Assembly (NCBI RefSeq): GCF_016427565.1
Contig: NZ_JAELXT010000018.1
Location: forward strand, 1 to 64,000
Source: Microvirga splendida
Lineage (GTDB): Bacteria > Pseudomonadota > Alphaproteobacteria > Rhizobiales > Beijerinckiaceae
Reading direction: 5' to 3'
Length of the DNA: 64,000 nt
Shown: positions 1 to 64,000 of the stretch, one piece after another
How positions within the stretch are numbered: the first letter of the stretch is position 1
How the letters are laid out: every line of letters starts with the position of its first letter
Notes under the pieces: generated by a model
What the model was told of the DNA's origin: nothing
The model's input: only the letters and a program-made list of their open reading frames with translations
Database searches by the model: none
Position numbers and translations under genes: made by a program

Positions 1-208
1 AGGTTCTGGCAGGCTCGTCACCCGCCTCGATACGCCGCCTTTCTCAATCCAGCATCACCCACTTTCCGCCATAGCTCGTCGAAATGGCGGGCTCGGTTAA
101 CCCGAAACTCACTGCCCATTGTCGACGCCTCCCGGCGCAGCACTCACGCTCAAGAGTGGAACCTTGACCGTGAGGCTACGTTCCCCTCAAGGGATGTCAG
201 GAACTCAA

Positions 209-715
209 ATGCAGATGTTTGATCTAAACAAGGTTGCACAAGCGAGCGTGGTCGCATTGGTGCTCGGCGGATCAACTCTGGTGAGTACAGCGGCCGCTGT
301 AGCCGCGGATCTACCCTCGTATCTCGTGGATCAGGAAGCGGTTCTGGAGCGCCCACCAGTCCGGCATCGGCTTGCGGTCGAGGAGACGTATATCGCCCCA
401 CCGATCGAGCACAGGATCATTGAGCGCCGCGTGATCGAGCGCCGCTTTGTTGAGGGTTATGAAGGGCCTGCTCTGGTGCCGCAGCAGCCTCTGCCGATTG
501 TGTCTGTCGAGGATAGCGAAGGTTATGAGGGGCCTGCGTTGGTCCCTCCCCAGAATGTCCCGATCGTCTCTGTGCAACGGGGCGTGCCTTCACGGGTATA
601 CCGCGAGAGGATTGTAGGTATCCCTGCGCCCGTTGAGGAATGCCGCGTTGTCGTAACGAAGCAGATCGATGCCTACGGCGATGCCACAATGCGCAGAACA
701 AAAATCTGCGACTGA
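209..715 (+). CDS. Small secreted repeat protein
   Basis: I do not recognise the family. The first ~33 residues form a signal peptide (positive N-terminus, hydrophobic stretch, cleavage likely after VAA before DLP), so the 168-residue product should be periplasmic or exported. The mature part is rich in Arg, Glu, Pro and Val (IIERRVIERRF) and carries a tandem repeat of about 22 residues, each copy starting EGYEGPALVP and ending PIVSV. Two cysteines lie near the C-terminus (EECR, KICD). I chose the ATG at 209 because AGGA lies 6 bases upstream; ATGs at 194 and 119 are in frame but poorly placed. It ends 7 bases from a convergent secreted-protein gene. Low-complexity envelope protein is the best description. 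Confidence 0.6.
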   Translation: MQMFDLNKVAQASVVALVLGGSTLVSTAAAVAADLPSYLVDQEAVLERPPVRHRLAVEETYIAPPIEHRIIERRVIERRFVEGYEGPALVPQQPLPIVSVEDSEGYEGPALVPPQNVPIVSVQRGVPSRVYRERIVGIPAPVEECRVVVTKQIDAYGDATMRRTKICD

Positions 716-722
716 GGACTGC

Positions 723-1241
723 TTATCGTCCGCCTGACTCCTGCAGAGAGATGCCCACCGGCACTTTCAATTCCCCGTTCTCTTGGTCGAGGTCAATGAA
801 GTGATTGTTCTTGGGGATGACCAACCCATCCCCGATCTTTGGCAGCTTGGACAGGGCGGTGCAGATCATAGCCGAGCGCTCTCCCGACGCGGTCTCGGTG
901 CCAGTGAGCCGCGCAGCAGGCTGACCAGGACCTTGAAGGCTCCCGTCAATCCGCATGCCCTGATCAGGAAACGCCCAGATGAATAGCTGGCCCGTCTGCT
1001 CCCACCGGCCCGGCCATTCGCCCGGTTTCGTCCGGGAGGCATCGAAGATGTAGGGGCTCACCTCATCATTCTCGAACTCCCCTCCCCCAACGCCACCGCC
1101 CGGGTAGAAGGTGATCACGAACTGAGAGCGGTCGGTGGATCGGGTGCATTGCCAGAGCGAGCCTGCAAGGCTCATGCCGTCCGCAACAGCCGTGGGTGAC
1201 ACGAGGACAATCCCGATAGCGGCGAGCAGAAGGCTTCGCAT
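723..1241 (-). CDS. Hypothetical exported protein
   Basis: This 172-residue protein has a clear signal peptide (MRSLLLAAIGIVLVSPTAVA, cleavage near residue 20). The mature domain has two cysteines (LWQCTR and MICTAL) that could form a disulfide, and looks beta-rich (QFVITFYPGG, GRWEQTGQLFIW). No catalytic motif is visible and I cannot name the family. It is convergent with the secreted repeat protein at 209-715, and no gene lies between this one and the TIR-like gene at 1318-1935. A role in the periplasm is inferred only from the signal peptide. Confidence 0.6.
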   Translation of the reverse strand: MRSLLLAAIGIVLVSPTAVADGMSLAGSLWQCTRSTDRSQFVITFYPGGGVGGGEFENDEVSPYIFDASRTKPGEWPGRWEQTGQLFIWAFPDQGMRIDGSLQGPGQPAARLTGTETASGERSAMICTALSKLPKIGDGLVIPKNNHFIDLDQENGELKVPVGISLQESGGR

Positions 1242-1317
1242 GGTGCTCTCCAGTCAGGCGAGGTGACGGATCAACACCGTAGGCTGCGAGCCATTACCAA
1301 AAATGTCAGTCTGACGA

Positions 1318-1935
1318 TCAGGGCTCCTCGGTCAGATAGGCTTCGACCAACGCACCGAAGTCACCAAATGTCAGCTCCTCTGGCTCAAGTCCGCGCGCTT
1401 CACAGATGGCGTCCAACTGAGACTGGAAGACCTCAAACTCCTCGGCAATCCTGCGCCCGCCTGGAACTTTGGGATCCCGGCTTTGAGTGCGCAGCCATGT
1501 CGCAACCTGCTCGATGCATTTTCCAGGATCAGCGCCGTGCGAGTGAATGTCAGCTCCCGCGATGTCCGAGATGAAGCGCTGATAGCGGTATGGCTCTCGA
1601 TCGAGGACAAGAGCCCGCTTTGCTTTCTGGTTCTTGCTCCCATAACGCTTCGCCCCCAGGAAGAGGCCGAGCTCGAGCGGCATGTTGAACCGGGGCAACG
1701 GCGGGTCGCCATTGACCTCTGTCCGCGAAATATCATGTATGCCAAACCGGCATTCCTCGATGATCGCTTGGATCTTCGCGAGACGGTTTTCTGACGAGTC
1801 ATCCGCCTCAAGCGCACAGCGCGGGACGTACCCGGAGCGCAAGGCAGTGAAGACAATCGCCCAGAAGAAGGGCTTGTAGGTGGGATCGAACGGGCAGTTG
1901 ATGAAGACATCCCGCGCCGAGGTCGGGGCTGGCAT
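1318..1935 (-). CDS. TIR-like / nucleoside-hydrolase-like cytoplasmic protein
   Basis: The 205-residue protein begins with DVFINCPFDPTY (residues 9-20), followed by an ALE motif and later FNMPLELGLFLGAKRYG and ALVLDREPYRYQRF. This pattern belongs to a widespread uncharacterised family whose start resembles the first strand of TIR and nucleoside 2-deoxyribosyltransferase-like folds (hydrophobic-F-I-S/N-C-P-F-D). Several TIR-like proteins degrade NAD or make nucleotide signals in anti-phage immunity; that function here is inference. It is the last gene of a minus-strand cluster with an SMC-type ATPase and a nuclease-like protein. Its ATG overlaps a TAA stop (TAATG at 1938-1934) ending an open frame that continues from the upstream gene, suggesting translational coupling. 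Confidence 0.6.
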   Translation of the reverse strand: MPAPTSARDVFINCPFDPTYKPFFWAIVFTALRSGYVPRCALEADDSSENRLAKIQAIIEECRFGIHDISRTEVNGDPPLPRFNMPLELGLFLGAKRYGSKNQKAKRALVLDREPYRYQRFISDIAGADIHSHGADPGKCIEQVATWLRTQSRDPKVPGGRRIAEEFEVFQSQLDAICEARGLEPEELTFGDFGALVEAYLTEEP

Positions 1936-2114
1936 TAACGTTTAGCGGTCGACTTGCTGTTCAGCGCCAATCCTGTCTTGCGGATCGTCTCGCGGATTTG
2001 CTGGGCTGTGAAGTGGGTGGGCTTCGCCTTGGTCCGAAGCACGACGACACCGTCTCTGGTCTCCTTATTGAGCGCCGACCTCCCAGATCTCGGCCAGGGC
2101 CAAATGGAGTCGCT
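1936..2114 (-). other. Open frame between nuclease-like and TIR-like genes
   Basis: Reading past the TAA stop of the 2115-4058 gene in the same frame gives 59 further sense codons, ending in a TAA that overlaps the ATG of the TIR-like gene. The second half looks protein-like: a basic segment TRDGVVVLRTKAKPTHF followed by a helical stretch (AQQIRETIRKTGLALNSK), resembling part of a helix-turn-helix. The only in-frame initiators are an ATT near the top and a GTG that leaves 35 codons; AAGGAG lies 18 bases before that GTG, which is too far for a good site. It may be a small coupled ORF, a readthrough extension, or the C-terminus lost to a nonsense mutation. Confidence 0.35.
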
Positions 2115-4058
2115 TTAGGTCAGAGCGGTTTTTGGCACATCGGACGGCGTGTGTCGCATCCCCTGAACCCTGAACAGGACGACTGCGTTCTCGACACCGC
2201 TCTCAGCCACGGTACGATAGTGGACCGAGATCTGGTCGCGGATGTTGGGCTGCGCACCCTTCCGGTCGAACAGATCAAGCACCATCAGCATCGAGAAGCT
2301 CACCGTCGTGCCCTGGTACGAGATGGCTTGCGGGCCGTACCGGTCAACGAGTTGCTCGGGCGTCTGGTTCGGGAAGGAGCGCTTGAGCTCTGCCGTGGTC
2401 TTGACCCACGTGTGGGTGAACAGGATGTCGACCCGGCCTCCGCCCAGATCCCGTGCCTCTGCGGTGCAGTTGCCAGCAAGGAGAGAGCCCATCAGGAAGT
2501 TGAGGAAATCATGCTGGAGTGCCTCCTCAAGCGGCGGATTGTCTTTGTCACGGTTGAACAGGTAGGCCACGCCAGGAAACGACGCGACGCTGAGATTGTA
2601 CCGCGAGACCACAAACCGGGTGGCATAGAGAACGAGAACGCCGAAGAACTGCCTCGCATCGGAGTGATCGCGGAAGTCGACGTTTCGCTTGAGGTCGTCG
2701 ATCACCTGTCCGATCACGCCGTCGACGATCCTTGAGGTCGTGTTGTCGAGGATCGTCAGGGCATCGGCCTCGATGAGGGCAGAGACCGTGGATCGGGCGT
2801 CTTCCGGGAGCTGCTCAATGATGGCGGCGGTCGGTGAGCTTCCGGCCGCCGCCTCGGAAGGGCGGCGGCTGACAAGTCCCTCGTAGGCGTCCCTCACTTG
2901 GTCACGGAGGCTGGCGGCGTCGCCCAACATCGTCGATTCCGCATTCTCGCGAATCCATTGTTCCAGCACGTGGAGCGCGCCCAGCTCCCGCTGCATGGTG
3001 CCGACGATCCTTGGCCTGACGACGGCATCGAGGCCACCATCGTCGGCGCGGCGCAACATGCTCCGACTTGCCGCGTACACGGCGAGGAGTTCCTCCTCCA
3101 TCACCATGGCGGCCTTGAGCCAAGCCCCTTTGGTCAGCTTGTCATGGAGGGCGCCCAACCGCATGGCGAGCGCGGACCAATGGATGCTCTCCGTGTTTTT
3201 GGCCCCGAGCCAAGAGGCCGTCTCGGGTTGGCGGTCAGAGGTGGTCAGGAACGCGGTGTATGCGAAAGCCGTGGCCCTGATCGCGTCGATGCGACCCTCA
3301 AGATCGTCCGCCATGCGCCCGCCCTGGAAATCGACCAGGATATCGAGGCAGCGGCGGTAGAGCTGAGCGTCGATGCGAGCCTCGCTCGTGGTCTCAGCGC
3401 GTGCGAACCAGTCACGGGCACGCTCGAAGGCCGTGATGGCGTCGTCGCGGGTCGTCGCGTCCAGCCCCGTGCGCAGGCAGTCAAGGCCGAGCTCCATGGC
3501 AGCCTCGTCCTCGGCCTCTGGAACCTGGACGAGCGTCGCGAGCGTTCCGCGGAGGGCCTTGTTGTCCGGCCGGTGGGCGAGGACGGCACCGGCGACGGCC
3601 GCGGCATGACGCAGAAAGTCGCCGTCGTCCTCGGGTTCGAGATCGACCAGTTCGCCGAGCAGCCGGTGAAGGAGCCCTTCGTTCGACTGGGCGAGGATCA
3701 TCGTGGCCTTGAGGGCATGGGCGCGGGTGCCGTAATCCCCGTTCCGATCAATGGCTCGGTCGAGGAAGGCGCGCCCAAGAGCCTTGCGGCTCGGTGCCGG
3801 GAATACATTGCCCCACCCTAGCCATGTGGCGATCTCCATCATGGCCACGATGTCGGCTGCCTTGACTAGCTCGATGGCCGCTGGGCCTGCGAGGTCGGCC
3901 TGCGGATGCGAGGCGAGAGCGATGAACAGTTCAGCACCCCCGACCCCTGCGGCATGGGCATGGACGGCCTCGGCAAGTTGGGCGGCCGCCACGGTCCCAA
4001 GGTCGACGTCATCACCACCCTCCGCCGCAAGGAGCCGCTGCACCAAGTCCGTTGTCAC
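2115..4058 (-). CDS. Large helical protein with C-terminal PD-(D/E)XK-like nuclease signature
   Basis: The product is 647 residues. Residues 1-450 are almost entirely helical with many Ala/Leu heptads and no recognised motif. The C-terminal third contains an ordered signature: EEALQHDFLNFL (from 511), then GGGRVDILF with Asp544, and TAELKRSF with Glu557 and Lys559. The spacing Asp-(12)-Glu-Leu-Lys preceded by a Glu-containing helix is that of PD-(D/E)XK nucleases. I infer a DNA-cleaving effector or processing enzyme. The start is GTG, supported by GAGGG about 8 bases upstream. The gene lies 11 bases after the SMC-type ATPase gene, so both are surely co-transcribed. The match is by eye and needs a profile search. 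Confidence 0.6.
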   Translation of the reverse strand: MTTDLVQRLLAAEGGDDVDLGTVAAAQLAEAVHAHAAGVGGAELFIALASHPQADLAGPAAIELVKAADIVAMMEIATWLGWGNVFPAPSRKALGRAFLDRAIDRNGDYGTRAHALKATMILAQSNEGLLHRLLGELVDLEPEDDGDFLRHAAAVAGAVLAHRPDNKALRGTLATLVQVPEAEDEAAMELGLDCLRTGLDATTRDDAITAFERARDWFARAETTSEARIDAQLYRRCLDILVDFQGGRMADDLEGRIDAIRATAFAYTAFLTTSDRQPETASWLGAKNTESIHWSALAMRLGALHDKLTKGAWLKAAMVMEEELLAVYAASRSMLRRADDGGLDAVVRPRIVGTMQRELGALHVLEQWIRENAESTMLGDAASLRDQVRDAYEGLVSRRPSEAAAGSSPTAAIIEQLPEDARSTVSALIEADALTILDNTTSRIVDGVIGQVIDDLKRNVDFRDHSDARQFFGVLVLYATRFVVSRYNLSVASFPGVAYLFNRDKDNPPLEEALQHDFLNFLMGSLLAGNCTAEARDLGGGRVDILFTHTWVKTTAELKRSFPNQTPEQLVDRYGPQAISYQGTTVSFSMLMVLDLFDRKGAQPNIRDQISVHYRTVAESGVENAVVLFRVQGMRHTPSDVPKTALT

Positions 4059-4069
4059 CGTCGAATCCC

Positions 4070-6043
4070 TCAGAACAGGAAGCTATCACCTTCAGCATGG
4101 TATTGATGTCCGCCAAGGACAACGTCGCGGAGCTCGGGCCGAGCGACCGCGCCGACAATGATCTGGATGTCGTCCGTCTGGTCAATCGCCTGCTGGACGC
4201 TGGCAAGCAGCGCGGCGAAGTCGACGCCCGTCATCTCCTGGGCCGCCGGGCTGTCGAGCACGAGCAGGCCTGGATGGCGCCCGAACTGCCTCTTGCGGGA
4301 GACAGCGATGATCGCGAGCGCGGCGGCAATGCGCACCCTTAGTCTCTCGCCGAGGTTGAGCTTCGTGAAGCTCGTAGGGGTGCCGCCCTGCACGATGCTG
4401 AGCGCCCCTCCAGTCCCCCACTCCATACTCTCGACGTTCTCGACGCCGAACAGCCGTGACAGACGGGTGATCTCCTGCGAGGCCTCGGAAAGGATCTCCC
4501 TGGCCAGGCCGTCGTACAGGGATTTCGTGACGGCCACGGTGGCGATCAGGATCTTTTCGTCATCTGGGGCAGCGTCGCTGGCCGTCTGTCCCTCTGTCTC
4601 GGCAATGAGCCCATGCAGTTGCTCGGCCTGGGCCTCCAAGCCACGGATCTCTAATTCGAGCTCGGCCTCGCCTTCAGATGCCATTTCCGCTTCTATGCCA
4701 TGGATAGCTTTGAGGGCATCCGCGAGCTTGGCCTCCGCTGCGCGCATCGCCCGTGTGGTGGTGGCCACCTCCGTCTCAAGCCGGGCGACCGACGCGGCCG
4801 CGTCTTCCACGTCGGCCTCCAGATCCACCAGGCGGATCGCCTCCTCCGGATCAGCCTCGGTGTGCCGTGTGCCACAGACGGCGCAGACCTCAGCCGCCTC
4901 GGCGGCTTGGTATTTCGTGCTGTCGATCCCTGTCTCGCACGACGGGCAGCAGACGGGCTTGAGCTGACGGAACACGACCCCTGCTGCGCGGTCGTCGCGC
5001 AGTTGTTGCAGCGCCCTCCGGGTATCCGCGAGGATGGTCCGAGCGCCAGTCAGCTGCTGCTCCAGTGCACCTGCCTGTCCCCTCACCTCGTCCACGGCGT
5101 TCCTCAACGTGACGAGTTCGGCGTCGCGCGTGACGAGGTCGAGGCGAAGGCGTGCCCGGTCCACCGCTGGGCGATAACGACGGCGGGCGCCGTTGAGCGC
5201 GCGCTCAACGGCGTCGAGGCGCTCGCGCAGGCGCGGGGTCGCCTTGTCCGGCTTGCCGCGTCGCTCGCGTTGATTGGCTTGGACACGTTTGAGTGCCGTG
5301 GATGCTGCCGAGTAGGTGCTGATCCAAGGCAGGCCCATGAAGAGCTGGAGCAGCCGAAGCGGCATGGCATCCACTCTGATCTCGCCGAAGATGGCATTCC
5401 CCGGCCCACTGACGAAGAGGGCCGACGAGATCGCAGGCCAGCTGTGTGTGGTGGACTGTCCGCTCTCATTGAAGGCGTGAAACTTGGTGAACGCCAACTC
5501 TGTCATGAGGGCGTCCTCAACCGCGAGGGCGAGGTGCTGGCCTGCGGGCCCTTGGTAGAGGTCCAACCAGTCATCTCCGCCGGAACGTCGCGAGAAGGTG
5601 CCCCGCACGGTCTCCAAGGCATCGTCCCCTGAAGGCTTCTCGACGATAATGCGATAGGCAACGGCATCTACGTCGAACTCAGCTTCGACATGGCTGAGCC
5701 AGCGCCAGACATCCGGCTTGATCCGACCCGGGAATTCTCCGCGGATGCTGCTCTGGATGACGTTGAGGAGCGATGATTTTCCACGCGAGTTCCGGTCGGA
5801 GAGCACCGCCCACAATCCAGTTCCGAACTTCCAGGTACGGTCGAACGGACCATCCTGATCGGTGCCCATCTTCTCGCCCTTGAGGGTGACGGACCGGACA
5901 GTCACGCGGCGGCGGCGCGGGAGTGTCGCCTGAGGCTCGATGCCATGCCGGTCAAGAACGCTCTGCACGGTCGCGACCGGCACGCTGGCCTTGGCAGCGA
6001 TAGCGTCGAGCCACTGGGCGGCGGTGGCTTGGTTCGTGGTCAT
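4070..6043 (-). CDS. SMC/Rad50-like ABC ATPase with zinc hook
   Basis: This 657-residue protein has the split ATPase architecture of Rad50, SMC and ABC-3C/Lamassu ATPases. An N-terminal helical domain (1-50) precedes a Walker A motif (SDRNSRGKSS, Lys89). Two coiled-coil arms (about 245-350 and 400-490) flank a zinc hook with Cys366-P-S-Cys369 and Cys387-A-V-Cys390. The C-terminal lobe carries a signature-like LNLGERLRVRI (562-572) and a Walker B LLVLDSPA in which Asp597 is followed by Ser instead of the usual catalytic Glu. The ATG overlaps the upstream stop (ATGA) and has AAGGG 6 bases before it. It probably binds or senses DNA and controls the downstream nuclease-like protein; that role is inferred from family and context. 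Confidence 0.75.
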   Translation of the reverse strand: MTTNQATAAQWLDAIAAKASVPVATVQSVLDRHGIEPQATLPRRRRVTVRSVTLKGEKMGTDQDGPFDRTWKFGTGLWAVLSDRNSRGKSSLLNVIQSSIRGEFPGRIKPDVWRWLSHVEAEFDVDAVAYRIIVEKPSGDDALETVRGTFSRRSGGDDWLDLYQGPAGQHLALAVEDALMTELAFTKFHAFNESGQSTTHSWPAISSALFVSGPGNAIFGEIRVDAMPLRLLQLFMGLPWISTYSAASTALKRVQANQRERRGKPDKATPRLRERLDAVERALNGARRRYRPAVDRARLRLDLVTRDAELVTLRNAVDEVRGQAGALEQQLTGARTILADTRRALQQLRDDRAAGVVFRQLKPVCCPSCETGIDSTKYQAAEAAEVCAVCGTRHTEADPEEAIRLVDLEADVEDAAASVARLETEVATTTRAMRAAEAKLADALKAIHGIEAEMASEGEAELELEIRGLEAQAEQLHGLIAETEGQTASDAAPDDEKILIATVAVTKSLYDGLAREILSEASQEITRLSRLFGVENVESMEWGTGGALSIVQGGTPTSFTKLNLGERLRVRIAAALAIIAVSRKRQFGRHPGLLVLDSPAAQEMTGVDFAALLASVQQAIDQTDDIQIIVGAVARPELRDVVLGGHQYHAEGDSFLF

Positions 6044-6762
6044 AGCGATCCCTTCAGGCGCTTGAGGCGGGCGAGCACGCGGTCCTTGATCTGGGGGATC
6101 TCGGTCCCATGGGGGGCGTCGCGGTACTCGGGATGTAGATACTGGTCGTCCTTGAGGCTGGAGCCGCTGCGGAAGCCCGCCAGCGTCATGACGAGATCGA
6201 CGCGGTCGCGGTACCAGACGAGGGCCGGCTGCTCCCGAATGGCACGCTCCATGAACTCATGTGCAGGAGGCAGGATCTCGAAGTCGTGACGGCGCTGACC
6301 GGCGATCTGCTTCAGTGGCCGGACGAGGCCATAGGACCGCAGGATCGAGAGGGGCTGCTCGATATTCTGAAACGCGCCGCGGCGCCAGCGGACCATTTTG
6401 ACCGTCCGCACGTCAGGCTCGTCGGCATCGAAGATCTGCTCCACCAAGGCCAAGAGTGCCGGCTCACCTTCGGCCTCATAGCGGGTAAGGAGCTCGTCGG
6501 CGAGATAGTCGGGATAGCGGACGAGGAAGTCGATTGCCATCGCGCGCTTCTCGCCGCGGAAGATCCGGTTCGCGCCGGTCCCCTCGCCCACCGGGTCCGG
6601 CTCCTCGCTTCCTAGGGCAAGAATGAACAGCAGCCTGACGGCATCGCGATGGTGGAAGCCAGCCTGCGTTGCGCCAGCAGGCACGCCGTGCGTGCCACGC
6701 GTGTTGGCAGCTGTCATTTTCCGGTCCACGTCCATCCCGTTAAATTTTCCTGCCCGGTACAT
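6040..6762 (-). CDS. First gene of ATPase operon; possible middle component
   Basis: I do not recognise this 240-residue soluble protein. It is the promoter-proximal gene of the minus-strand operon and overlaps the ATPase gene by 4 bases (ATGA), a strong sign of a shared complex. The centre (FLVRYPDYLADELLTRYE, then SILRSYGLVRPLKQ and HDFEILPPAHEFMERAI) looks helical with a winged-helix flavour, which would fit the small middle component of ABC-3C/Lamassu-type systems. That is analogy, not demonstrated homology. The start is uncertain: ATGs at 6762, 6735 and 6717 are in frame and none has a strong ribosome-binding site. The roughly 270 bases upstream hold no other convincing gene and presumably contain the operon promoter. 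Confidence 0.55.
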   Translation of the reverse strand: MYRAGKFNGMDVDRKMTAANTRGTHGVPAGATQAGFHHRDAVRLLFILALGSEEPDPVGEGTGANRIFRGEKRAMAIDFLVRYPDYLADELLTRYEAEGEPALLALVEQIFDADEPDVRTVKMVRWRRGAFQNIEQPLSILRSYGLVRPLKQIAGQRRHDFEILPPAHEFMERAIREQPALVWYRDRVDLVMTLAGFRSGSSLKDDQYLHPEYRDAPHGTEIPQIKDRVLARLKRLKGSL

Positions 6763-7032
6763 GCCACATTGTGCGGGTGATCCTATATCTGCAATCGTTC
6801 AGCCTGTTCGCAAGCGAGATGTTAGCCGTAGAGGATATCAGTGAAGACGGGAGCTGGACCTTCTTGGCTTGCCGGAGTAGCGGACGTCTCCGGCTCGGCT
6901 TGATCCTGAGCCTTGTAGAGGGGCGAGAAGATGGCCAGAGCTCTGGTCACGCGGTCAGACAATGACGGCTACGTGTTCACTGTAATTTGCCTGCTAGCAC
7001 GCCCATCTTGCATTGCATCTAGACAGTGTGTC

Positions 7033-8175
7033 TCAGACTATTCCCCATGCCCGATAGCGCCGTCGGCCGGTCAATTCCCTCGGCAGCGCTCCTCCCAACT
7101 GCAGGAGCATCAGGTCCACGGCCTTGGGGGTGACCTTGAGGAGTTTGGCACCCAGAGGCACAGTCACCAGAGGGCGCGACAGGAACAGATCAACGAGCTC
7201 GGGCAGCTTGGAATTGCTGCGGCATTTATCGGCTACCCGGTTCATCAACTCCCGGGCCAGGATTAGCCGCTCAAGATCCTTGTTTGCGATCTCGACGGCT
7301 TCTTCGAGCACCTGACAGAAGCCCTGCAGCTTTTCGAGGATCCCTTCCCTACCCTGCGGCCGGAATTTCGATTTCTTGAAGCCAGCTGCGAGCGGCAGGA
7401 GATGATTGGTCACTCCTCGAGCTCGGAGGATCGACGCGGCCATGGTCAATCCGAGCCAGGGTTGCCGGGTGTACAGGTTCAGATCTAGCCAGGCATCCCA
7501 GGCGACAGCGGCCGCGGCGACCGACGGCCAGTGGGAAACCCGCTTCACGAGATCGAGCCAGGCGTCCTCATTCTCGGCCTCGTCTACGTCCGGATCATAG
7601 ACCAGGTGCGATCGGCTCTTGGGCAGTGGCGTTTCGCCGGCGAGAACCTTATCGGTGCGATCAAGGAGCGCATCAATCTCCGCGAAATGTGCCTTCCACG
7701 GATCCGCGTCGTTGGCGAAGGCCGGATAGGCGTCGTCATCGTCTGAAGCGACTTTCCTTCTCCCCTTGGCCTTTGGCTCTTCGGGTTTGACCGGCCCGAC
7801 CCCTCGCAAGGCGGCTAACCCGTCATAGGAGATCGGCCAGGGCGCCTTCCTAGCCATTGCGGTCCGTCGCGCCCTGAGAGCCGATGCAGCTCTGGTGATC
7901 TCGTGCGTTGGGCTCCGAACGTCCATGCCAGCGTCGTGCAGCACCAGGTCGCCGATATCGACCAGATGCCCGTCCAGGATCAGCGCCCGCACAGCCTCAT
8001 TCATGTCGCACCGGGACTGCCAGCCAGCGGACAAGCCAGATGCCTCAAGGCGAGCATCGAACGATTTAATCTCGAGCGCGACTTTCTCTAGTCGGCCGAT
8101 GATCTTCTCCCAAGGGATCTCCGGGAGCAAAAAGCTCTTTGGTTGCTCTTGATCAGAGGCAGAGAAATTGAGCAT
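7033..8175 (-). CDS. DUF1612 / helix-turn-helix plasmid protein (RHE_PE00001-like)
   Basis: The 380-residue product matches my memory of the DUF1612 plus helix-turn-helix family common on rhizobial plasmids: an N-terminal region with IPWEKIIGRLEKVALEIKSFD, a central APWPISYDGLAALRGVG segment, and a C-terminal DNA-binding helix-turn-helix (VPLGAKLLKVTPKAVDLML). It probably binds DNA and may act in plasmid maintenance; its biochemical role is unknown to me. I chose the ATG at 8175 because AAGGGGG lies about 7 bases upstream; an ATG at 8193 is in frame but lacks one. It sits between the candidate defence operon and the partition genes. Confidence 0.65.
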   Translation of the reverse strand: MLNFSASDQEQPKSFLLPEIPWEKIIGRLEKVALEIKSFDARLEASGLSAGWQSRCDMNEAVRALILDGHLVDIGDLVLHDAGMDVRSPTHEITRAASALRARRTAMARKAPWPISYDGLAALRGVGPVKPEEPKAKGRRKVASDDDDAYPAFANDADPWKAHFAEIDALLDRTDKVLAGETPLPKSRSHLVYDPDVDEAENEDAWLDLVKRVSHWPSVAAAAVAWDAWLDLNLYTRQPWLGLTMAASILRARGVTNHLLPLAAGFKKSKFRPQGREGILEKLQGFCQVLEEAVEIANKDLERLILARELMNRVADKCRSNSKLPELVDLFLSRPLVTVPLGAKLLKVTPKAVDLMLLQLGGALPRELTGRRRYRAWGIV

Positions 8176-8672
8176 GCCCCACCCCCTTGTCATCGCGTCG
8201 GGTCAGCCTTTCACCAGGAGGCCCTGGGAAGCCCCATAGACTGAATTTCGACTAACGGCTAAGTTATTGTTTTACTTCCTTTCGCTAACCTGGCAACCAA
8301 ATAAATTCGGTGTTCGCTACGGTGAGGGGTACGTCGCCTCAGCGCCTGTTTTCTCGCACAGCTGAGCGTCACGCTGCTTTAGCCCTTAGCGTATTTTTGG
8401 GTACACTTCTTGCGCCCTCCCCCATGAGGCGGCTGCGTTCCCTATCCGGGAATCCACAGCGTCCTGCCTCCGAAATACGCCAAACCTGACTTCCAACCGG
8501 CCCTATGGAGCGGAGTTATGTTATATCTCCGGGAGCTCTTAACCGCGCGAAGAAACGGTCAGTTGCCCGCAACAAGCAAAAGTTTACAACCCCGCGCACG
8601 ATATTCCAACTCCTGTTCATAACGCACCGTTCCTCCCCGCCTTCTGCACGTATTGCGCCACCATAGACTGGT
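8176..8672. other. Intergenic region, no gene seen
   Basis: About 500 bases without a convincing gene. An A+T-rich stretch near 8255-8305 could hold the promoter of the minus-strand DUF1612 gene or an origin-like segment. No parS-type palindrome and no repC reading frame is present here. Confidence 0.4.
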
Positions 8673-8933
8673 GTGCGTAGAACGAAGGCTGACCCTGTTG
8701 AAGGTGAACACCTGCTCTATTCGTTCCTGACTTCAGAACCGAACGGTGTGGTAGGGCCGCCTCACTCCATAGAGATGCCGGTGATCCTGACCACACACGA
8801 AGAATATGACGTCTGGCTTAATGCGCCCACTGAAGAGGCCCTGAGCCTCGAGGGGCCCCTTCCCGACGAGTTGCTGAAGAAAGTTGCTGAAGGCGAAAGG
8901 TCTGATAAGCGGCTTCAGACAATGGAAGCCTGA
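8673..8933 (+). pseudogene. Truncated SOS-response-associated peptidase (YedK/HMCES)
   Basis: These 86 codons correspond only to the C-terminal third of the SRAP family, whose full proteins are about 220-240 residues. Recognisable parts are LLYSFLTSEPNGVVGPPHS, EMPVILTTHEEYDVWLNAP and LPDELLKKVAEGE. The histidine of the conserved H-x-x-x-MPVIL motif is kept, but the N-terminal catalytic Cys2 and most of the DNA-binding cleft are missing, so it cannot protect abasic sites as intact HMCES/YedK does. The frame opens with a GTG without a clear ribosome-binding site. It is convergent with repB and followed by a terminator-like hairpin. Confidence 0.7.
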
Positions 8934-8946
8934 CAAGAAATGAGAA

Positions 8947-8972
8947 GGCCGAGGAGGCTGCTCGGCCCTTTT
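8947..8972 (+). terminator. Hairpin terminator between yedK remnant and repB
   Basis: A perfect 7-base-pair stem (GGCCGAG / CTCGGCC) with a 7-base loop is followed by CTTTT on the plus strand. It lies between two convergent genes, so it may stop transcription from both sides. Confidence 0.6.
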
Positions 8973-8976
8973 GGTC

Positions 8977-10104
8977 TTAATTGTTTTCAGCGCCCTGGAA
9001 CTCATTATAGAGTTGTTCCAGCCGGCTTGCGAGGAACTTGCCGAACTCGGGGGATACCTTACGATCAATAACGAGAGCGAACTTGTCGTCGGTCTCTAGG
9101 ATCTTCGCGAGCTTCACTCCATCGGGAGCGACCCAAGCTTCGGGCTTAGCTGAGGCTTCCTTTGTAACTAGAGCCCTGTAGGCTGCCTCGAAGATCGCAT
9201 CACTGTCGCGACCAGCGCTCTCTGCCCGTTCAATTGCAACGCGTACTTTCTCGACGTGCCGAGCTTTGATGAGCGCAGCGAGATCTTCCCACTTCCGACG
9301 TCCAATCTTCGGAGCAGGCCCGATGGCATCAATAATGTGAGCTGGGATTGCGTTTGCGACCGAGAGCATTTTGGAGAGCACCGCTTTGTCGACGCAAAGC
9401 GCTTGCATGATCACATCACGGCGGAACCCTCGCTCTTCAAGACGGAAGGCGAAGCGTGCCTTTTCGATGAAGCTCAGGTTCGTTCGTGCATTGTTTTCCT
9501 GTCCTTGAGCAACGACCAATTGCTCATCAGTGAGGTCACGGACCACGGCCCTAATCTTTGTGCCGAGTTCTTTGATTGCGCGCAGTCGGCGGTGTCCATA
9601 GGCGACCTGATACCGTCCTGTGCGTTCAGGGTGCGGGCGGACCAAGATGGGAACTTGCTGCCCTTCCGATCGGATGGCTGCGACGAGTTCCTTGTGGGCC
9701 TCCTCTGAGTACGCCATGCGGTCTGGGACGAACGAGGCATCGATATCGGCCGGATCCAGATCAACGATGGCCTGGCCGGCTCTTAGCTTCTCCTCAAGCT
9801 CTTCTACACGATCAGCTGAGTTAACCGCGGCCTTCATCGCTTTGAGCGGCGATGTCATAGGGGGTGAACTGAGGCTCGGCAGCGAGACCACTTCCTCGTT
9901 GTTCAGTCTGCTCGCAAGTGGGCGATCGGACGGCAAGCGACTAGCTAACGGCCGATCAGGTAGCGGACGCTCGCTTCCGATAGCCGCGGCCGCGTGGGCC
10001 TGCAGATCGCCCACTGGATTTGGCGCTGGTGCCCCGGTCGTACCCATGTTGTCGGCAGCGACGTCGGACGTGTCGGCGAAATTGATCAGGTTTTTGCGTC
10101 CCAT
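8977..10104 (-). CDS. repB: Plasmid partition protein RepB (ParB family)
   Basis: This 375-residue protein is the centromere-binding partner of RepA. It has a ParB/Spo0J nuclease-like N-terminal domain (VPILVRPHPERTGRYQVAYGHRRLRA, quoted in two parts: VPILVRPHPE and YQVAYGHRRLRA) followed by a helix-turn-helix region (ERGFRRDVIMQALCVDKA) and a C-terminal dimerisation part, as in repABC-type RepB. Residues ~45-70 contain a short tandem repeat of DRPLASRL. The ATG overlaps the last base of the repA stop (TAATG), so the pair is translationally coupled. In classical repABC operons repC follows directly; here the next feature is a convergent yedK remnant. Confidence 0.9.
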   Translation of the reverse strand: MGRKNLINFADTSDVAADNMGTTGAPAPNPVGDLQAHAAAAIGSERPLPDRPLASRLPSDRPLASRLNNEEVVSLPSLSSPPMTSPLKAMKAAVNSADRVEELEEKLRAGQAIVDLDPADIDASFVPDRMAYSEEAHKELVAAIRSEGQQVPILVRPHPERTGRYQVAYGHRRLRAIKELGTKIRAVVRDLTDEQLVVAQGQENNARTNLSFIEKARFAFRLEERGFRRDVIMQALCVDKAVLSKMLSVANAIPAHIIDAIGPAPKIGRRKWEDLAALIKARHVEKVRVAIERAESAGRDSDAIFEAAYRALVTKEASAKPEAWVAPDGVKLAKILETDDKFALVIDRKVSPEFGKFLASRLEQLYNEFQGAENN

Positions 10105-11312
10105 TACTGCCTCCCCCAGGCTTGGCGGATATGAGCTTCGATCTCACTGTTGACCAGATCCAAGGACTCCAGTGCCCTGTCGTAAGTCCCTTTGTTGAAC
10201 TTAGTCCGGTCAACTTCGTACAAAGTCTGCTTGGTCAGGCCTGAATCTGCGATGGCTGTGCTTTTTACCATCGTGTTTTGGAGAACCCGGTGGGCGAAGA
10301 GCGAGCGCATGAAGCCAACCATCTGGTTCTGAGGTCCATCGCTCGGCTCATAGCGGGTAATTAGGTACCTTAGCCAGTCGTAGTCTGGCTTGTGTTTACC
10401 AAGATGGGACATCACTTCGCCAACCATCCTGAGAAACTGGGACATAGACAGCACGTCCAACATTTGCGGATGCACCGTAACCAGCAGCGATGTGGCAGCA
10501 CAGAGGGCTGTCATGGTGAGGTAGCCCAAGTTGGGTGGGCAATCCATCACTACGACGTCATAAAGGTCGCTTACTGGTTCCAGGGCTTCCATGATTTGCA
10601 TGAAGAAGATCTGCGAGTTCCGGCCAGCGGGCGCCGTGGTCTCAAACTCCATAAGCTCGAGATTCCCTGGAATGAAGTGCAGACCAGGAAGGTATGTTGA
10701 CCGAATGATATTCTCGATGCGCGTCCGATGTTCGTCGAACCTGATCGCTCCGTAGAGGGTTTCGTTCTCACGGACGTCGAGTTCCGGCTGGTTGCCGAAA
10801 AGCGTTGACAGGCTAGCCTGCGGGTCGAGGTCTATTGCAAGGACACGATAGCCCTGCAGAGCAAGGTATTGGGCTAGGTGCGCAGTCGTTGTCGTCTTAG
10901 CACTGCCGCCCTTGAAGTTGATCACTGATATGATCTGAAGCTTCTCGCGTTCTGTTCGGTGTGGAACGTACCGACGATTGGATTTTGTCCCTTCAAGGAA
11001 CTCCCTTACTGCATTGATCTCCTCGATCGAGAAGGTCCGCCGGCCATTAGGCTGCATCTCGGGAAGAGGCGCTTTACCTTCTGCCGCGAGCTGACGAAGG
11101 TAACCTTCATGGATTTTGAGGAACTTCGCCGTCTCCGCTGATGTGAACCGACGGATCGCCTTTTTTGCGACTGGTGGGAAGATACGTTGGGTGTGCTCCT
11201 GGAGTTTCTTCGCAAGAAGCTCCGCGTCGATAAGGATCTGATCTTTGTTAGATGCCGTATCGAGAGCCCGTGAAGGGATCACCATTGGGGAGGTTTGCTG
11301 GAGTGCTGTCAT
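10104..11312 (-). CDS. repA: Plasmid partition ATPase RepA (ParA family)
   Basis: The 402-residue product has an N-terminal MerR-like DNA-binding segment (FTSAETAKFLKIHEGYLRQL) and a ParA ATPase domain with the deviant Walker A NFKGGSAKTTTTAHLA, Walker A' AIDLDPQASL and Walker B VVVMDCPPNLG. RepA proteins of repABC plasmids drive segregation together with RepB bound at parS and repress their own operon. I chose the ATG at 11312 because AAGGAA lies about 7 bases upstream; the frame is open for 37 further codons. Two identical parS-like palindromes lie upstream, an arrangement that fits partition and autoregulation. Confidence 0.92.
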   Translation of the reverse strand: MTALQQTSPMVIPSRALDTASNKDQILIDAELLAKKLQEHTQRIFPPVAKKAIRRFTSAETAKFLKIHEGYLRQLAAEGKAPLPEMQPNGRRTFSIEEINAVREFLEGTKSNRRYVPHRTEREKLQIISVINFKGGSAKTTTTAHLAQYLALQGYRVLAIDLDPQASLSTLFGNQPELDVRENETLYGAIRFDEHRTRIENIIRSTYLPGLHFIPGNLELMEFETTAPAGRNSQIFFMQIMEALEPVSDLYDVVVMDCPPNLGYLTMTALCAATSLLVTVHPQMLDVLSMSQFLRMVGEVMSHLGKHKPDYDWLRYLITRYEPSDGPQNQMVGFMRSLFAHRVLQNTMVKSTAIADSGLTKQTLYEVDRTKFNKGTYDRALESLDLVNSEIEAHIRQAWGRQ

Positions 11313-11587
11313 GTAAGGTTCCTTGCGTTTCCGCGCGGAATTGGGCCTAGATCGGTAAATCTGCGCTGATCCAGTACGCCTCCTTGCCGTTAAGAACGGG
11401 TTAACAGGCTGCAAAAAGTACACTTTGGACCCAAAATGCGTGTGCTGGAGTGGGCCAAGGCAGTGGAGCTACCTACTGGGAGGGCTAACTTCCTGCCTGG
11501 GAGGTAGGCTCTGAAGGAAGCAGAGACTGGCAGCCAAACACGCTGAGCCGAATCGGAGGTTTTGGTCGCAGACCCTCTGGAGTATTT

Positions 11588-11603
11588 GTTGACCGCGGAC
11601 AAC
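11588..11603. promoter_or_regulatory. parS: parS site 1
   Basis: The 16-base sequence GTTGACCGCGGACAAC matches the repABC parS consensus GTTNNCNGCNGNNAAC at every fixed position. It should be the RepB-binding centromere. Confidence 0.85.
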
Positions 11604-11655
11604 TCATCACCGTGGGCCTGGTTACAGATGGTTCACAGTCCCCTGCCCCGAAACG

Positions 11656-11671
11656 GTTGACCGCGGACAAC
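11656..11671. promoter_or_regulatory. parS: parS site 2
   Basis: A second copy identical to site 1 begins 68 bases further on. Two identical copies upstream of repA make chance improbable and support a functional centromere. Confidence 0.85.
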
Positions 11672-11699
11672 TTATCCAGGGAGTGGCTCTTACTGAGGC

Positions 11700-12872
11700 C
11701 TAAAGGACGATCCTGACAGACATACTATGGGCATGGTCCTGCTCGTCGTTGTACCCGGCGGCCCGTTGGTGGGACTTGTGAGCAGATTGACGCATAGCAT
11801 CCATAAGCGGGATCCCATCCCGTTCGGCCTGGGTCATAAAGCCGGAGCGCAGCCCGTGGGCACTGAATTCTGCTGGGTCCAGCCCAGCCATCCGGCAGCG
11901 CTTCTTAAGGATGAGATTGACCAATCGCGGGGTCAGCTGGTTCGTCGCGATAGAGCCATCCTTTCGGATTTCCCGGAAGATCGGGCCCGATGTGATCTCC
12001 GCAAAATGCATCCAGTCATGGAGGGCTACCGCAACGCGGCCTGCGGCGAACACGAAAGCCCCCTGCCCTGCGGTGGTCGTTTTCGTTCGCCCCAGTGCAA
12101 TGCGAATGCAGGGTACGGTTGGAGACGCTGGATCGGTTGGTCGGAGCTTGACGGATCAACCACCCTGATTTGGGAGTGCCTCAGCGTCGCAACCTCGCTG
12201 CGGCGCCGCCCCCCGGCCGCGAAAGCGACCAGCAGAATTGCCCGGTCGCGGATGTCGATTGCCATCGCTCCGCCGCAGGAAGCAAGGAGCCGCTCGAGAA
12301 CTTCTCGGGTAACGGGCTTGCGGCTCTTGCGCTGGGGTTCGCGACTTTAGGCCTTCATCGCCAGACGAACGGCCTTCTTAATGCCGGGGTGGTCAAACGG
12401 GGTGTCAATGCCTTTCTATTGATGAATGGTCGACCAGTTGGACAGCCGTGGGGATAGGGTCTTGGGCGTGTGTGGTCCGTTGACTTTCAGGATCTTGCGC
12501 TGCCTGAGCTCCTCAATCACGTCATTGGGCATGCCGTGGGCGGGATCAATGGCTTTCTGGTCCGGATCCCACAGGCGGTGGGCAATGAACTTCAGGACGA
12601 GCGAGGGATCGACGGGCCACAGAAGCGGTCCTGCGGTCGCAGCACGGCACCAGGCTTCGAGGTAGGCGAGTTCAGAGGCGATGGGCGCGCAGCGTGTTGG
12701 TGCCCATCCTGGTATCAGCAAGATGCTTCAGGGTAGCGACATCGGCGTCGGTCAGCACCTCGGCACAGCGATCAGCCGCCGCGATTGGAAGGACGGCCGC
12801 CAAAGCGTCGAGTTGTCTTGCCCGATTGAGCTGTTTTGCCGGACTCGCCAACGCTCTTTGTCCCATCATCAT
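11700..12872 (-). pseudogene. Broken tyrosine-type integrase
   Basis: The minus strand encodes, in changing frames, consecutive pieces of one site-specific tyrosine recombinase. The N-terminal core-binding domain is in two frames (LTDADVATLKHLAD near 12700; ELAYLEAWCRAATAGP near 12650). A linker at 12360-12270 includes an in-frame stop before PVTREVLERLLASC. The catalytic domain has DRAILLVAFAAGGRRRSEV with the first Arg, and HGLRSGFMTQA near 11860 with the His-x-x-Arg motif. At least three frameshifts and one nonsense codon separate the pieces, and part of the middle is missing, so no active enzyme can be made. It lies next to the parS region. Confidence 0.85.
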
Positions 12873-13033
12873 GCAGTGCTGTCTTCGGATCTGCCCTGGC
12901 CAGACTGTGGTCGAGCCCTTCTGATGTGTGAACTGTGACTGAGCAGTTCAAGGAGATCCGATCGATCCAGCGTCGCGCTCCTGCTGCATTCCCGTGGTCT
13001 GTGCCGCCCCGGCAGATAGGGAAGGAACGCCGC

Positions 13034-13981
13034 GTGAGCTGGATTACCGATGTCGCGCCAAAGATCAAAACCCTGTTCAAGCGAGATGCGCCTGACAGCC
13101 TTTGGATCAAGTGCCCGGATTCCGGGCAAGTGGTATTTCAAAAGGACGTTGAGGCCAACCAGTGGGTGATTCCAGGCTCTGGTCACCACATGCGCCTGTC
13201 GGCGACCCAGCGCCTGATGCTGACCTTCGACGAGGGTCAATGGACGGACGTACCCGTCCCAGAGGTGGACTCCGACCCGCTCAAGTTCCGGGACACCAAA
13301 CGCTACTCCGACCGGCTGAAAGAGGCCCGGACGAAAACCGGATTGCCGGATGCGATCAAAGTGGGCATGGGAACCGTCGAAGGCCTGCCGATGACCGTGG
13401 CTGCCCACGACCCCGATTTCATCGGCGGCTCGCTTGGGGTGGCTGCCGGGGAGGCGTTCATCAGGGGCGCCGAAACGGCGATCGAGCGAGCCACGCCCTA
13501 TGTGGCGTTCACCGCCTCGGGCGGGGCCCGGATGCAGGAGGGCATCCTGTCCCTCATGCAGATGGCGCGCACTACGGTTCTGATCCAGCGGCTGCGCGAG
13601 AGAAAGCTACCTTATATCGTCGTTCTCACCAATCCGACCACGGGCGGGGTGACTGCCTCCTATGCGATGCTGGGTGATGTCCATATGGCCGAGCCAGGAG
13701 CCCTGATCGGTTTCGCCGGTCCTCGGGTGATCGAGCAGACAATCCGCGAGCACTTGCCCGACGGGTTCCAGAGGGCCGAATTCCTGAAGGAACACGGCAT
13801 GGTCGACATGGTGGTCCACCGCCATGACCTGCGCTCGACACTGGCGCGCCTGTGCCGCCTTCTTATGCGACTGCCTGCTCATGGGGTCGAGATGACACCC
13901 GATACCATGGTGGATAATGGGTCGGATCTTCATGAAGCTGACCGACCGGCGCCTTCCGCTGAACAGAGCAACCCTTTGTAG
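13034..13981 (+). CDS. accD: Acetyl-CoA carboxylase carboxyltransferase subunit beta
   Basis: AccD with AccA transfers the carboxyl group from biotin to acetyl-CoA to form malonyl-CoA, the first step of fatty acid synthesis. Family marks are [61 protein letters not shown] and [16 protein letters not shown]. The start is the GTG at 13034 (AAGGAA 6 bases before it), giving a 315-residue protein that begins [14 protein letters not shown] as in homologues. Three of the four zinc-ribbon cysteines of E. coli AccD are replaced ([12 protein letters not shown]); from memory this is normal in Rhizobiales. Its seat among recombinases suggests a mobile second copy; accA, accB and accC are absent from the window. 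Confidence 0.9.
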
Positions 13982-14090
13982 GGTGAGGGGCCATTCTCTC
14001 GCGAAACCATCAGGACCGTCACCGTTTGGTTGAAGGACAAAGGCGTGGCGGCCAGTATGGTTAACGAGAGGAAAACAGGCTGGAGGTGGC

Positions 14091-14471
14091 ATGGCGCGAA
14101 ACCCGGTTCGCGATGAGCGACAAGGGGACCTGTTCGGGGAACCTCCGCCACGTGCCAAACCAGTCCGCCGGACCTCCCCACCGAGGCCGGTGCGTGAGGA
14201 GACCTGGGCGTCGGAGCCAGTGTCATTGGGCACGCTCGGGGCGAAGGCAACAAGACCCGAGATCGACGAACTCCTGGATGGCATGCCGGATCAGGAACTG
14301 GCCTATCTCGCGGTAGAGGCGACGCGGCTCGTGAAGCGCAGGCTCGTCCGAGGGCAGGGGAGGGGGCTCCGGCCAAAAGGCGCCGGCAGAGGCAAGTCGC
14401 CTCTTGATGATGCCCTCGTTCGGATTGGCGGCGAGCTGATGGAGTTTGAGGACCCGGGCGAGACGTGGTGA
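14091..14471 (+). CDS. Conserved hypothetical protein (126 aa)
   Basis: A small, soluble, basic protein beginning MARNPVRDERQGDLFG, with a disordered Pro/Arg-rich N-terminal half and a helical C-terminal half (RPEIDELLDGMPDQELAYLA, then a KRRLVRGQGRGLRPKG segment). GGAGGTGG immediately upstream is a strong ribosome-binding site, which supports a real gene. It follows accD on the same strand with a 109-base gap and may share its transcript. I know no function; short conserved proteins of this look occur in Methylobacteriaceae. Confidence 0.6.
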   Translation: MARNPVRDERQGDLFGEPPPRAKPVRRTSPPRPVREETWASEPVSLGTLGAKATRPEIDELLDGMPDQELAYLAVEATRLVKRRLVRGQGRGLRPKGAGRGKSPLDDALVRIGGELMEFEDPGETW

Positions 14472-14767
14472 GCGAACGGGAGCAGGTAGCATCCTTAAGC
14501 GGCATGGGTCGGCGAGTAGTGCGATATTGGGAAGCCTCGCCGCCAACCCGTAGAAGTTCACGAGGGGCAGGGCAGGGCGCTCGAAGCTCTGGTGAAATGG
14601 CTCCGGCGGAAGCCCCGCCGCGGCTATGGAATTCGAGGCTTGTAGGTCAATTTGATCTCCCGGCGACCTGCCCACGACCTGTTGGCAGGTCATCATGATC
14701 TACCAAGGGTGGCACAAGCTATCCAAGTGTCACACTTCGAACGCAAGATCTGGTGACAGCGCCAAAA

Positions 14768-15676
14768 TCACTGGATGTCAGGGACTGCGAGGCCAGTCTT
14801 GCGAGCCCGGTCGAGTTGGAATTTGACCGAGCTAGCCTTCCATTCTCTCCCGCCTCGTGGTGTCCGCTCTCGCATTCCCTCGAGCTGAGCGCCAATCTCA
14901 CGCAGGGTGAGGTTCGGGTTAGAGATCGCAATGCCGGCAATCAGGGTCATGATGCGATCGTCCGGCGGCCGTCTTCCGGCTTTCCGTAACAACTCCGGTT
15001 CAGCCATCCGCTCGGCAACCAATCGCTTGATCGCCCTCCGGAGGCTTTGATCCGTCCACCGCTGGCCTCGTGCATTCAGCACCTGCACGACATCTCGCCA
15101 GCTATGGTCCGGCCGCATCTGACGGACGACGGGAAGGAAAGAGTCGGCCGCTGTCAAAAGGTCGCCCATATAGACGCGGTCGCGGGCGAGGGCGGTCTTG
15201 CGGATTGCCTCCGGCCGCCCCTCACGCAATCCGGGGTTCCCCGGCCGCTTGCCCTTGGCCAATGCCGCCTTCATGCCAGCCTTCGTGCGCTCCGAGATCA
15301 GCGATCGCTCCAGCTGAGCGACGGCGCCCAGGACCTGCAGAGAGAACATGCCTTGCGGGGTCGACGTGTCGATCGGATCCCTGAGGGATTTGAAATGGGC
15401 ACCTTTCTCCTCAAGCGTCTCGATCACCTCGAGCAGATGGCTGACCGACCGGGCCAAACGATCGAGCCGAACGACCACGAGGACTTCGCCCTCCGAGATC
15501 TCTCGGATGAGCCGGGAGAGGACTGGCCGAGTTCGAGAGGCGCCGGATCCGTGTTCCTGATGGATGAGCGCGCAGCCGGCAGCCTTGAGCTCGTCGAGCT
15601 GAGCGTCTGTTGCCTGCTCCTCGGTTGAGACGCGGGCGTAACCGATCAGGCGTTGCCGAGTAGGGGAGGGAGCCAT
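14768..15676 (-). CDS. Serine recombinase (resolvase/invertase family)
   Basis: This 302-residue resolvase starts with the catalytic strand IGYARVSTEEQATDAQ (nucleophilic Ser), followed by the conserved VVVRLDRLARS and a long regulatory helix (AQLERSLISERTKAGMKAAL). The C-terminal 110 residues are longer than in Tn3 resolvases and include a second helix-turn-helix-like region (NLTLREIGAQLEGMRE). It would cut and rejoin DNA at a res or inversion site, typically resolving plasmid multimers or cointegrates. It faces away from accD and lies ~700 bases from the large serine recombinase. No clear res site was identified in the 400 bases upstream. Confidence 0.85.
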   Translation of the reverse strand: MAPSPTRQRLIGYARVSTEEQATDAQLDELKAAGCALIHQEHGSGASRTRPVLSRLIREISEGEVLVVVRLDRLARSVSHLLEVIETLEEKGAHFKSLRDPIDTSTPQGMFSLQVLGAVAQLERSLISERTKAGMKAALAKGKRPGNPGLREGRPEAIRKTALARDRVYMGDLLTAADSFLPVVRQMRPDHSWRDVVQVLNARGQRWTDQSLRRAIKRLVAERMAEPELLRKAGRRPPDDRIMTLIAGIAISNPNLTLREIGAQLEGMRERTPRGGREWKASSVKFQLDRARKTGLAVPDIQ

Positions 15677-16398
15677 GTGTCAATTTCTGATGAGATTTCG
15701 GCTCTTTGTACATACTTTGCGATCATCGGAAAAGGATCGTTTGAAGACGTTTTTCAAGTCATTCTGTTAACTAGCTGGCGAAGGCAGGGCTTTCCTACAG
15801 CCAGCGAAAGTGCTTTGGAAACAAAGGCTTTAGCGGCTCGGCTGGAGCCGAAAGGCCTAAATAGATGCCCGTGATCTGATTTCTGATGAAGCCGCTCACG
15901 ATGCAGCCAAGCGATGTGGCGTTTATCCGACCATCAGACCGTAGCCATTCCTTAAATACCTTCCTGCGCTGTATTTAGGCCCAAGGACATCATAGGCTTA
16001 GCAATAGGAAGAAGCGTGACTTTGGGAAAGGCCAGGTTCGGAAACCTTAAGTGAGTGAGGACTTGCTGGAATCCATGCTGCTTCTGCTACGATGATCAGA
16101 GGAGGGCAGGTCAGGAGCTAAAAGCGGACTTTCTCACGTCCAAGCTGAAGGGCAGTCCGTGACCGAGGCCGTTCTCTAATTCCGGGTCTGGGGTCAAGCT
16201 CTCTGTGAGCATCCTTGCCGGGTCCAGGGTTCTCTCCGCGGTAAGGACAGGCCTTCCGCATGATGGCGTCAGATGACGCTGGCGGATCAATGTGTGAAGC
16301 GCGCTTGGCCCAGAAGAGCGTCGCAAAGCCTGGGGCGATCTCACCAACGCCAACGTCCCGGCAGGGACCTTGCTTCCCGCGGGTTGGCGGGAAACGGG
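15677..16398. other. Intergenic region between two serine recombinases
   Basis: I see no gene in these ~720 bases; the open frames have no family resemblance. The segment next to 15677 carries the resolvase promoter and possibly its recombination site; direct evidence for either was not found. Confidence 0.4.
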
Positions 16399-18135
16399 TT
16401 AAACTTTCATGCTGCTTGTTGGGCGGCCTCCTGTGATGACCAGTGGAAGTCCGTGCCATCCATCCACATCCGGTGCAGAATGACGACGTGCAGGACAATG
16501 GTGCAAAGTTCGGCGTGCCTTGGGTGGGCCTGAGAAGCCAGGATCGACCCGGAAGATCACCCGAACAACATCATCGGCCACCTCGATGCGCTTGACGAGG
16601 GTACAGATAATGTCGCGCTTCGTCGCCCAATCCGCACCCGCGAGCCGATCGTGCACCATCGTGGCAAACAGGTCGAGTTTGCCAATGACGAGGTGCAGCG
16701 AGCGGACTTGCTCATCGGCTTCCTGTTGAGCCTGGGCTTCAGCTTCAAGCCGGGCTGTCCGGCGGCGCAACTCGGCCAGGCGCGGCTCGAACTCAGGCTT
16801 CTCGATCAAGCCCTCCATGTAGCTGTCGATCAGCCGCTCGATGGCACGGCGCGCCTTCGCCAGCTGACGGCCGAGAGCATCCAGTTCGAGTTGGTGCGGC
16901 GTGGCCTGCACCGCGTCCAGGCGGCGCTGATACTCTTCGATCACCCGCGTCGGGTTGTCGAGCAGCCGGCAGACCTCGCTCCAGACGGCCTCATCGAGCC
17001 GATCGACCGCAACCAGGCGGGCGTCGCATCGCCGCTCCCCGTGGAACCGGGTGCGGTCAGTGCCGCAACAGCGATAGTACCGCCATGGTCCATAGGGGTG
17101 ATACCCGGTGAACCCATAGCCACACTTCTCGCAGACGAGCAGACCCCGCAGCAGATACTGAACGCCTGAAAGCCGCTCACGATTGCGCTTTCGGTTGTCC
17201 TCCAACCGCTCTGCGACACTCGCAAAGAGGTCCTCGTCCACAAGGGCGGGCACCGCGATGCTGATGTGCCGCTCGGCCGCGGCTGGCACTTGTCGATAGG
17301 GCTTGCGCGGCATGCCGTCGTGGCCGCGCGGTGGATGAAGCGGCGCCTGCCATGGCACACACTGGCGGCGACCATAAACCGCTTGACCTGCATAGGCCGG
17401 GTTGCGCAGCATGGTGTGGACCACGGTCCGGCTCCAGTGCGGTTGACCGGTCGGGCTTGGAATCCCGCTGTCGCGCAGGCGCCGGCAAACCTCGGCCAAC
17501 GTCAGTCGCTCGTGCCCGACCCAGGTGAAGATCTGGCGCACAATCCGGGCCGCCGCCTCGTCAATCTCGTAGCGCGCAGCTCCTCCCCCGGCCTCGCGCG
17601 TGATGTAGCGGTAGCCGAAGGGCGCGCGGGACAGGACACTGACGGCACCGGCTTGAGCGCGATGGCGCTTGCCGCGCCGGCTGCGCTCCAGCACTTTGGC
17701 TCTCTCGTACTCGGCGAACATGCCCTGCAGCTGCAGCAGCAAACTGTCCTCGGGCGTGGTCCCGATCGGGCGATTGAGGAAGACCACTTGCGTGTCGGCA
17801 TGGGTGAACTCCTCGATTAACAGAACCTGGTGCGCGTAGCTGCGCGCGAGACGATCCGGGGACTGGATATAGACGAGATCAATCGCCGACAGCGCCACGA
17901 GGTCGCGCAGACGCTCCAGGGCCGGACGGATCAGGCTGGCGCCGCTGTGGCCATTGTCGATGAACCGCAGATCCTCTCGGACGCAGTGGCCGTCCTGCTC
18001 TGCTCGGGTGGTCAGCTCCGCCAGTTGGCTGTCGATGGTGTGCTGCTCAGCCTGCTGGTCGGAGGAGACGCGGGCGTAGAGGGCGACCTGCAGGGTCTGT
18101 GGGGCCGAGACGGCTCTCAGGTGCGGGGTTCTCAT
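16399..18135 (-). CDS. Large serine recombinase
   Basis: The 578-residue protein has the order typical of large serine integrases. A resolvase domain comes first (ALYARVSSDQQAEQHTIDSQ, catalytic Ser in ARVSS; IQSPDRLARS), then a recombinase domain (APFGYRYI, TVVHTMLRNPAYAGQAVYGR), a zinc beta-ribbon (LLVCEKCGYGF with a second cysteine cluster YYRCCGT and ERRC) and a coiled coil (residues ~440-510). Such enzymes integrate and excise mobile elements. GAGGGAG about 8 bases before the ATG supports the start. The last ~35 residues after VIFRVDPGF do not look like the family tail, so the original stop may have been lost. It overlaps a small upstream ORF. Confidence 0.88.
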   Translation of the reverse strand: MRTPHLRAVSAPQTLQVALYARVSSDQQAEQHTIDSQLAELTTRAEQDGHCVREDLRFIDNGHSGASLIRPALERLRDLVALSAIDLVYIQSPDRLARSYAHQVLLIEEFTHADTQVVFLNRPIGTTPEDSLLLQLQGMFAEYERAKVLERSRRGKRHRAQAGAVSVLSRAPFGYRYITREAGGGAARYEIDEAAARIVRQIFTWVGHERLTLAEVCRRLRDSGIPSPTGQPHWSRTVVHTMLRNPAYAGQAVYGRRQCVPWQAPLHPPRGHDGMPRKPYRQVPAAAERHISIAVPALVDEDLFASVAERLEDNRKRNRERLSGVQYLLRGLLVCEKCGYGFTGYHPYGPWRYYRCCGTDRTRFHGERRCDARLVAVDRLDEAVWSEVCRLLDNPTRVIEEYQRRLDAVQATPHQLELDALGRQLAKARRAIERLIDSYMEGLIEKPEFEPRLAELRRRTARLEAEAQAQQEADEQVRSLHLVIGKLDLFATMVHDRLAGADWATKRDIICTLVKRIEVADDVVRVIFRVDPGFSGPPKARRTLHHCPARRHSAPDVDGWHGLPLVITGGRPTSSMKV

Positions 18136-18304
18136 CGCATGCTCCCTCAGAAGTGGGTGTCAGCGCGCTTGATGGCAGGAAACAGGTGCGCAGGGGCAGG
18201 AGGCGCTCGTAGGCCCGTTCCAAGACATCCCGACTGCCCCGTCTGACCTCGAAGCCGACCTCAAGGCGCAGGGGTCGGCGCCTCTTGCTAAGCTTGGCCG
18301 TCAT
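18047..18304 (-). CDS. Small protein upstream of serine recombinase
   Basis: An 85-codon frame whose first half (MTAKLSKRRRPLRLEVGFEV, then RRGSRDVLERAYERLLPL) resembles short proteins that I recall preceding this type of recombinase. A good ribosome-binding site (GAAGGAAGAGG) precedes the ATG. The frame overlaps the recombinase start by 89 bases; the second half is Pro-rich and may be a run-on after loss of the natural stop. Function unknown; possibly an accessory or regulatory partner of the recombinase. Confidence 0.4.
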   Translation of the reverse strand: MTAKLSKRRRPLRLEVGFEVRRGSRDVLERAYERLLPLRTCFLPSSALTPTSEGACDENPAPESRLGPTDPAGRPLRPRLLRPAG

Positions 18305-18438
18305 GGTCCTCTTCCTTCAGCCTGATCGGGTCCATCCAGATCAGGCCGAAGGCTTTAACGTCGGACCCGCCATGCGATGGCGCAGGGCCTCGCGAGCAAT
18401 CGTATGGACAAAGCTGAGCGCAAACTTTGCACCATTGT

Positions 18439-19413
18439 CTAACACGTCACGGCGAGCTTGCGCGCCACCGCAACCTTGGCTTTGCGCAGTCCGCTGCGCT
18501 TAGTCAGCCTGAGACCCCACGCCTTCAGCGCCGACCACTTGGCCACGCGGGTGAGCAGCACGTTGGCGGCCTCGTAGAGGTAGCTGCGCAACATCGTGTC
18601 GCCGCATTTTGAGATCCGGCCGGTCCAATCGGTCTCGCCGGAGGCGTAGCCGCGTGCCGTCAGTCCCGCATAGGCTCCGACGCTCCTCGACCGCGTGAAG
18701 CGGGCGGGATCATCGATCGTTGCCAGGAAGCACAGTGCCGTAATCGCACCGACTCCCGGGACTGTCATGAACCGCTGCACCTGAGCACTTCTGCGGGCCA
18801 GTCGCAGTACCTTGCGATCAAGATCCGCGATCTCTTGCTCGACAGCCTCACGCGCCCTGAGGAGCGGCAGGGCTGCGGCGGCGAGTTCCGGCCTGTCCTC
18901 GAGCAGTTCGGCCGCACGCCTGGCAAACACGTTCATCTTGGCCCGGCCGATCACCTGCCCGAGGTTCTTCAGAAGTCCGCGGATCTGGTTCTCCAGATCG
19001 CGCTTGAGCTTGACCAGCAGAGCGCGGCTGGCGAGCAGGGCCTTGATGGCGTGACTGCCGCGGTCTTTGACGTGCACCTGCTTGTACCATCCACATTGCA
19101 TGATGCGGGCGATGCCAGCCGCATCGTTGCGGTCGTTCTTGTTGATCTGCATCTTCAACGCCGCCTTGGCATGTCGGGCATCGATGCAGATGACCGGCAA
19201 TCCCAGCGCGTTCAGCTCGTTCCAGAGCCACGTCGCCGTCGCTCCGATCTCCAGTCCAACCCGGGCCACATGCGGCGCATGGGATTGAACAAAGCCCGCG
19301 ATCACCTCCGGGTCGGAGGGGACCATGCCTTCGCGCACGATCTTCCCCGTTTGATCGACAATGCAGATCGCCGTCAGCTTCAGCGAGACGTCCAGTCCGA
19401 CATAGTGCTCCAT
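18439..19413 (-). CDS. IS110-family transposase
   Basis: The product (324 residues from the ATG at 19413) has the IS110 DEDD domain at the start (HYVGLDVSLKLTAICIVDQ, later GLEIGATATWLW and NKNDRNDAAGIA) and the Transposase_20 domain with the catalytic-serine region (FMTVPGVGAITALCFLATID, SVGAYAGLT). IS110 enzymes move circular intermediates guided by a bridge RNA encoded in the element's flanks. The C-terminus ends KLAVTC, where relatives continue with an H-x-M and D-G-x-F motif; the expected residues are out of frame downstream, so the end may be slightly truncated. It sits just upstream of the recombinase module. Confidence 0.88.
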   Translation of the reverse strand: MEHYVGLDVSLKLTAICIVDQTGKIVREGMVPSDPEVIAGFVQSHAPHVARVGLEIGATATWLWNELNALGLPVICIDARHAKAALKMQINKNDRNDAAGIARIMQCGWYKQVHVKDRGSHAIKALLASRALLVKLKRDLENQIRGLLKNLGQVIGRAKMNVFARRAAELLEDRPELAAAALPLLRAREAVEQEIADLDRKVLRLARRSAQVQRFMTVPGVGAITALCFLATIDDPARFTRSRSVGAYAGLTARGYASGETDWTGRISKCGDTMLRSYLYEAANVLLTRVAKWSALKAWGLRLTKRSGLRKAKVAVARKLAVTC

Positions 19414-20035
19414 GGCTACCCTCCTCACGGTCAGGGCCCTGGCGTGGGCCTCGTCGATCTTAGAGAGCTGATTCCCAGAGCCAGGTTATGGCGCGGCCCC
19501 GGAATTACCCCATGTGTGAAAACGCTGACGGACTGCTTCTTGGAGAAATTTTATGTCTCACAGGTGCTGATTGACCGAGAAATCCCCGATACAGAGACGT
19601 AAACTTTTCCTAATTGTTCGCTGCGGTGAGCACGGTTTGAGTTTTCACACAGGCTCGACCCATTTCGGACCATCCGAGTTCTACGGGCGGGACCCCTACA
19701 CAGCGCAGGCCACAACAAGACGTCTCGATCTAAGGAAACCTCCTCGTACATGCGCCAAGTTAAGGATCAGATTCGGGCGCTGATGCCGAGCATGGGTTCG
19801 TGCTGAAGCATGTCGAACCCGTAGCGCCGATCCTCGCGTCAGGTGCAGTCGGTGCAAAGTGGACGGTCGCCGATCACACCCGAGAACGGAATTCCCTGGT
19901 AGGTGCCGAAGTCAAATCCGCAACCGCTGACGGCTTGCCAGGAGAGGGCGGCGTCGACGCCGAAGGGCCGGTATGTCCGGCCCTACTTGCCTTGCTATGC
20001 GGCAGGCCTCCGGCTTAGCCTACCTTCGTGCACGG
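19414..20035. other. Intergenic region after IS110
   Basis: About 620 bases with no gene that I can support. It may contain the non-coding end of the IS110 element (bridge-RNA segment). A small hairpin (GGGCCGG / CCGGCCC, 19965-19983) lies 50 bases downstream of the DUF1254 gene but lacks a T-run. Confidence 0.4.
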
Positions 20036-21481
20036 TTATGCCCGATCACTGACCTTTCGGACCGGCGGGATCGTCCAGGTGCCGTCGATGATAGAAGGGT
20101 TGCTCTCGTCCGGCCAGTACATCCGCAGCATGAGGATGAACTTGCCCGCCGGAGCTGGCAGCCAGTTCGACTCCTTGTCTGCTCCGGGCGAGTCCTTCTG
20201 GATGTAGAGGTCGATTGACCCGTCCGGATTGGCCTTCAGGTCCTGGCGCGCGCTGACTGAGTAGCGGTTGATCGGGTTGGCCACGAAGAAATAGCCCCCA
20301 TCATACATCGTCAGCGACCAGAAGCCTTCGACCGGCGGCAACTGGCCCTTGGCAAAGCGCATGACGTACTTGTTGGCTCCGTCATAGGCCCGGCCCTCGC
20401 CGTCCTTCTGCGAGGTCGGATAGACCGCGTCCTGCGGGCGGTTGGCCCCAAGCCCGATCGCCGTGATAAGGGCCCGCATCAGGTAGTCGGTGCCGTAGAT
20501 CCCGGTCTTCGTCGTGAAGCCCCATCCGTCGATGTCGTGCACGTCCTTGTTGATCTTGAACTGGATCATGATCCGGTCGTTGGCGATCTCCGGGATGCGT
20601 TTCGCGAAGTCGGCTCGCAGCTTGCTCGCATCGAAGTCCTGGCCGGGCACGAGCCCAATCCTGGCGAACTTCGCCAGCGCAGGGGCATCGGCCGCCGACG
20701 GCGGGTTCGTCTTCATCAGCTCTGCCAGCAGGGTGAAGTACGCCACCGCGTCCATGCGGTTCACCTGGTCGCGCACGGCGGTCTTCATGTCGATCGACGG
20801 ATCGACCTTGCCGGCGGGCGGCGTATACGGCTTGCCGTAGGCGCTGAGCGGCACCAGCGTGACCTGGTCCTGGAGCGCGTGCACCTCGGCGTAATCCTCC
20901 GGCGTGCCGGTGCAGTAGATGCGGCCGAGCAGCCAGACGATGCTGGTGGGCGCCTTGTATTCCTTGACACCCGCCGGCAGCGCGCCGCTCCACCCAGGCC
21001 CGGTGATGGCGTAGGTCTGAGGGCCGGTGCCCGTGGTGCGCTTGCCGGGAACCTGGAACACCGTCGTCCAGCCGTCCAGCATCGGCATCAGGTAGTAGCG
21101 GTCCTTCATGTCCGGCAGGCTCAACACCCAGGGCTCCTTGCCGACATCGAAGAACGCGGTCGTATAGAGCGTGTCGGCGTTGGGGGCGGTCACGTCGCGG
21201 AACGCAGCATCCGGATAGTGCCGGAGCTTGATGATCTGGCCCATCGGGGCCCGGGTACCCTCGGGGGCGGCCACGTTGGTAATAACCCGGCGCGTCATCT
21301 CCATGGTGACCAGCGGGTAGCCGTAGATGTAGGCGTCGGTGGCCAGCCAGAAGTCCTCGAGCCCTTCATCGATGCCGAGCAGCTCGCCCAGATGGGCCTC
21401 ACTGACGGTGCTCATCGTGGTCCCAGCGAGCAGGCTCAGGGCACCGATCGCAGCCTGGCGGCGGGTTAGCTTCATCGTCAT
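20036..21481 (-). CDS. DUF1254/DUF1214 exported protein
   Basis: This 481-residue protein shows DUF1254 in the first half (DAYIYGYPLVTMEMTRRV, then NADTLYTTAFFDV and YYLMPMLDGWTTVF) and DUF1214 at the end (YVMRFAKGQLPPVEGFWSLT, NPINRYSVSA, NWLPAPAGKFILMLRMYWP). The N-terminus MTMKLTRRQAAIGALSLLAG is a Tat-like or Sec signal with a twin Arg. The start at 21481 is preceded by CGGAGA; an upstream extension lacks similarity. Family members are periplasmic and found in many proteobacteria; their enzymatic role is not established, so I assign none. It appears to be transcribed alone. Confidence 0.85.
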   Translation of the reverse strand: MTMKLTRRQAAIGALSLLAGTTMSTVSEAHLGELLGIDEGLEDFWLATDAYIYGYPLVTMEMTRRVITNVAAPEGTRAPMGQIIKLRHYPDAAFRDVTAPNADTLYTTAFFDVGKEPWVLSLPDMKDRYYLMPMLDGWTTVFQVPGKRTTGTGPQTYAITGPGWSGALPAGVKEYKAPTSIVWLLGRIYCTGTPEDYAEVHALQDQVTLVPLSAYGKPYTPPAGKVDPSIDMKTAVRDQVNRMDAVAYFTLLAELMKTNPPSAADAPALAKFARIGLVPGQDFDASKLRADFAKRIPEIANDRIMIQFKINKDVHDIDGWGFTTKTGIYGTDYLMRALITAIGLGANRPQDAVYPTSQKDGEGRAYDGANKYVMRFAKGQLPPVEGFWSLTMYDGGYFFVANPINRYSVSARQDLKANPDGSIDLYIQKDSPGADKESNWLPAPAGKFILMLRMYWPDESNPSIIDGTWTIPPVRKVSDRA

Positions 21482-21681
21482 GACAAATCTCCGTTGCGTG
21501 TGGGTTCGGGGAACTGCGCGACACTTACCCGGCACAGCGGACGGCCCCGACCTGCGGCTCCTCGCCCCAGCAGTAGCCGTGGGTGAAGTCCTCGGAATCG
21601 CCATGCCCACTGCTCGGACGCTAGCAACAGCGGAGCGTTCGCGCCTGTAGCATCGTGTAGTTTACGTGGTGGTGGAGACGG

Positions 21682-23517
21682 TCAGCGCTGGTGAGTGGCC
21701 GCCTGGAGGGCCGTCTCCGCAGCCGTCCGGGCCGGCACCGGGAAGCCGGCCTTGCGGGCTCCTTCGGCAAAATGGGCCGCGTCCTCTGGCCGGTAGTTCC
21801 GCTTGGCCATCTCGTCGTCCCAGTGCTCGAAGATGGTCGGGCGCATGCGCAGGAACGCGTCACGGGCCTCGGCGGCTTCCGATGTCTTGCCGAGCTGGGC
21901 GTAGATGACGGCGGCGACGAAATGGTAGAGCGGGAACTTCTCCAGGGCCGCCTGCCGGATCAGGCTTTCGGCGCGTGCATAGTCGTGCTGCATGTAGGCG
22001 TAAACAGCCAACGTTCCGCTGTAGTAGCCGGAGTGACCCGGGTTGCGGGCGAGCGCCTGCTCCAGCAGCTCGGCGCCGCGCTGCCAGGCTCCCGCCTGGC
22101 CGAGCCGGGTCCCGAACTCCCCAAGCAGCTCGGTGTCATTCGGGTTTAGCGCCAATGCCCGCTCGCCCACCTCCAGCGCCTCGGCGGGCTGCCGGGCGAA
22201 GAACAGCGCCATCATCAGGGCCTGGAGCGAGCGCACGTTTTCCGGATCGAGACGGATCGCGCGGCGGGCGGCCTCGAGCGAGCGTTGTATCGGGGTGACG
22301 CCCCCCGTCCGCAAATTGAACCCGAACCGATCCTCGTCGAGATACAGGACGGACAGCATTGCCCAAGCGGTCGCATAGTCAGGATAACGCGCCACAGACC
22401 TTTCGAGGCAGGTCCGGATCGCGGCATGGCTCTCCTCCGACAGCGCGGCCCGGTAGTCGTAGAACCGCAGCGTGCATCCGTAGGCCTCGAGGTCGTCGGG
22501 AGGGCGGATCCCGGTCCGGGTCTGGTCAGCCCGCTGGATGATGCCGTAGGGCTGCGCCACCGCGGTCGCGACCCTGCGTGCGACATCGTTCTGGATCGTG
22601 AAGAGATCGCGGACCTGCACATCCTCGTCGTAGGTCTGCGACCACAGGACGGCGCCGGTCAGTGCATCGAGGAGCCGGCCCGTGATGCGCAGGCGGTGCT
22701 CTGCGGCCTGGACGCTGCCCTCCAGCACGTAGCGGACACCGAGGTCGCGGCGGATGCGGGCGGCGTCCGCACCCGGCGGGATGCTGCGTGACGTCTCCCG
22801 CCCGAGGACGGTGATTTCCTTGAAGCGGGCGAATTGGCTCAGGACCTCCTCGGTCAGGCCGTCGGCGTAGGTCCGGCCGGCCGAAGGCTCGCCCAGGGCC
22901 GTAAACGGCATCACGACGAGGGTCGGCCCCCCGGGCGGCGAGGGGGTGGACGCTTGGGGTGAACTGGATGCGCCGTCGCGCCACGGGCCCCACAAGGCAA
23001 GCCCGCCGAGGAAGGCTAGGCAAGCGATCGCGACGGGAACCGCGGCGAGCCAGGGCATCCAGCGCCGTGGCGGCGAATCGGCTGGAGACCTGGGCGACAC
23101 AGCGGCCGGGGCAGGATGGGGTTCCGCGGCCTGCGGCGTGCGCCAGGCGAAGTGCGGGACGTAGCCCCCCTTGGGGATGGTGATGACGACCGGATCCGAC
23201 AAGCCATCGGAGAGATAGTAGCGCTCCAGCGCCCGGCGCAGCCGTCCGGCCTCGATGCGCACGGCTGGGTCGTTCTGCGCATCGAAGTCTGAACTCCGCT
23301 CGAACACCTCGGTGCCGATGGCATACGCCTTGATGCGCTCCGCGCGGCCGGCGAGCGTCTCCTCGACAACATAGCGGAGGAACCTGCGCGCCCGCGCGGG
23401 CGCGTCGAGGTCGGGGCTGGCAAGGAGGCGGTCGAGCTGGGCGCGTACGTCCTCCGCCGCAGGCGGCGACTGCGCCTGCGGCGAGGCACTGACAGTGCCG
23501 TCGCCTCCACCGAGCAT
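21682..23517 (-). CDS. Membrane-anchored winged-helix/TPR regulator (adenylate-cyclase-like)
   Basis: The 611-residue protein has an N-terminal winged-helix-like region ending in ITIPKGGYVPHFAW. One transmembrane helix follows (WLAAVPVAIACLAFLGGLAL), then a FlgO/TolB-N-like domain (LVVMPFTALGEPSAGRTYAD, GVRYVLEGSVQ, LWSQTYDEDVQ) and a TPR array (residues ~400-590; PDYATAWAMLSVLY, LNPNDTELLGEFG). This layout is common in rhizobial proteins annotated as adenylate cyclase-like; the cyclase catalytic domain itself is absent. It probably senses envelope signals and regulates transcription. The start at 23517 is a guess, since no clear ribosome-binding site is visible and the frame is open to a GTG at 23628. 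A small protein gene diverges from it. Confidence 0.75.
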   Translation of the reverse strand: MLGGGDGTVSASPQAQSPPAAEDVRAQLDRLLASPDLDAPARARRFLRYVVEETLAGRAERIKAYAIGTEVFERSSDFDAQNDPAVRIEAGRLRRALERYYLSDGLSDPVVITIPKGGYVPHFAWRTPQAAEPHPAPAAVSPRSPADSPPRRWMPWLAAVPVAIACLAFLGGLALWGPWRDGASSSPQASTPSPPGGPTLVVMPFTALGEPSAGRTYADGLTEEVLSQFARFKEITVLGRETSRSIPPGADAARIRRDLGVRYVLEGSVQAAEHRLRITGRLLDALTGAVLWSQTYDEDVQVRDLFTIQNDVARRVATAVAQPYGIIQRADQTRTGIRPPDDLEAYGCTLRFYDYRAALSEESHAAIRTCLERSVARYPDYATAWAMLSVLYLDEDRFGFNLRTGGVTPIQRSLEAARRAIRLDPENVRSLQALMMALFFARQPAEALEVGERALALNPNDTELLGEFGTRLGQAGAWQRGAELLEQALARNPGHSGYYSGTLAVYAYMQHDYARAESLIRQAALEKFPLYHFVAAVIYAQLGKTSEAAEARDAFLRMRPTIFEHWDDEMAKRNYRPEDAAHFAEGARKAGFPVPARTAAETALQAATHQR

Positions 23518-23662
23518 GGATCGGTCCGTTGTCCGCGGGCGTACGTGACGCCTCTCCCCGTAAACTACAGTAACATACTCCCCAAGGGAACGGCATGGGC
23601 GGATACTGGCAAATGTGGGACGGCGCACCCGCGCTGTCCGAGCCCGGCGACGGGGTTACACC

Positions 23663-23911
23663 ATGCAGCACGCCGTCCAGGCCGCCATCGCACGCTTCCC
23701 CGACCGGGGACATGCCATCGCGGAATTGGCTCGGACGGACGAAGGCTTCCAGTCGCTCTGCGAGGATTTCGCCGCGGCGCAGGCAGCTCTCGTACACTGG
23801 GAACGATCGTCCTCACCCGTGAGGGAGGCGCGCTGCGCCGAGTACCGCGAGCTGGTGCGAGATCTCGCGGTCGAGATCCAGGCCGAGTTGGACCGTCATT
23901 CGCAAGAATAG
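23663..23911 (+). CDS. Small helical protein (82 aa)
   Basis: A short all-helical protein: QHAVQAAIARFPDRGHAIAE, then LARTDEGFQSLCEDFAAAQ, and AEYRELVRDLAVEIQAELD. Short proteins of this pattern recur in Methylobacteriaceae next to regulators, from memory. The ATG at 23663 fits where similarity begins. It diverges from the TPR regulator, sharing a ~145-base promoter region. Function unknown. Confidence 0.6.
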   Translation: MQHAVQAAIARFPDRGHAIAELARTDEGFQSLCEDFAAAQAALVHWERSSSPVREARCAEYRELVRDLAVEIQAELDRHSQE

Positions 23912-24013
23912 CCTGGAACGCGATGAAGGTCCGGTCCTGATGCTGTGGACGGCTCCCACCGAGCGGTGAGGTAGCATGGCTGCTTCGAGCAGCCAGCGAC
24001 ACAGGAGCAGCCC

Positions 24014-25010
24014 ATGAGCACGGTCACCACTATTGGCCTGGACATCGCCAAGTCCGTCTTCCAGGTGCACGGTATTGATGCCGAAGGGGTAGTGATCATC
24101 CGACGTCAGGTCAGGCGCGGGCAGGTGCTCAAGTTCTTTGCGGGCCTGCCGCCCTGCCTGATCGGCATCGAGGCCTGTGCCTCGGCTCATCACTGGTCGC
24201 GCGAACTCCAGAGCCTCGGCCATGAGGTGAAGCTCATGCCGCCGGCTTACGTCAAACCGTATGTAAAGCGGCAGAAGAACGACATGGCCGATGCCGAGGC
24301 GATCTGCGAGGCGGTGACCCGGCCCTCTTCCGCCGTCCCGCAAACACCAATGCCGTAAATCATCGCCGTGTCCGCGCTCAGGCTTCTCAGGTCTGGGCCG
24401 AGGTGACCGGTGTCGCGAGTGCCTAATCTAATGCTCCTGAAGGGGCTAGACTTGTCCCAAGTCGTTAAGTTGACGATGCCCATCGAGATGCTGGCAGCCC
24501 ATGTCCGGCTCGTGTACCGCCAGCTCAAGGAGACCTCGCGTCAGCTCGACGAGCTGTGCGAGCAGATTGCTAGCCTCGGTCAAGAAGCCCATCCGGATGC
24601 GAGACCCGGTGATGCCGCCATCCTGCGGTCTCTTCCCGGGGGCCGAATGGTGCTGGCAACGCTGCTGAGCGAGGCCTCAGATCCCCTCAGCCGACGCGAC
24701 CACCAGGCTCTGCACAACCTCTGCGGTGTGACCCCTGTGACCCGCCGCAGCGGCAAACGCTGGGTGGTGAGCATGCGCCGGGCAGCCCACGTGAGGCTTC
24801 GGTTGGCACTGTACCATCGGTCGCGGGTTGCGATCCAAACCGATGCGACAAGCCGAAGCCGGTATGATCAACTTCGCGAACGCGGTCATTCTCATCCACG
24901 CGCCTTGCACAGTGTGGCCGACCGCCTCCTGAATGTGGCCTGCGCCATGCTCAGACATGGCACCCTCTTCAACCCTGAGCCCCCTGAAGACTTCCTTCCA
25001 GCGCATAAGT
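24014..25010 (+). pseudogene. Decayed IS110-family transposase
   Basis: The first piece (24014-24358) is a normal IS110 N-terminus (TTIGLDIAKSVFQVHGIDAE, later GIEACASAHHWSREL and KRQKNDMADAEAI). The second (from ~24430) is the C-terminal half (ILRSLPGGRMVLATLLSEAS, RDHQALHNLCGVTPVTRRSG, ACAMLRHGTLFNPE). They are in different frames, and roughly 50-60 codons around the catalytic linker are missing or replaced at 24340-24440. The transposase cannot be produced intact. It separates the TPR-regulator region from the amino-acid transporter operon. Confidence 0.85.
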
Positions 25011-25109
25011 CCAGCCCGACACAGTTACTCAGAACCGACTTGTTAGAAGGTGGGGAGTCCCATCACATCATGCGCTGGCCCCCACCTGGGGTGGCTGGTT
25101 GCCACAACA

Positions 25110-25901
25110 TCAATGCAGGATCTGGGACAGGAAGAGGCGGGTGCGCTCGTGCTGCGGGTTGCGGAAGAACTCGTCCGGCGTGTTCATCTCCACAATCTGC
25201 CCGTAATCCATGAAGATCACCCGGTCCGCCACCTGACGGGCAAAGCCCATCTCGTGCGTCACGCACAGCATAGTCATGCCCTCATCGGCGAGTCCCACCA
25301 TGGTGTCGAGCACCTCCTTCACCATCTCGGGGTCCAGCGCCGAGGTCGGCTCGTCGAACAGCATGATCTTGGGGCTCATGCACAGCGAGCGGGCGATCGC
25401 CACGCGCTGCTGCTGGCCGCCGGAGAGCTGGCCCGGGTACTTGTTCGCCTGCTCCGGGATCTTGACCCGGGTCAGGTAGTGCATGGCGACTTCTTCCGCC
25501 TCCTTCTTGCGCATCTTCTTCACCCAGATCGACGCGAGCGTGCAGTTCTCGAGAACTGTCAGATGCGGGAAGAGGTTGAAGTGCTGGAACACCATGCCGA
25601 CTTCGCGACGCACCTCATCGATGCGCTTGAGATCGTTGGTGAGCTCCGTCCCGTCGACGATGATGCGACCCTTCTGGTGCTCCTCCAGGCGGTTGATGCA
25701 GCGGATCATCGTGGACTTGCCGGAACCCGAGGGACCACAGATGACAATGCGCTCGCCGCGCCGGATACTGAGGTTGATGTCCCGCAGCACGTGGAACTCG
25801 CCGTACCACTTGTGCACGTCGATCATCTGAACGGCGGCTTCGGCTTTAGGGTCGACAGATCGACCCACCGAACCATCGATCAGTTTAACTGAAAAAGGCA
25901 T
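25110..25901 (-). CDS. aapP: Amino-acid ABC transporter ATP-binding protein AapP
   Basis: This 263-residue ATPase energises uptake of polar amino acids. It has Walker [11 protein letters not shown]-loop [16 protein letters not shown], signature LSGGQQQR, Walker [13 protein letters not shown] and the H-loop CVTHEM, all intact. It is the last gene of metC-aapJQMP and begins 37 bases after aapM. The subfamily (GlnQ/AapP) follows from the sequence; the substrate is not readable from it. The close tie to a C-S lyase gene suggests sulfur-containing amino acids as cargo, which is inference. Confidence 0.92.
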
Positions 25902-25938
25902 TTTGCCATCCGATCGCTGAGGTAAGAGTCAAATCGCG

Positions 25939-27063
25939 TCACCGCACCTGGCCTGCCGCGGCACGCCTCTCGAGATAAAGACTGTAGCGTGAGATGCCGA
26001 AGCAGATGACGAAGTAAATCATTGCAATGAAGAGATAGGTCTCGGCGAACGGACTCGGCCAGGAAGGGTCAGCCAAGGCTGCCTTTCCTGAACTGAGGAG
26101 ATCGAACAGGCCGACGACCAGAACCAGCGCCGTGTTCTTCACCATAACAATGACGGTGTTGGTCAGGGGCGGGATGACCTTCTGAAGGGCTTGAGGCAGA
26201 ATGACCTGGCGGATGGTATCAACCCAGCTCAGGCCGAGCGCCCGTGCCGCTTCAGCTTGGCCCTCTGGAATCGCCTGCAAGCCGCCCCGTACAACCTCAG
26301 CGAGATAAGCGGCCGAGAAGATTGTCAAAGCCACACCGGCACGGGCAAGCTTATCAATGGTCAGCCCCTCCGGGAGCATGATCGGCAACATGATCGACGA
26401 CATGAACAGAAGGCTGACCAGAGGCAACCCACGGATGACCTCGATCAGTCCAACCGACAGGATCCGTGGCACGGGCAGAGCCGAGCGGCGCCCGAGCGCA
26501 AGGATGACACCGAAAGGAAAGCCAATTCCCAGTGCCGAGACTGCGAGAATGAGCGTCACCGGCAGCCCGCCCCAGTATGCAGTTGGAACTAAGGTGAGAC
26601 CAAGCACCCCGCCTTGCATCAAGACCAGGAAGCAGGCCACAGCGATGCACCACAAGAAAACGAGGAAACGATCCCAGTTGCGTGGTGGCAAACTGTAGAG
26701 AATGACACAAAACAGCATTGTGACTGCAAGGAGCGGGCGCCATTGCTGGTCTGGAGGATAGATTCCGAATAGAATCTGCCGGAATTTGGCGCGCAGAAAC
26801 GCCCAGCAAGCGCCGCTCGCTTCGCGGCAGGCCGATCCATCAGTTGCCGTCCAGATGCTGTCGAGAATACCCCATTGGATCAGGCGCGGTACTGCCGCCA
26901 AAAGAATAGCCGCTGTGGCAAGGGTCAGGAGGGTATTCCCGATAGTGCCAAACAGAACCTGCGCAATCGGAGCCTTGCGCCGCGCCGGTGGCCTGAGGGC
27001 TAGGACCGCGTTGTCTCCCGCGTCTGCGATCGGTTCAAGTGGCAGATTCGAAGCTGTGGTCAT
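25939..27063 (-). CDS. aapM: Amino-acid ABC transporter permease AapM
   Basis: An inner-membrane permease of 374 residues, longer than the usual ~220 because AapM carries additional N-terminal helices. The C-terminal BPD-type permease domain is clear: VTLILAVSALGIGFPFGVIL, IEVIRGLPLVSLLF and the EAA loop AEAARALGLSWVDTIRQVIL, which contacts the ATPase. The start codon overlaps the aapQ stop by 4 bases (27060-27063). It forms a heterodimer with AapQ. Confidence 0.92.
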   Translation of the reverse strand: MTTASNLPLEPIADAGDNAVLALRPPARRKAPIAQVLFGTIGNTLLTLATAAILLAAVPRLIQWGILDSIWTATDGSACREASGACWAFLRAKFRQILFGIYPPDQQWRPLLAVTMLFCVILYSLPPRNWDRFLVFLWCIAVACFLVLMQGGVLGLTLVPTAYWGGLPVTLILAVSALGIGFPFGVILALGRRSALPVPRILSVGLIEVIRGLPLVSLLFMSSIMLPIMLPEGLTIDKLARAGVALTIFSAAYLAEVVRGGLQAIPEGQAEAARALGLSWVDTIRQVILPQALQKVIPPLTNTVIVMVKNTALVLVVGLFDLLSSGKAALADPSWPSPFAETYLFIAMIYFVICFGISRYSLYLERRAAAGQVR

Positions 27064-28211
27064 CGTGTCACCAGCATCATGCGGCGATTGTACCAGTTCA
27101 TGAAGGTCGAGACGGATAAGCTGATCGCCAGGTAGACGCTCATGAGGATCAGAACGCCTTCGATCGCCTGCCCAGTCTGGTTAATCGTTGTCGCCATCAC
27201 GGAGGCAAAATCAGGGTAACCGACCGCCAAGGCCAGGGTTGTGTTCTTGACGACATTCAAAAACTGACTGGTCATGGGCGGTACTATGATGCGCAGCGCC
27301 TGCGGCACAACAATGAGCCATAGAATGTGTTCCTCGCGCAGTCCCAGGGCCCTGCCGCCCTCCCACTGGCCCTTCGGTACGGCGTCGATGCCGCCCCGGA
27401 CAATCTCCGCAACAAATGCTGCCGTGTAGAGCACAAGTCCGACGACAAGTGCCATGAATTCAGGCGTCAGCGTGGCTCCCCCGGTAAAGTTGAAACCTCG
27501 CAAGACAGGCTGGTCCAGGGAGATACGGATGTCGCTGGCCCAGACAGTTAATCCAAGCAGTAGAATGGCCAGACCACCCAGCCCAGCACACAGGGGAGGG
27601 CTTCGACGCTTTGGGCGACCAAGACATGCTTGCCAAGCAAATGCTCTAAGCGCCATTGCACTGCCAAGCAGCAAGGCACTTCCGAAGAGCCCGCTGCCGC
27701 CCTCCACGATCGGCCATGGGAAGAACAGCCCGCGCAGCGACAGAAACAGGCCGGGCATCGGTTCAAGTGCGGCGCGCGGCGCGGGAAGCCCAATGGTCAA
27801 TAATGCATACCAAAACAGGAGCTGGACCACGAGCGGAGTATTTCGCATCGTTTCGACGAAACATGACGCGAGGCCGCGGACGAGCGGATTGAGGGAGCGA
27901 CGCCCCAAGCCGATGCAGAAGCCGAAAGCCGTCGCGACGACAATCACGATCATTGAGATGTAAAGGGTGTTCAGCAACCCGACGGCAAAAGCTTTCAGAT
28001 AAGGATTTGTCGGATCATAAGCGAGAAAGCCTTCAGCAATCGGAAAGCGCGCCGGCCGGCTGAGAAACCCGAAGCCGGTTTGGATACCGCGCCGGACGAG
28101 GTTGTCGAGTGTGTTGGCCGTGAGCCATGTCACTGTGGCAAGGAATGCCAGCATAATGAGAGATTGCCAAAGGTAGGAGCGGAACCGCGCATCAAACCAC
28201 AGTCGGGACAT
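27060..28211 (-). CDS. aapQ: Amino-acid ABC transporter permease AapQ
   Basis: A 383-residue permease with about eight membrane helices, starting MSRLWFDARFRSYLWQSLIM. Family marks are NTLYISMIVIVVATAFGF, VETMRNTPLVVQLLFWYALL and the EAA loop EGGRALGLREEHILWLIVVP. The ATG at 28211 matches the start of AapQ homologues better than one at 28250. It pairs with AapM; both follow aapJ on the same transcript. Confidence 0.92.
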   Translation of the reverse strand: MSRLWFDARFRSYLWQSLIMLAFLATVTWLTANTLDNLVRRGIQTGFGFLSRPARFPIAEGFLAYDPTNPYLKAFAVGLLNTLYISMIVIVVATAFGFCIGLGRRSLNPLVRGLASCFVETMRNTPLVVQLLFWYALLTIGLPAPRAALEPMPGLFLSLRGLFFPWPIVEGGSGLFGSALLLGSAMALRAFAWQACLGRPKRRSPPLCAGLGGLAILLLGLTVWASDIRISLDQPVLRGFNFTGGATLTPEFMALVVGLVLYTAAFVAEIVRGGIDAVPKGQWEGGRALGLREEHILWLIVVPQALRIIVPPMTSQFLNVVKNTTLALAVGYPDFASVMATTINQTGQAIEGVLILMSVYLAISLSVSTFMNWYNRRMMLVTR

Positions 28212-28277
28212 TGCTTTTATCTCACAGGACGGATGCAGGAGGGACCGCACGAGACCCCTCCTGGCGCACCGGCAGCG

Positions 28278-29303
28278 TCAGTTAAAGACGAGGGGGAACA
28301 TGAGCCCGCCGTCCTTGTGGAGTTTGTTCGGTCCTCGATCGAGCTTGATTGGGCTGTTCTTGCCAATATGACGGTCGAAGATCTCGCCATAGTTTCCGAC
28401 TTGCTTGATGATGTTGTAAGCCCACTTTTCGTCAAGACCCAGCGCCTGACCGTTCCCAGGCTCCATCCCGAGGAAACGTTGGATCTGCGGGTCGCTCGAC
28501 TTGAGCATCTCGTCTACGTTGGCTTGCGTAATTCCCATGTCCTCCGCAGCAATCAGGGCCTGGAACGACCACTTGACGATGTCGTAGAAACGATCGTCGC
28601 CATGCCGAACCGACGGGGCCAGACCTTCGAAGTGGCCGCTCGCCGGGAAGATCACGTAATCCTCGGGATTCGGGGCTTGGGTCGCCCGCGTGGTTGCCAA
28701 CGCCGACGCATCGGAGATCAGCGCATCGCAGCGGCCACTAAAAAAGGCCTGCCGGGTGGCCGGAACGTTGTCGAACAGGATCGGCTTGAGATCGAGGTTG
28801 TACTTGCGTGACAGATCCGCAAGCGTCACCTCCGTTGTCGATCCGGTTTGCAGGCAGACGGAGGCGCCTTTCATCTGCTTCGTTTCGGTCACGCCCAGTT
28901 TCCGGGACAACAGGAAGCCGTCGTACTCGTAATAATTCGGGAAGGAAAAATTCAGCCCATTAGCATCGCGGCGCAATGTCCAGGTGGTGGTGCGTGGCAG
29001 GATATCGATCTCGCCCGTTTGCAAAGCGGTCAGCCGCTGCGGGCCAGTCAGTGGAACGAATCTGGCCTTGTCTTTGTCGCCCAGGATAGCAACGGCAACG
29101 GCGCGACACGTGTCCACGTCGAGCCCTTTCCAGACACCCTTCTCGTCGGGCGCGGAAAAGCCAACGTTGCCTTGGCTTGCTCCGCAGCTGATATAGCCGC
29201 GCTGCTTGATCTGCTCAACGGTTTGTTGGGCTTGCGCGGGCAAGCTTATCGTACCCGCCAAGCCGATCGTGAAGAGTGCCGCCATGAACCGTTTGTTTGT
29301 CAT
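28278..29303 (-). CDS. aapJ: Amino-acid ABC transporter periplasmic binding protein AapJ
   Basis: A 341-residue solute-binding protein (SBP_bac_3 type). The signal peptide is MTNKRFMAALFTIGLAGTIS with cleavage near AQA-QQ. Mature motifs include YISCGASQGNVGFSAPDEKG, GLDVDTCRAVAVAILGD, ILPRTTTWTLRRDANGLNFS and CDALISDASALA. It captures the amino acid in the periplasm and delivers it to AapQM. AGAGGGAAG before the ATG is a good ribosome-binding site. It begins 18 bases after metC, so uptake and catabolism are transcribed together. Confidence 0.92.
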   Translation of the reverse strand: MTNKRFMAALFTIGLAGTISLPAQAQQTVEQIKQRGYISCGASQGNVGFSAPDEKGVWKGLDVDTCRAVAVAILGDKDKARFVPLTGPQRLTALQTGEIDILPRTTTWTLRRDANGLNFSFPNYYEYDGFLLSRKLGVTETKQMKGASVCLQTGSTTEVTLADLSRKYNLDLKPILFDNVPATRQAFFSGRCDALISDASALATTRATQAPNPEDYVIFPASGHFEGLAPSVRHGDDRFYDIVKWSFQALIAAEDMGITQANVDEMLKSSDPQIQRFLGMEPGNGQALGLDEKWAYNIIKQVGNYGEIFDRHIGKNSPIKLDRGPNKLHKDGGLMFPLVFN

Positions 29304-29321
29304 CGTTTGCTTCCCTCTGGA

Positions 29322-30539
29322 TTACTCAGCGCTGGAAGCGCCGAGATTCGTGTGAAACCTGCGCTTGTCCGTCGCCGTGGCGCCCAAAGCACCGAAGAAC
29401 CGCTGCAGGTCCTCAATGAGATCGGCCACATTTTCCAGACCGATGGATAGTCGGATCAGATGCCCGGTCGATAACCAGGCCAGGTCGTCGCGGCCGGAGC
29501 GAGGATTGCTGGGCGCAACGAGGCTGTGCGCACCACCCCAGCTTGCCCCGATCTTGAACAATCTGAGTTCCTGAAACGCCCGCTCGATAACGTCAGCCGA
29601 ATGCGGCGCCAACACGATCGAAAACACGCCTGAGGATCCTCGAAAGTCACGCGTCCAAACCGCGTGACCGGGATGGTTGGGCTCGGCCGGATGGAGGATT
29701 TGCACAACGGAGTCTTGATCCCGGAGCCATTCGAGAATTTGCAATGATGACTGCTCCGATTGCCTTAACCTCAGAGGTAAAGTCACAAGGCCTCTCATGC
29801 ATAGGAAGCATTCGTCGGCGCCGACGCCGAGGCCGAGGAAGCGGGCGACATCCTTTAGCCGCCGGAACAGTGCCTCTTCCTTGACAGCAATCGAACCCAT
29901 GTTGAGATCGGAATGGCCGCTGGCATACTTCGACAGCGACTGCATGGACAGGTCGACTCCATGGGCGAGAGGATTGAACAGGATTGGCGTCGCCCATGTA
30001 TTATCGGCGGCGACTAGGATACCGTGCGCATGGGCTGCGGCACTGATGGCAGGGATGTCCTGAATCTCGAAAGTGACCGATCCGGGGGACTCGACCCAGA
30101 CAAGCTTCGTGCGGTCGTCGAGCAGGTCACCCACAGAACCGGCAATGGTTGGATCGTAGAAGACGGTGTCAATCCCAAGAGGGGCAAGAAGCCGTTGGGC
30201 CATTGTTCGCGCGGGCCCATACATCGAAGAGGGCATGAGAATTCTATCATCCTTCTGCGCGAAGGCCATACAGACCAGGCTGATCGCGGAGAGCCCGGAT
30301 GGGGTAACGAGCGCTCGCGTTCCGCCCTCGAGAGCAGCGATCTGTTGTTCCAGTGATCGGCTCGTGGGTGTGCCATAGAGCCCATACGAGTAGCCATCAT
30401 AGAGGCGCTCATGACGGCTCTCAAAGGCGGCCATGGTCTCGAAGGTGACCGTTGACGCATGGTGCAGGGGGACGGTCAACGTCTGGAATGGCTCGTCGGC
30501 CGTACGGGGCGGGTGAATTAGGGTTGTCTCGGTCCGCAT
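29322..30539 (-). CDS. metC: Cystathionine beta-lyase / C-S lyase (PLP enzyme)
   Basis: A 405-residue enzyme of the Cys/Met metabolism PLP family. It shows the Y-x-R region (LYGTPTSRSLEQQIAALEGG), the PLP-stacking stretch around SSMYGPAR, VAADNTWATP with the cofactor Asp, and SLSKYASGHSD with the Schiff-base Lys. It would cleave cystathionine, cystine or a related thioether to a thiol, pyruvate and ammonia; substrate choice within the family cannot be read by eye. The ATG at 30539 has GGAGA upstream and matches the homologous start. First gene of the operon with aapJQMP; a LysR gene diverges from it. Confidence 0.85.
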   Translation of the reverse strand: MRTETTLIHPPRTADEPFQTLTVPLHHASTVTFETMAAFESRHERLYDGYSYGLYGTPTSRSLEQQIAALEGGTRALVTPSGLSAISLVCMAFAQKDDRILMPSSMYGPARTMAQRLLAPLGIDTVFYDPTIAGSVGDLLDDRTKLVWVESPGSVTFEIQDIPAISAAAHAHGILVAADNTWATPILFNPLAHGVDLSMQSLSKYASGHSDLNMGSIAVKEEALFRRLKDVARFLGLGVGADECFLCMRGLVTLPLRLRQSEQSSLQILEWLRDQDSVVQILHPAEPNHPGHAVWTRDFRGSSGVFSIVLAPHSADVIERAFQELRLFKIGASWGGAHSLVAPSNPRSGRDDLAWLSTGHLIRLSIGLENVADLIEDLQRFFGALGATATDKRRFHTNLGASSAE

Positions 30540-30636
30540 CACTGTCTGTCTCCTGGCTGGCCACAGCATCATAGAATGACGTGGCAAGCTATGTTCGAAA
30601 GCGACAGACTCTATTCATTTGTGATATGGATTCGTC
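30540..30636. promoter_or_regulatory. Divergent promoter region metC / lysR
   Basis: The 97 bases between the divergent start codons must contain both promoters. ATAGAATGA near 30571 and TCTATTCAT near 30611 form an imperfect inverted pair, a possible LysR-type binding region, but the spacing is wider than usual. Confidence 0.4.
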
Positions 30637-31530
30637 ATGAACCTGCACGATATCGAAGTCTTTCACGCCGTCATGATTTCCGGGGGAGCGGGACGCGCTT
30701 CGGAACTGCTCGGCACATCGCAGCCGACGGTGAGCCGAACGATCGCGAATCTGGAACGAAGTATCGGGTTCTCCCTCTTCGACCGAGTGCGAGGACGCCT
30801 GATTCCGACCCGGGACGGCCGCCTGTTCCACGAGGAGGTGCAACGCAACCTGATTGGCCTTGATCGGCTCCAAGCGGCGGCAGCCAGGATCCGAGAGGTT
30901 GGCGAAGGATCGCTCAGGATCGCCTCGCTCGCGGCTCTCGGGCAGGTCTTGATCCCACGAGCCGTGACAAGATTCCTTCAACATTTTTCCGATGCGCGCA
31001 TTTCGCTGCAGATCAGGACCTCGTCAGTCGTCAAGGATCTCGTCGCATCCGGGCAGGTCGACCTGGGACTGGCGGCTGACGAGATCGATGTGTCGGGGGT
31101 GCAGACCACCGTGTTCGCAACACCGCGGGCTGTTTGCGTCTTTTCTCGCGACCATCCGCTGGCCGGTCGAGACGTGATTACGCCAGCGGATTTCGCCCGC
31201 TATCCCCTGCTGGCGCTGTCGCCGGAAGACACGGTGAGGAAAGCCATGGATCGCGCCTTGGCGGCCGCCAATGTTGAGCCAAAGATCGTTGTTGAAACGC
31301 CCTTTTCCTCAACCGTCGTTACCCTCGCCGGCGAGGGCGCAGGAATCGGCATTGCCAACCCTCTGGCGATCGATCATGCATCATTCAGTCGAGTCTCAAC
31401 GGCTCCGTTCGAGCCGGCCATCTACTTCCGGGCTCTTCTTCTCAGACCTCCAGATGCTCCGAGATCGCGGCTTGTGGAGGCCTTTCTGAGTGCATTGTAC
31501 GAGACCCGGAACGCCAGCGCGCGTGGATGA
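30637..31530 (+). CDS. LysR-family transcriptional regulator
   Basis: A 297-residue regulator with the LysR N-terminal winged helix-turn-helix (LHDIEVFHAVMISGGAGRAS, LLGTSQPTVSRTIANLE, FDRVRGRLIPTRDG) and a periplasmic-binding-protein-like effector domain (VDLGLAADEIDVSGVQTTVF, and GAGIGIANPLAI). Its divergence from metC-aapJQMP makes it the probable activator of that operon, responding to the imported amino acid or a product; this is the standard arrangement of the family and is inferred here. Confidence 0.9.
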   Translation: MNLHDIEVFHAVMISGGAGRASELLGTSQPTVSRTIANLERSIGFSLFDRVRGRLIPTRDGRLFHEEVQRNLIGLDRLQAAAARIREVGEGSLRIASLAALGQVLIPRAVTRFLQHFSDARISLQIRTSSVVKDLVASGQVDLGLAADEIDVSGVQTTVFATPRAVCVFSRDHPLAGRDVITPADFARYPLLALSPEDTVRKAMDRALAAANVEPKIVVETPFSSTVVTLAGEGAGIGIANPLAIDHASFSRVSTAPFEPAIYFRALLLRPPDAPRSRLVEAFLSALYETRNASARG

Positions 31531-31640
31531 AGCCTGCAGCATCATCATGTCTGGTGCAAGTTATGCGAGGTGGCGGCATATGAAGCCTTGAGGGTGATCT
31601 TCCCTGGGGTCAGCGCAAGATCTGTTCCTAATTATATGCC

Positions 31641-32834
31641 GGCATTATCAACCAAAGACAGCTACTTTCGAGACGAGGTCGATGCCGCCGGCCTTCGTTC
31701 GGCGCATCTCGCGTCCCACGACTGAGCGGAACACAGCCGGGAGGTGCAAGGCGGGCGGTATGCGCGCCCACAAGATCTTGGTCACCGGCCGTCCCTTGCG
31801 CGTTCGTCGCTGCGCCTGGCTCGTGACCACCCGCTGCGACCAGCGGAAACCGATCTCGTTAAAGTACAGATCCGCGTGATGCGGACTGATGTGGTGAAAC
31901 ACGCCTGAGACCGTGCGGCGGATCCGATCATTGAGGCCCTCGGCTGAGTTGATGTGCACCGGCCCGCGGGCATACTCGCGAGCCTTATGATGGACGGTGT
32001 CATGGGACGCAAAGGCGCTCCCCAAGGACACAAATGTCTTCCATTCATCGCTCATCAGACGTGCCGCGGGATCAAAGACATCCGTGAGAACCCTGTCAGC
32101 CTCGGACTCCGACAGGTCCTCAATGACTGCTGCCCGAACCTCACCGGACGGCGAACCGACGCTCACATCCGGAGGCCGCTGAACGGCCACAAGCGCAGGT
32201 GTTTTCAAGGTTTTCGGCTGGTCTTTGCGTCCACGCCCGGGTGGAGAATACTTCATCTCCCGCCGCGGCTTGCCACCCAGATACACTCTGTCGATCTCAA
32301 CCACGCCATCGAGCGCCTGCTCGCGCCTAACCATCAGGCGCAGGGCATGCCCCATGCGCCAAGCCGTCGGCCGACTGACGCCGAGCGCTTCCGCCAGACG
32401 AATGGAGGAGATGCCCTCATCTGATTGCAGCATCAGCCAGAGGCCGGACAGCCAGACCCAAAGTGGAAGCTTGGTCCCGTGCAGAGGCCTGCGGGTCGTG
32501 ACCGTGAACTGGAAGCGGCAGGTACCACTCGAGCATTGGTAGAGCCCTGGCCGGGCCCGCTTCCCCTTCTCCCGGCCGGTTAAGGCGATGGAGCGGTGAT
32601 AACCGCTCGCCGGGCAGACCCCTCCTTTCGGCCACATCATCGCCTCAAGCAAGCGCCGGCAATGATCCTCATCCTGGAAGGCTCGAACCATGTCCCGCAC
32701 CGTGGTGATCTGCGCCAGCGCCTCGCGGACGGACAACTCCATGCTGACCTCCTGTTCAGATTATCGATCACGAGATCAAAATCTCACGCAAACCCTTAGT
32801 TAGAAAGGAAAAGCTGTCTTTGGTTGGTAATGCC
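31641..32834. mobile_element. IS1595-family insertion sequence, complete
   Basis: The 1194-base element is bounded by inverted repeats of 23 bases with one mismatch: 31641-31663 starts GGCATTATCAACCAAAGACA and 32812-32834 reads as GGCATTACCAACCAAAGACA on the opposite strand. The transposase gene fills the inside and its stop lies within the left repeat. I could not find an 8-base target duplication, so the flanks may have been rearranged after insertion. Confidence 0.88.
31648..32742 (-). CDS. IS1595-family transposase (ISXO2-like)
   Basis: The 364-residue protein starts with a zinc-ribbon-like part (GGVCPASGYHRSI, YQCSSGTCRFQF), in which one expected Cys is replaced by Ser. A helix-turn-helix follows (SSIRLAEALGVSRPTAWRM) and then the ISXO2-type DDE domain (GVVEIDRVYLGGKP, LMSDEWKTF, VHINSAEGLNDRIRRTVSG). 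The length is at the upper end for the family and no frameshift is seen, so the element may still be active. Confidence 0.9.
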   Translation of the reverse strand: MELSVREALAQITTVRDMVRAFQDEDHCRRLLEAMMWPKGGVCPASGYHRSIALTGREKGKRARPGLYQCSSGTCRFQFTVTTRRPLHGTKLPLWVWLSGLWLMLQSDEGISSIRLAEALGVSRPTAWRMGHALRLMVRREQALDGVVEIDRVYLGGKPRREMKYSPPGRGRKDQPKTLKTPALVAVQRPPDVSVGSPSGEVRAAVIEDLSESEADRVLTDVFDPAARLMSDEWKTFVSLGSAFASHDTVHHKAREYARGPVHINSAEGLNDRIRRTVSGVFHHISPHHADLYFNEIGFRWSQRVVTSQAQRRTRKGRPVTKILWARIPPALHLPAVFRSVVGREMRRTKAGGIDLVSKVAVFG

Positions 32835-33258
32835 GAAGTTCACTGATCAGAGCGAAACCTCCGGGTCTCACCCTCACCCTTAACTCAAAGGGGGTGGTGG
32901 GACGTCTTGGCTCAGTATGCGGAACGATCAATCAGGCTGCCAAGGTAAGGTGTGTTCTTGGAACTCCCCAGACGTAAGGGCTCGGTCGGCTAATCCGGTC
33001 GAAGCAGATCCTCCTGGAGTGGGTAATTGCGTGGCTTGACCCAGTGCAGACGTTACGACGCCGAGTTGTGGGAAAGGGAAGATTTGCGTGAAACAGTAGA
33101 CTTCGTTGATGGTGGTGCGGGTCGAAGTTCTGGCCGGCGGATGTTCATTCTCCTGCCTCGTCGCTTTCTATACGGCGGGCGCATACCCGGGCCGCGGTGC
33201 CCATCATGATGCCCTGGCATTACTCGCTGCCCAGGACCGCTTTCGGCCTCTAATCATC
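32835..33258. other. Intergenic region
   Basis: About 420 bases between the IS1595 element and a small hypothetical gene. The open frames are short and without family resemblance; nothing supported. Confidence 0.4.
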
Positions 33259-33555
33259 CTACGGCCGCAAGCCAACCTCATTGCCTGATGTCGGTCGCGT
33301 ATAGGGATGCGCAAGGAGCGCCTGATAGGCCTCAATCAGACAGCGCCCGGCCTTGCCTCCCTCGGCTGCTCTGCCGCAGGTCAGTTGAGCAGAGGGCGAT
33401 GCAGGCTGGGCAGCCGTCATGGTCCAAAGCCATAATCCTCGGACCGGTCCGTCCTCAATCTGGCAGACTCGCCCGATGGCTTTGCCACTGTCGAAGGCTG
33501 TAAAGTCCGGCTTGGGCTGAGCATCTTCGTGGGTCAACATCCACTTGATCTCCAT
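33259..33555 (-). CDS. Small conserved hypothetical protein
   Basis: A protein of about 98 residues with the pattern KPDFTAFDSGKAIGRVCQIE, GLWLWTMTA and a C-terminal helix (KAGRCLIEAYQALLAH). From memory this resembles a family of short alphaproteobacterial proteins of unknown function that begin KPDFTA-D and end in a helix of this kind. The start is uncertain (ATGs at 33555 and 33540; the frame extends to 33615). Confidence 0.5.
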   Translation of the reverse strand: MEIKWMLTHEDAQPKPDFTAFDSGKAIGRVCQIEDGPVRGLWLWTMTAAQPASPSAQLTCGRAAEGGKAGRCLIEAYQALLAHPYTRPTSGNEVGLRP

Positions 33556-34047
33556 GAACTCGATCCCCGCTGTAATTAACAGGCAGTTTCGCTTGGCCAG
33601 AGCGGTGAAGTGCAAAATTCATCAGCCGATCTGCCCCGGTGGGGTGCGCAAACTGCGGCAGTATGGTTAGCAAGCAGTTAACGCTGACCTGCGACACGCG
33701 AGTAGGTCAGGTGGGCAGCCGCCCGCTAGCAGTCTGGAGACGTGGGGGAGGGCTCTTCTCTATTCGGCGGTTTAAGGTCAAGCGCTTTCGGGCTGTTTTA
33801 CTACTCCGATGTTTGATGTCACTCGCGGGCCTTGCTTCTCTTCGGGATCAGCTCTCGGGCTCTCCCAGTATGGGATCAGAAGAATGAGGTGGCCCAATCT
33901 GTTGCGCGTTCTGATCGCGCAAAACGCGATCGACACAAGAGCCCACGCGAAGTCACCTCATCCATCGTCCCGCGAGGGACGTCTCTCCACCGGAGGGCGG
34001 ATCTTGGATCTCCTCCTCTTCGGGTGACAGGCGGTTGCTCTGAGCGA
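33556..34047. other. Intergenic region
   Basis: About 490 bases upstream of the IS110 gene end. No supported gene or RNA; part of it may be the non-coding end of that IS110 element. Confidence 0.35.
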
Positions 34048-35085
34048 TCATGCGACTGCCAAGACACCCTCCTTGGTCCAGCGGAACTCGGTGCCATCGC
34101 TCCAGAGGTGGTGCATGATCACAGCCAAACGGCGCGCCAGAGCCACGATGGCCTTTTGCAGGCCGCGCCGTCGGGCCACGTTCACAGCCCGGGCCTTCAG
34201 CCAGGACCATTTCTGCACCCGGGTCAGCAGCACCTGGGCCGCCTCATAGAGCAGCGCGCGCATCATGGCGTCGCCGCACAGAGAGACGCGTCCGATCCGA
34301 TTACTCTCGCCGGACTGATTGAGAACCGGCGTGAGCCCCAGAGCGGGGCCGACTGCCTTGGAATTCTTGAACCGCTCCGGAATGTCGATCGTGGCGCTAA
34401 AGGCCAGCGACACCACGGGACCGACACCCGGAATGGTCATCAGGCGCCGGCAGACGTCATCGTCCCGGACGGTCGCCAACACTTTCCGGTGAAGAGCGGC
34501 GAAGCGCTCCCGCAGGCTCTGACGGGCTTCGAGCAGGCAAGCCATGATCTCAGCCAGCTCCGGCAGGCCGGCCACGAGCTCGCGGATCCGGTCCTCGAAC
34601 CTGACCTTGCCAATGACCCCGACCTTGAGGCCGAAGTTGCGCAGCAGACCGCGGATGTCGTTCTCAATGGCAATGGCTTTTTCCTGCAACAACTTACGGG
34701 CCGTCAGCAGGGCGCGTCGGTTCTGGCTGGCCAGCGTCTTCACATGAACGGGCCGGAACAGGTTGACCCGCATCATCTGAGCGATGCCGCGAGCATCGTT
34801 GCGGTCAGTCTTGTTCACCTGCGCCTTCAGGAACGCCTTGGTGTGGCGCGTCTCGATGCAGATGACTGGCAGCCCGGCCATGGCCAGCCCGCTGTAGAGC
34901 CACTGCGACAGCGGACCGGCTTCGAGCCCGACCCGCTCGAGCCGCCAGGCTGGATCCTGGAGCACCTGAACCAGGTCGTCGGGATGGCTGGTCACCTTCA
35001 GTTCGCGACAGACCTTGCCCGTCTCGTCCAGAATGCACAAAGAGGTCTCTTTGACCGAGACATCGAGGCCGGCATAATGCTTCAT
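34048..35085 (-). CDS. IS110-family transposase
   Basis: A full-length transposase (345 residues from the ATG at 35085, preceded by GGGAGAAG). It has the DEDD domain (HYAGLDVSVKETSLCILDET, GLEAGPLSQWLYSGL, NKTDRNDARGIAQMM) and the Transposase_20 domain (LMTIPGVGPVVSLAFSATID, VGPALGLTPVLNQSGE). The C-terminus keeps LAVIMHHLWSDGTEFRW, the normal family ending, unlike the copy at 18.4 kb. It lies directly next to the truncated response regulator gene and probably caused or followed that truncation. Confidence 0.9.
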   Translation of the reverse strand: MKHYAGLDVSVKETSLCILDETGKVCRELKVTSHPDDLVQVLQDPAWRLERVGLEAGPLSQWLYSGLAMAGLPVICIETRHTKAFLKAQVNKTDRNDARGIAQMMRVNLFRPVHVKTLASQNRRALLTARKLLQEKAIAIENDIRGLLRNFGLKVGVIGKVRFEDRIRELVAGLPELAEIMACLLEARQSLRERFAALHRKVLATVRDDDVCRRLMTIPGVGPVVSLAFSATIDIPERFKNSKAVGPALGLTPVLNQSGESNRIGRVSLCGDAMMRALLYEAAQVLLTRVQKWSWLKARAVNVARRRGLQKAIVALARRLAVIMHHLWSDGTEFRWTKEGVLAVA

Positions 35086-35322
35086 GCTGCGCTTCTCCCA
35101 CTGATGCTTGTGGCTGGTCCTATCCAGACCACGTTGTACCATCAGCCTGAAGCGCAGCACCTCCGACGGTCGATGAAAGATGGCGCGAAGCCGATTACCC
35201 CATCTGTTGCATTAACGTGTCAAGCCACAGGATGTAGTAGCTCTTGAGGTATTTGAACGCGCTATAGTTCGTGTGCCACAAAGTTACTGCAACAGAGCCC
35301 TTGGCAGGACGATCCGGCGGAT

Positions 35323-35820
35323 TCAGTGTAGTTCCACGCTGCCCTCAAACTCTCCCCGTATCTGCTTGGCGGCGGCTGCATGCGGGCCTGCCTGCACTCG
35401 AGTATTGTTCGACAGCAAGCGGAGTGCGAGGTCAGGAGAGATGAAGGATCCGTCGGCCTTCACGCTTGTCACGGCCATAATGATATCGCGAGCATCGATC
35501 CCTTTCAGGATATAGCCCACGGCGCCAGCCTCAAGTGCACGCACTACGTCGTCGTCGTCCGCTGAGACAGTCAGCATGACGACCCGAGGAGGATTGGGAA
35601 GATCACGGATCGCACGCGCTGCTTCTATTCCATTGCCTGGCATTGATATGTCGAGCAGGATAAGATCGGGGTCATGGATTCTCGCAAGCTCGATCGCATC
35701 CGCCGCCGAGGCGCCTTCCCCGACGATCTCGATCATGGAGTCAAGTGCGAGCGCACGTACAAGTCCGGCTCGTAAGAGCGCGTGATCATCCACCACTACA
35801 ATACGGGTTTTGTCAGCCAT
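35323..35820 (-). CDS. Response regulator, receiver domain only (truncated NarL type)
   Basis: The product (165 residues) has a complete receiver domain: acidic pair VVVDDH (Asp11, Asp12), phosphoacceptor Asp57 in LILLDISMPG, and Lys106 in GYILKG. Its kinase is of the NarX type and the linker (DGSFISPDLALRLLSN) is that of NarL/LuxR regulators, but the C-terminal helix-turn-helix is absent; after residue ~143 the sequence loses resemblance and stops. The ATG at 35820 overlaps the end of the kinase gene by 8 bases. An IS110 gene lies ~240 bases downstream, so loss of the output domain by a transposition event is likely. Confidence 0.85.
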   Translation of the reverse strand: MADKTRIVVVDDHALLRAGLVRALALDSMIEIVGEGASAADAIELARIHDPDLILLDISMPGNGIEAARAIRDLPNPPRVVMLTVSADDDDVVRALEAGAVGYILKGIDARDIIMAVTSVKADGSFISPDLALRLLSNNTRVQAGPHAAAAKQIRGEFEGSVELH

Positions 35821-37231
35821 CTTGGCTCGCCTCAGCAACAACAACGGTCATTTCAACCCTTGTACCCCCGCTCGTCCTCTGACTCACACAAAAGACGCCG
35901 CCCAGACTCTCGACTCGATCCCTTAAGCCTACAAGGCCTAGGCTGAAGTCCCGGCCGACCGTGCCGCTGGGGCCTATTCCTCCGTCATCCTGCATGACCA
36001 GGTGTAGAGCAGCGCCGTCGAGCTTGCATGTTATCAACTGACCATTGCCACCTGCGTGGCGGAAGGCGTTGTTGAGCCCCTCCTGGACAAACCGGTACGC
36101 GCAGATCTTAATCGCATACGTGAGGGCACATGGAATCTCATCGCAATGAACGGCAACCTTCGTCCCTGTCCGCCGCTCATGATCGGAGACCACTCGTCTA
36201 ATGATATCCGGGAGCGGTAGACCTTCTATCTCGGGCAGCATCAGCCCCTTCGACATGGTTCGAATGTCGCCGAGGGCCTCCGAAAGCACGGAATTCAGCA
36301 ACTGCAATTCTTCTTCCCGTTTCGCAGGTGTCTGGGCGCGCCGGACGTGCTCTACGGTTAGAGCGGCTAGGCCGATGAGCTGCGCGGGGCCATCGTGCAA
36401 GTCCGCGCCGACTCTCCGCAGGTTGTTCTCAGTCAGTTCGGCGACGCGGCCGGAGGCCCGCTGAGCCCGCTCCTTAAGGATTTGATTGTGTTGGGATGTG
36501 TGCTCGATCTCGACCAATCGCTCGTGAAGCTGGCGCTGCTGGAGGCGGATCAGTCTATTGCCCCGATACACGATTCCGAACAGGCCCGTCATGATGAGCG
36601 CAGTCGCACCTCCGATCGCCAGCCAAGTTTTGAGGCGCAGCCACCAAAGCTCGCGCTCAAGCGATGCGGAGCTCTCGTGAATCTCGGCAACGGCGATGAC
36701 ACGGCCTGAGCGATCCTCGCGAAGGGGAACGTAGATTTCGAGATACTTGCCGCTGATATTCCGGATCAGATTTGAACGCTCGAAAACATCGGCATACTGG
36801 GCAGAGACCTGTCCTTCCAGGGCTCTTACAAGTCCGTCAGGCGGAGGAAACGTCTGGCCAGCCAAACCGGGGGTCGTTGAATACGCAATGCGTCCACTTG
36901 CCTTCCAGATCTCCAGGTACGGAAATCGCTGCTTAAATTGATCTTCTCCCAGGTACCGATCCAGCTCGGCTGCTTGGCCAACAGATAAAACTTCTGCCGT
37001 CGCGAGTTCTTGGGTCAGCGGCTCAAGAATGCTGTCCAGGAGGAGAGCCGTTGCCGAGGCAGTGTTCTCGATCGTCACCTTCGAAGCGATCTTGGCGGTG
37101 AACCAGCCGGCAGCCATCATCGCCACAAGCATAATGACGCTTCCGGTCAGCGCGAACTGGTGGGTGAGGCTCACCGGACCCGGGCCAGGGCTCCGACTTT
37201 GCAACCTTGTCGGCGACACCCACTCTGACAT
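35813..37231 (-). CDS. Sensor histidine kinase (HisKA_3, NarX/DegS type)
   Basis: A membrane kinase of about 472 residues. Transmembrane helix 1 is near residues 30-50 (FALTGSVIMLVAMMAAGWF). A periplasmic sensor domain of ~150 residues follows, then helix 2 (WLAIGGATALIMTGLFGIVY), a coiled coil, and the HisKA_3 H-box VGADLHDGPAQLIGLAAL with the phosphorylated His. The ATP-binding domain has GLNNAFRHAGG (N box), DDGGIG and LGLVGLRDRVESLGG. It phosphorylates the adjacent response regulator, which now lacks a DNA-binding domain. The start is chosen at 37231; the frame opens further upstream. The sensed signal is unknown. Confidence 0.88.
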   Translation of the reverse strand: MSEWVSPTRLQSRSPGPGPVSLTHQFALTGSVIMLVAMMAAGWFTAKIASKVTIENTASATALLLDSILEPLTQELATAEVLSVGQAAELDRYLGEDQFKQRFPYLEIWKASGRIAYSTTPGLAGQTFPPPDGLVRALEGQVSAQYADVFERSNLIRNISGKYLEIYVPLREDRSGRVIAVAEIHESSASLERELWWLRLKTWLAIGGATALIMTGLFGIVYRGNRLIRLQQRQLHERLVEIEHTSQHNQILKERAQRASGRVAELTENNLRRVGADLHDGPAQLIGLAALTVEHVRRAQTPAKREEELQLLNSVLSEALGDIRTMSKGLMLPEIEGLPLPDIIRRVVSDHERRTGTKVAVHCDEIPCALTYAIKICAYRFVQEGLNNAFRHAGGNGQLITCKLDGAALHLVMQDDGGIGPSGTVGRDFSLGLVGLRDRVESLGGVFCVSQRTSGGTRVEMTVVVAEASQDG

Positions 37232-37646
37232 CGTTGCCCCGAATGTTACCCTTGAGCGCCTGAAGGTACACAAGGGTAAGTTTTCCTGCAATCAACCTTC
37301 GTCTGGGAGGAGGTCGGACTTTCGTCCAGACGAGGATCCTTGTCCGAAGCCGTGACGCCAAATTTGGACGGACCTGCCCTCTATAGGTTTCTTTTGAAAA
37401 GCCTGTCCACACAATACTTTAACGCGGTTAAGGGCCTGCATGGATTTGTTGCCGCGGCTCAGTATTGGCGCCTATAAGCTGTCAGAAAATCGATATAACT
37501 CTGTCGAGTTACCCCTTCAGACGTCTCATGCAGTTCGCACAATGCAGCTCTATCCCCGCATTGAACGGCGTTCTTCCTGCGCACATGCCAGGATCATAAG
37601 GATCCCTCGGGAACGCGATACTGTAAGCAACACTAGGAGCGCGCTC
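37232..37646. other. Intergenic region between kinase and merR
   Basis: About 415 bases with no gene that I can support. They must contain the promoter of the two-component pair near 37232-37400. The end overlaps a long palindrome behind merR. Confidence 0.4.
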
Positions 37647-37656
37647 CTAGTGTTGC
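37627..37656 (-). terminator. 30-base perfect palindrome at the end of merR
   Basis: Arms GCAACACTAGGAGC (37627-37640) and GCTCCTAGTGTTGC (37643-37656) flank GC, giving a fully symmetric 30-base sequence that includes the merR stop codon. A long GC-rich hairpin just at a gene end suggests termination or mRNA protection. It lacks a T-run on the merR strand, so a protein-binding role is possible. Confidence 0.5.
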
Positions 37657-38063
37657 TGGTGCTGACACTCACCATGATCGGCGAGCACCTCGATGATCCG
37701 GCACTCGGATATCCGTCGGTTGTCGCACGCGACCATGGCCTCCAGCTCGTCGCGCAGGGCGGTTAGGCGGGCGATTTTGTCCTTCACCTCGTCCAGATGG
37801 GCCTTGGTGATGTCGTGCACCTCGCCGCAGCAGCGGTCGGGATCATCCGCGAGGCCCAGGAGTTGCCGGATGGCATCGACCTCGAACCCGAGCTCCCGCG
37901 CGTGGCGGATGAAGTTGAGGCGGCGCACCTCGGCCGGGCCATAGCGCCGCTGTTGGCCCTCGGTCCTGGCTGGCGAAGGCAGAAGGCCGATCTGTTCGTA
38001 GTATCGGATCGTCGGGATCTTCACTCCGGTTCGTCGAGACAGGTCGCCAATGGCGAGATTCAT
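37647..38063 (-). CDS. MerR-family heavy-metal regulator (ZntR/CadR/PbrR type)
   Basis: A 138-residue regulator with the MerR DNA-binding domain (LAIGDLSRRTGVKIPTIRYY, EQIGLLP, RRYGPAEVRRLNFIRHAREL) and a metal-binding C-terminal part: Cys78-Cys79, Cys113 (VACDNRR) and Cys121, with a His-rich tail (ECQHQQH). The positions fit sensors of divalent Zn, Cd or Pb. It diverges from the P-type ATPase gene, and a promoter with the 19-base spacer typical for MerR control lies between them. It should hold that promoter under torsion and activate it when metal binds. Confidence 0.92.
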   Translation of the reverse strand: MNLAIGDLSRRTGVKIPTIRYYEQIGLLPSPARTEGQQRRYGPAEVRRLNFIRHARELGFEVDAIRQLLGLADDPDRCCGEVHDITKAHLDEVKDKIARLTALRDELEAMVACDNRRISECRIIEVLADHGECQHQQH

Positions 38064-38074
38064 GCAAAACCCTC

Positions 38075-38105
38075 TTGATCCTCTAACCGCTAGAGGTTGT
38101 AGGCT
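38075..38105 (+). promoter_or_regulatory. MerR-type operator/promoter of zntA
   Basis: A -35 box TTGATC (38075-38080) and a -10 box TAGGCT (38100-38105) are separated by 19 bases, the over-long spacer typical of MerR-controlled promoters. The spacer region carries the dyad CCTCTA-ACCGC-TAGAGG (38080-38096) for the regulator. This is strong evidence that the merR product controls zntA. Confidence 0.85.
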
Positions 38106-38139
38106 GCCCGGCAGATAAGAACGAATTGGATTTTTGGCA

Positions 38140-40257
38140 ATGACCGACCGTTTGCGTTACCGCGTCGAGGGCATGGATTGCGGGAGCTGCGCCCGCAAGA
38201 TCGAAACCGCGCTCACCCGCGTGCCCGGCGTTTCTGACGTCAACATCACGACCACCACCGAGACCCTGCGCCTGCGGGTCGACGGGCCCGGTACGGGTGA
38301 GCAGGTTGAGAAGGTGGTCCGCGACCTCGGCTACGGCATCTTGCCCATCAGCGAGGAGGCGGGGCATCACCATGACCACGGGACTGACGATGGTCCCTGG
38401 TGGCGCTCGGCCAAGGGGTGGCTCACGCTCTTCTGCGGCATCGCCCTCGCCGCCGCCTGGGGACTGGCCGCGCTCCTGCCGGGCTATGAGGCCTGGCTCT
38501 ACACTGCCGCCATGGCCATCGGGCTGGTGCCGATCGCCCGCCGAGCCGTGTCCGCGGCCCTGGCCGGCGCACCCTTCACCATCGAGACCCTGATGAGCAT
38601 CGCCGCAATCGGCGCGGTGATCATCGGCGAGACCGAGGAGGCCGCCATCGTGGTGCTGCTGTTCCTCGTCGGCGAGTTGCTGGAGGGCGTTGCCGCCGGC
38701 CGTGCCCGGGCCAGCATCCGGTCCCTGACCAGCTTGGTGCCGAAGACCGCCTTCATCGAGCGCGATGGCAGCTTGGCCGAGGTTCAGGCGGAGACCCTCG
38801 CGGTAGGCGACGTGATTGCGGTCCGGCCCGGCGACCGGGTTCCGGCCGACGGTCTCATCGTGTCGGGTGAGAGCGCCATCGACGAGGCTCCGGTCACGGG
38901 CGAGAGCACCCCGAAGCGCAAGGGGGAGGGCGAAAGCGTCTTCGCCGGCACCATCAACACCGACGGCACCCTGCGCGTGCGGGTCACCGCCGAGGCGCAG
39001 GACAACACCATCGCCCGGGTGGTCCGTCTGGTCGAGGAGGCGCAGGAGGCGAAGGCCCCGACCGAGCGCTTCATCGACCGCTTCTCGCGCTACTACACCC
39101 CCGCCGTGCTTGTCGTCGGTGCCCTCGTGGCCATCCTGCCGCCGCTGCTGGGCGGTGAGCCTTGGGGTGAGTGGATCTACAAAGGACTGGCCGTTCTGCT
39201 GATCGGCTGCCCCTGCGCCCTCGTGATCTCGACCCCGGCCGCCATCGCGGCAGGCCTGGCGGCGGGCGCCCGGCGTGGCCTGCTGATCAAAGGCGGCGCG
39301 GTGCTGGAAATCCTTGGCAAGGTTACGGCGGTTGCCCTCGACAAGACCGGCACGCTGACCGAAGGTCGTCCCAAGGTCACCGACATCGTTGCCTTGCAGG
39401 GCACCGAGCGTGAGATCCTGGAGGATGCGGCCGCCCTCGACGCCACCTCGTCCCATCCCATCGCTAAGGCCATCGTAGCCCGTGCGCGGGCCGACGGGAT
39501 TGAGGTCGCTCCCGCAGTCGGCGTGATGGCGCTCGGCGGAAAGGGCGTGAAGGGACGCTTCCGTCGCCGTGGGCTGTATCTGGGCTCGCCCAAAGCGACG
39601 GCTGCCATCGCGCCGCTTCCGCCGGAGGCCGACGCCCGCATCAGTGCTTTGCAGGAGGAGGGCAAGACCGTGTCCGTTCTCCTCGTGAACGACACGCCCG
39701 TCGGTCTGATCGCCGTGCGGGACGAGCCCCGTGAGGATGCCATCGCCGGCTTGCAGGCGCTCAAGGCGCGCGGGATCACGCCAATCATGCTCACCGGAGA
39801 CAACGCCAGGACGGCGGCGGCCATCGCCCGTACCTTGGGCGTGGAGCCCCGCGCCGACCTGCTGCCGCAGGACAAGCTCCGGATCGTCAACGAACTCAAG
39901 GCGCAGGGGCAGGTGGTCGCCAAGGTCGGCGATGGCATCAACGACGCCCCGGCGCTGGCGGCGGCGGATGTCGGCATCGCCATGGGCGGCGGTACGGACG
40001 TGGCTCTGGAGACCGCGGACGGCGCTGTGCTGCACGGCCGGGTCCTCGACATCGCCCGCATGATCGCGCTCTCCGAAGCCACCATGGGCAACATCCGCCA
40101 GAACATCGTCGTGGCGCTCGGGCTCAAGGCAGTGTTCCTGGTCACCACCATCCTTGGCATCACGGGCCTGTGGCCTGCCATTCTCGCCGACACGGGCGCG
40201 ACGGTGCTGGTCACCGCCAACGCCATGCGCCTGCTCGGCTTCCGCGGCAATGCGTGA
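38140..40257 (+). CDS. zntA: Zn/Cd/Pb-exporting P1B-type ATPase
   Basis: A 705-residue metal pump. The N-terminal metal-binding domain has GMDCGSCARKIE, followed by a His-rich linker (HHHDHG). Membrane helices follow, with the transport motif IGCPCALVIS. The cytosolic loops carry the phosphorylation site DKTGTLTEG, the nucleotide-binding HP motif (SSHPIAKAI), TGDNARTAAA and GDGINDAPALAAADVGIAMG. CPC plus a single N-terminal GMDCxxC domain places it with the ZntA/CadA group exporting divalent soft metals. The start at 38140 leaves 34 bases to the -10 box. The following methyltransferase gene begins 7 bases after the stop. Confidence 0.95.
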   Translation: MTDRLRYRVEGMDCGSCARKIETALTRVPGVSDVNITTTTETLRLRVDGPGTGEQVEKVVRDLGYGILPISEEAGHHHDHGTDDGPWWRSAKGWLTLFCGIALAAAWGLAALLPGYEAWLYTAAMAIGLVPIARRAVSAALAGAPFTIETLMSIAAIGAVIIGETEEAAIVVLLFLVGELLEGVAAGRARASIRSLTSLVPKTAFIERDGSLAEVQAETLAVGDVIAVRPGDRVPADGLIVSGESAIDEAPVTGESTPKRKGEGESVFAGTINTDGTLRVRVTAEAQDNTIARVVRLVEEAQEAKAPTERFIDRFSRYYTPAVLVVGALVAILPPLLGGEPWGEWIYKGLAVLLIGCPCALVISTPAAIAAGLAAGARRGLLIKGGAVLEILGKVTAVALDKTGTLTEGRPKVTDIVALQGTEREILEDAAALDATSSHPIAKAIVARARADGIEVAPAVGVMALGGKGVKGRFRRRGLYLGSPKATAAIAPLPPEADARISALQEEGKTVSVLLVNDTPVGLIAVRDEPREDAIAGLQALKARGITPIMLTGDNARTAAAIARTLGVEPRADLLPQDKLRIVNELKAQGQVVAKVGDGINDAPALAAADVGIAMGGGTDVALETADGAVLHGRVLDIARMIALSEATMGNIRQNIVVALGLKAVFLVTTILGITGLWPAILADTGATVLVTANAMRLLGFRGNA

Positions 40258-40264
40258 GGGCGGC

Positions 40265-40939
40265 ATGAAGGCCACTCCGCGCCCGTTCGTCCCCGCGCTC
40301 GGGCTCCACAGCCTGACAGGGTTCTACGACGGCCTGATCGCCCGCTTCCTGGCCGAGGATGTCTGGAAGGCATGGCTCGTCGCCACCATCGCGCCGAAGC
40401 CCGGCGACGTCATCGTCGACCTTGGATGCGGTACCGGGACGCTCGCGTCGATGCTGAAGGCGGCTTCTCCCCAGGCCACTGTCGTCGGGATCGACCCCGA
40501 CCAGGCAATGCTGGGTCGTGCCAGGGCCAAGGCCGCCGAAGCACACCTGGACATCCGTTTCGAGCAAGCATTCGCGGATGCCCTGCCGCTGGACGGCGGG
40601 TCCGCGACCGCGGTCGTGTCAAGCCTTGTCTTCCACCACTTGGAGCAGCCCACCAAGCGGGCCGCGTTCGCGGAGGCCTTCAGGGTTCTGCGCCCGGGAG
40701 GCCGCATCGTGATTGCGGACTGGGCCCAGCCGGACAACCTCCTGATGCGCCTCGCCTACCTTCCCGTGCAGGTCTTCGACGGTTTTTCGAACACGCGCGA
40801 CAACCTCCAGGGTCTCCTGCCTGAGCTGATGCAGCAGACGGGGTTTGAGGATATCCGGCAGGTTCACCGTCGCAGGACGATCTTTGGAAACCTGACCTTC
40901 CTGCACGGCATGAAGCACGTTGGGATGGACGCGCCGTGA
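40265..40939 (+). CDS. SAM-dependent methyltransferase
   Basis: A 224-residue class I methyltransferase with motif I VDLGCGTGTLASML, the acidic loop GIDPDQAMLGRAR, motif IV-like VVSSLVFHHL and FRVLRPGGRIVIADW. The start at 40265 has GAGG upstream and follows zntA by 7 bases; its end overlaps lspA by 4 bases (GTGA). It is therefore part of the metal operon. The substrate is unknown; the UbiE/MenG-like motif order does not decide it. Methylation of a metal(loid), a lipid or a quinone are open possibilities. Confidence 0.85.
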   Translation: MKATPRPFVPALGLHSLTGFYDGLIARFLAEDVWKAWLVATIAPKPGDVIVDLGCGTGTLASMLKAASPQATVVGIDPDQAMLGRARAKAAEAHLDIRFEQAFADALPLDGGSATAVVSSLVFHHLEQPTKRAAFAEAFRVLRPGGRIVIADWAQPDNLLMRLAYLPVQVFDGFSNTRDNLQGLLPELMQQTGFEDIRQVHRRRTIFGNLTFLHGMKHVGMDAP

Positions 40940-41448
40940 GTGCCCGATCGACTGTCCTCGTCCTCGGCCTGATCGCGCTCACGGCCACTGTCGACCTCGG
41001 GACCAAGCTCCTCGCCTCCATGTACCTGACGAATACGGTGGAGCCCCTTTTGCCCTTCCTGAGCCTCTCGCTGGCGTTCAACCGCGGCGTCAGCTTCAGC
41101 ATGTTCTCGGCAGATACGGGGACAGGGGTCGCCATCCTGTTGATCGTGCAGGCATTGGCGACCGCTTTCGTGACCTGGTCCGCCCTGCGGGCCCGAGGCC
41201 TGGGCGAGCGCACCGGGTTCGGCCTAATCGCCGGAGGCGCCCTGGGGAATCTGATCGACAGGGTGCTGGATGGGGCTGTGACCGACTTCCTCGACCTTCA
41301 TCCCATGGCTTGGCGGCTATTCACGTTCAACATAGCCGACGTCTTTATTTCCGCGGGTGTTGCCCTGCTCGTGATCGATGCCTTTCGCGGATCTCGTGCA
41401 GAGCCGGTGCGTCCCGGTGTGCGCGCGCAGGAAAGGCGCTCCGGATGA
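40936..41448 (+). CDS. lspA: Lipoprotein signal peptidase II
   Basis: A 170-residue inner-membrane aspartyl protease that removes signal peptides from prolipoproteins. Four membrane helices are visible, with the conserved segments FNRGVSFSMF, GGALGNLIDRVLDG and FNIADVFISAG; the two catalytic Asp residues lie in NLIDR and NIAD. It starts with a GTG overlapping the methyltransferase stop. LspA copies are known in heavy-metal islands beside CadA/ZntA-type pumps, and this looks like such a copy rather than the housekeeping one. Confidence 0.92.
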   Translation: MSARSTVLVLGLIALTATVDLGTKLLASMYLTNTVEPLLPFLSLSLAFNRGVSFSMFSADTGTGVAILLIVQALATAFVTWSALRARGLGERTGFGLIAGGALGNLIDRVLDGAVTDFLDLHPMAWRLFTFNIADVFISAGVALLVIDAFRGSRAEPVRPGVRAQERRSG

Positions 41449-41585
41449 GCGATGATGACGTTCGTCTCCAGGATCATTCCCGCCTGACACCCGCCTGTTG
41501 GCGGACGCTGCGGACCGAGCAGGGCGCATCCCCGTCCAAGACGGCCGCAGCAAAGGGTTTCGGCGACATGGCCTCGCTCGGCTGA
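41445..41585 (+). pseudogene. Remnant of CDF-type transporter N-terminus
   Basis: The 46-codon frame overlaps the lspA stop (ATGA) and begins MSDDDVRLQDHSRLTPACWR. This parallels the start of the complete transporter gene at 42858 (MSGDDDDDNKIQDYSHVTPA). After about 20 codons the similarity ends. I read it as the leftover of a duplicated transporter gene cut short, with the P450 gene now in its place. Confidence 0.5.
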
Positions 41586-41598
41586 ACGGAGATTGCCT

Positions 41599-42871
41599 GT
41601 GCGCCGGATCCCACGCGATGCCAGTCTCGACAGCACCCTGGCCCTGCTCCGCGAGCCTTACGACTTCGTGTCCAACCGCTGCCGACGCCACGGCACCGAC
41701 TTGTTCGAGACCCGTATCATGCTCCGCAGGACCATCTGCATGACCGGACCGGATGCGACCAGGCTGTTCTACGACCCGGACCGGTTCATCCGGCATGGCG
41801 CCATGCCGGATGAACCGGTCCGGGCCACGCTGCTCGGCAAGGGCGGCATCCAGGGCCTGGACGATCAGGACCATCGGCACCGCAAGCGGATGTTCCTCTC
41901 GCTGATGAGGCCCGAGAGCATCGGACGGTTGGGCGACCTCGTTGCGGATCACTGGCAGGCCCAGGCCCGAGAATGGACCTCGATGGACCGTGTGGTCCTG
42001 TATCCCGAGCTCCATCCGATTCTCACCCGCGCCGTCTGCGCCTGGGCGGGCGTTCCGCTCGCCGAAGGGGAGGTCATCCGCAGGACAAGGCAATTGGTGG
42101 CGATGTTCGATGCCGCGGGCTCGGTGGGGCCGAGGCATCTGTGGTCGCGTCTGGCCCGTCGGCGTGCGGAGCGGTGGATCGAAGGCATCGTCGAGCAGGT
42201 GCGGGCCGGTCGTCTCAGCCCACCGGAGCAGAGCCCACTTCATGTCATCGCAGCGTACAAAGGGCTGGATGGCACGCTGCTGCCCGCCCGCGTGGCCGCC
42301 GTGGCGGTGCTGAACCTCCTGCGCCCGACGGTGGCCGTTTCCGTCTTCATCACCTTCGCCGCGCACGCGCTGCACCTCCACCCCGAATGCCGGCAGAAAC
42401 TTCAGGATGATGACGGGTACACAGACCTCTTCGTGCAGGAGGTGCGCCGGGTCTATTCGTTCTTCCCGGCCGTGATGGCGCGGGTCCGGGACGACTTCGA
42501 CTGGAGCGGTTACCACTTCCCGCGGGGCACCAGCGTCATGCTCGACCTATACGGCACCGACAACGATTTCGCGGACCTGGGACAGGCCGGGAGAGTTCCG
42601 GCCGGAGCGGTTCCGGCAGTGGGACCAAAGCCCATTCAACTTCATCCCCCAAGGCGGAGGCGAGCATCACGTGACCCACCGCTGCCCGGGCGAGTGGATC
42701 ACCATCGGGCTGATGAAGGTCGCGTTGGGCTTCCTCGCGGGAGGCATGGTGTACAACGTGCCCGAGGAGGACCTGCGGATCGACAGCGCCAGGCTCCCGG
42801 CGCTGCTGCGAAGCCGCTTCATCGTGTGCAACGTCCAACTAAAAGGAGATCCACAGCATGAGCGGCGATGA
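41599..42871 (+). pseudogene. CYP152-type cytochrome P450 peroxygenase, frameshifted
   Basis: The sequence is that of a fatty-acid peroxygenase P450 (BS-beta/SP-alpha group). It has RFIRHGAMP, GLDDQDHRHRKRMFLSLM and an I-helix with the Arg-Pro pair (LLRPTVAVSVFITFAAHAL) that binds the substrate carboxylate in place of the usual acid-alcohol pair. Near 42575-42585 the frame changes: after YGTDNDFADL the continuation EFRPERFRQWDQSPFNF, FIPQGGGEHH and the haem-Cys loop THRCPGEW is in another frame to the stop at 42871. Loss of two bases (an original WDRPGEF) would explain it. Unless this is a sequence error, no haem-binding enzyme is made. GTG at 41599 is the likely start. It overlaps the next gene by 14 bases. 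Confidence 0.85.
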
Positions 42872-43490
42872 CGATGACGACAACAAGATCCAGGATTACT
42901 CCCACGTCACCCCGGCCTATCAGCGCGCCTTGTGGATCGTCGTCGTGCTCAACGTCGGCTATGGACTAGCCGAGATCGTGGCCGGGTTCGTCTCCGGATC
43001 CCAGGCCCTGAAGGCGGACGCCCTCGACTTCCTGGGCGACGGCACCATCACGCTCCTGGGCCTTCTCGCCATCGGGTGGAGCCTGATCTGGCGCGCCCGC
43101 TCCGCGCTGCTGCAGGGCATTTTCCTTGGACTTCTCGGCCTCGGTGTTCTTGTTACCTCCGTCTACCGGGTCTTCGTTCTCCAGCAACCCGAGGCCGATA
43201 TCATGGGCGTCTTTGGGGGCATCGCGCTGGCTGTCAACGTGGTCTCGGCCTGGGTGCTGCTGCCGCATCGGAGCGGAGATGCCAATGTCCGGGCCGTGTG
43301 GCTGTTCAGCCGGAACGATGCCATCGGCAACGCGGCGGTGATCATCGCCGCCGGCCTCGTTGCCTGGACCGCAACCCCGTGGCCCGACCTTGTCGTCGCA
43401 GGTGTGATCGCGGGGCTGTTCCTCCAGTCATCCTGGGCCATCATCAAGGATGCCCGCCGCGACCTCAAAGTCGCTCAGTTGCCGGCCTGA
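42858..43490 (+). CDS. CDF-like cation efflux protein
   Basis: A 210-residue membrane protein with six helices and no long cytoplasmic tail. It shows LNVGYGLAEIVAGFVSGSQA, the metal-site motif ADALDFLGDG (Asp residues in helix 2) and a second pair in FSRNDAIGNAAV (helix 5), matching the compact cation-transporter branch of the cation diffusion facilitator family. It would export Zn or related divalent cations using protons. It ends the metal operon; its start overlaps the P450 frame and has AAAGGAG about 10 bases upstream. Confidence 0.88.
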   Translation: MSGDDDDDNKIQDYSHVTPAYQRALWIVVVLNVGYGLAEIVAGFVSGSQALKADALDFLGDGTITLLGLLAIGWSLIWRARSALLQGIFLGLLGLGVLVTSVYRVFVLQQPEADIMGVFGGIALAVNVVSAWVLLPHRSGDANVRAVWLFSRNDAIGNAAVIIAAGLVAWTATPWPDLVVAGVIAGLFLQSSWAIIKDARRDLKVAQLPA

Positions 43491-43559
43491 TCGCCGTGCT
43501 CAGGGGCGACAACGATGCACTATCAAATCCTGGGATCAAGCACCTAAACGTCGCGCAAA

Positions 43560-44108
43560 TTACACCGTCTCCCCTTGGCCAATTACGACCTTCGTGTCAG
43601 ACACGAAGGCATAGGGCGGGATTGGCAAGTTAATCGGAGCCGGGCCACCACGGACACGGCCGGACGTGTCAAACACCGAGCCGTGGCAGGGGCAGAACCA
43701 GCCTTTATACTCACCTTGATGGCTGAGCGGTACGCAGCCGAGGTGGGTGCAGTTTCCGTAAACGACCAGCCATTGGGTACGATTCGGCTTAACACGGGCC
43801 GAGTCGGGCTGTGGATCGCGCAGGGTCGAGAGGTTAACATCCTCAGCGGCCTTGATCTCCTCCGCCGTGCGATGGCGAATGAAGACCAGCTGGCCGCGCC
43901 AGAAAAGCTTCACGAGCTGCCCTTCAGCAATGGGTTCCAGATCAATTTCGACTGGAGCGCCGGCTGCCACGGTCGCCGCGTCCGGCGCCAAAGACTGGAT
44001 GAAAGGCCACACTAGGAGAGAGCCGCCGACGGCAGCAGCTGCGCCAGTTGCGATGAACAGGAAGTCGCGTCGTGTCGGCTCAACGACGTGAGGAGTGATC
44101 TCGGCCAC
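43560..44108 (-). CDS. petA: Ubiquinol-cytochrome c reductase Rieske iron-sulfur subunit
   Basis: A 182-residue Rieske protein with a Tat-type anchor (TRRDFLFIATGAAAAVGG) and cluster ligands CTHLGC and CPCHGS. It would carry electrons from ubiquinol to cytochrome c1 on the periplasmic face of the inner membrane. I chose the GTG at 44108 (GGAG 6 bases upstream), since it gives the usual start VAEITPHVVEPTRRDF; the frame extends further without similarity. Cytochrome b and c1 genes are not in the window, so this is an orphan copy, next to a damaged IS1182 element. Confidence 0.9.
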   Translation of the reverse strand: MAEITPHVVEPTRRDFLFIATGAAAAVGGSLLVWPFIQSLAPDAATVAAGAPVEIDLEPIAEGQLVKLFWRGQLVFIRHRTAEEIKAAEDVNLSTLRDPQPDSARVKPNRTQWLVVYGNCTHLGCVPLSHQGEYKGWFCPCHGSVFDTSGRVRGGPAPINLPIPPYAFVSDTKVVIGQGETV

Positions 44109-44254
44109 TTGAAGCTCCAGCACTTTGTAATGATGAAGGGCGCGTCTGTATGCCGTGGAAGCTAGAGCAAAGAGAATCACATTTATGTTATGGGGTGCTT
44201 CCAATGGCGCATCACTCGCAAAAAATGCGTTCATGGAGTTGTTTCGTTTTAGAT

Positions 44255-45590
44255 ACTGCTGGCGAATAGGTTGGAGCGGTTGAGGCGGGCTCGGCGTCAG
44301 GCTGTGGGAACTTGAGTCCCAGACCTGGAGGGTTCCATGTCGCTCCGCCCCACTTTGGTTGGGGATGTCCCAGCTTCGACCGCAACCATCGCTCACGCGG
44401 TCATTCCCCGTGACAATCCTTATCTGCTCTTGCGCGACCGGCTCGGGACGATTTTCACTGACGCCCAGTTCGCGCCACTCTTCGCCCGGTGTGGGCAGCC
44501 AGCCAAATGCCCGTGGCGGTTGGCCCTTGTGACTCTGCTCCAGTTTGCCGAGAACCTCTCTGATCGCCAATCAGCCGATGCTGTCCGCAGCCGCATCGAT
44601 TGGAAATACCTGCTGGGACTGGAACTCACCGACCTTAGCTTCGATGCTTCGGTTCTGCGCGAATTCTGCAGTCGTCTTTTGACGAAAGGCGCAGAAGAGC
44701 AGATGCTCGATACGCTGCTCGCATTATGCCGTGAGCAAAAGCTGTGGAGCGCTATGGCCAGCGAGCGGGCAATCGTGACGTGTCGCAAGTCGAGGCGAAG
44801 CGGCGGACCCACGCCGACCAGATTGGTCGTGATGATCATCAGGTGCTTGCGGCCACCATGGCTCCTGGTGCGCCAATATGGCTGTGCGAGATCCCGACTG
44901 TTGAATTCCTGCGGTAAGTCTGGACCCAAAGCTTCTTTCTCATCAACAATGCTCCACCTGCGGGATCTAAGGCTGGCGCACCCCGTGGGTCCACTCGCCT
45001 GATGCAACGGCGGACCCAACAAGAGGGGCTTGCGCCTTCATCGCTGATCGCTGCTTCACACTATGATCCGGAGGTGCACTACGCCAAGAAGGGGTCAACG
45101 ACCTGGATTGTCTACAAGGTGCATCTGACCGAAACTTGCGACGAGCCCGGGCTGCACCCGATCACGCATGTGGAGACCTCGCTGGCGCCTGTCGTTGATC
45201 ATGAGGCTCTCGATGACATCCATGCGGCGCTCGAAGCCAGGGGGCTGCTACCCGACATCCATCTTGTCGACGCCGGTAATGTCGTGACCGACCAACTTGT
45301 AGCCAGTTGGAAGAGAGGCGTGAGGCGCAGCCCACCTTCGCAAGCGAGAACCAGCAGCGCGCCGGCATCGAAGTCACAATCTCGGCGGGAGCCTGGGCCC
45401 TGCACTCGCAGCGCTCCCGCTCCACCGGATTGACAAAGACGCACTTGAAACACGTGTTGATCGTGGCGGCCATGAACCTCATCCGGATCTGCGCCTGTCT
45501 CGGCGGCACATCGCCCGCGCAAACCCGTCAATCCGCATTCATCAAGCTTGTGAAGCTCCCGATTGGTGCATAATGGATTCGCCAGCAGTA
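44255..45590. mobile_element. IS1182-family element, internally deleted
   Basis: Perfect 14-base inverted repeats TACTGCTGGCGAAT (44255-44268) and its complement (45577-45590) bound a 1336-base element containing pieces of one transposase. Intact members are some hundreds of bases longer, so an internal segment is missing. No target duplication is evident. Confidence 0.8.
44337..45573 (+). pseudogene. IS1182-family transposase remnant
   Basis: The N-terminal DUF772-type domain is clear (LLLRDRLGTIFTDAQFAPLF, LQFAENLSDRQSADAVRSRI, LTDLSFDASVLREFCSRLL), then frames change near 44770. A middle piece (from ~45040: SLIAASHYDPEVHYAKKGST, and VDAGNVVTDQLV) and the C-terminal tail (HVLIVAAMNLIRICACL, near 45460-45510) follow, with the catalytic core between them deleted. 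It cannot make an active enzyme. Confidence 0.85.
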
Positions 45591-45666
45591 CCTTTGTCTA
45601 AGCAAGTCCAAGCAGCCCATTGCCAGCCATAGAGGATGGCAATGGGCGCAAAGGTGGGAGAAACAT

Positions 45667-46674
45667 GTGCGCTTAAACGGGGATGGTCAATTCAGGGGCA
45701 AGGTCGGACAACGCCTCGTACTTGTCGATCTAGTCCGCGGGCTCGCGATCATTGGTGTGGTATTTTACCACCTCGCGTGGGATCTCAGCTTTCTGGGCAT
45801 TGTGGGCGTAGACGTCGGCCGCGATCCGGCCTGGATCGCCTTCGCCCGGGTGCTGGCCGGGAGTTTCGTAGGCCTGGTCGGCGTCAGTCTCGTGCTGGCC
45901 CATCACCAGGGTATCCGATGGGGAGCCTTTTGGAGGCGCATCGGCATTCTCGCTGCCGCTGCGGTAGCCATCACGGCCGCAACGCTTCTGACCTTTCCTC
46001 AGACCTTCATCTACTTCGGCATCCTCCACGCAATAGCGCTGTTCAGCGTCTTGGCGCTACCCTTCCTGCGCGCTCCGACATGGGTAGTCATGGCAGGTGC
46101 GGCCCTGGTCTTCACAGTTCCAGTCCTTTTCCGCTCGCCGACTTTCAACGAGCGCTGGCTTGCCTGGATCGGTCTCGGCACCGCGCCAACGCCCTCCAAT
46201 GATTTCGAGCCTCTCTTCCCCTGGTTTGGGCTGGTGCTTTTGGGGATCGTCATCGGCCGAGGTCTGCTCTCATCCAGAGTGGCAACGAAACTGCGCTGGC
46301 AGCCCCAAGCTGCCTTTCTGCGGTTTCTCCTCACGGCCGGACGGCAGAGCCTCGTCATTTATCTGGCGCACCAGCCAATCCTGCTCGGAATACTTTATCC
46401 TGTGGTATGGATTTGGCCTCCAGACTCCACTACCGTGGATGCATCATTCCTTCAGGCTTGTCGCACCAGCTGTGTCGGCACTGGAGAGAGTAGTGCAACA
46501 TGTCAGTCCGCCTGCGACTGCTCGGCTCGCGAACTGAAGAGGGCAGGGCTGTGGAGCCTTGTCGAGCAGCCGCAACTCACACCGGATCAGCGAAACCGGA
46601 TCGATGAGGCTGCCAAAATGTGCTTTGGCGCTGCGCAACGCCCCATTCCCGGTAAAGGATCAACGACTCGGTGA
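45667..46674 (+). CDS. Membrane protein with heparan-alpha-glucosaminide N-acetyltransferase domain (DUF1624)
   Basis: A 335-residue membrane protein with about seven helices. The conserved start is LVDLVRGLAIIGVVFYHLAW with the family His, followed by GVSLVLAHHQGIRWGAFWRR and LLTAGRQSLVIYLAHQPIL. Members transfer acyl groups across the membrane to sugars or are of unknown substrate. A Cys-rich C-terminal tail of ~90 residues (CRTSCVGTGESSATCQSACD) is extracytoplasmic or cytoplasmic and unusual. The GTG at 45667 has GGGAGAA upstream. It stands alone between the IS1182 remnant and the transporter gene. Confidence 0.82.
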   Translation: MRLNGDGQFRGKVGQRLVLVDLVRGLAIIGVVFYHLAWDLSFLGIVGVDVGRDPAWIAFARVLAGSFVGLVGVSLVLAHHQGIRWGAFWRRIGILAAAAVAITAATLLTFPQTFIYFGILHAIALFSVLALPFLRAPTWVVMAGAALVFTVPVLFRSPTFNERWLAWIGLGTAPTPSNDFEPLFPWFGLVLLGIVIGRGLLSSRVATKLRWQPQAAFLRFLLTAGRQSLVIYLAHQPILLGILYPVVWIWPPDSTTVDASFLQACRTSCVGTGESSATCQSACDCSARELKRAGLWSLVEQPQLTPDQRNRIDEAAKMCFGAAQRPIPGKGSTTR

Positions 46675-47198
46675 ATCTTCGTCCAGACAGGCTCGGAAGT
46701 TGCAACGTCGATGGCTGCCAGCCAAACTCAACCTGATGCGATCCCTTAACCTTCGCTCCGCACCTCCCTCAAGCACCTTCAAAACACGTCCCCCTGTCTC
46801 GGCAGACGCTCACATGGCGTGCCAAAGGACCGGCTGCGATCGGGACTGTCCGCAAGGCTCTCTCGGCTCAAACCATGAACCCGAGCGGGTGAGTTGTTGA
46901 GAGAAGGTTTGCAAAGTGCCCCGCGATTAGACGACCTTATCAGAACCGATCAATCAGGCGAATGGGTCCCGCGATATAGGTTTCCCGCATCCTCTCCTCA
47001 AGCAGCCACGCGGACTCAGATCTTTGGCAGAAGACTTCTGCAACCTAGCATCCAAGCCTCTCTCAAGCTTATCGCTGGCTCGACAAACCATCGGCCGATC
47101 GCTAAAGAACCGATCTATTAGCCGGCAATATTAATCAACGGATCTTGAACGAGTCTTGATTGAAGGCTGCCGGGTCTCTTTGTCCGACCGGAGCACAA
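46675..47198. other. Intergenic region
   Basis: About 520 bases without a supported gene. The part next to 47199 must hold the promoter of the Na/Pi transporter gene; no RNA or repeat was recognised. Confidence 0.4.
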
Positions 47199-48833
47199 AT
47201 GCCCTCCTTTGTCACCTTGATCCGTCTTATCGGAGAGGTTGCGCTTCTCTTCTGGGGGGTCGACATGGCCAAGACCGGTATGCTGCGCGCGCTCGGCAGC
47301 GATCTGCGCTGGATCTTGGGAATCGGACTGAAAACCCGGCTCCAAGCCTTCGCCTCTGGCGCAGCCGTGGGCTTTCTCCTCCCAAGCAGCACCGCAACCG
47401 TCCTCATGCTGACCTCCTTCTCCGCAACCGGAGTGATCGACCTCGTTCTGGCCCTTGCAGCGTTGCTCGGTGCTAACGTGGGTGCAACATTGGCCGTCCA
47501 GATCGTGTCGCTGGATATTTCCTCGACATTCCCGATCCTGATTCTCGGCGGCTTCATTGCTGGTCGAAGGGGAACGTCGAGCCGTGTGCGGGACCTCGGC
47601 CAAGCTGCTATCGGGCTCGGCCTTATTTTTCTCTCTTTGACTCTGTTGGCCGGCACCCTGCGGCTACCCGGGATACCGGTGGTCTTGAAGGACATGCTTG
47701 CCTCGTCAGATCAGGCACTGCTTATCGCAATAGCTGGGGTGCTTGGATGGGCGGTCCATTCCAGCGTGACTGCCATGCTCTTGATCATGTCGCTCGCCAC
47801 TGCTGGAGTTATCACCAGTGGTTCTACCTTGGCGATGGTACTGGGGGCCCATATCGGAGCGGCTCTACACTCTCTTATTGAGGGGAAAAGCCGGGGCTCT
47901 GTCAGGCTTCGCGTTTCAGCGGGGAACTTGGTAGTCAACCTTATTGGCTGCGCTCTAGCCCTCCCGTTCATCGACGCGATCGCATTGGCATTGACTGACC
48001 TAGGGTCACAACCGGCTCGGATAGCGGCGAATTTCCATATGCTCTTCAACATCCTTTTGGCCATGATCTTTATTCAGTTATTGCCATGGCTTGCGGTACT
48101 TCTTCGGAAAATGTTTCCGGACCGTCCCAGAGCACCAGCGCCAGATGTTCCGCAGCACCTTGATGTGGATGACCTCAATATTCCGTCAATGGCCTTGTCG
48201 AATGCAACGCAGGAGGCGATCCGCCTGGCGGATGTAGTCAGGAGCATGTTGCGAACGTCACAAGACCTCTTTCGTGACGGCGATCTCACTTGTGTCATGT
48301 CGGTTAGGAAAATGGACAACGTGGTCGATAGTCTCTACGGCGCAATCTATCGCTATTTAGGTGCAATCGAGCCTGCGGCCCTCGGCGAGGAACAAGCACG
48401 GCGGCTGTCCGATATCCTTGTGTTCGTAATTAATCTCGAGCATATCGGCGACATTATCGACAATAACCTCATGGAACTGGCTGCCAAGCGGATCAAGCAT
48501 CATCTATGCCTTCCGGAGGAAGCCCTCATGGATATCGCTCAGATGCATGAAATGCTCCTCGAGCACCTCGATCTGGCTGGATCCGTTCTGATGATACAGG
48601 ACGTTCGTTCCGCCCGTCGGCTCGTGGCCGAAAAAGACCAGTTCCGTGAGATTGAGCGTACGCTTTCTGAACGGCATCTCGGAGAGCTGCGGTCCGGCCA
48701 GGTGCCTAATGACGTCAGTGCCTTCCAGCTCGATGTCGTGCGCGACTTGAAACGAGTTGATGCGCATCTCAGCGCCTTAGCACGTTCCCTCCTAGAACGG
48801 AGCGGCGATCTCCATCCAAGCCGCTTGGCATGA
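47199..48833 (+). CDS. Na+/phosphate cotransporter family protein with PhoU-like domain
   Basis: A 544-residue protein. The first 310 residues are membrane helices with two inverted Na/Pi-cotransporter repeats: LPSSTATVLMLTSFSATGVI and LGANVGATLAV in the first, HSSVTAMLLIMSLATAGVI and LGAHIGAALHS in the second. The remaining 230 residues are helical and PhoU-like (IRLADVVRSMLRTSQDLF, NLEHIGDIIDNNLMELA). It moves phosphate, or a similar oxyanion, with Na+. I chose the ATG at 47199 (GGAG 5 bases upstream); the frame opens at 47160. No pst or pho genes are nearby. Confidence 0.9.
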   Translation: MPSFVTLIRLIGEVALLFWGVDMAKTGMLRALGSDLRWILGIGLKTRLQAFASGAAVGFLLPSSTATVLMLTSFSATGVIDLVLALAALLGANVGATLAVQIVSLDISSTFPILILGGFIAGRRGTSSRVRDLGQAAIGLGLIFLSLTLLAGTLRLPGIPVVLKDMLASSDQALLIAIAGVLGWAVHSSVTAMLLIMSLATAGVITSGSTLAMVLGAHIGAALHSLIEGKSRGSVRLRVSAGNLVVNLIGCALALPFIDAIALALTDLGSQPARIAANFHMLFNILLAMIFIQLLPWLAVLLRKMFPDRPRAPAPDVPQHLDVDDLNIPSMALSNATQEAIRLADVVRSMLRTSQDLFRDGDLTCVMSVRKMDNVVDSLYGAIYRYLGAIEPAALGEEQARRLSDILVFVINLEHIGDIIDNNLMELAAKRIKHHLCLPEEALMDIAQMHEMLLEHLDLAGSVLMIQDVRSARRLVAEKDQFREIERTLSERHLGELRSGQVPNDVSAFQLDVVRDLKRVDAHLSALARSLLERSGDLHPSRLA

Positions 48834-48995
48834 ATAGGACTCAGGCAAGGAAATCTCTTATAGGCGTTGTCTCGCTGGAAATCTTCCCGCAAAGCTAACT
48901 GCCTCCCATGATTGGTGTTAGAGGATTCGCCGGCAGGCATAGACCTGGGCAAAACCAGTGATCCTCTCACAGCCGCAATTCCTTGGAATCAGGTG

Positions 48996-49430
48996 CTATG
49001 CGTCGTCACCCGGCGCTGTGTCCGCCGGAGCAGAGTGCCGCCAGCACCGCAGGCTGTAGCCATCCTCGAAACACGTGCGGGTGGGCCAGCAGCGCAAAGA
49101 GCCCGTTAAACAGGCCAAGCTCAGGCTGACGATGGCGATCCAGCCCAGACCTTGCAAGGCCGCCGGGCCGAAAGCAAAGCTTTTCTGGATCCAGTGCAGC
49201 GACATTATGAAGAAACCGACACCGAACAGCCATCCACCAAGACTATTCGCAATCAGACCTCTCAGGTGTCGAAGGGCGATGAGATGGCAGGTCAAAGCGA
49301 TCAGCGCCACTGGCTACCAGGAGAGGGATGCAAACCCCAGTCCGTACAACACCCCAAGAACGACCTGGAGTGTAAGGCTCACGCTGGTCTTGCCTATGCT
49401 CGATAGGGCAAAGCCCCGAACACCCTCCAT
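48996..49430 (-). pseudogene. Remnant of apolipoprotein N-acyltransferase (lnt)
   Basis: The frame begins at the ATG 49430 and reads through VVLGVLYGLGFASLSW, meets a TAG at 49316-49314 where family members have an aromatic residue, and continues in the same frame with PVALIALTCHLIALRHLRGL and GGWLFGVGFFIMSLHWIQKS. This is the N-terminal membrane part of Lnt, the enzyme that adds the third acyl chain to lipoproteins. After about 130 codons the similarity ends; the nitrilase-like catalytic domain is missing. So the gene has both a nonsense codon and a large truncation. Confidence 0.75.
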
Positions 49431-49768
49431 TCTGACTGAGATCACATCTCCGTCCAACATTGACCTGCCTTGGTTGATTGCAGCATTCGGCCCGCTGCAA
49501 CGGGTTGCCGGGGGCTGGTGCTATTGCTTCCCGTCTCAGACACGGAGCATCGTAAGAGCGACACGGCGTGCGCCCCCGCTGGTTTGTCACCATTCAACCG
49601 AGGACTGGTCAAAAGTGGATCAATGATGGCCTTCCCGATTTCCTGATCTGCGAGTAGGCTTGAAGAGCGACGATCGAGTGCCCCTAACTACGGGATTGCA
49701 GAACCCAGCCGGGCGTCAACGAGCAATCAGGCCGGGCCCAAACGCTGATCAGAGAGTGGAGATGACCA
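49431..49768. other. Intergenic region upstream of ccmF
   Basis: About 340 bases. No gene is supported; it carries the ccmF promoter and possibly that of the dead lnt copy. Confidence 0.4.
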
Positions 49769-51742
49769 ATGCTCATTGAGGCCGGACATTATGCCCTTGC
49801 GTTGGCTCTGAGCTTATCTTTGATCCAGCTCATCGTGCCGCTCTGGGGTGCGCGGGTCAACGATCCTGCCTTGATGGGGGTCGCGCCGGCCACCGCCCTG
49901 GCGGTGGCGGGCTGTGTTGCCTTTGCCTTTCTGGCGCTGACAGCCGCTTATGTGACCTCCGACTTCTCGGTTCTGAACGTGGTCGCAAACTCCCACTCGA
50001 CCAAGCCGATGATCTACAAAATCTCGGGTGTGTGGGGAAACCACGAGGGCTCGATGCTCCTCTGGGTTCTGATCCTGACCTTGTTCGGGGCCATTCTTGC
50101 AATGGCAAAGGATGCAGTGCCGCAGCGGCTTCGGGCCAACACGCTTGCAGTTCAAGCATCGATCACCCTGGCGTTTCTGCTCTACCTGCTCATCGTCTCA
50201 AACCCCTTCACGCGGGTCACTCCCGCTCCGCTCGAGGGGCAGGATCTGAACCCGCTGCTGCAGGATTTCGGGCTCGCGATTCATCCGCCACTCCTCTACC
50301 TCGGCTATGTGGGCTTCTCGATCTCCTTCGCCTTCGCCGTGGCAGCCCTGATCGGCGGGCGCATTGATGCGGTCTGGGCGAGAATCGTGCGCCCCTGGAC
50401 TCTCGGGGCCTGGATCTTCCTGACACTGGGCATCGCTATGGGCTCGTACTGGGCCTACTACGAACTGGGCTGGGGTGGCTGGTGGTTCTGGGATCCGGTG
50501 GAGAACGCATCCTTCATGCCTTGGCTCGCCGGCACAGCCCTCCTGCATTCCACCGTGGTCATGGAGCGCCGGGATGCACTCAAGGTGTGGACAATCCTGC
50601 TCGCCATTCTCACATTCTCGTTATCGCTGCTCGGAACGTTTTTGGTCCGATCCGGCATCCTGACGTCGGTGCACTCCTTCGCCGTTGATCCGGCCCGTGG
50701 CGTCTTTATTCTGGCCATTCTCATCGTCTTTATCGGCGGTTCGCTGACCCTGTTCGCGTGGCGTGCACCGCTCCTGCGGCAGGGTGGTCTGTTCGCGCCG
50801 GTGTCGCGGGAGGGGGCGCTCGTGATGAACAATCTCTTCCTGGCGACTGCCTGCGCAACCGTCTTTATCGGCACGCTCTACCCGCTGGCCTTGGAGTCAC
50901 TGACCGGGGAAAAGATTTCGGTCGGAGCGCCCTTCTTCAATTTAACCTTTGTGCCGCTTGTAATTCCGCTTCTCCTGCTTCTGCCCCTCGGCCAGACCCT
51001 AGCCTGGAAACGGGGCGACCTCCTTGGCACGACCCAGCGCCTCTTCTTGGTATTCGGCCTCGCCCTGCTTGCCACTTTCGTTCTCCTTGCCCTCACGGTC
51101 GAAGGGCCCGTTGCAGCGCCGCTCGGCGTTGGTCTCGGCGTGTTTCTGATCCTAGGTTCCCTCAATGAGATCGTGACGCGATCCTGGCGACGCGGTCAGC
51201 CGTTCAGCATTACGTTGCGCAAGGCGGCTGGCCTGCCGCGCTCGGCCTGGGGTATGGTGATGGCTCATGCCGGCGTTGGTCTAACCGTGATTGGCATCGC
51301 CGCGTCAGCCTGGAGCGTCGAGAATATAGCGACGATTCGCCCGGGTGAGCAGGTCAGAGTAGGGTCATATCAGGCGCGTCTGGAGAGTGTTCAGCCGAGG
51401 ACAGGCCCCAACTATCGCGAGGATGTGGCACGGCTGACAGTTGTTCGGGCCGACCGGGCCATTGGCACTGTTGAGACAATGAAGCGCGTCTATCCAGCCC
51501 GAGGCATGCCGACGACGGAAGCCGGCATTCTCACCATCGGGCTCAGCCAAATCTACATCAGTTTTGGGGATGTGCAGGCGGATGGTGCGATTGCCATCCG
51601 GCTTTACTACAAGCCTCTGATCCTGCTCATCTGGCTTGGCGCGATTGTTATGGCTGCGGGCGGCACCTTATCACTGAGTGACCGGCGCTTCCGCATCGGA
51701 GCGCCAGTGCAGGCGAGGATGGTGCCTGCTCCGGCCGAATAG
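49769..51742 (+). CDS. ccmF: Cytochrome c biogenesis haem lyase CcmF
   Basis: A 657-residue inner-membrane protein of the System I cytochrome c maturation machinery; with CcmH it ligates haem to apocytochrome c. About 15 helices are visible. Conserved parts are WGNHEGSMLLWVLIL, the tryptophan-rich haem-handling WWD segment GGWWFWDPVENA, and periplasmic His residues such as in VLHS-like ALLHSTVVMERR and SVHSFAVDPARG. Length is normal. GGAG precedes the ATG by 9 bases. Other ccm genes (A-E, G, H) are absent from the window, so this is an isolated, probably additional copy. Confidence 0.95.
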   Translation: MLIEAGHYALALALSLSLIQLIVPLWGARVNDPALMGVAPATALAVAGCVAFAFLALTAAYVTSDFSVLNVVANSHSTKPMIYKISGVWGNHEGSMLLWVLILTLFGAILAMAKDAVPQRLRANTLAVQASITLAFLLYLLIVSNPFTRVTPAPLEGQDLNPLLQDFGLAIHPPLLYLGYVGFSISFAFAVAALIGGRIDAVWARIVRPWTLGAWIFLTLGIAMGSYWAYYELGWGGWWFWDPVENASFMPWLAGTALLHSTVVMERRDALKVWTILLAILTFSLSLLGTFLVRSGILTSVHSFAVDPARGVFILAILIVFIGGSLTLFAWRAPLLRQGGLFAPVSREGALVMNNLFLATACATVFIGTLYPLALESLTGEKISVGAPFFNLTFVPLVIPLLLLLPLGQTLAWKRGDLLGTTQRLFLVFGLALLATFVLLALTVEGPVAAPLGVGLGVFLILGSLNEIVTRSWRRGQPFSITLRKAAGLPRSAWGMVMAHAGVGLTVIGIAASAWSVENIATIRPGEQVRVGSYQARLESVQPRTGPNYREDVARLTVVRADRAIGTVETMKRVYPARGMPTTEAGILTIGLSQIYISFGDVQADGAIAIRLYYKPLILLIWLGAIVMAAGGTLSLSDRRFRIGAPVQARMVPAPAE

Positions 51743-51747
51743 ATGCC

Positions 51748-51912
51748 GTGGCCGATCCTTCGAACCGCACGTTGCGTCAAGGTGAGGCAGCTACTGCCGT
51801 CCGGTTCTGTTATGTCGGTCAGCCCCTCCGCAATCCAGAAGTGCGCGCATCCCAATTTGAGCAGGAGCGAGAGCAGATCGAGACACTGCTCAATATACCG
51901 GCTTCCCTCTAG
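51748..51912 (+). CDS. Possible 54-residue ORF after ccmF
   Basis: The frame starts with a GTG 5 bases after the ccmF stop and encodes VADPSNRTLRQGEAATAVRF, then CYVGQPLRNPEVRASQ and a short helix. It reads like protein rather than random sequence, but lacks a ribosome-binding site and I recognise no family. Its end overlaps the convergent L,D-transpeptidase stop by a few bases. It may be the leftover of a larger gene. Confidence 0.2.
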   Translation: MADPSNRTLRQGEAATAVRFCYVGQPLRNPEVRASQFEQEREQIETLLNIPASL

Positions 51913-53180
51913 TTTTGCAGGAACATCTCCTGGTCCGGCTCGGTCGGGGTGCGGCTCGCCACCGGGATGGCGTTGCCGAGGCCGTCCTTGTTGTAGATGT
52001 CGTCGCGGAACTGCACGAGGCCGTCCGGGGTCGCCCAGGCGGTGACATAGACCCAGTAGACATTGATCGCCTGCACGAGTCTAGCATCGATGCGGTCGCC
52101 GGACTTGAAGGTGGCGTCGATCTGCTCGCGGGTCCAGCCGGGGGTGTCTTTCAGCAGCCACTCGATATAGTCGCGCACATTCTGTACGCGGATGCAGCCC
52201 GACGACACGAAGCGGAAATCGTCGCCGAAGATGCCTTTGGACGGTGTGTCATGCATATAGACTCCATCCTTATTCGGCATGTTAATGCGCACGAAGCCCA
52301 TCGAGTTGATCTCACCGCCGGGATCTTGCTTGAACATATACCGGGTGGCTTCATTTGAGTTCCAGTTAATCTGCTCAGGTCTAATCTCCTGACCCTGTCC
52401 GTTGATAATTCGGATCTTGTTCTCCGTCAGATAGTTAGGTTCCTTCTGCATCTTCGGTATCAGGTCTTTCCGAATGATCGAAGCTGGAACCGTCCAGAAC
52501 GGGTTGAAGTTCACTTCCGTGATCTTAACATTGATGATGGGCGACTGACGGTCGATTTTGCCGACGCCGGCCGCGTGGCGGGTATGAACGACGCCGCCCT
52601 CCACCGTCTCCACGAGAGCGGCGGGGATGTTGGCGACCACGTACTTGTTGGGAAGCCCGGCGCCGACGAGGCTGCGCAAGCGAGAGACGTTGATCTCGAG
52701 CTGGCGAATGCGGACGTCGACCGGCACGTTCATGGCCGTCACGGTCGGACCCGTGATGGTGCCCGTGGAGCTGATGCCGTGGCGGGCCTGGAAGCGGCGG
52801 ACGGCGGCCTCGACGTAGGAATCGTAGATCGACGATTCGCCGGCGGCCTGATCGAGGTCGCCGGTGATGATGAGACGCTGGCGCAGGGCCATGACGGCCG
52901 GGCTCTTGGAGCCGACGCGCAGCCCCTGGACGCCCTGGACCGGCTGCCAACCGCCGCGGGCGGCGATGTTGCGGTAGTACTCGATCATCTGCTCGGTGGC
53001 GGCCAGCGCCTCCTGAGACAGCATGGGCGTGGAGGTCCGCTGCACGCGGGTGCGGGACACCGCTTCATAGTTCTGCGACCACTCGGCCTGGCTCTGGGCA
53101 AACTGCTGGGCCAAGGCTCCGGTGGCCGGCGTGAAGACGAGTGCGAGCGATCCAGTCAGGAGGGTACGGCGAGACAACAT
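51909..53180 (-). CDS. L,D-transpeptidase (YkuD domain)
   Basis: A 423-residue exported enzyme that cross-links peptidoglycan or attaches proteins to it. The signal peptide is MLSRRTLLTGSLALVFTPAT with a cleavage near ALA-QQ. A peptidoglycan-binding-type domain follows (VMALRQRLIITGDLDQ, AAVRRFQARHGISSTGTI), then the YkuD domain with KYVVANIPAALVE, YMHDTPSKGIFGDD and the catalytic motif SSGCIRV, containing the active Cys. The ATG at 53180 is supported by the signal peptide; the frame runs 121 codons further upstream without similarity. The gene is convergent with ccmF. Confidence 0.92.
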   Translation of the reverse strand: MLSRRTLLTGSLALVFTPATGALAQQFAQSQAEWSQNYEAVSRTRVQRTSTPMLSQEALAATEQMIEYYRNIAARGGWQPVQGVQGLRVGSKSPAVMALRQRLIITGDLDQAAGESSIYDSYVEAAVRRFQARHGISSTGTITGPTVTAMNVPVDVRIRQLEINVSRLRSLVGAGLPNKYVVANIPAALVETVEGGVVHTRHAAGVGKIDRQSPIINVKITEVNFNPFWTVPASIIRKDLIPKMQKEPNYLTENKIRIINGQGQEIRPEQINWNSNEATRYMFKQDPGGEINSMGFVRINMPNKDGVYMHDTPSKGIFGDDFRFVSSGCIRVQNVRDYIEWLLKDTPGWTREQIDATFKSGDRIDARLVQAINVYWVYVTAWATPDGLVQFRDDIYNKDGLGNAIPVASRTPTEPDQEMFLQN

Positions 53181-53729
53181 GAGTGCAGGCTCTTCCCGGT
53201 TAAGTGTGGTCGACTGCGGGAGCGGCGGACGGACGCCCGGCCTACTCCCTCTCCCAGCGATAAGTGCCGGGATAGGATTAAAGAACAGTATTGAAAACAG
53301 GGAACATCGAGGCCGTTGTATGGCAAATCGGCACGCCCGAACTCTCTTCGGCTTCCGAACAGCTGCTGGAAGCCATGTAATTCTGAGGTGCGCTCTTGGG
53401 GATACACTTCTGCGTGAGGAGCTTAGCTTTGTGCCCCGGACGAGGTCCGCCGTGGCGCATCGAGCGGAAAAGTGGACCCGGTTTTTCGCTGACGCGAACC
53501 TTCGGTTCGGATCCAACGATTCGATCTTCAAGAAATGGAGCATCGTTGGATGCTACAAGCAGGAGCCCGCTTCTGGATCCGATGCTCTAGCAGGCTGATA
53601 GACCAGCCTTGTGGGTCACAGCCTGATTCTCTTCGTCTGGTCATCGAGGGTTCTTCCCCGGTCCGGAAGCGCTCATCCTGTGCTTTCAGCAAAGGCGGTT
53701 GCTCAGCGTCGAGCAACTTCGCCGGGAGT
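53181..53729. other. Intergenic region with palindromic repeat
   Basis: About 550 bases. A stem of two 10-base arms lies at 53511-53551. On the plus strand an open frame without start codon (ends 53787) reads LILCFQQRRLLSVEQLRREF and then SQFDLMTLLDTIHQTTV, possibly a gene remnant of unknown family. No complete gene is seen. Confidence 0.4.
53511..53551. repeat. Intergenic palindromic element
   Basis: ATCCAACGAT (53511-53520) and ATCGTTGGAT (53542-53551) form a perfect 10-base stem with a 21-base loop, beside a shorter hairpin (GAACC TTC GGTTC, just upstream). The look is that of small intergenic palindromic repeats (RIME-like) of Rhizobiales; no second copy was noticed here. Confidence 0.45.
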
Positions 53730-54110
53730 TCATCTCGCAATTCGATCTGATGACGTTGCTCGACACGATCCATCAGACCACCGTGTGACACAGCGAACAA
53801 ATGCTCCAGAAGCCATATTCCCCTGCCACGCTGTAACCTGGAACAGGTAAAAGCCGTTGAACCGCACGCCAATAGACGCAGCCCGATCCTCAAAGCCTGC
53901 TGGGGCCGTGTCGGCATCATGAAGAGGCCGCTCAAACGTCCAGTCTTCTAAGTCGAGGAACCTGGGCACAGGCCAGTGTTCCGGCACAGCACAGAGAAGT
54001 TCAGGCCGCTGCCTGTTCCGGAACAGGTTATAGGTGCACTCGCGTGCGGATGGTCTAGCAGAAGCCAGCAACGGAACGGACATCACGGTAGGTCCTTTGG
54101 AAGCCGACAC
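53730..54110 (-). CDS. Small conserved hypothetical protein
   Basis: The centre of this 126-codon frame fits a short family I recall from Rhizobiales: NLFRNRQRPELLCAVPEHWP, VPRFLDLEDWTFERPL and FEDRAASIGVRFNGFYLFQ. Function unknown; no signal peptide. The start is uncertain (54110 or 54083), and the last ~25 residues look like a run-on after the domain. It stands alone. Confidence 0.5.
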   Translation of the reverse strand: MSASKGPTVMSVPLLASARPSARECTYNLFRNRQRPELLCAVPEHWPVPRFLDLEDWTFERPLHDADTAPAGFEDRAASIGVRFNGFYLFQVTAWQGNMASGAFVRCVTRWSDGSCRATSSDRIAR

Positions 54111-54317
54111 TCGTTTAAGTTGTTGATCCAGAGCGGCTGTCGCAAGCCTTACAGGACCTTAATGATATTTTGTATCATACTCATGAGGTATATGAGGCGA
54201 GAAATAATGTGTTCCGGCATGGCCTCATCTTTATCTGCACCAGCCGTCCGCAGGGTTTGCAGGAGCCGCAGGCTCGTTCATTGAGGTCAGGCCCCATCGT
54301 CCCCATGTCAGGCGATG

Positions 54318-55247
54318 ATGAACGACATTGCCATCACAGCCGACGCGCTCAACCCACCCATTCTGATGGCCGCGGACGGCTCGCTCCGGCGGGTCGGAGT
54401 TGAGATCGAGTTCCTTGGCCCAACAGCCCGGGCTGCCGCTGAGGCTGTTGCCAATGATCTTGGCGGAACCTGTGAGGCTGAAGATCCGCACGCTTTCAGG
54501 GTCGCCGGCACCGGTCTGGGCGACCTGCTGATCGAAACCGACCTGCGGCACGTCCACCCTGACCGCCATCCGGAGCTCGGCCTGAGGCTGAACCGCCGTT
54601 TGGCGACATGGCTCGGCACAGTGGCCGCACCGTTCGTCCCGCGCGAGCTCATCACCGCCCCCTTGCCCATCGCCCGGCTCTCGCAGATGGGCATCGTCGT
54701 AGCCAGCTTGCGGGCAGCGGGAGCGCATGGCCGCGGGGCCGTGCTCTGGGACTCGCTGGGCCTCCACTTCAACATCGATCCACCGCGTCTTGATGCGGCA
54801 ACTGTGATGGCCTTTCTGAAAGCTTTTCTCCTGGTCGGCGACCGGCTGCGGCAGGAGGTTGCACGCGGGAGCTTTCGTGGTGCCCTCGTCCTTCCGCCGG
54901 ACTACCCGCAGGCCTACAAGCACCGCGTGCTTGATCCCGCCTACTGGCCGCGCCTGCCGGAGTTGACCGAAGACTATCTTGAGGCGAACCCGACCCGGAA
55001 GCGGGCGCTGGATCTTCTGCCACTGCTGGCGCACTTTAATGAGGAGCGGGTGCGCTCTATTCTGCCGCATGAGAAGATCGCATCCAGGCCGGTGTTTCAC
55101 TACCGGCTGCCGCAGGCGCACCTGAGCGATCCTGCCTGGAGCATCATGCCGGACTGGCAGCGCTGGCTGAGCGTGGAGCGTCTAGCGGCGTGTACGGAAG
55201 GGCTTGCCGCGTTAGGTAAGGCGGTTCTGAGCCGTGGGAGCACATGA
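54318..55247 (+). CDS. Amidoligase family protein
   Basis: The 309-residue product belongs to the putative amidoligase enzymes of the glutamine-synthetase/GCS-like fold. It shows VGVEIEFLGPTARAAAEAVA with the metal-binding Glu pair, FVPRELITAPLPIARL, WDSLGLHFNIDPP, and TRKRALDLLPLLAHFNEERV, SRPVFHYRLPQ at the end. Family members ligate an amine to a carboxylate using ATP; substrates are unknown. In most genomes the gene is followed by a class I glutamine amidotransferase / gamma-glutamyl hydrolase gene. That partner is missing here; a tRNA remnant follows 60 bases after the stop. Confidence 0.85.
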   Translation: MNDIAITADALNPPILMAADGSLRRVGVEIEFLGPTARAAAEAVANDLGGTCEAEDPHAFRVAGTGLGDLLIETDLRHVHPDRHPELGLRLNRRLATWLGTVAAPFVPRELITAPLPIARLSQMGIVVASLRAAGAHGRGAVLWDSLGLHFNIDPPRLDAATVMAFLKAFLLVGDRLRQEVARGSFRGALVLPPDYPQAYKHRVLDPAYWPRLPELTEDYLEANPTRKRALDLLPLLAHFNEERVRSILPHEKIASRPVFHYRLPQAHLSDPAWSIMPDWQRWLSVERLAACTEGLAALGKAVLSRGST

Positions 55248-55777
55248 ACAGGTTCGGCAGGGTTTCGTGTATCTGATTCAAGTCCACTGATGATCGCTCT
55301 TTTGACATCTGGCTTTTAATCAGAAGGTCCTGGGTACAAATTCCAGTGCGCTCACAGAGAATTCGCTGGCCCGCCAGCTTTTACCCTTCTGTGACATATC
55401 CATCCAGGTGGCCCGATGCTTCGGGTGTCGCCGGGATTTGCTTATGGAAGATGCCTGGCCGAAGCCGACCTTAGCGAAGGGCAGGGACTTGATTGTTTGC
55501 TCCGCTCGTCGTAGGCGGATTGGACATGGTATATGCGGTGTATTGCGGCAGGGCTGCATTCCTGATTTTACGAATGAGCTCGCCTATATCATGGCCTGCT
55601 GCGGCCAATGGAGCTCAGGAACTCCCCTTAAGGATATGACCTGGATTCCCGGTTATTCTGTGAGAGGGTACATATCGTTCATCCTCTGGGACGGGATCAT
55701 GATGTGGATTGGGTCCACCGATGCACTGTGCTTCCGCAATCCTCCCGTCCGCCCACGACGCAGTGAAGGATGATCCT
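55248..55777. other. Intergenic region with tRNA scar, upstream of hmp
   Basis: About 530 bases. It holds a degenerate tRNA-Lys 3' half at 55307-55355 and, near 55700-55777, the hmp upstream region. Open frames between 55400 and 55770 show no family resemblance. I found no convincing NsrR or FNR-type box. Confidence 0.45.
55307..55355 (+). pseudogene. tRNA-Lys(UUU) 3'-half remnant, possible attachment-site scar
   Basis: The sequence runs from the anticodon arm to the 3' acceptor strand of a tRNA. The anticodon stem is TCTGG/TCAGA with loop CTTTTAA (anticodon TTT). A variable region AGGTC follows, then the T arm CTGGG-TACAAAT-TCCAG, and TGCGCTCA as acceptor. The T loop has two changes from TTCGAAT, and no matching 5' half (GAGCGCA, D arm) precedes it, so it is not functional. 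Integrative elements often leave such 3' tRNA fragments at their end. Confidence 0.6.
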
Positions 55778-56992
55778 ATGTCTACCTCGCTCAGCGACAC
55801 GACCATTCATCTTGTGAAGGCCACGGTTCCAGCCCTCCAGGAGCATGGCTTGACGATCACGAAACGCATGTACGAGCGCATGTTCCGGAACGCGGAAATC
55901 CGCGACCTCTTCAACCAATCCCATCACGGCGAGACTGGGTCCCAGCCCAAGGCGCTGGCAAGCGCCGTGCTCGCCTATGCTCAGAACATCGACAATCTCG
56001 GCGCCCTCGCGCCAGCCGTCGAGCGAATCGCCCAGAAGCACGTGGGCCTGAACATCCTGCCCGAGCACTACCCGCACGTGGCCGAGGCGCTGCTCGGCGC
56101 GATCAAGGATGTGCTCGGTGACGCCGCCACCGACGAGATCCTGGCTGCCTGGGGCGAGGCCTACTGGTTCCTGGCCCATGTGCTGATCGGACGCGAGAAG
56201 GCGATCTACACCAGTCTGGCGACTGCCCCCGGCGGCTGGAACGGCTGGCGCAATTTCCGGATCGAAGGCAAGAGCCCTGAGAGCGAGATCATCACATCCT
56301 TCGTGCTGCGGCCGGAGGATGGCAAGCCGGTCCTGCGCCACCAACCGGGCCAGTACCTGACCTTCTGGATTGACGTCCCCGGGCAGCATCCGCTTAAGCG
56401 CAACTACAGCATCTCCAGCGCGCCGAACGGCGAGACCTACCGCATCTCGGTGAAGCGGGAGCCGCAGGGCATCGCGTCATCCTGGCTGCACGATCACACC
56501 AACGTCGGCACGATCCTGAAGGTGGCGCCACCCGCAGGCGAGTTCTTCCTCAATGAGGAGTCGCCGCGTCCTGTGGTGCTCCTGAGCGGCGGCGTCGGCC
56601 TGACCCCGATGATGAGCATGCTGGAGACCATTGCGGCCCGGTACCCGAACAAATCTGTTCATTACGTGCACGGCACGCTCAACGGCTCCACCCATGCCAT
56701 GAAGGACCGCGTCCGCTCCCTGGTCGAGACCCATCCCAACATCCGGGTCACGACCTTCTATGTCGAGCCGCGCCCAGAGGACCGCCAAGGAGAGGACTAC
56801 GATCATGAGGGTCTGATCTCGATGGACTGGCTGCGGGCCAACACGCCGCTGGACGAGGCGGGCTACTACCTGTGCGGCCCGCGGCCGTTCCTGCAGGCGT
56901 TCGTGGGCGGATTAGCCCTCGCTGGGGTCCGGTCAATTCGCATCCACTACGAGTTCTTCGGACCAGCCGACGAAATCCTCGCAGCGGCTTGA
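55778..56992 (+). CDS. hmp: Flavohaemoglobin, nitric oxide dioxygenase
   Basis: A 404-residue fusion of globin and ferredoxin reductase that oxidises NO to nitrate with NADPH, FAD and haem. The globin part has KRMYERMFRNAEIRDLFNQS and the proximal-His segment AQKHVGLNILPEHYPHV. The reductase has the FAD motif RNYSISSAPNG, the NAD motif LLSGGVGLTPMMSML and the end YYLCGPRPFLQAF and IHYEFFGPADE. AAGGA stands 7 bases before the ATG at 55778. It seems monocistronic. A role in nitrosative stress follows from the family. Confidence 0.95.
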   Translation: MSTSLSDTTIHLVKATVPALQEHGLTITKRMYERMFRNAEIRDLFNQSHHGETGSQPKALASAVLAYAQNIDNLGALAPAVERIAQKHVGLNILPEHYPHVAEALLGAIKDVLGDAATDEILAAWGEAYWFLAHVLIGREKAIYTSLATAPGGWNGWRNFRIEGKSPESEIITSFVLRPEDGKPVLRHQPGQYLTFWIDVPGQHPLKRNYSISSAPNGETYRISVKREPQGIASSWLHDHTNVGTILKVAPPAGEFFLNEESPRPVVLLSGGVGLTPMMSMLETIAARYPNKSVHYVHGTLNGSTHAMKDRVRSLVETHPNIRVTTFYVEPRPEDRQGEDYDHEGLISMDWLRANTPLDEAGYYLCGPRPFLQAFVGGLALAGVRSIRIHYEFFGPADEILAAA

Positions 56993-57491
56993 GCGGTTGG
57001 GCCCTCGACGGATCCAGTGGCGAATAGAACAGGGGCGGCTTGAGCCGTGCCTGCGGATCTTGGACAGTTTAGAAATACCAGCGCGGGTTGCCACGCGGAT
57101 GAGACCACGCTCCGGCCAGGTTAAGTGACCAGCCTTTTGAACCTCTTGCCAGTTCGCCCTTCTGGCGGAAGGCTCAGGCTGGTCTTGAGAGGCGTTCAGG
57201 ATGGTAGACCGAAAGCTGTTGAGGCAGGCCTTGAGTGAACTCGTGATCCTGAAGAACCGGAGCATGATCCCTCACGCTTCCTCGGGCAGCTCTACGCGTC
57301 AGCCCTAAAGGAGTGGGCAGAGCGCCTCAGCGTCGATCCATTCAAACTTAATAAACTCGTTCTCGCCAAGGTGATGATCGTAAGCTACCACTTGCGCTAG
57401 GTCCCGCATCAGCCGCTAGCGGATTGATGATCCGCCTGGGCCAATGGACAGATGTACTGCTTCCGGGCTCCTTGTCGGACACCTCTCAGGT
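56993..57491. other. Intergenic region after hmp
   Basis: About 500 bases; no supported gene. Stop codons interrupt all longer frames. Confidence 0.4.
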
Positions 57492-57695
57492 TCACGACTT
57501 CCGTTTCGACGAAGTCAAAGCCGTGTTCTGTTCAATCGCGAGCAGGGCGAGCATTTCACTGGGAACAGGAATAAGAAGCTCCTCTCGGGTGCGATTTCGC
57601 AGAACCTGTCCAATATGCTCGATAACGTACCGGGGTAGGTGTGGCGTGCCTTGACTCCCCGTCCGGCTCTGCCGCCGGGTTTCATCTGCCCCCAT
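57492..57695 (-). CDS. NepR-like anti-sigma factor, small
   Basis: A 67-residue protein with the pattern of NepR, the anti-sigma factor of the alphaproteobacterial general stress response: LPRYVIEHIGQVLRNRTREE followed by PVPSEMLALL. In the family this is a helix I-G-x-x-LR, a loop and a P-V-P-x-x-hh-x-LL helix that hold the sigma factor. The ATG at 57695 has GGAGAA 6 bases upstream, a good start. EcfG and PhyR genes are not nearby, so this would be an additional, isolated NepR paralogue. Identification is by eye on a short sequence. Confidence 0.5.
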   Translation of the reverse strand: MGADETRRQSRTGSQGTPHLPRYVIEHIGQVLRNRTREELLIPVPSEMLALLAIEQNTALTSSKRKS

Positions 57696-58051
57696 AAGCA
57701 ATTCTCCGTCGCCGTTGCTCGGCTGTTATGTCAGTGGCTGCAGACCGAACTCATAACGATGGGATCGGGTTTCAGAGGTGCCGTGCGGCAAATAACTGCT
57801 CTCAGAAGGCGTCGCTTTCCCGCCGCCTGGCCTTGACCTGCGGTTTTCCAAGTCAGATGGACAGTTGCTCCAAGATCAGGAAGTCCTGTTCGATCTCTAA
57901 CAGAGCAGGCTTCTTGCTCCCCGGCAGAATCCTTCAGCAGTTGCCCTGTCCAAGGATAGAGTGGCCGTGAGCCGTTCCTCACGACACCCCGCATGATCTC
58001 ACCAATGCAGAAGAGATCATGGACGCCAAATGCAAGCTCGACAGGCGGATC
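57696..58051. other. Intergenic region before IS5 element
   Basis: About 350 bases containing the presumed nepR promoter; nothing else supported. Confidence 0.35.
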
Positions 58052-58054
58052 TGA

Positions 58055-59008
58055 GAGGCTGGTGAGCAATTATCTTTCTTTTCGTGTGAGGCGCCGCAGC
58101 AGGATGCGGCTCATGGCGAGATAGAGCAGCATCTCGCCGGTCGCGACCAGACGTTCATAGTCCTTCGCCAGCCGCCGGTTGGTGGTCAACCATGCCAGTG
58201 TTCGCTCCACCACCCATCGGCGTGCGAGCACCTGAAAGCCGCTCGGACGCGTCGGCGGCTCTGCGTCAGCCCGCATCCAGACGCCGACGCTCCACCAGTG
58301 TTGCGGGATCGACAGCCTCCAGCCCAGGGCCTTCTGGAGCCAGTCCCGCAAACCACGATAAGCCGTGTCGGCCCACAGCAGCTCGATGGCGGGGAAGAGA
58401 TGCTGCAGACCCTCCAGCAGGAGTTCGGCTCCGGCGCGATCGTGGAGGTCGGCGGGCTGCACGCTGTTCTTCAGCAGATTGCCTTGCGTATCCACCAGAA
58501 GATGACGCTTGCGGCCCTTGATCTTCTTGCCGCCATCATAGCCGCGTGGCCCACCCATCTCGGAGGTCTTGACCGATTGACTGTCGATGATTGCCGCACT
58601 CGGTTGAGGATTGCGGCCGATCCTGCAGCGATAGCTCTCGCGCAGCGCCTGAGTGATGTGCTCCCAGGTGCCATCGTCACGCCACTGGGCATAATGGTAG
58701 AAGACGGCGTAACGCGGCGGATACTCGTGCGGCAGCAGCCGCCATTGCGCCCCGGTGCGCAGCAGATAGAAGATCGCATCGACGATGCGCCGGAGCGGAT
58801 AGGTCTGCCGCCGCCCGGCCGGATGGCTGCGGGGGACAAGAGGCGCAAGCAATGCCCATTCGGCATCATTGAGGTCGCTGGCATAGAGACAGGTGTTCAT
58901 AGCAGGGCTCCTCGACCGTCAAATCGCCCGCATCCACCTCACCGATCTTTATGAAATCCATTCTGAATCAAACACTTGAAGTGAGCAATAAAATTGCTCA
59001 CCAGCCTC
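58055..59008. mobile_element. IS5-family insertion sequence (IS427 group), complete
   Basis: The element has 16-base perfect terminal repeats (GAGGCTGGTGAGCAAT at 58055-58070 and its complement at 58993-59008). It is flanked by TGA on both sides (58052-58054, 59009-59011), a 3-base target duplication of the TNA type expected for the IS427 group. Near the right end GTGAGCAAT-AAA-ATTGCTCAC forms a 9-base hairpin. Clean ends and duplication indicate a recent insertion. Confidence 0.9.
58070..58900 (-). CDS. IS5-family transposase
   Basis: A 276-residue single-frame transposase: DUF4096-type N-terminus (LNDAEWALLAPLVP, IVDAIFYLLRTGAQWRLLP) and DDE domain with AAIIDSQSVKTSEMGGPRGY (first Asp), LLWADTAYRGL (second Asp) and RWVVERTLAWLTTNRRLAKD (Glu). 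No frameshift is present, so it is probably active. Confidence 0.92.
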   Translation of the reverse strand: MNTCLYASDLNDAEWALLAPLVPRSHPAGRRQTYPLRRIVDAIFYLLRTGAQWRLLPHEYPPRYAVFYHYAQWRDDGTWEHITQALRESYRCRIGRNPQPSAAIIDSQSVKTSEMGGPRGYDGGKKIKGRKRHLLVDTQGNLLKNSVQPADLHDRAGAELLLEGLQHLFPAIELLWADTAYRGLRDWLQKALGWRLSIPQHWWSVGVWMRADAEPPTRPSGFQVLARRWVVERTLAWLTTNRRLAKDYERLVATGEMLLYLAMSRILLRRLTRKER

Positions 59009-59051
59009 TGATAGTCGCAGCGCTCCGGGATCTCGGCCCCTTGGAGAGGCG

Positions 59052-59270
59052 TCAGGCGTCGGACTTGCCCGCTGCCTTCCGGAGAGCCGCGTTGATGGGG
59101 CACTGCCAGACTGGGCCATCCTCCTGAATAAGGCTGAGAACGTCGCTGCCGATCCGCAAGGTGACAGTCTCCTTCACCCTTAGGACGAGGGTGTCCTCGG
59201 CAACTCCCCGAGGGGCTGGGTCGTCGTCTTCTTGAAGACAACCTCGCGGCTTTCACCAGATTGCACAGGC
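59052..59270 (-). pseudogene. Decayed BrnA-type antitoxin (DUF4415)
   Basis: The last 41 codons (59177-59052) read VKETVTLRIGSDVLSLIQED, then GPVWQCPINAALRKAAG, the ribbon-helix-helix end of BrnA/DUF4415 antitoxins. The upstream piece SREVVFKKTTTQPLGEL (to ~59270) resembles the linker preceding it, but in another frame. No start codon and no BrnT toxin gene are present. I read it as the remnant of a toxin-antitoxin module, lying between the IS5 element and the next gene. Confidence 0.55.
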
Positions 59271-59304
59271 GCCCATGGTGATCCCGGTATCATAGCCCTA
59301 TAGA

Positions 59305-60711
59305 TCAATAGTCCAGGAACGAGCGGTTCTGGTCGTCCGTATAGATGTCGTGTGGTTCGTTCCCGGGCTGGCCCGCAAGGTAGAGCACGCTGGCAACGCT
59401 GCCGGTGCGGGTCTCGGGCAGGATCTGGCGAGAGACAAAGGGGAACACGCTGCGGATCGTTGCATCGATGCTGCGGCTGAAGCGGTCGGAGAAGTTCGGT
59501 GAGGTGATGATGTTCATGACCACCTGACCGCCCGGCGCTACCGCCTGCCTGACGGCGGCGAACGCCTCACGGGTGATCAGGTCCGGCGGCAGGCTGATGC
59601 GGTTCGTGAAGGCATCGAGCACGACAACATCATAGGTTTGGGTGTTGCGGCGCAGGAAGGCGCGGGCGGATTCTGGCACGAAGGTCTTGTTCGAGGACAG
59701 GGGCTGGCGCAGGAAGTGCTCCTCGCTCACCTGCCGCAGGGCGGGATCGATATCCACATAGGTATAGGCATGGAAGCGATCCTCCAGGCCGATGGTGAAC
59801 CCTCCGGCCCCGACCACCAGGATGCGGCGGGGCCGATCCGTGTCGAGCCTCCTGAGGACTTCCTTCTCGATGAACTTCAGGTAGGCGAAGCGGTGCTCGG
59901 GATGAGCTGCGATCTTGGAAGACGGGCTGTTGTTGATGACCAGGAGACGGCTGTCCTCGGCGAGGTTCGTGACGATCCGCACCTCGCTGTAGAGATTGTT
60001 GCTGACGATGCCGTAAGCCTTCACGGCGGCGGGGCTGTTGACGCCGATGATGAAAAGACCAAGCACGCCGGCGGTGAGAGCCAGCCTGTTGCGGTCCTCC
60101 ATGCGCCAGCCGATGAGGGTGGCGAGCGCCACAAGAAGCCCGAGGGTCAGGGCCACCGTGATGTGGACGCCGAAGAAGGTCATGAGCACGAGGGTCGACA
60201 CCACCGAGCCCAGAAACGACCCAAGGGTGGACAGGAAGAGCATCAGCCCCGTGGAGCGGGGCAGGCTGGCGCCGGTGGAGCAATACGCGACCAGCGGGAT
60301 GGTCTGGCCTAGGAGGTACACTGGATAGACCAGGAACAGGGAGGTGTGCACGGCAGCCTGGACAAGGCGGTGCGTCAGACCGAGGCTGTCAAGGATCTGG
60401 AAGAATGCAGCCAGAAACGGATGGGACAACCCGAAGCTGAGGATGAGAGCGGCGATCAGCAGGTTCCGGATGAGCTGCCGGCGCACGCCGGCCTCATCGC
60501 CTGGAGCGAAACTGGCCCGGCCGCCGGCCTCGTAACCCAGGGCCAGGGGGAGCAGAACCGCAGCGATGACGATGGCAACCGTATCGGTGGCGTTACCCAC
60601 GTAAGGGGTGAGCTGACGGATGGCGAGGAGTTCCACCGCGAGAACGGCATAACCCTCGATGGCAATGGCACTGAGGAGCAAGGGGGAAGAGAACATGAGG
60701 GGAAGAGCCAT
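59305..60711 (-). CDS. Membrane protein with spermidine-synthase-like domain
   Basis: The 468-residue protein has seven or more membrane helices (residues 1-240; LSAIAIEGYAVLAVELLAIR, and SLFLVYPVYLLGQTIPLVAY) followed by a soluble methyltransferase-fold domain of the polyamine aminopropyltransferase type: ILVVGAGGFTIGLED, YVDIDPALRQV and YDVVVLDAFTN. The fusion is known as a polyamine aminopropyltransferase-like membrane family, whose reaction is mostly untested. The start is set at 60711 (GIRSPMALPLMF); upstream residues show no helix. The gene appears monocistronic. Confidence 0.82.
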   Translation of the reverse strand: MALPLMFSSPLLLSAIAIEGYAVLAVELLAIRQLTPYVGNATDTVAIVIAAVLLPLALGYEAGGRASFAPGDEAGVRRQLIRNLLIAALILSFGLSHPFLAAFFQILDSLGLTHRLVQAAVHTSLFLVYPVYLLGQTIPLVAYCSTGASLPRSTGLMLFLSTLGSFLGSVVSTLVLMTFFGVHITVALTLGLLVALATLIGWRMEDRNRLALTAGVLGLFIIGVNSPAAVKAYGIVSNNLYSEVRIVTNLAEDSRLLVINNSPSSKIAAHPEHRFAYLKFIEKEVLRRLDTDRPRRILVVGAGGFTIGLEDRFHAYTYVDIDPALRQVSEEHFLRQPLSSNKTFVPESARAFLRRNTQTYDVVVLDAFTNRISLPPDLITREAFAAVRQAVAPGGQVVMNIITSPNFSDRFSRSIDATIRSVFPFVSRQILPETRTGSVASVLYLAGQPGNEPHDIYTDDQNRSFLDY

Positions 60712-61171
60712 AGGAGAACGGATTCCTCGGGTTTGAAACCACGCGTAGGACGAGTGGCAGACTGGAACCTTGTACCGAGTGCACACTGGTCACAATCCGC
60801 ATCCAAAGCCAGGGCACCTGCACTTTCCTCTCCAATATTGTTCCATAGCGCAACTGGTTACGAGGCTGGTTCTCCGTTCGGGCCTGGTCCTGTTTGTACT
60901 GCGGGGTCGTTGCAAGTGCCTATCACGTGGGATCATCGACCCGGTCTTCCAGCGAGCAGACCAACTTGGGTCAAAAGCGGTTCGTCAGGCTCATATCCCC
61001 TGGCGAGCTCCTCGCCAGGGGATATTCTGGTGTCGGCGCACATCAATCTTCTACAATCCAGGTTGTGCCGGAGATTGAATTATCGTTCTACTGAACTAGA
61101 AAACCGACAGAGTGTCAGCGCGCAATGGCCAATAGCAACCCACCGTGCTGACGTAGTAGAGCAAGCAGACT
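60712..61171. other. Intergenic region with long hairpin
   Basis: About 460 bases with no supported gene. It contains a long perfect hairpin at 60993-61025 and the promoter of the minus-strand membrane protein gene. Confidence 0.4.
60993..61025. repeat. Perfect 15-base-pair hairpin
   Basis: ATATCCCCTGGCGAG and CTCGCCAGGGGATAT flank a CTC loop. No T-run follows on either strand and no gene end is near, so a simple terminator is unlikely; a binding site, processed RNA or the scar of a mobile element are open. Confidence 0.6.
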
Positions 61172-61366
61172 TTGGTAAATCATAACCGACAAACTGAATC
61201 ACCATCTCGGAACGGCACCATACCGTCGGAGGAGTTCCTGCGGGTACGGCGACGCAAAAACCTTATCATTTTGGGTGTTTTGCTCGCTTTCGTCGGGGGC
61301 GTTATTACACTGACTTTCTTTCATGTTTCCAAGGAAGGAAGCAGTCAAACGCGTTCAATCCGCTAG
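61172..61366 (+). CDS. Small single-pass membrane protein
   Basis: Up to 64 residues: a polar N-terminus, the basic stretch LRVRRRKNL and one membrane helix (IILGVLLAFVGGVITLTFF). The pattern RxRRRKN-helix resembles small cytochrome-oxidase-assembly-associated proteins in Rhizobiales, but no cox or cta genes are near, so I leave it unnamed. The start (TTG 61172) is doubtful and no strong ribosome-binding site is seen. Confidence 0.4.
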   Translation: MVNHNRQTESPSRNGTIPSEEFLRVRRRKNLIILGVLLAFVGGVITLTFFHVSKEGSSQTRSIR

Positions 61367-61933
61367 CCAAGCCCGCGGGTGGTAAAGCCAGCAAGTAGAC
61401 AGCACCCTCGGACAGCCTCCAATTCTGCCCGATGCCTGTGTCGATTTTACCTAGAATCTGCTCTTGAACCTCAAGTGGCTAGAGCTTCTATCTTCAGACT
61501 ATTCGCTGCTAACGCGCAGAGGATAGGGCTCTAAGATGACCGCTAGCTCAGGACGACCATATTCCGACATGCTCTGCCCAGCATGCCGCATCGGCTGCGT
61601 GCCGAGCGGGCGGCAAGGCATCAAAACCGAGCGCTGCCTGGAATGTCGCAGGCATCGAAGTCTGAGCGCTCGCCAGCGAACGGAACTGGGCATTTCACCT
61701 TCAAAGGCGCGCAGATCATGACGGCGACCACGAGCCGCCTCTTCGAACAAAATGCCATTTGAACCTCGGATGCACAGCTTGATCACGTTTCTGGCACCCT
61801 CTCAGTTGGACTCCGTGCAAGTTCCTAATTCCGGTGTTGCATGCGGGGGAACTCTACCCTCCTCTCACGCGGGCCGGAATTGTTGCATTTGCATTCAACG
61901 AGGAAGCAATGCGACCGACAGAGATCCACGGGC
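61367..61933. other. Region before lepB
   Basis: About 570 bases. It holds one possible small Cys-rich ORF (61536-61721) and the lepB promoter region. Nothing else is supported. Confidence 0.4.
61536..61721 (+). CDS. Possible small zinc-ribbon ORF
   Basis: A 61-codon frame with two cysteine pairs: MLCPACRIGC and ERCLECRRHR, separated by ~17 residues, a spacing that could bind zinc. The rest is basic and Ser-rich. The ATG has GAGGATAGGG upstream at a loose distance. Composition could also be chance. Confidence 0.25.
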   Translation: MTASSGRPYSDMLCPACRIGCVPSGRQGIKTERCLECRRHRSLSARQRTELGISPSKARRS

Positions 61934-62710
61934 ATGAACAACAAAACCGGCAAATACGTGGGTAGCACCATGAAAAATGAAGAAGGCAGCCTCCGGGAAA
62001 CGATCAAGGTCATCATCCAGGCCCTTCTGATCGCGGTTGTCGTGCGCACCGTGCTGTTCCAGCCCTTCAACATTCCATCGGGCTCTCTCATCCCGACCCT
62101 GCTGATCGGCGACTACCTGTTCGTCTCGAAGTATTCCTATGGCTATTCCAAGCACTCGATTCCCTTCAGCCCGGGCATCTTCTCCGGCCGCATCTTCGGA
62201 TCGGAGCCCAAGCGCGGCGAGATTGCCGTGTTCAAGCTGCCACGAGATAATTCGACGGATTTCATCAAGCGTGTGATCGGGCTTCCGGGCGACAAGATCC
62301 AGGTGATCAGCGGCGTACTGCACATCAACGGCCAGCCGGTTCAGCGCGAGCGCGTAGAGGATTACAAGACCACCGACCTGTACGGCCGCACCATCAGCGT
62401 TCCCCAGTTCCGCGAGACCCTGCCTGGCGGCGTCACCTACAACGTGATCGAGCGCGACGGCGACCGCGGCTACTGGGACAACACCAATGTCTATACGGTG
62501 CAACCCGGCCACTTTCTCATGATGGGGGACAACCGGGACAACTCCACCGATTCCCGCGACGAGGCGAGCGTCGGGCAGGTGCCCTTCGAGAATCTCGTGG
62601 GCCGCGCCGAAATGATCTTCTTCTCGATCGACGAGACCGCATCCCTCTGGCGGCCCTGGGAATGGCCGCAGAAGATCCGCTGGAACCGTCTCTTCGAGGG
62701 GATCCGCTGA
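61934..62710 (+). CDS. lepB: Signal peptidase I
   Basis: A 258-residue membrane-bound Ser/Lys protease that cleaves signal peptides of exported proteins. One membrane helix (TIKVIIQALLIAVVVRTVLF) precedes the catalytic serine in NIPSGSLIPTLL (most homologues have SGSM). The catalytic Lys lies in FIKRVIGLPGDKI, and the signature GDNRDNSTDSR is intact. The start at 61934 is plausible; an ATG at 61970 is the alternative. The usual rnc-era neighbours are absent, so this is probably an extra copy. It may serve the many exported proteins on this replicon (inference). Confidence 0.93.
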   Translation: MNNKTGKYVGSTMKNEEGSLRETIKVIIQALLIAVVVRTVLFQPFNIPSGSLIPTLLIGDYLFVSKYSYGYSKHSIPFSPGIFSGRIFGSEPKRGEIAVFKLPRDNSTDFIKRVIGLPGDKIQVISGVLHINGQPVQRERVEDYKTTDLYGRTISVPQFRETLPGGVTYNVIERDGDRGYWDNTNVYTVQPGHFLMMGDNRDNSTDSRDEASVGQVPFENLVGRAEMIFFSIDETASLWRPWEWPQKIRWNRLFEGIR

Positions 62711-62779
62711 CCCGTGGCACGCCGTAAGCCATTGAGGCCCATGTTCAGCCTCCGATGACAAAGTGAAGATCTGAATAAC

Positions 62780-63361
62780 ATGCAAATGACCTGGTGGCAG
62801 ACCATAGTGCACTGGAACTGGGGATTGGTCGGGAAGAGCGCTCTTGGCGCGGGCCTCGGCGCGACGATCGTCGGCGGCCTGCTGCTATTTCTCCGTGACC
62901 ACCGTCGACAACGCGCGTTTTCAACATACATGGCTCTGCGGCTTGCAGAGCTCTTGGAAGCTTATGCTGCTAAGTGCGCGGAAGCGGTCAGTGACGATGC
63001 GCATGCACGGCATCTGTCGGGGCAGGAGGTGGTCAACGGTCGTACAACGGTGCCAGAGCTCCCACCATATCTGGAGGATCACGATGGTTGGCACGCCATT
63101 GACGCCACATTGGCGGGACAGTGCCTAAGCTTCCGAAACAAAATACGCGCGAGCCAAAGTATGATCGATGGAATGATTGAGCACGATCGCGAGACTCTCG
63201 GAATCCTGTTCCGCGAGCTTGTTGCCGAACTCGGGCTGGAGGCGTGGCAACTTGCTGCTGACCTCCGCCACAGGCATAGGATCGAGAAGGCTGATGTAAT
63301 GTGGGATTGCGCCAATCAATTGAGGCAAATTCTCGAAGAGGCTCGAAAGCCATCAGAATAG
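62780..63361 (+). CDS. Hypothetical membrane-anchored protein
   Basis: The 193-residue protein has one N-terminal membrane helix (LVGKSALGAGLGATIVGGLL) followed by a cytoplasmic helical domain (MALRLAELLEAYAAKCAEAV; MIDGMIEHDRETLGILFREL; ADVMWDCANQLRQILEEARK). I do not recognise the family. It starts 69 bases after lepB on the same strand; no strong ribosome-binding site is visible. Confidence 0.55.
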   Translation: MQMTWWQTIVHWNWGLVGKSALGAGLGATIVGGLLLFLRDHRRQRAFSTYMALRLAELLEAYAAKCAEAVSDDAHARHLSGQEVVNGRTTVPELPPYLEDHDGWHAIDATLAGQCLSFRNKIRASQSMIDGMIEHDRETLGILFRELVAELGLEAWQLAADLRHRHRIEKADVMWDCANQLRQILEEARKPSE

Positions 63362-63734
63362 TGACGGAGGCTGGAGCATGCGCCCGCTGGACATCCAAAC
63401 GGTGCTGGCAAGGGTCGCGCTGGCATGACCGGGTTATAACACCTGTCCACTTCGCTCTCGGATTTCGCCGACTGTGCCGCTCGGAGGACGAAGCTTCGCA
63501 TCGGGCTAGGCTACGCATCCTCGAGCTAGTATCACCGCCCGTGATCTACCCTGATGCCGCCCGGGGCGAGTTCCCTGCGAAGACGGTGCGGCATAGAATC
63601 GATATTACAAACCCTACATTCGGGAAGGCCTGACCAACCTGCCCGCCGCTTCCGCCGACACGGCTCATCCTGAGGTCAAGATCAGCAATTTGTAAACTAT
63701 ACCCCCGCATACTTGGTCTATGAATGGTGACCTC
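63362..63734. other. Intergenic region
   Basis: About 370 bases, no supported gene. The end carries the upstream region of the partial gene at 63735. Confidence 0.4.
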
Positions 63735-64000
63735 ATGCGTACTTACTTCAACATTGGACTTGCGCTTGCCCTTTGCATTGCTTCTGACCAAGCGATTGCA
63801 GACCCGATTGCTCGGGAAAAGGCTGAACCCGCCAGAAAAGCCTCAGCGCTACAGCACCCCTCAGTACAAGTCATCAGGTCAACCTCCCGACAGACGGTTG
63901 CCTCTAGGATTGATCCTGCGAATGAAGCCGGTAGTTCCACGGAGCCCGTGCCTGCTCCAACTGCACCCGTATCCCAGGCTCCGTCGAAGCCACAGCCGCC
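63735..64000 (+). CDS. Exported protein, cut by window end
   Basis: The first 88 codons of a gene that continues beyond the window. The product starts with a signal peptide (MRTYFNIGLALALCIASDQA, cleavage near AIA-DP). A low-complexity mature start rich in Ala, Ser and Pro follows (EPVPAPTAPVSQAPSKPQPP at the edge). This looks like a linker before a domain that lies outside the window. No function can be given. Confidence 0.6.
   Translation, partial: MRTYFNIGLALALCIASDQAIADPIAREKAEPARKASALQHPSVQVIRSTSRQTVASRIDPANEAGSSTEPVPAPTAPVSQAPSKPQP

Follow-up and report, generated by a model that had tools for sequence, protein, structure and literature searches.

The window (the whole stretch of Microvirga splendida DNA analyzed here; 64,000 nucleotides) lies on contig C9, which has 97,883 bases and carries repA and repB. 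No PF03428 match (i.e., repC) was detected on C9 in this assembly of 62 contigs. Contig C9 is plasmid derived and is perhaps itself a plasmid. Our subject is the short region between an amidoligase gene and a flavohemoprotein (hmp) frame. The relevant features are as follows (coordinates of the window, with the strand in parentheses).

8977-10104 (-): repB, plasmid partitioning (TIGR03454, 363 bits)
10104-11423 (-): repA, plasmid partitioning (TIGR03453, 586 bits)
49311-62751 (no strand): block common to the window and the 306-kb replicon C2 of relative G049, shared with relative G003 only to 55630 (blastn segments, 86-92%)
54315-55247 (+): Amidoligase_2 gene, left neighbor of the relic (PF12224, E value of 2.6e-34)
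55306-55312 (+): 5' strand of the anticodon stem, 7 bases, left half of the putative core site (inside the BLAST match)
55313-55319 (+): anticodon loop CTTTTAA, putative 7-bp crossover region (identity of most sister fragments starts here or a few bases earlier; role suggested by the general model, PMC8371274)
55313-55357 (+): decayed tRNA-Lys(UUU) 3' half from the anticodon loop to the 3' end, the candidate att core (37 of 45 bases shared with the strain's own intact gene; BLAST)
55358-55414 (+): degenerate copy of the DNA 3' of the intact tRNA gene ("class 1" flank; 75% over 110 bp)
55709-56992 (+): hmp frame, right neighbor (NF009805, 572 bits; Globin, FAD, and NAD domains)

The true hmp start is probably further inside its frame. 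The RepA and RepB proteins of C9 are 87% and 76% identical, respectively, to those of a repA-repB pair on G019:C6, which has a tRNA-Lys fragment (L116) at a distance of about 4 kb. Immediately upstream of repA is a truncated tyrosine recombinase (11736-11963, -; PF00589 positions 100-170), the sole PF00589 match in the window and 43 kb from the relic. Serine recombinases are encoded at 14768-15676 and 16399-18135 (both -), one of them resolvase type and the other large with a zinc ribbon. An IS4/5-type transposase gene occupies 58070-58900 (-), and an 86% relative of it is found on G049:C3, close to a tRNA-Lys fragment (L077). Because the shared block on G049 C2 is unbroken across 58051 to 59011, the transposase was either inserted later in the window or lost in G049.

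The tRNA-Lys(UUU) 3' half in the window

The 3' half of a tRNA-Lys(UUU) gene is readable at 55306-55357 (+), with the anticodon stem and loop including TTT, the variable loop, the T arm, and the acceptor strand. A first-pass annotation had recognized the TTT anticodon arm, T arm, and acceptor strand, and this description holds. Its edges (55307-55355) differ slightly from ours: the core spans 55313-55357 and is preceded by seven stem bases, and weak likeness to tRNA-flanking DNA follows as far as 55414. In a BLAST search of the strain's own genome, 55306-55355 matched C59:228686-228735 (86% identity, E value of 7.3e-10 over 50 bases), where ARAGORN identified an intact tRNA-Lys(ttt) gene (C59:228662-228735). 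The proposed match to the strain's tRNA-Lys(UUU) gene was thereby found.

Aligned with the intact gene, the 45-base 3' half scored 62, compared with a maximum of 29 in 5000 mononucleotide shuffles. A 23-base core pattern (up to three mismatches) had one match in the window and none in 100 shuffles. The DNA 5' of the relic scored 8 against the tRNA 5' half, with the anticodon stem left out of the alignment, and 4413 of 5000 shuffles reached this score. As the 3' half is far above the shuffles and the 5' half is not, we conclude that the former is present and the latter absent, in agreement with the first-pass annotation.

ARAGORN called no tRNA in the window, and no Rfam match reached the gathering score. 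A permissive Rfam scan of 55101-55600 yielded RF00005 at 55292-55354 with 17.6 bits (E value of 0.65), under the 29-bit cutoff. By the annotation's own account, its reading would be refuted if a covariance-model search gave no tRNA signal and the chromosome had no similar tRNA; only half of this came about, with the signal below the cutoff and the matching tRNA present in the genome. The low covariance score might suggest that the likeness to a tRNA arose by chance, but the probability of this is negligible: chance similarity was ruled out by the BLAST E value and the absence of matches in 100 shuffles, and the half recurs at the same place in two relatives. Two observations favor a complete tRNA-Lys gene that decayed on the plasmid: the weak Rfam match covers the entire model, and whole tRNA genes occur on some secondary replicons. 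That history is very improbable, since the shuffles match the tRNA 5' half as well as the DNA upstream does in both the window and G003, whereas the 3' half retains 37 of 45 and 35 of 45 bases, respectively; we rejected it on the 5'-half shuffle test.

Weak likeness to the sequence that follows the intact gene continues as far as 55414 (75% identity over 110 bp to C59 of the same genome, core included). In the copies of G003 and G049, a profile of this class 1 flank extends to position 100, compared with the core alone in the window. No complete flank module was detected at the relic, where the class profiles matched only at the core. By our reading, T55A and G57A (tRNA numbering) are among the substitutions relative to the intact gene, and on the basis of these changes the relic should not function as a tRNA.

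A tblastn search with 11 recombinase seeds revealed no recombinase remnant by the relic (best E value near 55 kb, 0.74), and BLAST revealed no second tRNA-Lys att copy, in direct orientation or otherwise, on C9, a possibly incomplete contig. The integrase and second att copy to which the annotation had pointed were thus lacking near the relic and on C9, respectively. The half derives from a tRNA gene of which the genome also has an intact copy; with no integrase nearby, we classify the site as a relic and not as a live island. A search of 55200-55800 against a plasmid collection in "distant" mode gave no match.

Most of the window from 49.3 to 62.7 kb is shared with G049 C2, a 306-kb replicon with its own repC. 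Inside the shared block, the worn half is also present in G003 and G049, where 35 of its 45 bases agree with the intact gene, and six substitutions are common to the three copies in our comparison. Because the same worn copy occurs in the same neighborhood in two relatives, it is an old, inherited relic. The scar would either predate the split of the window, G003, and G049 lineages or have come with the shared block; given its age and its presence in both relatives, the order of events has been lost. Six other Microvirga records contain the amidoligase gene; in these, similarity to the window ends at 55187-55234, and the hmp side is absent from the flank examined (6 kb; 3.8 kb in one record). 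In G017, similarity begins at 55600, before hmp. The relic lies inside the interval in which synteny breaks in other species. G003 diverges from the window 274 bp to the right of the relic, not at the core. G049 matches the window on either side of the relic, and hence no flank switching is seen at the window site itself.

Relative to the window, G003 and G049 have about 974 extra bp at 53808-53817, where a 10-bp overlap is present in the window; this reflects either a short-repeat deletion in the window or an insertion in G003 and G049. In Microvirga sesbaniae (L146, near 6661), a tRNA-Lys 3' half is located about 4.4 kb to the right of the amidoligase gene, a position unlike that in the window.

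Sister fragments in Microvirga genomes

BLAST revealed three further tRNA-Lys 3' halves in the same genome, on contigs C16, C18, and C23. The C16 half has a recombinase-like frame 232 bp downstream, just under the Pfam cutoff, and the C18 half retains 1.9 kb that is found to the right of the intact gene in G003. Across the genus, the 23-base core (up to two mismatches) was found in 42 of 48 genomes, with 180 matches in total, a maximum of 16 in one genome, and three or more copies in 24 genomes; in these counts, some two-mismatch matches may be other tRNAs, and copies that have decayed to the extent of some relics escape detection. With the same design, three or more copies were found in none of the 48 genomes for the control tRNA-Phe and in 4 for the control tRNA-Lys(CUU), one of which had eight. 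Among 296 genomes from other genera of the order, three copies were the maximum, seen in 4 genomes, although this count used a different, stricter pattern and is not like-for-like with that for Microvirga.

Four nearly complete genomes (G016, G019, G049, and G050) allowed the copies to be placed on replicons. Their 26 core matches comprise 4 intact genes and 22 others (one of which, G019:C3:578314, was counted without retrieval of its sequence). All four intact genes are on contig C1, which makes up about 65% of the assembly by our sum, and 21 of the 22 other copies are off C1. A repC match was detected on each of the ten secondary contigs carrying a fragment and, among the C1 contigs, only on that of G019, a genome with an estimated contamination of 18%.

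From a chosen part of the matches, we compared 79 sites (26 intact genes and 53 fragments) after removing sites with identical near surroundings, including the G049 copy of the window relic. In most fragments, identity sets in at, or a few bases ahead of, the anticodon loop. A recombinase-like frame was detected within about 320 bp of 13 of the 53 fragments, upstream and divergent in 11 cases (two of which are short pieces) and downstream in 2, one of them (L088) with only DUF6538 in Pfam. Two upstream frames that were scanned are full phage-type integrases with Arm-DNA-bind_3, central, and Phage_integrase domains. No such gene was found nearby with the 11 seeds in the flank examined of the other 40 fragments, nor in that of any of the 26 intact sites, for 14 of which the flank covered at most about 1.5 kb.

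The right flanks group into classes about 70 to 300 bp long; at the intact gene, the class varies among species. The short repeats of these classes may be integrase arm sites. The motif of the distal flank module, searched with a single-sequence profile, occurs at 23 places, 16 of them to the right of a core. Among 1378 fragment pairs (52 skipped because the flanks were too short), 29 have a common left flank, and in no case does their shared right flank extend past 500 bp; the window-G003 pair is one of the 29 and shares 274 bp on the right. Fragments with a common left flank switch right flanks at the core. Another four pairs share only right-side DNA, one of them from the core onward. Two G019 plasmids have 4.1 kb in common from the core on (99.85% identity), with unrelated DNA on the other side. 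By eye, the far end of this block resembles an IS. On G016:C3, two halves in direct repeat enclose about 72 kb, one end of which has an integrase. A precise empty site was not found for any plasmid-borne fragment.

These data also bear on whether homologous or IS-mediated exchange with a chromosomal tRNA-Lys island could alone have brought the half to the plasmid, with no site-specific event there. Such exchange would accommodate the absence of an integrase near the relic, the DNA resembling that 3' of the intact gene, the long stretch retained by the C18 fragment, and the IS-like end of the G019 block. However, we consider it unlikely, because the recurrent start of sister fragments at the anticodon loop and the switching of flanks at the core are unlike exchange at random points.

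Possible routes by which tRNA-Lys halves reached plasmids

The stretch at 55306-55357 is very probably the decayed att site of a tyrosine-recombinase element that recombined at the anticodon loop of tRNA-Lys(UUU), and the 45-base leftover probably marks the past joining of a mobile element to a plasmid. The earlier suggestion of a possible attachment site is supported in that only a 3' half is present, on a repA/repB contig and not beside an intact gene. The relic itself is ordinary. It seems to belong to a genus-wide family of plasmid-borne tRNA-Lys att sites, and this family is the part worth following.

Elements of this type carry the tRNA 3' half in attP, so that every integration leaves an extra 3' half. 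The site fits the textbook model, with the anticodon loop as a 7-base overlap region and the stem as the core half-sites (PMC8371274; Islander, PMC4383910). In Microvirga, unlike in that model, the halves have spread across secondary replicons that lack the tRNA gene, where they look like junctions joining different DNA blocks. An ancestor of the C9 plasmid may have acquired one half, after which the element and its integrase would have been lost from the window locus or moved away; the core has presumably been mutating since before the strain split from G003 and G049. A plasmid-borne half could act as attB for the next element, and modules would then pile up and swap. Within this scheme, we infer the order of events, the chemistry at the window site, and the use of plasmid halves as attB. 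Part of the spread of the halves may be due to homologous and IS-mediated exchange.

We propose only tentatively that plasmid-borne tRNA-Lys(UUU) 3' halves are shared docking sites through which elements could enter and leave repABC replicons without a tRNA gene, exchanging blocks and building arrays, the window relic being a dead site of this kind. The first-pass annotation had favored insertion into a tRNA gene and later transfer to a different replicon. Its reading is partly supported: the half is of the attachment-site type on a repA/repB contig, and further halves and integrases exist in the genome. The history itself is one of several possible; C9 has no second copy, and no recombinase remnant was found near the relic. 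As nearly all placed halves are on secondary replicons, docking at plasmid-borne halves would explain the relic equally well.

Composite cassette islands such as SCC hold several modules between direct att repeats. Similarly, seven same-strand tRNA-Lys cores, 21 to 54 kb apart, are arrayed on a 235,848-base contig (G053:C59; L082-L093), with no intact tRNA-Lys gene among them. Unlike SCC, the tRNA halves are found on several replicons, and the neighboring genes detected encode tyrosine recombinases. The work of Williams in 2002 reportedly treats tRNA sublocations. Among the literature matches listed, which lie mostly outside subscription literature, none concerned tRNA-Lys att sites in Microvirga.

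The Islander study (PMC4383910) seeks the displaced 3' tDNA fragment in the replicon that holds the tDNA. The islands it describes likewise involve a 3' tDNA fragment, a class of crossovers centered on the anticodon, tyrosine integrases, and tandem arrays. The window relic differs from them in having no integrase, and the 21 of 22 extra copies lying off the intact-gene contig in the four nearly complete genomes contrast with that search. Because Islander is limited to the replicon of the tRNA gene, a class of integrations would have been overlooked if plasmid halves act as att sites. The attR-type partial tRNA genes described in PMC9897764 were also left by mobile-element integration and are easily misannotated; unlike them, the window copy is worn and was not called by ARAGORN. 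At the anticodon-loop core sites covered in PMC8371274, the seven-base loop and the flanking stem likewise form the overlap region and core, and the identity of the Microvirga fragments starts there. Site-specific integration is also described for phage-related sequences of Sinorhizobium meliloti, a multireplicon relative in the same order (PMC11476347). There, such sequences are twice as frequent on chromosomes as on megaplasmids, whereas secondary replicons carry nearly all of the tRNA-Lys halves placed here.

If plasmid halves do act as att sites, they would help explain how large plasmids of multireplicon soil bacteria gain and swap blocks. As precise landmarks, the halves allow the plasmids of Microvirga to be divided into modules, and the docking-site idea is testable with the integrases found next to some halves.

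Genes and repeats near tRNA-Lys halves

By the C16 fragment and integrase-like gene of the window's genome is a PglZ-domain gene (L070:615-3140, +; G000:C16), possibly a defense gene. On G016:C3, a complete tRNA gene adjoins a tRNA-Lys fragment on a secondary replicon (L121; 1002493-1002566, -). The window stretch at 16094-16183 (+) matches the distal part of the class 2 and class 3 flank modules with no core nearby, and is perhaps a separate intergenic repeat. A 460-codon gene lies to the right of tRNA-Lys halves in two genomes (L116 on G019:C6, L118 on G019:C5, and L122 on G016:C3); it encodes a cytochrome P450 in L122, with L116 and L118 judged by size and flank similarity only.
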